From contig NW_003116457.1 of assembly GCF_000003605.2 (NCBI RefSeq), forward strand, positions 43,899-73,259: DNA of 29,361 nucleotides, written 5' to 3'. Position numbers and translations under genes: made by a program. Shown one piece after another: positions 1-29,361 of the stretch (positions are counted from its first letter, which is position 1; every line of letters begins with the position of its first letter). Source of the DNA: Saccoglossus kowalevskii. Lineage: Eukaryota > Hemichordata > Enteropneusta > Harrimaniidae. The notes beneath the pieces were generated by a model that had not been told where the DNA came from, did no database searches, and saw nothing but the letters and a program-made list of their open reading frames with translations.

Positions 1-1440
1 TGTGTGCCAATTCGAATTGAATCTCAACAATCAACCAGCTTATGAGTGTCATGCGATAAAAGCTCATGATCATGACCTCATGATCATTTTCTTGACACCA
101 TGCTGCATACATTTCTTTGTTATTACCAGTGCGCACAGTTACTGCGCACTTTAGACCGTGACGGGGATGTTCTTGTTGCACGCAATAAGGTGAAATCCTA
201 CTCATAATGTTTGAGAAAGTTGGTCCTAAATCGCACTCCACTCATGGTCCCGAAGACGTTTCTGAAATGCATACCATATGTTTTTTATTCAACTATATCC
301 ACAATCATGATAAACCATACGACACGAATGGCGTGTTGATTCGCACATATTACGGCAGTTGAACCACGCGTTAGATATACGTTTTTGTAAGCAACTATTA
401 ATAATGCAATATATGCTATACCCTATTTCATAAACTTATTTGTCGCATGGTGCCTGTTTCCATTGTTCGTCTTGTGTTTGCTAAGATAAATTATTTATAA
501 GTTTACTGAACATGTGCAAACGTCTATGAACACTTTAGTAGCATCTCTGTGTAACAAGGATATTGTTTGGTCATCTAATTTGTGACAACCCTGGAAAACA
601 TGTTTTATTAATTTATTTATATTTATTTTTCCATTGTCACACTTTTTTGTTTGATATTGTCATTCACTGTACATATGGTCTGAAATAAAGAATAATAAAA
701 ATAAGGTACGCCCACAGAGAAGTATGACTCAGATAAAAAAAAATGCTTTGAATTCTGTTGAACCAGCACGCCCTGAAATTGCTCTGCGCAAGATGTGTTG
801 ACATCTTGCTTAGATTTTTCTTCTGTCACATCGTCTGAATGTTCTAGCGCTTCAGGGAGTTTATCTTGACCTTTCTCATCGTACATTACTGCGCGAAGGC
901 TATATCAGTATTGAGTAAGAAATCAATTTTGTTACTGGCTGAGCCTAGAAGTGCCCCAACGTTTGGTTTAGTTTTTAACTGGCCGTGAAACACCCCCCCC
1001 CCCACCAACAATCCAGGCAAGTAGCACCTAGGTTATATAATCTTTCAAGGCCTCCCGAGGCTTGAATGGATTACCAAACACTTTCTGTCAAGTCAAGTTG
1101 CCGGTACCATACACCGAATTAATGATTCCCTGTTCCTATGCCAATCTTTGAACAAACAGAATTGCACACAGATGGGGAGAATTAGACCATAGGGAACTGT
1201 GACAGGATCAGGAAAATATTATATATTGAGACCACCAACCGTTATAATGTAAGTGGATATTGTGATAAATTAGGTGTACAAGTTTTTTCTCGGTTTCTGT
1301 AAAGTATGTGATATTAATCTGCATTGATCGTACATATAAATATGCCAAATATCATAAAAATAGCGAATTTCAAATTGCATAATGTAGCTCATCTTTGTTG
1401 GAATTTAATTTCAAAATAAGTAAAGAAAAGACAAATCCTT
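1..1440. other. Intergenic stretch, no supportable gene
   Basis: I see no conserved protein in either strand. A C-run lies near 990-1003. An 87-codon minus-strand reading frame (623-886) begins with a charged, plausible-looking stretch but turns into AT-rich, low-complexity residues. It has no recognisable domain and no clear partner exons, so I do not call it a gene. The region lies beyond the likely 3' end of gene A. Confidence 0.5.
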
Positions 1441-1444
1441 TATA

Positions 1445-2511
1445 AATTAAACAAACATGAATTTATTCTTACACGATGTAACCATGACGTAATGTCTAAT
1501 TTGTCTTGCCATTAGTAATACATTAACTGTTAATTTACTTCAACTAAGAAAAACGTCAAAATTATAAAATAGTATAACAGAGTAAGATAAAATCAATATC
1601 AAGATGCAATTTTAGATATGGTATCCCTTGAACACTTCTAAACTAAGTAATCGCGCAAACGTATTCACACGATTCACCAGAAAACAATTGTTCTAACTAG
1701 TTTTTCGGGTTGACAGGCAAGTATTTGAAACACTACATGTAATCACGGTTATAAATGACAACACAAGATGTAACTAAAAATTAACTTTAAATTTCATTGA
1801 CCACATCTCCGAACAATACACAAGTAAAAAATATAAACATAACAGCATAAATGTGAATGCTTCATAATTCTACCCCAAGTCATTATATAGTTTCATAACC
1901 AGTACTGAAAATACACTATCACACTTGTTTAACTTTATGTTTAATGGAACCACCACCACAGTATGTATGGATGTTCTTTAATGACCAATGCAAAGAATGA
2001 TTCATTTGAAGTCAAAGTCAAAATATGAAACTGAGACACTTAATATTTTGAAAGATCATGATTGAAATATGAGTATCTGCGTAAATATATATGCAAGGCT
2101 CAACAACTATGGAGTTTTCAATGACAAATTTCACATATGTAGAGTACCAGAACAGTTCTATCCTGGCCACAATTAATTAAATTTCAGAATTTGTAAAGTT
2201 GTGCACATCCTAATACAGAGGAGAGTCTCAAAATACATGACTTGTTCCACAGTGCCCTTGGATAAACAATGTACGTTTACGAATAAACAACCAATATCAC
2301 TGTGGTGTGGGATTACATGAATTTAATGTCGAATGATAGATTTGTGCAATTACTCGTATTATGTTGTATATTTATGATAGTACAATTTATGGCTTTAGTT
2401 GTTGCCGTACACATTGTTTAATAAAGTTTAGCAGATAAACATCAAAGTGACATTTATATATGTCCATCATCTAGTAGTTACTGTAACCAAAGTGTTCACA
2501 CATGAAGTAAA
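1445..2511 (-). other. Probable 3' UTR of gene A with candidate poly(A) signal
   Basis: The stop codon of gene A is at 2512-2514. The next well-placed AATAAA on the minus strand that I noticed is at 1467-1462 (TTTATT on the plus strand), followed by T/G-rich sequence, giving a UTR of about 1 kb. The stretch is AT-rich and has no long frame. The cleavage site is inferred, not seen, and another signal could be used. Confidence 0.35.
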
Positions 2512-5500
2512 TTACTTGATTCCTTTCGCTGCCAGTTCTTCCCTTACTCGAAATAGATATGTGGGGTCAGGATAGCCATGTCTGTGAAAAAAAACACAAT
2601 ACAAGTATTAGGCAAAAAAAAATTGTTTTGTTTCCCTCAGCGACCGACCGAAAAATATGAAATATCGGGTCGCGTTTTTTTTTTTTTTTTTTTTAATAGA
2701 CCCAAATATTAATAATCAATTTTTCCATTTTTCGACTTGAGGGCAACATAAGTTTTTTTTTGGTCTTACTGAAACTCAAAGCGAAATTATAGAATATATA
2801 CATAACTATACAACGTCTATTCGAATCTTACAAGACTGAAGTATGCCTGAATATCTACTTTATTTCCCTCGTATGAAATTATGATCCTAATAATAATCAT
2901 CTGTTAGACAGTATGTTATAAAACATTTTCTTGTTTTACCATACAAATAATTTAAAGCATTGCGTCATCTAAAGCAGCATAGCACATATCAAAAATGAAT
3001 CTCAGACAATGAACACAGATACTCTACAGTACAGTGATCTGCAATACTAAAACAATTTGTTTAGGTCATGGCATTGCAAACACAAATAACATACAATAAT
3101 GCTTTATACATACATAAATACATACATCATAATGATTGACCAAATTAACTGCCATGATTGTGATTAGGACTTACAACGCACCCACTGACTGCTTGTATAA
3201 CAAAACACATGAAGTTTGCCATATAGCTTGCTTGGGGCAATCGCATATTCCAACACTTGGGTCAAACCTTGGTTAACCCAAACCTGAACCACCCGAATAA
3301 AATTTGAATAGACAGTGCGTTCCAGGACGGCCTATGAATTTTCATAAAAACAGCGTTTCAAACAGATTTCATGCAAGCTGTTGTTCATGTTTAGGATTAA
3401 CAGTTATCTTTACATATATTTGTCAAGACCAGATAATTGTCGCTAAAATGTGTCGGTTTATTTGTGTGCAAGCTTCATGTTATAAAGAGGGGGGGCAAGG
3501 GTTATTTTCGTTCAACGTAATTGCAATATTTTTTTGTTCGTACAACGTAAATAAAAAAAAAAAATTCCGCAATTCTGTAATCACAGGCTAGACGTACAAC
3601 GTAATCAATCAAATATTTTTTTCGTACACTGTAAAAATGTGTCATTTTTCTCGTACGTACAAAAATTCAAATCCAAATATAAAAATCGTAAAGAATAATC
3701 CAGGGAAATTACATTTTAGAAACTGTAAAACGACTAGATGACACAATTCACTACAAAATTGAATGTCAAGACGTAAAAGGCCCTCTAACCGAATGAAGAG
3801 CATTACGAGGGTAATATGCGCATGCGTCTCTTCACACGGCGCAGCAATGGTGGAGAATTTGAGTCGGAGAACTCTTCGGACCATTCAATGTTACATTTGT
3901 TAACACTGTAAACTGTAAAAACGTCTTTTTTTTCTTCGTAAATTGTGAAAAGCCCTTTTTATTTCCTGTAAAACCGTACCAGCTACCCTCCTTGCCTCCC
4001 CTCTATAAAAGATGCTGAATTGTTCGAATTACGAACATCGAGTTACCAAAATGACCATGCCGATATTTTAGAAACCACGTCCACTTTTGTGAGACCTCGT
4101 CCAAATTGCAACTCGGTGTTCAATTAACAGAACTTCGAGTTACGGGTAATATACATTTTTGTTGAACGTCCACATTTAAGAACTAAAACTTTAAATAACA
4201 GTTAACCGAATTACGGGAGATAAACATAGAGAAGAAACATGTTAACAAATATTTGATTTTGTAAAACAGTTATGCAATAGAAAATTAAGAGGGCGTTGGC
4301 GGGCTGTATCTTTTTAATACAACACTGTGCTAACATCAACCGTAAACCACTCCTGTTTTCAAGCATCACACTATTTTTTTTCAAATTGTATGATTATATT
4401 GTTGGACTTTTCATTAATTTCACTGGGAAGATTGTTTTAAAGATTTTTTTTCAGATTGCATCTATCTTATCTACTCTAAGTTTTGGTTGATTTTAAATCA
4501 CTTTTACGTGTGATGGTGACAGTATCCATGCAGAATTGAAGAAATGGAGGACTTCACAATTTAAACTTAATTTGTAAAGAGTGATTAACACCATTATTGA
4601 GACTGGTGTAACCTCCAGTTGAATACAATACCAGTCTGTGTAATGAACTGTTAATGTGTGAAATTAATGTAATGCTGGGATACATCCTGTTACTTGGATA
4701 CTGTAGACTTAATGTTAGGACCTCAGAAGGGGCGTAGGCTGTCAACACACATTTGAAATGTATACTAACCTGGCAGCTCCTCCTGTTCTACTTGTTTTAT
4801 GATGGACATCATTCCATACAACGCAGTTATCCATCCCAGTAGTCACTGACTTCCCAATAGTAAATAACAAACCACTATCAAACGCCCTCTTCAGTAGATT
4901 TAAAATTTCTTTTCCATCTCTATCAGCTGGTAGATAGGCTCGTCTACTTGTACCAGAGTAATTTTGTCCTGGGTTTGGGTGGTTTTTCTAAAGTAAAAAA
5001 AAATGTAAACTCATAATAATATCAAACATAATTTCATGTGTGCCATGATTGCGAGGACAACTGTTTTTGGGTGTTTTTTCTGCATCAGTTATACAAAAAT
5101 ATAATTTGAATGAAAATGTTGTCATTGAGATTACTCTAGATGTTGTGGGATAAGATCAAATTATTACTTTGTTTCAAAATACTATGAATGACTGCAGCGA
5201 CTGTCTACAGTCAGGACATATTTGTCCCAACATATTTGTCTAGACTGAAGACAAAATTCTGCAGGCAATATTTTGAAAAAAAATAGGTAATCCGTTGTTC
5301 TGATCTACCCATAGCAATTTAAAATACCCCAAAGTTTGCCCTAGTGCTCAATTTTCTTATATGATATTTTAAATGATTACCTCCTGTACTCCACTTGGAA
5401 AACTATAGTCAATAACTATAGTACCCTTGCCATTATAGCCTGGCAAATGGTCCTTCATTCTGAAATCCACATCCATTTCACCATTGGGTTGGTTTCCTCG

Positions 5501-8500
5501 CCTAATGAGTACTACTGCAGTGCAGAATGGGCACTTGCCATCGTTTTCAAAATGGCGATCAAAACAGTCAACACAAATAGTATTTTTGCAACATTTCATT
5601 GATTTCAGTGAAGTATTGTCTTCAGCACATATGTCACAATCTCCTTGTTTCTGTGTTGAAATAGCAATGTCGGACGCAAGACTTGATGGAATGATTTCAC
5701 CAGTGGAGTCAGCCCCAGACTCTTCAGAGTTTTGTTCAGTGACATAATAGGGATTTGTGTGATGAGTATGGGGATGTTCATCACCACGAGTTTGGAGAAG
5801 TTCATCACCATGACGAGTTTGGAGAAGTTCATCACCACGACGAGTTTGGGGATGTTCATCACTACGACGATGAGTTTGAAGATCTTCATCACCATGACGA
5901 GTTTGGAGAAGTTCATCACCATGACGAGTTTGGGGATGTTCATCACCACGACGAGTTTGGAGAAGTTCATCACCATGACGAGTTTGGGGATGTTCATCAC
6001 CACGACGAGTTTGGGGATGTTCATCACTACGACGATGAGTTTGAAGATCTTCATCACCATGACGAGTTTGGAGAAGTTCATCACCATGACGAGTTTGGGG
6101 ATGTTCATCACCACGACGAGTTTGGGGATGTTCATCACTACGACGATGAGTTTGAAGATCTTCATCACCATGACGAGTTTGTGGATGTTCATCACCACGA
6201 CGAGTTTGGGGATGTTCAACACTACGGCGAGTTTGGGGATGTTCATCACCATGAAGAATTTGGGTTTGCTCATCACCATCACGAATTTGCAGTTGTTCGT
6301 GACCATGTTTACTTTGTGATCGTTCATCCCAAAACTTCTGTTGGTTCCCATCAAGAAGTCTTCCATATGCATGAGAAGCTTCAGCATGTCTATCATTTGC
6401 CTTCTCATCAGAAAGAGCACCACTAAACTCTAAAATAAACTCTCCTGCCGCATCTTCATCGATATGGAGTATTTGAACATGTTTAAGCTTGTCATTATCA
6501 CTGTATGTGGATGAAAACTGTTTCACGACATTGTGAAACACACGTGCATTGACATCTAATGGCATCCCATATATACCTAGAGAATCAAATAATGAGAAAT
6601 ATTCAGGAGTGACTATAATTACTTATACACCATATTTCTGGATAGTCAACAGATTATAGAACATTGTAATTTGCAGCAATGACGAAAGTAGCCAAATTTG
6701 TATATGAAAAACAAATTTTACTCTTTTCAGTGATTACAAAAATGAAATAAAACATTTCTGAGAATAATGTACAATATCGTATGAAATAATTGTAGGGACT
6801 TTGTGATCTGAAATAAGCACGGATGCAGAAATATCAACAAGGACCATGTTTCCAATGTTGATATCTTTACAACCATGAGATATTTATATGTACTTTACCT
6901 GCACCAATTGCTGGCAGTGTCAATGATGGCATCTTCATCATACAAGACGCATATTGTAATATATTTAACAGCATTGTGTGTAGTACTTCGACACAGAGCG
7001 CTTGGTATTCCTTACCAACTCCCCAGACTGGAGCAACAGCATGAATGACATACTGGCAAGGTAGTTTCCCACCAGATGTTGTACAATGTTCACCCACCCT
7101 CAATTCACCGTGCCGTTTTATATAGTCCTTGCAATCTTGTGTTATCTGCTTACCACCGGCTTTGGCGATTGCAGAGGCTACTCCACCAGCATGGTCCAGT
7201 TTAGCATTTGCAGCATTCACCATCACATCTGTTTTCACTCTTGTAATGTCCCCCATGGCCACGGATATTTCCACGCCTTCTTTTGTAAAGTATGACAGAT
7301 ATAAATCTTGTAAGCATTTGCCCACGTCGATCTGAAACTCATTCACAGTTTTAATGTTTTTGCCATATTTTGCACCTTGTTCATGTTCAAATTCTTTATT
7401 CAGAGGATGTCTTGCTTTCTTCTCAGTAGCATTTCCACTGTCATCACTGGGTCTTGCATTGTTTGAAGCATCAGTAAGAGAGTCAGTTCTTTTAGACCTG
7501 GCATCATCAAGCTCTTTAATTGATGATGGGTCATGTAGTTTGTCACCATCAAATTTACACCCAATTGGTGGAATGCTGTCTTTACCCTTGCGTTTCTCTC
7601 CAATACGGCCCTTAGTACCAGAACAAATCGATTTCATACTCCCAGTTATTGATGCACTACATCCTGCATCTGGGATGGTTCCTGCTTTGTGGTCAGCAAG
7701 AGAAGTATTGATGTGGTGTGTATCTTGTAACGATGGGTTACTGTCATGTGCTGTGTTGTCATCAAATTCAAAGCCAATTGGTGGAATGCTGCCATTACCT
7801 TTAATGCTAGAAGAATGTGATTTCATATTCCCAGTGATTGATGCATTACTTCCTGCATTTGAGATGGTTCCTGCTTTGCGGTCAGCAAGAGAAGAAGTAT
7901 CGACGTGGTGTTTATCTTGTGCAGCAAGTCTCAGGGTTGTCTCAGCCTTCTCTATACATGCCAGTGAACTTGCCTCAACAAAACGCTTTCCAGAATTACA
8001 GAAATTAGCTGTGTCACCAACTTCTCTTTCTATGTCCTCAAAATCCTCATCAGTCAGCTTTTCAGTAACCCATGACGACACATAAGATTTCAACTGACAA
8101 AAGACCTGTTGAGACATTATTTATATATTTAATAGATAAATGCAATATATGCATGTCAAGTGTTCCACAAGCAACAATATTTGAGGTGTCCTACTACATC
8201 ACACACATACAAAGTTAATTCAAATAAATGTATTACCAACCTGACTGTTTGTTTTGCTTGTTGCACCAACTGCAAATAAAAGTATCTAGGTTATTGGGAG
8301 CAGCATCTTATACACAGTATTTAAAGAGAGGAGTTCTCAACAGGGTGACCCCAGTTTGGACAATCGTCACTGCTATATCATCAATGTAAATAAAGATCAC
8401 CAATAATTTTTTTTACTTGTAGTAAATCCTATATTAAGTAAAATGTTAGACAGACTACCTGTACTGCTCTGCAATCCTTGTGAGTTTTGCAATTTCTGTG

Positions 8501-9840
8501 ATTTTTTTATCTTTTTTGACTCCCCCCTTTTCCTTATGACTCCAGTCTGTTTCTTAACAACTTTCATGAATTCCACTTCAAAATCACGAAGCTGCGGGAG
8601 AGAGCTAGTCACAACAACTGTACTGTTTGAAGTAGTTTTAATTTTTACACCAGTCCTCTGCAAGTAGTCAGCCATCTCTTTTTTAAATGTGTGCATATGA
8701 TCTGTGTACTTATCATCAACATATCCCTGACTTTTTCCCAGGGCCTGTAAAAATAACACAACACATTCACATATGGAATTATAAACTATAGATTCCATAT
8801 CTACACTGTTAAAAGAGAACACCAGTATTATGTACTAGTTACAAATGCGAATGTTGTATAAAAACAATTGTACACAGAAACACTTGTATTAATCATTCCA
8901 GTAACATTTCACACTCATAATAAACAATATATTATTTATAATATAATATTATAAAATCATACCAAATGCATCATTTCAGAGTTAGCAGCAGTTTCCTCAA
9001 GATGGGTTGTCTCCTCATCTAACAAACGAGCAATAGAAAACATTTGAGAAACCCAGTGGTTGTACATCAATAAACATTGAAGAGTTTGATGAATTACTAA
9101 AATAGTAATAAATAAAAATTTTAACAAATTAACCCCTTTAAGTGAGGCTCTTAATTTTGATTTCAAAATATAGTTTTAAAATGTTATATCATACATATCT
9201 TCAAATTATAACTTCAATACACATTGTGGTCACATCCGGGGGGAGGGGGTCACTGGCCATTCAGTTTGGTACAGGTGTGCGGCCGGGAAGTAAAACCTAA
9301 GACCCCATCATAGACAATTTCCACCTCAAAAACTATACCCCATTATAAACCAAATGGTGATTTTGTATATACCACCAGAGACCAAATTATCACTAAATTT
9401 ATTCAGTTATAGGTTGAATCTACTCATCATCCAGACTCAATAAAAGTACTAAAACTTGGGTAAATACATACATTAAAAAACAGGCCTCATTGCCTGGCAG
9501 CAAACCTGATATTGAACCTAAAGGCAAGGGAATCTATACCCCATTCTAAACCAAACAGCAAAAAATTACGAACCCAAAGGGCGGCACGTCCCTATAATGT
9601 GAATTGCAATAAGTGGGGGGGTAACATGTGTAAAATACTGCCCACAGAGGAGCCACACATTGTACATGGACATGTGGGCGCCAATAATTGAAATCCCTGT
9701 TGTTAGATTTTGTATGTGTTGGATCAACACATACAGTGCTGTGGTACTTGACGGTATACTACTCTCGCTACGCTATTAATCAAACAATACATGTACTTAC
9801 CATCCAGAGGGGGTTGTCCATGGTCTTTCATGCTGGCCAT
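2512..9840 (-). CDS. DTX3L: Gene A: DTX3L-like macrodomain-RING-DTC E3 ligase, RRM lost, repeat-expanded linker
   Basis: Coding exons on the minus strand: 9801-9840, 8963-9018, 8459-8744, 8241-8269, 6899-8105, 5381-6576, 4770-4987 and 2512-2581. All junctions are gt/ag, phases match, and the total is 3102 nt (1033 aa). Domains: KH-like about 33-127; second KH-like about 138-200; disordered linker with a duplicated block; macrodomain about 397-593 (VNAAN loop, HAGGVASAI); minisatellite linker about 639-813; RING 853-891 (CDIC...CPFC); DTC 900-1033 with RGNQP, HLPGY, GTSRRAYLP, WNDVHHKT and HGYPDPTYL. The DTC family binds ADP-ribose/NAD and, with RING, modifies ubiquitin or targets. The start ATG has a good context (A at -3, G at +4), but exon 1 encodes only 13 residues where paralogues have an RRM. 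A splice acceptor (boundary 9849) sits just upstream, implying a 5'-UTR intron. The usual RING His is Asn. Introns over 300 bp: 2582-4769 (MITE and repeat), 4988-5380, 6577-6898 and 9019-9800. DTX3L versus a lineage-specific relative is unresolved. Confidence 0.85.
3485..4003. mobile_element. MITE-like element in the last intron of gene A
   Basis: The ends are inverted: left GAGGGG(GGG)CAAGG at 3486-3500, right CCTTGCCTCCCCTC at 3990-4003. Both are flanked by TATA (3481-3484, 4004-4007), a plausible target-site duplication. The 519-bp interior repeats degenerate GTACAACGTAA / CTGTAAAA motifs and has no transposase. This fits a non-autonomous inverted-repeat transposon. The poly-A run and short frames inside look incidental. 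Confidence 0.5.
4011..4225 (+). repeat. Dispersed repeat TE1, partial copy 1
   Basis: It begins GATGCTGAATTGTTCGA and contains several TTCGA(G/A)TTACG motifs. The same start and internal motifs occur at 12406 in the same orientation and at 13320 in reverse orientation, so TE1 has inverted ends. No opposite end was found here, so this copy looks truncated. It abuts the MITE at 3485-4003 directly. Confidence 0.5.
4765..5067 (-). other. Near-identical tract shared with gene B (penultimate exon plus intron)
   Basis: This block holds gene A coding exon 7 (4770-4987) and about 80 bp of the intron before it. It matches 14616-14911 in gene B with only about ten base changes in the 218-nt exon and a common intron stretch (for example ATAATATCAAACATAATTTC). 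Similarity stops abruptly at the intron on the other side. The neighbouring exons of A and B differ far more, which suggests a gene-conversion tract. Confidence 0.65.
5762..6255 (-). repeat. Coding minisatellite, 27-bp (some 30-bp) units, in gene A
   Basis: About 18 tandem units encode nine-residue repeats of the type (R/H)GDE(HP/LL/DL)QTR, with ten-residue variants containing HRRSDEHPQT. Unit types recur in a higher-order order (HP, LL, DL, then HP). The array forms the charged, disordered linker between macrodomain and RING. Unit length keeps frame. Two minus and two plus frames stay open through it; the plus-strand frames (one reads HHHDEFGDV repeats) are shadows. Gene B's linker lacks the array. 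Confidence 0.9.
6577..6898 (-). other. Intron 5 of gene A
   Basis: This 322-bp intron splits the macrodomain after the PAIGAG loop, in phase 1. Genes B (16026-16562) and C (24405-24535) have an intron at exactly the same codon, so the position predates their duplication. I see no repeat or RNA gene inside it. Confidence 0.75.
7512..7919 (-). repeat. Tandem duplication inside the gene A linker
   Basis: Two adjacent segments of about 64 and 71 codons (7728-7919 and 7512-7727) encode the same succession of motifs: HH(V/I)(D/N)T, SLAD(R/H)KAGTI, ASITG(N/S)MKS, SIPPIG and FD. They lie upstream of the macrodomain in a Ser/Gly/Asp-rich, probably disordered stretch. The second copy has an extra basic insert (RIGEKRKGK). 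Genes B and C have no equivalent. Confidence 0.75.
9019..9800 (-). other. Intron 1 of gene A, with interspersed-repeat sequence
   Basis: This 782-bp intron contains a G-rich block (about 9238-9250) and phrases that recur inside it, such as CTATACCCCATT(A/C)TAAACCAAA at about 9332 and 9534 and a GGGCGGCACGTCCCTATA stretch near 9578. This looks like a degenerate dispersed repeat inserted in the intron. No coding exon or RRM remnant was found here. Confidence 0.4.
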
Positions 9841-10700
9841 TATTGAATACTAATGTGTCATTAGTATATACTTAATATAAAATATAAAAACAAAGTATTC
9901 AGTCAACATTGTATATAAGCATGGTTAGAATAGAATAGAATAGTTGCGTGATCCAGTGTCAATTTAGGAGCTGGGCAATTTGGATTCAACCACGCTCTAT
10001 TCCGATTTGCAGTCTCACCCCCAGCAACAAGGACCACTGTTCTGGAGCAAAATAAATATGAGTGAAAGAGCAACCCTGGGATATTACCGGCGGTTCAGGG
10101 GCTCTGTGATTTTGACGTCTATATTACCCCACATACAAATAATAATACAACTAGAACTACAGCTGCCATGAAAGTGGGAATTATATTAACTGTCGGATTG
10201 TGTTTATATTCTGTAGCGACGAAGCCCTTGAGCAAGCCCCCATTGTGATATCATGGTCATACATAAACTTAATTGATCCCTACATTTGGCATTTACATGT
10301 CCCATACATGTACATGAAGCCTAGGTACAGTTAGCCCTGCGTACNNNNNNNNNNNNNNNNNNNNNNNNNNNNNNNNNNNNNNNNNNNNNNNNNNCTGTAC
10401 GCAGGGCTAGGCTAATGTACAGTAGTCAGTAGGTTGGAGCAGGGAGCTGTAAAAATCTCATTACAGCTTCCTGGTTGGAGGGCCGAAATGAAGACGGCAT
10501 CGTAAACAAACGAAACACAACTGAGTGCATACAGAAAAACGTTGAATTAAAAATAATACTGACCAGAAATTATTTGTGTGTCTGCGTCTTGCAGCTGGAG
10601 AACTGCCAAATCACCCGAGCTGACACATCACGAGCAGGCTTGCACCATGAAGACGGATAAACTATCGAACGACCACCATTTTGTTTTCGTTGGTTCGAGG
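9841..10700. other. Gene A 5' flank with scaffold gap and inverted repeat
   Basis: It contains a possible acceptor for a 5'-UTR intron (AG at 9850-9851, boundary 9849, preceded on the minus strand by TACTAAT), a short (GAATA)n run at 9926-9943, and the N gap at 10345-10394. No coding sequence was recognised. Confidence 0.4.
10329..10414. repeat. Inverted repeat flanking a 50-N assembly gap
   Basis: TTAGCCCTGCGTAC lies directly left of the gap (10345-10394) and GTACGCAGGGCTA lies just right of it, as inverted copies. Such arms form a hairpin, and the gap is probably the unassembled loop or a larger inverted-repeat element. The gap length may be a placeholder. Confidence 0.75.
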
Positions 10701-10742
10701 AACTCATGCATATTCATTAGGGGGGAATTCCCTTTACGTCAT
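10701..10742 (-). promoter_or_regulatory. NF-kappaB / POU-TATA-like composite element upstream of gene A
   Basis: A perfect palindromic kappaB site GGGAATTCCC (10723-10732) adjoins, toward the gene, ATGAATATGCAT (minus strand of 10706-10717) and then GAGTTC. On the other side is TTACGTCAT (10734-10742), an ATF/CREB-like site. The same arrangement recurs at 21834 and 27353. It lies about 0.9 kb before the start codon, compatible with a promoter in front of a non-coding first exon. The sites are seen; binding is inferred. Confidence 0.6.
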
Positions 10743-11344
10743 CACGATATATGTTGTTCAATGGAGTCGACGGTGAGGAGTCGTCTCTTCGTCACGGTGT
10801 GCTTTTGGTATCAAGTTCACAAATACAGCTACCCCAAACCACTCATCTCGATTTAATCGCTATCGCCCACACAAGAGGGATAGCGATAACACTAGAACGA
10901 ATAGTCTGGGGTAAAATACAGCCAGTATTACAGCATTGTTTACTTTGTAACAACGACAGCATGAGCGAATACCGTTCTAATGATGATAATAGTTTTCATA
11001 CCACTAATTAGAGCTCCATAGCGTTTGGGTAAATTTTAAATTTCTCCAAGATTACGGGTTACAAAGACTAAATTATTATTTGTAATATAATTCTGGTCAG
11101 TAAAACACATGTTGGCCAGTTCAAACTGATACAAAATGGATGTAAACAAAACACACAGATTTGTCAGTCTTTCTACTTTCAATAATCTTAGAAACGCAGG
11201 CAGTTTGGAAGTGTCAAATTGAGAGTTGCCCAGATCCACGGGTAACCGGTACAATAAACAAAGCCACACACACAAGTCTAACAGCTAACGTAATTGGAGT
11301 ACGCCCTCATCATCGCGTTCCAAATAAAACGCGGTGAAAGAAAA

Positions 11345-11461
11345 CCAATTGGCTAACAACCATAAAATACGAACGCTGATAGGCTAATTGGTAGGATGGG
11401 GGAAAGTGTCTTGCTATACGTTGCTAGGTTAATTCAATCATATTTAATCCAGTATATATAG
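11345..11461 (+). promoter_or_regulatory. Weak orphan promoter-like cluster (CCAAT boxes, TATATATAG)
   Basis: CCAATTGG at 11345-11352, a reverse CCAAT at 11387-11391 and TATATATAG at 11453-11461 are spaced like a core promoter on the plus strand. No coding region follows, so this may be chance in AT-rich DNA. Confidence 0.15.
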
Positions 11462-12128
11462 AGGTAAATGCAATGTGACAATTGCGTCATTGCATGTAAA
11501 TTTGCATCCCCTTAACCGTACATACTACACCTGCCATGATCATAAACATAAGAACACACCGTGACAGGAAATTGGAGGTTATACCTACATCGGATTTTAA
11601 TCAGGTTGGAGCAGTATAAACTCGGCGTGACTTAATGAACAGAGTAAATTAAATTGTTCATTAAATATATATATTTTATATAATATTGGCGACAATACAA
11701 GTGTTAAAATGCCTCATGCGTACAGCTTTTACTCTTGAATAGTAAGCAAATAGTCTCTGCGAATGCATTATAAAGCAGCGTTTTCATTAATGTTTTTTGA
11801 TCCAGAAAGATTATGAAGTTATATCATGATGTAAGATAGTATGAGCCCAAACAATTCATCGTTGTATCACGCCCTCTTGCAGCGGTTTTCTAACAGTGAA
11901 GCTTGTGTTTAATGATTTGCATATGCTAACCTAAAATGTACCAATGACTCAATATATACGTGTAATTACGCGTTTATTTGAATTCTGAGTTGCATACTAA
12001 CAATATACCCCCCCCCCCCAACACACACACACATTGCGCGTGGACAGAGTTGGGTTACTCCTATTGGCGGTGAGTGCTTTATATGCTGCTATTTCCAGGC
12101 ACCAGGTCTAGAAATGAGGTTAAAGTGT

Positions 12129-12256
12129 TACCTGCGCACCTGCGGGAATTGAGTCCCATGCGACGATAACAACACACGCTAAAAACGCAAAGGCTCATGG
12201 CTAGACGCTTATTTGTAAACAATGACACTCTATGGCAATCTGACGCATGCGCAACT
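12129..12256 (+). repeat. Short fold-back repeat, copy 1
   Basis: About 128 bp starting ACCTGCGCA and ending GACGCATGCGCAA. It shares GGAATTGAGTCCCA, GCGACGATAACAACAC, TTTGTAAACAATG and ATCTGACGCATGCGCA with 23475-23581 in the same orientation. The ends are roughly inverted, which suggests a small MITE-like family. It is preceded by a C-run and an (AC)n tract at about 12007-12034. Confidence 0.6.
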
Positions 12257-12405
12257 GAAAACTCACCCGCTTTAACAAGTTTAATTTCATACTGGATTAT
12301 TACACCCAAAAACAAAATAGCGTGAGTCCATTACAAGTACGCCGAGTACGAAGACATCTGTAAAACGGAAGTTATCAACACAGTCATTGTGAGTTGTTTT
12401 ACAGA

Positions 12406-13320
12406 GATGCTGAATTGTTCGAGTTACGGACATCGAGTTACGGAGACCGTGCCCACATTTAGTAACCCAAACTTTAATTGACAGTTAATAGAGACATTAA
12501 GATGCGCATACGAGAACGGAACGAGAACGGATACGTCACTGCTTTGTGCATGACCTCCGCGCGAACCAATGACGTCATCGGTTGCCTGGTCGTTCGGCAG
12601 TCGTTTTGAACGTGATCAAGGTGACTGACTCGTAGTTGATTTCCGAGAGCTTTTCTCGCTGTCAATTTTGAATAATTTTCATTGACATTGATAAAACGTT
12701 TTATATTAGAGTGTTTTTGAATATTTATGATGAAATAAGAAATATTGGATGCATTTTAGCTGACATTTATACCCACTGAAAACGCATGATATTGATATGC
12801 TGAAAGAGGATTCGGCAAACAGGCCTAGGACCTCAGCAGAATGGATGGAAATAGTGAGAGCTCTGTCAACTGTCTGTGAACTAACTACTAATTCTGATTC
12901 CGGACGTGAAATGACATAACAAATTTTATTAGGTAGTTATTGTTGCCCAATGAGAGACGAATTGACATGGTTCTGGTTTCAGTTACGTTCCCGTTGTGGG
13001 CGCTTGTACTTAATCGTTTTCTGACACCCGAGAACGTAACGCAAACGAAATTAGAACATCACGTTACGTTCCCGTTACGTACGCGAATCTTAAACTCTCT
13101 AATCAAACAACGAGTTTCGGGCAACATAGATTAATTAAATGTTAATTAATTTCGAGTTATGGAAACCATAAAACAAAACCAAAAATACATGCCCGTAACT
13201 CGAAGTTCGGTTAACTATTAATTGAACATCGAGATACAATTTGGGCGTGGTTTCTAAAGTATGGGCGTCATTTTGGTAACTTGGTGTTTTTGTTACTCGG
13301 TGCTCGAACAATTCATAATC
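12406..13320. mobile_element. TE1 copy 2 with inverted ends, interrupted by a nested element
   Basis: The left end (GATGCTGAATTGTTCGAG) and right end (reverse complement ATTATGAATTGTTCGAG, about 13304-13320) are inverted copies. Both are followed inward by TTCGAGTTACG-type motifs and match the copy at 4011. The middle is occupied by the element at 12497-13093. There is no transposase frame, so it is non-autonomous. Confidence 0.55.
12497..13093. mobile_element. Nested TTAA-flanked MITE-like element
   Basis: It is flanked by TTAA at 12497-12500 and 13090-13093. The inner ends are imperfect inverted repeats: GATGCGCATACGAGAACGGA on the left, and GATTCGCGTACGTAACGGGA on the reverse complement of the right. 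TTAA target duplication is typical of piggyBac-type transposition. The 597-bp size and lack of a long frame suggest a non-autonomous copy inserted in TE1. Confidence 0.4.
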
Positions 13321-14124
13321 TCTCGTTTACACCGCCGTATCGCATTTCTGTTGCTATACGTTATAATTTCACGTTCTTCATAGGCATTTCTGTTCAATGT
13401 GTCAATAACATTTAACATGGACATAACAAACAATGCACTACCTTTGGCCAGCAGGTGAAAGAAACGGTCCCGCTACTGTCCTTGGTTGTCACAGTTTACT
13501 TTCACTTGAACGCCATCATTTAAATTGAAAGCAACACGGCAATACAACATTTATTTTGAAAAAAAGAACCGCATATTATTATCAATAGTACGTTACATTT
13601 CAATTAAATGAAATACCACAGACGCTGACAACGTGGTTGTAAAGTATGAAGAACGAATGACGAGTTCCGAATAGGTATCCAGGTATTAGCACTGGTAAAT
13701 CCCGGATAATGTGTTGAACAACATACTAGTATATGATGTAAGCTTAAGTTTCACGTAATTGTGACCCCGACTTTTAACTTCATTTACAGCGACGCCATAT
13801 TGAAATTCCTGAATGCAAGCATAATTGAAAACATCACTAGTTACGATTACAAATTCTGGTTAAATTTTTGTCCAGCTGACAACGAGATGCGACTGGTATG
13901 AATTTAAAGCGTATCTTACGACGATGTAAGTTCTTTATCGTGACTGTACCAGGTAGATAAGACAATATAATCGATTATAACTGTACTATCACAGTGTGTG
14001 TATGTATGCTAAAGGTTATTAACTTCCGGCTATTCAATCAGTTCAACTATACTATATTGATATGGCGCACTATCCCAAATTACAGGACAATGTTGGTTAG
14101 AGTCACACTGAAAGCGAACTATTT
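13321..14124 (-). other. Downstream flank of gene B, candidate 3' UTR
   Basis: AATAAA on the minus strand at 13555-13550 lies about 570 nt after the gene B stop and is followed by T/G-rich sequence. It would give a 3' UTR of about 590 nt. I see no gene in the rest of the stretch. Confidence 0.3.
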
Positions 14125-17100
14125 TTACTTGATCCCTTTTGCTGCCAGCTCCTCTCTAACTCGGAATAAATACGTGGGGTCTGGGTAACCATGACTGTAA
14201 AGGAAAAATCAATTTGTTAAGTATTGTCACTGTGACTAATGTGTATATTAGCATTGAATTCAACAAATGCTAGAGATTCAATCATGGTCAACGAATATTG
14301 TACTGTAACATTACAAGTTGATGACCATTGAGTGTCACATGACATGGAATGAAGTAAAATACAACCGAGGACTGAATACGTACACTGTGCGACTGAAGGT
14401 GTGTGTAACTTGAACACAAGCGTTCCCCTGTTTTGTTATTTACTGTCATGTGTCATCCCGGTTACAGCATTTTAATTTCACACGCTTTATAGGAATTACA
14501 GTATAAGGCATCAGCCACAATTGTCGCACCACTCATTTGTTTCTATGGTCGGCACACACACACACGAGGCTCACGTTATTCCGTCCCCAGTTGTAGAAAT
14601 GTCTATGTGCCCTCACTAACCTGGCAGATCCTCCTGTTCTACTTGTTTTATGATGGACATCATTCCATACAACGCAGTTATCCATCCCAGTAGTCACTGA
14701 CTTCCCTATAGTAAATAACAAACCATTATCAAACGCCCTCTCCAGTAGTTCTAAAATTTCTTTTCCATCTCTATCAGCTGGTAGATAAGCTCGTCTACTT
14801 GTACCAGAATAATTTTGTCCTGGGTTTGGGTGGTTTTTCTAAAGTAAAAAATAATTATTATAATATCAAACATAATTTCATGTGTGCCATGACAGCGAGA
14901 ACAATTGTTTTAAAAGACATTGTTCAAACGTAGAATACGTAACGGTCACAATACCGTGTACTGGCCATTATTGAAACGCCGCGTTCTCATTGGACGATCG
15001 GTGTCATGTGCAGCAACGTTATCAGATGATGCCGTACGAGCAAGATTCTGTGTTTATTACATATTTTCGTGCTTTAGCACGTGGCTTGGGCGTAAACACT
15101 GCGCCATGTTGGATGAGTTTCTATGGCAAGATAATGTTCATTTAATAGTATTGCTGTTATAAATCACCATTATCAAAATTAATCAAATTTAGACTTTTGT
15201 TGAAATAAATTTTCTTTTGGCAGATAGAAATTTACATTATCGTGTGATAATGTATAGGTATGGCGTCATAAAAAATCTAATGTGATTTATTACACGCAAT
15301 ATAGTCAGCGCGTCGTCCTTTATTCCCTGAATATTGCATAATTACCCCTTGTTTTCCGCCTGGAAAGTAATATTCAATTGTAATCGTGCCCTTTCTATCA
15401 TATCCGGGAAGATGGGATTCATCGTCTATTTCAGATTTCATGGACCCTTTGGGTTGGTTCCCACGTTTCAATAACACTATCAATGAACAAAATGGACACT
15501 TCCCATGATTTCCAAAATGGTGTGCGAAACACTCCGTGCATATAGTACTCTGACAACAGTTCATAGCTTTCAGAGAAACGTCATTTTCAGCGCAAATTTC
15601 ACAGTCGCCTTTATTTCTGGCATCAATGGCAATCTCAGTGAGAGAGTTTGCTGGCGAGATGTCCTTCGGAGATGCATTGGACGCCGCGTGTGAACCACTG
15701 ATTGGCGGTGTCGTCTCCATAGCGCCATCGTATGTCTCGTGATCACGTACACATCCATCCCCACTGAATACCGGTCGTTTTGCGGGTAATGGCCTCGACG
15801 GTGACAAACTCGAACTACTGGCATCGGAGGATAGTTTTGACATGGTGGGAGATTGCCCAGTGAATGCACCGCCAAATTCTAAGATGAATGTGGCCGTCGC
15901 GTCGTCGTGTAGGTTCAGTATCGTGATTTCCTTCAACGAAGCCTTTCCACTGTGCTTTGCTGAATACTCATTCACTGCTTGATGGAAAACCTTTGCACAC
16001 GTTTCAAGGGGCATACCATATATACCTAAAAAAAGTATTTGAAAAAATATTGTGTGAGGAATACGAATTTTCATTCAAAAATTCCGTGAAGAGTCTTTTG
16101 ATTGTAAACCAATGACGTGACCGGATATGACGGTCAAACTTGTAGAAAAACAAAATATCAGTAAATAAAATATCGAAGTTACCTAAGAAAGGGTACTAAA
16201 TTCCCTCCGCGTTGTTATTTATTGTTATTTCTAGAGCTTGAAATAGTTCGTCCAAGGTTGCATTTATTGGTGTTATATATATATATATATATATATACGT
16301 CAGCACATACCTGAGCTATATACCAATATATAGGCCATTCTGCTGTATTTTAATTACCAATATTTTAACTGGATACTAGTATATTATTTTTCTAGTACGT
16401 CTATCCATGGAACTATAAACCCGGGTTTATAGTTCCATGGTCTATCCGACCCGTGTGATAGTTTGATTGTACGATGTACAAATCTTACTATAAAATATAT
16501 ATATACAGACACAACACAAATAAACAAGAAATAATAAACGTATAGCAACAAGGACACTATACCTCCACTAATGGCTGGAGTCGCTAGAGACTTGGCTCGA
16601 AGAAATGACGAGTATTTGAATATGTCCAATAGCAGGTTGTACAATAAATCAATGCAATGTCGTTGATCCCCCATGTCATCAGCGTTCCAAATAGGACCAA
16701 CAGCGTGAATCACATGCTTACACCGGAGATTTCCACCAGACGTTTTGATATATTTACCAGTCTGCAAGTCACCATATTTTCGAATATATGCATCGCATTC
16801 TTGTTTAATGGCTCGACCTCCTGCTTTAGCTATTGCTAGCGCTACTCCACCGACATGTTTTAACTTAGTATTGGATGCGTTGACGATAATATCACTTTTT
16901 TGTTCGGTAATATCTCCTGTATAGATTGATATTTGTAATCCTTCCTCGGTGATATAACTCAAGTGCATTTTTTCCAAGCACACCATTACATCAATCTCGT
17001 CCTTTTTTGTTGCATTATTAGATTTTCCTCGTTTCTTTACATCTGTTTTCTTGTTTATCGAAGTAGATTTAGTATATATTGGTGGTGAGTGTGAGTGCGT

Positions 17101-19592
17101 TGGAAGTCCAGGCTTAGAGTGTTTGTTCAGGCCTGTCATATCACTTGCGGGTTTAACGGTCCTTTTCTTGGATGCGCCGGTGTTGCTACCTTCAGTACAC
17201 GAGAAACCGTTTTCATGTTTTCTTCTAGTGGCCCCTATCTTCTTTTCGACCGCATCTCCCTTTGTCGGCTTTCGACGTTGGTCTTGTTCATTAGAACAAG
17301 TAACTCCATTATCTACTGAATTCGAATACAGCAATTTCTCTGTTTCGATAAGAGCTTCTAACTTTGTAGTTTCAATGACGTATCCATTGGTACCGTAGTC
17401 AATGTTAACATTTCCCTTAACTTTCTTTTCTATTATATCTGTTTGATCCCTGGTAAGTGAGTGGGCTGCCCAGGGATGAACCGTTGCTTTAAAATGTTCA
17501 AAAACCTAGTTGGAACGAAACAATATAGAATAGTTTATTGGGCACAGATAGTAATCAGTGAACTAATCGGTGTCTTCAACGTTTTTTCTCTTTACACATT
17601 CTTTACAAACACAGGCACAGAACCTCATAACACATTCATGAATTCAGTACTGCCAAAAGGGAGAGCACAGCAAAAAAGATATCAACGCAATGTATTTTTA
17701 AACAATACGACTTACACATGCATGCCATTATAGAGGCATACAAGATGCCATATACAATAAGTGAAGGTACAATTACTATCAATCTATCTATCCATCAAAT
17801 ATTTTCATTTTTTATATATCTAGATATTGATTTCAAGAGATTGTAGGAATTTTCACATATCACCAATACTAACTACAATTCAGTAATAGTTACGTGACCC
17901 AAACCATTATGCGTTATAAAAAAAAAACGTCAAAAATCTTTTAAAATACCTTATTGTCACTTCCAGGCACGACTTCCGGCACATTTGGAGATACTAGATA
18001 GAGGAAAAGCGATTCAAAATGTAATTAATTATTAACAGTTTTTGACAGTGTATTGTTGTCACTGTCGCATACATTTCTTAAACAACCTCGAGTTTTCTCA
18101 TTCATGTAAGGCATGTATACAGTTGATTTCCTGTGCATTAAGAAGTGGTAAGTATTTTAACTGTCATTACCTTTCTGTTTCTTCCTTAAAATGTCCTCCA
18201 CTTTCTGTAGTTGTCTGATAGTGCCTTTTGCAAATGCCGGTTGTTTCACTTTTTTCCCCAGATTTCGTAGCTCTACACCAGTGTCACAAATGGTAGTGTT
18301 GTGTTTTTTCACGAGGTCGATTACAACACTCGTAAAAATAGCCTTGGTTTCCCCAATAGCCTGTGAATGTTAAATATCAGTGATACTCTTTTGCTATATT
18401 TTGGAGATTGTGTGTCTTAGTGATGAACATATACACTGTTTTTGTAGATTGTCTTCGCCATAATCAAGTTACAGGTTTTGTTCAGTCAGTCGTCTTCATA
18501 TCGTACAAAAAATTGCATGATCCATTTTGAACCACACATTAATAACAATTTTGCAGGGGCGCTGAGCAGTGGCGAAGTAAGCGGGAAAAAGAACGAGTTT
18601 AACCCACCATACGTGATGTTCATGCCGAGTTTCAATAAAATTGGCCCAAACGTGCAAATTATTTTTTTGGTTGAAAATGGCCACCAGTCGGTCATAGGTT
18701 ATCAAAGCAAAAAAAATCGATGTGCACAAGGACAAATGAAAATAATATCAACATGGCCGACAGTAGTTTGAATAACATCTGCCAAGGCATGCATGGGAAA
18801 CAGTTGATGACATGTTGAAATGTGTTTTTAGGTGTAAAATAGCAACCTGTCACTCAAAGGGGAACGAAATGTCACATAATATGGCTTGTCTTTGTACCAA
18901 CTTCAACAAAATAGTTTCAGGCATTTCCTAGAAATGATGTCGGACGTAAAGACTCGCGCATGCACGGACAGAACTAAAACGACACGATTTCTGCAGATTT
19001 TTCTTCTGATTTTCAAATATCCAATCATTGGTAATAACTTGACAATTTCAGAAGTTTGTTCTGAGTATTGCGTATGTATGTGCACACTATTATACCAAGT
19101 TAATACGAACAATATCATTCATTACCGTGTCACATTTGATTTTGTGTGGTGATATCTTTTCTCCTTTTATGTATTCATCCGCATCTGTAAATCAAACACG
19201 AGAAGTGTTAACTTTCATACTGCGCTTGCGTCATGAGCATTTCAAGAATAACTTCCCAGATCACATGACATGCCATGTGACATCAATTGCAGTCGTATGA
19301 TTGGTTCAATTAAAATCTTGAAAATACCATCTGATTTTATGATACGCCGGAACGTATCTAAATCAAAATTTAAAATTGGCTTATGATTTATATTTACATA
19401 TGTGTATCAGTGTGCTATATACGCACCAGTAGGGTTTCCAAAAAGTATCACAGCGTTGTTGTCTCCTTTACGTATAAATCGGTGTTTCGTCGGAAACTTA
19501 GAAGTTAAGTGGCGTTTAATATCAGATTCTTTACAATTCTTGGAATATGTAACCCATACTACCGTATCTTTGTGATCGCTATTACTTGCCAT
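14125..19592 (-). CDS. DTX3L: Gene B: DTX3L-like RRM-KH-macro-RING-DTC E3 ligase
   Basis: Coding exons: 19427-19592, 19126-19184, 18171-18360, 17950-17993, 16563-17505, 15346-16025, 14621-14838 and 14125-14194. Phases close and the total is 2370 nt (789 aa). Domains: RRM-like 1-75; KH-like about 76-138; KH-like about 154-215; basic, Lys/Ser/Thr-rich linker; macrodomain about 323-521 (VNASN loop, HVGGVALAI); RING 609-647 (CEIC...CPFC, usual His replaced by Ser); DTC 656-789 with RGNQP, HLPGY, GTSRRAYLP, WNDVHHKT and HGYPDPTYL. This is the most complete member. By family it should read ADP-ribose with the macrodomain and transfer ubiquitin with RING-DTC. The ATG follows a good acceptor (boundary 19599), so a 5'-UTR intron reaching the kappaB element at 21834 is likely. 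Reading through the intron after 15346 would give a short alternative end lacking most of the DTC. Larger introns hold a 36-bp palindrome and (TA)n (16026-16562); 14195-14620, 17506-17949 and 18361-19125 show no gene. Confidence 0.88.
14616..14911 (-). other. Near-identical tract shared with gene A (conversion partner)
   Basis: This is the counterpart of 4765-5067: gene B coding exon 7 (14621-14838) and about 75 bp of the preceding intron. Only four of the 72 encoded residues differ between genes. The terminal exons encode identical last 22 residues, yet their DNA differs at many synonymous sites, so identity in this tract exceeds what protein constraint explains. Confidence 0.65.
16274..16297. 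repeat. (TA)n microsatellite in gene B intron
   Basis: Twelve TA units in a row in the intron that splits the macrodomain. It is likely length-variable. Confidence 0.9.
16405..16440. repeat. Perfect 36-bp palindrome in gene B intron
   Basis: Each 18-base arm reads CCATGGAACTATAAACCC 5' to 3' on its own strand, meeting at CCCGGG with no spacer or mismatch; similarity stops immediately outside. In RNA it would fold into a hairpin on either strand. It lies in the intron between the two macrodomain exons. It may be a minimal fold-back, a recombination footprint or an assembly artefact. Confidence 0.95.
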
Positions 19593-20920
19593 TATCAACC
19601 TAGCGACAAATAAATAAATACATAAATAGTCGTATCGTAATCATTGAAGTAGTGCTCGTTAGTTGTGTATGTGTTAATTGTATTGAAATTGGTGAAAATT
19701 CCCGACAAAATATGTACCTGTTGAACGCGTTTATTGACTGAACCAGGAATATTAATCACTTCTACTATTTGTTAAATGCTAAATAACAATGGGGTGAGAG
19801 TTACAACAGTTTAAATTTCCCACCTAAGGAATCTGAACGTGTGTTGATTACCCAAAAGCGAGGCCCAATCGACAATCTCTTTTAATTTTAATTTAATTTT
19901 TTGTTAAGTTATTCTAAAATAAATTAATTTGTCGCCACGTCCCTGGCGCTGTCAAATTCCTTACATACTGGGACGTCTAGGGGACGTCATAACTATCCAA
20001 ATATCCAGTATGCGGCTGTTTTTTGTTGCCTAATCTTCCCTCGTGTCGGTGACAGGTACATGACTACTCACTGTTCACTCACTGTTGATCACTGGGGCTT
20101 GTCGACTTACTTTGATGCCCGGAGCACGAAAGGAGGATAAGACACATCTAGAAATTACCCTGATTTTAAGCAGTTAATTACAGTTTAACTGTGTAAAACG
20201 TCACATTACCTAAAAATTTAATTTTTTTTGTATCGCATTTTCTGGTATTTTAGGAATCGCAATCACAATTACATTCATTAAGAAAATGTAGTACAATTCT
20301 TGGCGATAATGTACTCCATACTCAATCCGACAGCCACACGCCAAGTCGATGCGATAGCTCCTGACGCAGAGTGAAGACCATTCAAACGCGTCACAGTCCA
20401 GAAAAATATTAATACTTGCATAACATTGCATGAGTTGAATGTCGATGTTTGAATATGTTCATAATAAATTCAGTTTAGTTTGTTTTTTTCTCGGTTAAAC
20501 TCTTTATAACTGCTTAAAATCCGGGTAATTTTGTGTTCACCCTTCTCGCAATTTGAACTCGTTCTAAGGGTTTCGCCGTAAATTGAAAGACCCCTGTGTT
20601 GATGAGTGTTCTATATTCCTATATTCTATATGCCGTTACTACCCCATCATGTGCGTTCCAAATTTAGCGGGAAAGGGCGGTGTGTTTCAACTTCTAAAGC
20701 GGGCCCGCGCAGGAGGTAAATAGGCCTCTTTAAAATGCTAATGTCTGCAATAGGCCCAGGGTTGCTGCGCCCGCTGTAGGCCCTTGCAAGAACCACTCTC
20801 ATACACCGAATTGGCGGACCCATAAAACAACGAGCGACACCAAAAGAAGTTGCATACACATCAACCATAAGTAGCTTGTTTGAGTTGATCACACTCTACT
20901 TGAGTGCAAAAAACAGAGAA
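19593..20920. other. Gene B upstream region, probable 5'-UTR intron; no gene seen
   Basis: A splice acceptor (minus strand TTTATTTATTTGTCGCTAG, boundary 19599) lies seven bases before the gene B ATG. Upstream sequence is AT-rich non-coding DNA. Short frames here (for example 20210-20431 and 20647-20892, minus) have no recognisable domain. Confidence 0.4.
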
Positions 20921-21046
20921 TGCACGCAATAGGGGGTAGGATGGTCTCAATATATGTCTGCAATAGTGGGTGTTTTTTTCTTCAATATGTCTGCGCTAGG
21001 GGGTACTAAATTTACATTGTGTCCGCAATAGGGGGTACGGTTTGCC
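20921..21046. repeat. Degenerate tandem repeat with (T)GTCTGCAATAGGGGGTA core
   Basis: Four variants of TG(T/C)(C/A)(T/C)GC(A/G)(A/C)TAGGGGGTA occur about 30-35 bp apart, at roughly 20921, 20954, 20987 and 21019. A related single copy lies near 20743. The cores are conserved but the spacers are not. Origin unknown. Confidence 0.5.
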
Positions 21047-21833
21047 AATGTGCTGCCAGCCCTAGGGGCCTATTATTTTTTTTAGCAAAAATGCACATGA
21101 TGTAAGGTTTTAATATAGGGTGACCACCCTGGACTATATTCAACGCTGACTACTCAGTGTTTAATATACTGCTCGGTCAATGCCTGATTGCAACACAAAA
21201 CATCAAGATTATATGAAGTGATTCGTAGTCACGGTGGGTCAAACTATTTTACACTGTTGCACTGAAACGAGGAAAACCAGTCACCAATTTTCTAACTGTT
21301 GTCAAAATGACGCCACTTTGGGAACACTTTGAAAAACGACGCAATAAGCACTCCATTGCGCATAGGAGTACAGGTTATACCAGTAAATAACATCAACGAC
21401 GAATCACCCTCGGGTCAGTGGGTGACCAACACCCCCTCATTGCCAAGTGTAATCAACACTCACTGCTCCCAGTGTTCAATACCGTCTGCTCACTAGACCG
21501 GTGCCTTGACTGCTGTAATGCCCGGTACACCACTGTACCGATACTGAATCTGGTATGTCGCCGCTTTGGCAATCGTTTACCCATGGGACTAGCATACAAT
21601 AAATAGTCCTCATGTACTTAATAACGATTCGGATCTTCAGAGAGATGCACACGTTTTACGGAAATCTATCCCAAACTGACTATGCCCTTACCTTGTTGTG
21701 TGACCTTCAAGCAAACGACGTTGTTTCTATTTTGTACAATGGCCGTAAACGTTTTCAAAATGGATGATTCGATCGTTCCTTGGTTTCACAGGAATTAACC
21801 AGTAAGTTTACCGCACACAACATGTTTTCGTCG
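21047..21833. other. Intergenic, nothing recognised
   Basis: Non-coding, moderately GC-mixed sequence with phrases such as CAGTG(G)GTGACCA. The plus-strand frame at 21418-21606 shows no domain. I see no RNA gene. Confidence 0.4.
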
Positions 21834-21863
21834 AACTCATAAATATTTATGAGGGAATTCCCC
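21834..21863 (-). promoter_or_regulatory. NF-kappaB / TATA-like composite element upstream of gene B
   Basis: GGGAATTCCC (21853-21862, extended by another C) adjoins, toward the gene, CATAAATATTTATG (a palindromic TATA-like block) and GAGTTCGACGAA on the minus strand. Spacing matches the 27353 copy exactly and the 10701 copy within 3 bp. It is 2.24 kb from the ATG, explained if a non-coding first exon starts here. Confidence 0.6.
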
Positions 21864-23474
21864 TTGCATTGTCTGCAGCGAATTGGGTATAGCGCCCTCA
21901 CTGCTAGAATGACCTAGACCTCTGTGTGATTTTAATGGTTGAACATCCTGCTTACTCGTCTGTAACGGCGGTATTGAGTGGCCTACACCCACATATGTAC
22001 TGTACATTGTCATTTGATAAGAAAATTACAAATATATGTAAAACATTTTATTAACCAACTCTGTGTATTACGACAACTGAAGAAGTATATACCTACTGAC
22101 GCTAAATTATAGCGGTTCAATAGTTACATCTGACGTTACATGAAATACATGTACTGCGGCGATGCACAATTGTATTACACGCAATTTGACTGACAATGAC
22201 TGACAAATTAAATGGAAGTTTTTAGAATATTTTATTTAGACAGAAGCCATGATTACACCTCTCCCCTAAAACACACCGACAACAAAATACTTTTGTAGAA
22301 TGTTTTTATTTTTTAAATTTTATACAGCCATTTTGACTTTGTGTATTTATATAGTGTTTTGTATATTGGAACTGTTCGATTGTAATAAATTATCACATAA
22401 GGCACCGTGGGCAAAATCGCCGAATAATGACGTTATTGTAAACCATTATGACCAAGGTCACGTGATAATCCCTCTCCGACAAAGATTATATGATAGCATG
22501 TCTGTTCAATGCATTGTATCGAGTTCTTGGGTTGAGCGAACTCGTGACAGATAAGAGGACCCATTTTAAAACCTCTGCCCCAGTTTTTCCCAAGTTTAAT
22601 AAACATGCTTTTATTTTTAATATATAATTTGCACGAACTTCCAAGAACGACTATCATTCTGGTAGCGAGTCTCAATAAATTTGGTAAATGTTCTAAAAAA
22701 ATGGATATCGCTCACACAGCAGGTGAGGTCGTTTAACGTATCTACTTAAACCTTCTAAATATTGCCTATCATACCTGACACTGTTTATCTCATCGCAGTG
22801 GACTAAACCTTTTAATCACATTCAAATGTTCACCAACCTTATCATGAAACTAATTGTGATCACTTGGGCATTGTAACAAGACGATAACTGGTCAGTGCTT
22901 GATGAGGTCAATACCCGAACATGCCAACACAATTGTGCATGTGACTCATGAATATCTAATGTTTACACACGTTTTTCCTCCCATGATTTGTCACCGTTAA
23001 TGCGTCGCAAAAATTGTTCGTGTCATTTTTTTAAATGGAAGCGGTTATTTTTATTTGACGGCAACATCAATTCAATCGATTCGTCAAAAGATGGCATGTC
23101 AAAATAACATCATTTTGTTCTTAGGCTTCGGAAATACCGGTAGTTTTCAACCACTACAGGTATATTCAATTTTTCGATAGTCCGCGGTATTATAATTAAA
23201 ATTGAAATTAAGAAATCCACATTGTCCCATATGGCGTAATATCAGGGCCATGACTGGGAAGTTGGTGTAAACATTTGGGCTGTGTCCGACTAATTATTGC
23301 ACACATTCACACAGAAAGGGCCGCGCGTCTTTCTTCATAGTTTAACAACTGTATTTGTGGCTACATTAAAATAGTCCATGTAATAAAAAGATTGGTTTTA
23401 GTATTGCAACTAATTTCAATGCATAATTGCGACCTTCAATTTTAGTATATTTAGTATACAAGCAGGAGGGTCGT
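21864..23474. other. Intergenic, between gene C 3' end and gene B promoter
   Basis: AT-rich non-coding DNA. No remnant of RING or DTC exons downstream of gene C was seen, although the highly conserved DTC phrases would be easy to recognise. TTTATT at 23050-23055 is one possible gene C poly(A) signal on the minus strand. Confidence 0.4.
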
Positions 23475-23581
23475 CACCTGCACAGGCGCAGGAATTGAGT
23501 CCCAAGCGACGATAACAACACGCGCTTTGAATTTGTTTGTAAACAATGGCATGCTAAGGTCATCTGACGCATGCGCAGGTG
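23475..23581 (+). repeat. Short fold-back repeat, copy 2
   Basis: 107 bp starting CACCTGCACA and ending TGCGCAGGTG, an imperfect terminal inverted repeat. The interior matches 12129-12256. It is followed by a C-run at about 23586-23596. Confidence 0.65.
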
Positions 23582-23787
23582 GCAACCCCCCCCCCCGCAT
23601 TAATACCTTAATAAACGCGTCACAGTCCGTGTGCAGTACATATGAATTCCGTAAAATAAACAAATAATAGGTAATACAAAATCAAACACGACATGCCACG
23701 ATGACGGTGGTCTTAAACACCTTTGTAACTGAACTACATTACAATATATCTTCTGAATATCCTAACATTCATTGGGTGTCTGCATCA

Positions 23788-26272
23788 CTAAAAGTCAAAG
23801 TCACTGTCACTGTCATCTTCATCTACTGTAGAAATGATTTCATCTTTCATCACAGATGAAGGTTGTTGCAACTCTGGACCGATGACACATTCTTGACTTG
23901 GCATTGTTAAAGGTCCTTTCTCAACATCTAAAGTAGCATCATTCTTCTTGAATTCAGTTGAAGTGTTACTACTATCTGGAGAATCACGCAAGTCAGTCAA
24001 CTTGAAAGGATGATCTTCATCCAGAGGTAGGCCCATAGAAGATATCTCGCTGGGTGGTAATGCATCTTCAAAAGACCCAATGAAACGTCCTGTATCACCA
24101 TCATAACCTGATTGTACAAAATCCATACCTCCGGTTAGAGAATCATAACCAGAGTGCATTGATTGATAATCAAAATCAAACCCTGCAGCAAAGTCACCAC
24201 CCCATGCACCGCTGACGTCGTCTTCCGTCTCAGGGAGGTCTACACTTCCAGCTCCACAGAACTCTAATATGAATGCACCAACAGCATCAGCATCAATGTT
24301 AACTATACGAATTTCAGTCAGCCCAGTGTCATCACTATTGGAGAAGGCTTCTACAGCACGGTGGAAAGTGTGTGCACACAAATCCAATGGCATTCCATAT
24401 ATTCCTATAAATCAATAGAATTAGGTAGATTTAGAGCGACCTGCAATGACTCATTTCACTAGTGAACAAATAAATGACAGATAAATAATTATATATGCAT
24501 GATATGCTTATTTATGTCTTAATGACTGTTCATACCTGAACTGATGGCTGGAATCGATATAGACTTTGCTTTAAGAACATCTGCCGCATATTCAAATACA
24601 TCAAGGAGCAATTTATAAAGGGTCTCTATGCCATGTCTTGAATAATGGCCACGCCTTCCCCACACTGGTCCAACAGCATGAATAATATGCCTGCATTTAA
24701 GCCTGCCACCAGTTGTATGACAGATACCTCCCACTCGCAATTCTCCATTTTGCTGGATGTATTCTGTAGATTCTCTCTGTATTTCGCGACCACCTGCTAC
24801 ACTAATTGCGCCAGCTACACCTCCGCCATGTCTGAGCTTAGAGTCAGACGCATTGACGATGACATCGGTATCTTCACGAGTAATGTCACCAAGGTATACC
24901 GATACTGTAACACCTTTTGCCGTTCTGTATGCCAAAGATAACCGCTCCAAGCATTTGTCAAGATCCAATGAGTGTTCTATATCACTCCTTCCCTCGGGCT
25001 GAGTTAGTGCTTCGGGGTGTACAATAGGCGATTTTTGATTAGATCCCACCAGTGATGAAGGTTCTTCATTTCGATAAGTGGACGGTTTTGGTGGCATTAC
25101 CTCAAGCCTTGTATCATCATCTGTATCTTCCACATCAACTGTATAGTCAGAGGATGATGTTACCACATCTGACATTAGTGAAGTTCCTACATCATCATCA
25201 ACACCACGTTCAAGTGAATTCCCAGTATTTGTGGGCGACCGGAGAAGCAATGCATACAGCATTGACTCCACTTTAACAAGTTCATCTAAGGTTGCTGCAT
25301 GTACAATCTGCTGGCCATTTTTTCTATATACTTTCACGGCTGCAATCTTCTCTACTGAGCTGATTATTTCATCAGACAATGTCCCAGATACCCATGATGT
25401 CACATTTGCTTGAAATCCCTCTAAAACCTAAATCGATAATTATATAGTATGTAATTAGTATCACAAATTCAAATAATTATAAGTGACTTTATTAAGTGTT
25501 AAATAATACATCTTCTGTGGATTGTCACATTCAGTAATCCCAAACAATGATGTTCCAAAAAGATTAGTCAATTATTATTAAAACAAGATTACCTCATCAC
25601 AGAGTACTCTTTTTATTTGACTGGTAATCTTATTTTCTTCTTTCATGAACGTGGCTGCATCTATAAAAGCGTATGATATACAAAAAAAAGTGTTGAAATA
25701 TGTTTATATGCCAAATAAACAAGAACATCAAATCACATCACGGGACGGTGTAAACATTTATATTATAAGTTGTTCAAGTTCAAATGAAATTTAGAATGGG
25801 TGATTGATTACTACACGTGAACATACTCGTCAACAGCTAACAGATGGGGTTCATTTCCCACATTAAGTACTCCTTTGCGTGTTTATGATCTGTAGCACTT
25901 ACAACTAAGTACAGATTTATATTGCAGTCTGATAGGTTACCAACACCAATGTCCTGGTGATTGAAGAGCAGATCGAAGCCGAAGTCCGAATCAGAAATAT
26001 TAATTCAGACAGATTGACGAGTTAGTGGTAGCAAACCTCTAAGCACACACAAACTCAAAATGTTGAAATTCAACATGATTAGTGTTACCTGCTCGTGAAT
26101 CGAACATCAATATTGCATGAATGCCACTTGCATGCGGAATATATTTATATCTTCCACGGAAACTATCTTCAAGGTAATCAGGGATGGCAGCTGTATCTGC
26201 CAATTCTTGCGGAATGTCGTATATCTTCACGACTCTTCCAGTGTGTGTACGATCTTCACTAGTCGTGGCCAT
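23788..26272 (-). CDS. Gene C: RRM-KH-macrodomain protein without E3 module (PARP9/DTX3L-related)
   Basis: Coding exons: 26089-26272, 25593-25660, 24536-25427 and 23788-24404. Phases close and the total is 1761 nt (586 aa). Domains: RRM-like about 12-84; KH-like about 85-145; acidic Ser/Asp-rich linker; macrodomain about 237-435; acidic tail ending DSDSDFDF. The exon phases match genes B and A, but the exons for the first KH-like domain, the RING and the DTC are absent; the last exon ends in a long non-homologous tail with Tyr/Gly/Asp-rich segments. The macrodomain has canonical HGGGVAGAI but VNASD in place of VNA(A/S)N, so ADP-ribose hydrolysis may be weak while binding is kept. It may act as an adaptor for the ligases encoded next door. 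A strong acceptor (boundary 26282) precedes the ATG by ten bases. Introns: 24405-24535, 25428-25592 and 25661-26088, nothing notable. Confidence 0.85.
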
Positions 26273-27352
26273 ACTCGTTCACCTGTTATTAAAATAAAAA
26301 TATGTGTACTCATAAGAATCATATAATTCAGTAAGACATTATAGATATTTATATTATTCAAGTTGCTAAATGTTTTAAATGATCAATTACTAAATATCTT
26401 GTAATCAAGATTATGGTTATTATAAATTGTGTATAATGAAAAGTGATACCATGTTTTAGTATATGTCAGCATACAAAACATTGACATAAATGATGTGCAA
26501 CATGCAGTACCACATGTTACACAATCAATCAGGCTATGCACGAACAAACGTCCAATTTGTTGTCAGGTTGAAGAGTTGAAAACTGCGCGAGTGTGTGTGT
26601 TGGACGTACGTGGAGGTGGGGGGGGGGTACCTATTTACAAGCAATGCTTGACATTATAGCTAAATGAGTGAATATATTTTTGAACATGACCATTTACATA
26701 AAATTGATTTGCAGAATACAGATTCGATAATCGGACATAGAAATACACATTTTCAGATGTTCGGCATAATGTTGTCATCATTAGGATATTCATGATACTG
26801 CCTGAAAATTACGTTACAAGTCAATATGTATACTTCCAAGTAAACTTACACTAAATGAAGAGACATAAACCATATATATAACATAAATATGTCATTTGTC
26901 GACTATATTTGAGCACGAGACTATCGGAACGAGCACTAATAAATACTTCCGGGTTCACCAAGGTCGGCTGCTTTATTACAACGGATTTATAATACTGTTA
27001 CAGTGTGTATAAATACTCGCCGGCAATCTTAATACATCCTGTATGGGACACAAACGTTTTAATTTATATAATTTAAGTGAAACATGGCTTTAAATATACA
27101 TACATACTGCCATGGATATGCTGACATTATGCCGAGCCTCCGTTCAACAGTGACTCCGAGGCTGCGCTGTTCACTTACCTTATACAGAGTGCGTGCTTAA
27201 TTTGACGCTTGTTGTAATAAGCCGGACTGCTGTTGAAATAATATAAAATGTTATACGTGCTTACGTAATACGAGGAATTGTAACGCTGGCCCTGGAATTA
27301 CCCATTTGCCAGTGGAAAAACAACAATTCCATCATATGTCATCTTTTCTTCG
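26273..27352. other. Upstream region of gene C, probable 5'-UTR intron
   Basis: It starts with the splice acceptor (TTTTATTTTAATAACAG on the minus strand). It contains a (GT)n and G-run around 26590-26627 and AT-rich DNA. No coding exon was recognised. It is part of the 1.69-kb space between the divergent start codons of genes C and D. Confidence 0.45.
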
Positions 27353-27382
27353 AAGTCATGCATATTCATAAGGGACTTCCCC
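27353..27382 (-). promoter_or_regulatory. NF-kappaB / POU-TATA-like composite element between genes C and D
   Basis: GGGACTTCCC (27372-27381, fits GGGRNWYYCC, extended by a C) adjoins ATGAATATGCAT and then GACTTCGAAGAA on the minus strand. It is the third copy of the arrangement at 10701 and 21834 and is oriented toward gene C. It lies about 590 bp before the gene D ATG, so it could serve both genes. Confidence 0.6.
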
Positions 27383-27743
27383 GAAGTTCATTCAGCTGAC
27401 GCAAAGGTTGTCTGTAAAACCCGGAACAACAACCATAATGCATACAAAAAACGGAATTATTATTTAATTGGCACATTCTTACAATTCTTATCCCCCATCG
27501 GAATGCGTTGGTAATAATTATTGTTACATGTTTTTAGGTTTACTATATTGACGGTGATAGTAAAGGATATATTATAAGGTACAGAGCTGCTGTTCGAACG
27601 TACGTTTTCAGCCAGGCGAGCGCAGTTTTCCAGTCCCAGCTCCATGTTTTGTAGATACCCGATGTTGATGTAATAACGTTCCCACAGTCCTCTGCGCGCA
27701 ACAATGGGTTTTTTGCAGTGAGGTAAAAATAGCACACATTATT

Positions 27744-27766
27744 GTGACGTCTGGGTTTTCCTTTTC
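27744..27766. promoter_or_regulatory. ATF-like, kappaB-like and ISRE-like motifs before gene D
   Basis: Within 23 bp are TGACGT (27744-27749), GGGTTTTCC (27753-27761) and TTTCCTTTTC (27757-27766), whose reverse complement GAAAAGGAAA fits the GAAANNGAAA interferon-response consensus. The cluster is about 200 bp before the ATG. Each motif alone is common; their proximity is suggestive only. Confidence 0.3.
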
Positions 27767-27961
27767 TACGAACTCAGCACATGTACCTTTACCGCGAACT
27801 GTTGCCTGTCCCGGATTGGCCTTGTTCTGTTGCAGACTACAGAGCTGTAGTTGATTATCAGTTTCGTAAACTCACTAAATCGACTGGATTTGTATATTTG
27901 TACGTTCTAAGCGTAACTCGTATCAGTTTAGTTCACATTTTTATGTCTATGTCCTGACAAA

Positions 27962-28891
27962 ATGGCGGGTGTCGGTGAAGGTACGATAGAGGTGTCAGGG
28001 TACAGCCAAAACACAAGTGACGACACCCTTCTTTTTTATTTTGAAAACAAGCGACGATCTGGGGGTGGTGATATCGTAGAATCGGATAACGGGTTCAGAC
28101 GGAAAGGAAACCGGTGCTACATTACCTTTCAAAATCCATCTGGTAAGTTAGTATCATAATTAATAATATTTTATTTTATTTTATTTTATTCAAGCTATTT
28201 GCACAATCGAAGTTTAACCATTGTTAGTCACGCCTATTTATTTTGGACAAATTATACCTTCGATGCAGATCGTAAACCGCCCCTCGGAGCCACCCCTATT
28301 TAAATCCCGGACTTCTGGCTCAGTGAAGGTCGTGTGTCCCGTGCGTCCTTCACTACGGCCACCGCACGCCCAAGATCAGGTGCTCCCAGACGCAAATGTT
28401 CATGTTTATTCCAATGCGCTAATAAAGGCGATACTCTATACACATCCGTTTTGTTCTCGTTAAAGTTGTACAGTCTGTTTTGTCTCGTGCTAGCCATGTA
28501 TTGAATGGGAGAACCCTACAAATAAAAACAGTGCGTCCTGCTGAAATAGATAATAATAAATTAGTTATCAAGGTCAGTATTATCACTATTATTACATTAT
28601 CTGTATTGTTATTATCAACTTATCTGTACGTATTGTTGCTAACTAAAAATGTATTGTAATGTTAAAACGATAACTATCTGTAATTATATGTAAATACATG
28701 GTACATTTCTTAGCTTATATGTTTGAGTATTGAGTTAATTTGGACTTAATATTTATAGAATATCTCCGAACATACGACCAAAGATGGGCTAGGATATTTT
28801 CTGAAAGACCTCACTAAGTCTAAAGTACTTAATATTGCATATCTCAACGAAGACAAGAATTGTGCCATAATCACGTTTGCCGAGTCAATAA
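27962..28891 (+). CDS. PARP14: Gene D: PARP14/PARP10-like protein, 5' part only (tandem RRMs)
   Basis: Three exons are visible: 27962-28142, 28550-28572 and 28759-28891, with donors GTAAGT, GTCAGT and GTAAGT and matching phases. The gene continues past the window, so no ART domain can be seen. The ATG sits in AAAATGG, a good context. Exon 1 encodes an RRM whose YFENKRRSGGG segment is characteristic of the first RRM of PARP10/PARP14 proteins, with CYITFQNPSG as a later strand. The 23-nt exon 2 encodes the start of the next domain (DNNKLVIK) and exon 3 continues it as a second RRM (NISEHTT...CAIITFAES). The second half of RRM1 appears shortened: exon 1 joins exon 2 right after NPSG, unless another exon lies in 28143-28549. 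Sequence 28892-29361 is the start of the next intron. Expected role: ADP-ribosyltransferase with nucleic-acid-binding N-terminus, by family only. Confidence 0.7.
28164..28190. repeat. (ATTTT)n microsatellite in gene D intron 1
   Basis: About five pentanucleotide units shortly after the exon 1 donor. The rest of this 407-bp intron has no open exon in the required phase that I could find. Confidence 0.8.
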
Positions 28892-29361
28892 GTAAGTGTA
28901 TTCATAGGCCCGAAGCAAGATTTCTTTTATTTACTGCGCACTAAATTGTACTGCTGTGCGCATGCGCTCTAGTACTCACATTACACGCAATACCCTTTGC
29001 ACGGTATTATGACCTTTGTGTGAACTCCATTCCATCACATGTAATCATCCGAATTTTGATATCATCGGTCACAAGGCTCAAATAATTTGGTTTTAAATAA
29101 TGGCAAAGTCAGTATTTATATTGATGGTTTGGTTTTCAATTTGCTCAAGCATGCATGATCAGTGGACAACGAGATAATTTCCGCTCTCGTTTTTGAATAT
29201 CGTTGGGCCCGCAATAAAATTAAATTTGTTGTTTGACTATTAAAAAAATAAACTCAATCGAAAAATGACAACAACTTGATTTAAATCTCTAGTAATTTTG
29301 TTAAACCAGCTTTCACAAACGTGATGTGCTTGCCAGTAAAACATTTCTTCGATCATGGATA
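28892..29361 (+). other. Start of gene D intron 3, runs off the window
   Basis: It begins with the GTAAGTG donor after a phase-1 junction. No acceptor followed by a convincing RRM or macrodomain exon was recognised before the end. Confidence 0.5.

Follow-up and report, generated by a model that had tools for sequence, protein, structure and literature searches.

A putative GAS/kappaB composite element recurs upstream of DTX3L-like and PARP14-like genes in Saccoglossus kowalevskii

Introduction

Three tandem minus-strand genes encoding macrodomain proteins are each preceded by the same short combination of motifs in the hemichordate S. kowalevskii, which raises the question of which factors the motifs may recruit and why they have remained together. 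In mammals, interferon induces PARP9, DTX3L and PARP14, which have antiviral roles. The first-pass annotation of the window (the whole 29,361-bp stretch of DNA analysed) interpreted the motifs as a shared, Rel-inducible core promoter that had been duplicated with the genes. Here, we examine the composition, genomic distribution and conservation of this element.

Organization of the gene cluster

The DTX3L-like gene g1 (2512..9840, minus strand, predicted ATG at 9840) features a macrodomain ORF (6867-8120), a part encoding the RING and the start of the Deltex-C (DTC) domain (5369-6622), a DTC exon (about 4745-4987) and a last exon (about 2512-2600). The corresponding parts of the DTX3L-like gene g2 (14125..19592, minus strand, predicted ATG at 19592) map to 16384-17505, 15277-16074, 14533-14838 and about 14125-14205. 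Exon ends of both genes were set by eye. In g1 and g2, DTC scores above the Pfam cut-off, and RING-type matches are present below the Pfam cut-offs; among solved proteins, the best match of the g2 RING-DTC exon is DTX3L (E 1.6e-5). The third gene, g3 (23788..26272, minus strand, predicted ATG at 26272), consists of a macrodomain (24519-25427) and a C-terminal exon (23788-24411). The latter has no Pfam match, and the RING and DTC domains that define DTX3L-type E3 ligases were not found in it; g3 is a macrodomain paralogue only. The macrodomain is of the PARP14/PARP9 type in all three genes, two of which feature RING and Deltex-C.

The cluster extends beyond the window. A gene composed of separate minus-strand exons at C1003:167-184 kb, each scanned apart, encodes RRM_PARP14_3, KH_PARP14_2, Macro and PARP domains, all over the Pfam cut-off, which assign it to the PARP14 family. 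Further macro pieces of this gene were recognized by similarity. The PARP14-like gene and the DTX-like gene g6 are transcribed away from each other, and five DTX-like genes of the cluster lie on one strand.

Structure of the composite element

Upstream of each of the three genes in the window, the sequence comprises a kappaB site, a spacer of 2-5 bp, a 12-bp AT-rich palindrome or near-palindrome, and GA(G/C)TTC, for a total length of 36-39 bp. Copy 1, upstream of g1, spans 10694..10732 on the minus strand (kappaB 10723-10732, near-palindrome 10706-10717). Copy 2, upstream of g2, spans 21827..21862 (minus strand; kappaB 21853-21862, palindrome 21839-21850), and copy 3, upstream of g3, spans 27346..27381 (minus strand; kappaB 27372-27381, near-palindrome 27358-27369). 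The kappaB site reads GGGAATTCCC in copies 1 and 2 and GGGACTTCCC (plus strand) in copy 3; the middle block is ATGCATATTCAT (plus strand) in copies 1 and 3 and ATAAATATTTAT in copy 2. Letters, coordinates, order and orientation of these modules had been correctly described, as had the spacing, since the gaps between kappaB and middle block are 5, 2 and 2 bp in copies 1, 2 and 3, respectively. The places listed for the window include no further match to GGGRNNYYCC, in agreement with the earlier claim that no further copy is present there.

The kappaB consensus GGGRNWYYCC, as printed in an extract of PMC6242948, is matched by the three window copies and by the copy found upstream of the PARP14-like gene.

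The third module had been described less completely. The letters GA(G/C)TTC and a nearby CGAA or GAAGAA are indeed present, but they form part of a perfect palindrome, TTCNNNGAA, whose STAT/GAS-type character went unnamed. The pattern TTCNNNGAA is the STAT/GAS site consensus. It occurs in all three copies, as TTCCTCGAA (10694-10702) in copy 1, TTCGACGAA (21827-21835) in copy 2 and TTCGAAGAA (27346-27354) in copy 3, and its three inner bases are different in every copy. The third module is thus likely a STAT/GAS-type site throughout, as predicted from its letters. Copy 3 has an additional TTCNNNGAA (27377-27385) that shares bases with its kappaB site.

Distribution of the element in the window and in the genome

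The GGGANNTCCC motif is found three times in the window, compared with a mean of 0.13 and a maximum of 2 in 400 dinucleotide shuffles. When GGGANNTCCC had to be followed by TTCNNNGAA within 40 bp, the three observed places compared with a shuffle mean of 0.0025 and a maximum of 1. A genome-wide motif scan had been proposed as a check, many unrelated sites being the outcome that would speak against the element. Searching the 572-Mb assembly for kappaB plus palindrome (GGGAANTCCCN{0,12}ATNAATATNNATGA) returned three places, all of them in the window, and none in the backwards control, an outcome in favour of the element.

The looser pattern kappaB-N8..38-TTCNNNGAA occurs at 12 places genome-wide (backwards control, 1), eight of which are on other contigs. 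This pattern was derived from the three window copies, so the independent part of the result is the remaining nine places. One of these nine falls inside the same 129-kb interval, where about 0.002 would be expected by area (9 x 129,260 / 572,110,611). With the kappaB site reversed, 10 places were found (backwards control, 2), including two in the cluster that had both been counted before; the two kappaB orientations together account for 17 distinct places.

The palindrome followed by TTCNNNGAA occurs without mismatch at four places in the genome, three in the window and one above a BTB gene elsewhere. The BTB gene has no kappaB site with this pair. Allowing up to one mismatch yielded 48 places, compared with four in the backwards control, and six of the 48 lie in one array on contig C4158; palindrome plus TTCNNNGAA alone was rejected as a unit, being unspecific once loosened. 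Without the second half of TTCNNNGAA, the palindrome pattern is found at four places, two in the window, one at the BTB gene and one on contig C4559, the last of which lacks a complete site.

A looser fourth copy, kappaB-N21-TTCNNNGAA without the palindrome, maps to C1003:183813-183852, upstream of the PARP14-like gene, with the same strand, order and orientation as the window copies. Because the search pattern demanded TTCNNNGAA, the STAT site of this copy adds no independent evidence. No composite was found in the sequence read for the DTX-like genes g4, g5 and g6, a region interrupted by N runs of 7.4, 2.1, 11.1 and 8.6 kb.

Predicted promoter position and nature of the middle block

Predicted non-coding first exons would place the element near the start of transcription. 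The distance from the kappaB start down to the predicted end of exon 1 is 171 bp in g2 (exon end at 21692, minus strand, donor AAG/GTAAGG) and 203 bp in g3 (exon end at 27179, minus strand, donor AAG/GTAAGT). On its minus strand, the window contains AAGGTAAG at two places, which are these two donors. Within 700 bp downstream of copy 1, no consensus donor was found. The copy of the PARP14-like gene ends 112 bp upstream of the predicted ATG.

This position, and the AT-rich composition of the middle block, would suit a core promoter inducible by Rel only, made of kappaB and a TATA-like block, in which TTCNNNGAA is incidental or has another job. TATA core promoters carry TATAWAAR about 30 bp above the start. 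By eye, the middle block is TATA-like in copy 2 only, and ATGAATATGCAT of copies 1 and 3 is a poor TATA box. Moreover, TTCNNNGAA is present in three of three copies with inner bases that vary each time, as a STAT site allows, and the PARP14-like copy, whose detection admittedly relied on a pattern with TTCNNNGAA in it, shows nothing TATA-like between its two sites. We regard this explanation as unlikely.

The block might instead serve as a MORE-type site, at which a POU dimer would determine cell-type expression and kappaB would act as a helper. The POU MORE consensus, bound by a POU dimer, is the palindrome ATGCATATGCAT, with which ATGAATATGCAT has a single mismatch in 12 positions, and the block is also found with TTCNNNGAA above the BTB gene. 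However, the copy 2 block departs from the consensus at four of 12 places and the PARP14-like copy has no block at all, which leaves a POU-centred element decidedly improbable.

Age and conservation of the element

The gene copies are old: their macrodomains are 48-50% identical, and third codon positions are 38-42% identical, indicating that silent sites are saturated. The flanks of the element do not align among the three copies on either side. Less favourably for the element, copies 1 and 2 aligned as a pair with a score of 32, which the best of 300 shuffles equalled (32), and the element of copies 2 and 3 was listed by Smith-Waterman but not by BLASTN. Given the saturated silent sites and unalignable flanks, we reject a recent duplication as the reason why the copies are alike, and for the same reasons the 36-39 bp element has probably been kept by selection. 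Duplication with the genes, as claimed initially, is therefore an incomplete account: the flanks decayed and the element did not, and a kappaB-STAT pair likewise stands before the PARP14-like neighbour, a gene of a different family. No Rfam match indicative of a structured RNA was found at the gathering threshold.

Gene conversion seems, from sequence identity, to have acted within the cluster at the Deltex-C exon of g1 and g2, where a 304-bp stretch that takes in some 80 bp of intron shows 93% DNA identity, compared with a protein identity of 47-53% for the macro and RING parts. That conversion has also kept the promoters alike without function is highly improbable, as tracts of no more than about 40 bp would be needed at all three genes, given that the flanks are unalignable on both sides.

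Discussion

We consider the element, with a probability of roughly 70%, to be a promoter-proximal GAS/kappaB composite through which Rel and STAT would control a PARP14/DTX3L cluster of invertebrate type. A Rel/NF-kappaB dimer would bind GGGAA(T/G)TCCC, and a STAT dimer would bind TTCNNNGAA, 17 or 20 bp away toward the gene. In g1-g3, the spacing between the AT-rich block and the STAT site is constant, and the block may be where a further factor or the basal machinery binds. Transcription would start shortly downstream, in the non-coding first exon. Danger signals (Rel) and cytokine signals (JAK/STAT) would jointly induce macrodomain-bearing Deltex-type ubiquitin ligases, and the PARP14-like ADP-ribosyltransferase of the same cluster would be co-induced by the same two signals. 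We infer Rel and STAT binding, start sites, inducibility and co-regulation from sequence. Of the original proposal, the common element with a Rel-type site above all three genes stands; since the third module is of the STAT/GAS type, the element is more likely to work as a composite of STAT and NF-kappaB sites than as a Rel-inducible core promoter. Candidate factors are encoded in the genome, with Rel-domain matches on at least two contigs and at least one match to a STAT linker exon (E 7.6e-25), numbers that would suit a non-vertebrate animal. The STAT DNA-binding domain PF02864 had no match in the genome, which does not show its absence.

The GAS/kappaB composite itself is already known. Pine reportedly described in 1997 such an element in the human IRF-1 promoter, in which joined STAT (GAS) and kappaB sites let two pathways jointly induce an immune gene; the likeness of the hemichordate element lies in its sequence. 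In S. kowalevskii, kappaB and GAS are 17-21 bp apart in one order, are separated by a palindromic block in three copies, and recur before several genes of one cluster. Synergy genes such as Nos2 and Il6 need STAT complexes and NF-kappaB together, described in the available part of PMC6242948 as ISGF3 with NF-kappaB. The two-signal logic would be similar here, but the sites lie within one 36-39 bp element and the STAT site is a GAS-type palindrome.

The promoter of the human cluster is said to be gamma-interferon-responsive, a finding attributed to Juszczynski (2006). Human DTX3L and macrodomain ARTDs form one conserved cluster, with a bidirectional promoter common to DTX3L and ARTD9 (PMC4070648, in extract); PARP9, DTX3L, PARP15 and PARP14 are its members (PMC4070648 and PMC13224862, in extract). 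Both clusters combine Deltex-type E3 genes with a PARP14-like gene and have macrodomains of the PARP14/9 type and immune-type sites, in S. kowalevskii at putative promoters; here, the PARP14-like gene and g6 form a divergent pair as well. Unlike in the human cluster, macrodomain and Deltex-type RING-DTC are here joined in one gene, and five DTX-like genes share one strand, three with their own one-sided element; the likeness is one of domain content.

Among the papers listed on PARP14/DTX3L clusters or STAT/kappaB composites in invertebrates, none concerned such an element in the portions available, and PMC8195618 was the only relevant one; the corresponding portions of PMC4676894 and PMC8424196 give no promoter detail. 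According to the available part of PMC8195618, an Aplysia DTX3L homologue is co-expressed, in one module, with homologues of STAT5B and IRF, which speaks for the composite; the PARP14 homologue falls into a different module, which speaks against it.

The element suggests that immune control of the DTX3L/PARP14 gene set may be old. More tentatively, and with doubt prevailing, STAT and NF-kappaB might have governed the PARP14/DTX3L module by way of a GAS/kappaB composite before vertebrate interferon arose. The cluster would then be wired like an interferon-stimulated set, and its rigid element of three parts (Rel, palindrome, STAT) would have outlasted the saturation of the genes that it serves. 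The small size of the element, its recurrence and its near-uniqueness in the genome make this idea directly testable. If an animal without interferon drives the module by a joined STAT-kappaB element, this part of the interferon wiring would be older than interferon itself.

Architecture of the upstream element

Each of the window's three tandem minus-strand DTX3L-like genes (g1, g2 and g3) is preceded by a composite element which, read toward the gene, consists of a kappaB site, GGGAA(T/G)TCCC, a spacer of 5, 2 and 2 bp in g1, g2 and g3, respectively, an AT-rich (near-)palindrome, AT(G/A)AATAT(G/T)(C/T)AT, the triplet GA(G/C) and a STAT/GAS-type site, TTCNNNGAA. The first-pass annotation had described the last part as GA(G/C)TTC with a nearby CGAA or GAAGAA; these pieces are present, but the STAT/GAS-type palindrome that they form in every copy was missed. 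Its inner bases differ in each copy (CTC, GAC and GAA), and copy 3 features an extra TTCNNNGAA overlapping the kappaB site. TTCNNNGAA alone is common, since it occurs 14 times in the window, compared with a mean of 8.8 in shuffles. A kappaB site followed by TTCNNNGAA within 40 bp was observed three times, versus a mean of 0.0025 and a maximum of 1 in 400 dinucleotide shuffles of the window.

Predicted ATGs are located in exon 2, at 9840 (g1), 19592 (g2) and 26272 (g3). On its minus strand, the window has two occurrences of AAGGTAAG, lying 171 bp (g2) and 203 bp (g3) downstream of the kappaB starts, an arrangement that fits a putative non-coding first exon starting just below the element. No AAGGTAAG-type donor was found in g1 within 700 bp downstream of the element. 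A 50-N gap (10345-10394) lies approximately 0.3 kb below copy 1; by eye, it is bordered by inverted copies of approximately 13 bases, and the assembly may therefore be wrong at this point.

Genomic distribution

Pattern scans of the whole 572-Mb assembly, which pass over simple repeats and very common words, were paired with controls using reversed patterns. The kappaB site plus palindrome was found in three places, all in the window (control, 0). The kappaB-N8..38-TTCNNNGAA pattern was found in 12 places (control, 1), only nine of which test the pattern, because it was derived from copies 1-3. One of these nine falls inside the cluster, a 129-kb interval of contig C1003 (NW_003116457.1), where approximately 0.002 are expected by area; the area expectation over all twelve places, 0.0027, overstates the surprise of 4/12. 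Reversing the kappaB site yielded 10 places (control, 2), five of them in common with the forward scan, including both of those in the cluster.

The scan identified a fourth, looser copy, GGGAAATCCC-N21-TTCGCCGAA (C1003:183813-183852, minus strand), which ends 112 bp upstream of the predicted ATG of a PARP14-like gene, the first exon of which is RRM-like (match below cut-off). The palindrome is missing from this copy, whose STAT site is imposed by the scan pattern; the independent part is the copy's place and orientation.

Among the matches listed, the only zero-mismatch ATNAATATNNATGANTTCNNNGAA outside the window (C3479:24692-24715, plus strand) precedes a BTB-BACK gene, 458 bp upstream of its predicted ATG, and has no kappaB site. 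The genome scan also revealed a pair of CTCATGAATATGCAT copies that face each other within 60 bp (C4559:270544-270561), with no adjoining TTCNNNGAA.

Genes of the cluster

The g1 and g2 products combine a macrodomain with a RING-like finger and a Deltex C-terminal domain. The solved structures nearest to the g2 macro ORF, the only macro ORF searched, are PARP14 and PARP9, and the nearest to the g2 RING-DTC exon is DTX3L. Domain searches showed that g3 retains the macrodomain and found no RING or Deltex-C match in its last exon (23788-24411); the C-terminus is an acidic tail, DSDSDFDF. Judged by sequence, g3 is a macrodomain paralogue. The open linker between the macrodomain and RING of g1 contains a tandem repeat (5760-6307; 27-bp unit, approximately 20 copies).

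The window spans 43,899-73,259 of C1003, and the next 117 kb hold the DTX-like g4 and g5 (minus), g6 (plus) and the PARP14-like gene (minus). The latter two are divergently oriented (C1003:183.5-190 kb), the fourth copy lying approximately 4.3 kb from the g6 macro ORF start. The cluster contains N runs of 7.4, 2.1, 11.1 and 8.6 kb (gaps or withheld letters).

Age of the element

The g1-g3 macrodomains are 48-50% identical (38-42% at third codon positions). Silent-site distances have either reached saturation or could not be computed, with 2.2 for one pair and nothing for the other two by one method, and 3.3 to 22.8 by maximum likelihood. When the stretch reaching from 600 bp upstream to 400 bp downstream of the kappaB site is aligned locally, every pair matches best at the element, with scores of 46 (copies 2-3), 36 (copies 1-3) and 32 (copies 1-2) against maxima of 30, 29 and 32, respectively, in 300 shuffles per pair. 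BLASTN matched the element in copies 1-2 (E 8e-4) and 1-3 (E 7e-5, plus one further weak match, E 0.035) and did not find it in copies 2-3. A seven-row tree groups g1-g3 (support 91/92), a grouping that the program nonetheless draws open.

Since silent sites are saturated and each pair aligns best at the element, recent copying is the less probable origin of the likeness, and the element was probably retained. Gene conversion seems to occur nearby: the g1 and g2 Deltex-C exons, with approximately 80 bp of intron (4764-5067 and 14615-14911), share 93% DNA identity, the macro and RING parts being about half identical in protein, and conversion is likely there. At the element, however, conversion would require tracts that do not exceed the element itself.

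Candidate factors and related systems

In content, the element, which stands in an animal presumed to lack interferon, resembles the composite GAS/kappaB element of human IRF-1 reportedly described by Pine in 1997. The divergent PARP14-like gene and g6 recall the human PARP9/DTX3L pair, the bidirectional promoter of which is gamma-interferon-responsive, reportedly according to Juszczynski in 2006. Profile searches of the genome identified six exon-sized Rel-domain matches on two contigs and one STAT linker match (PF21354, E 7.6e-25); the STAT DNA-binding family PF02864 gave no match, which does not show absence. Excerpts of published work describe a bidirectional promoter common to human DTX3L and PARP9 (PMC13224862, PMC4070648) and enhancement by PARP9/DTX3L of STAT1 binding at ISRE and GAS elements (PMC9087173). 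In Aplysia, according to an excerpt of PMC8195618, STAT5B and IRF homologues share a module with the DTX3L homologue, and the PARP14 homologue is in a different module. The factor matches and the literature fit, without proving, a reading in which Rel/NF-kappaB and STAT would occupy neighbouring sites and jointly increase transcription, with the palindrome as a putative third seat in the element.
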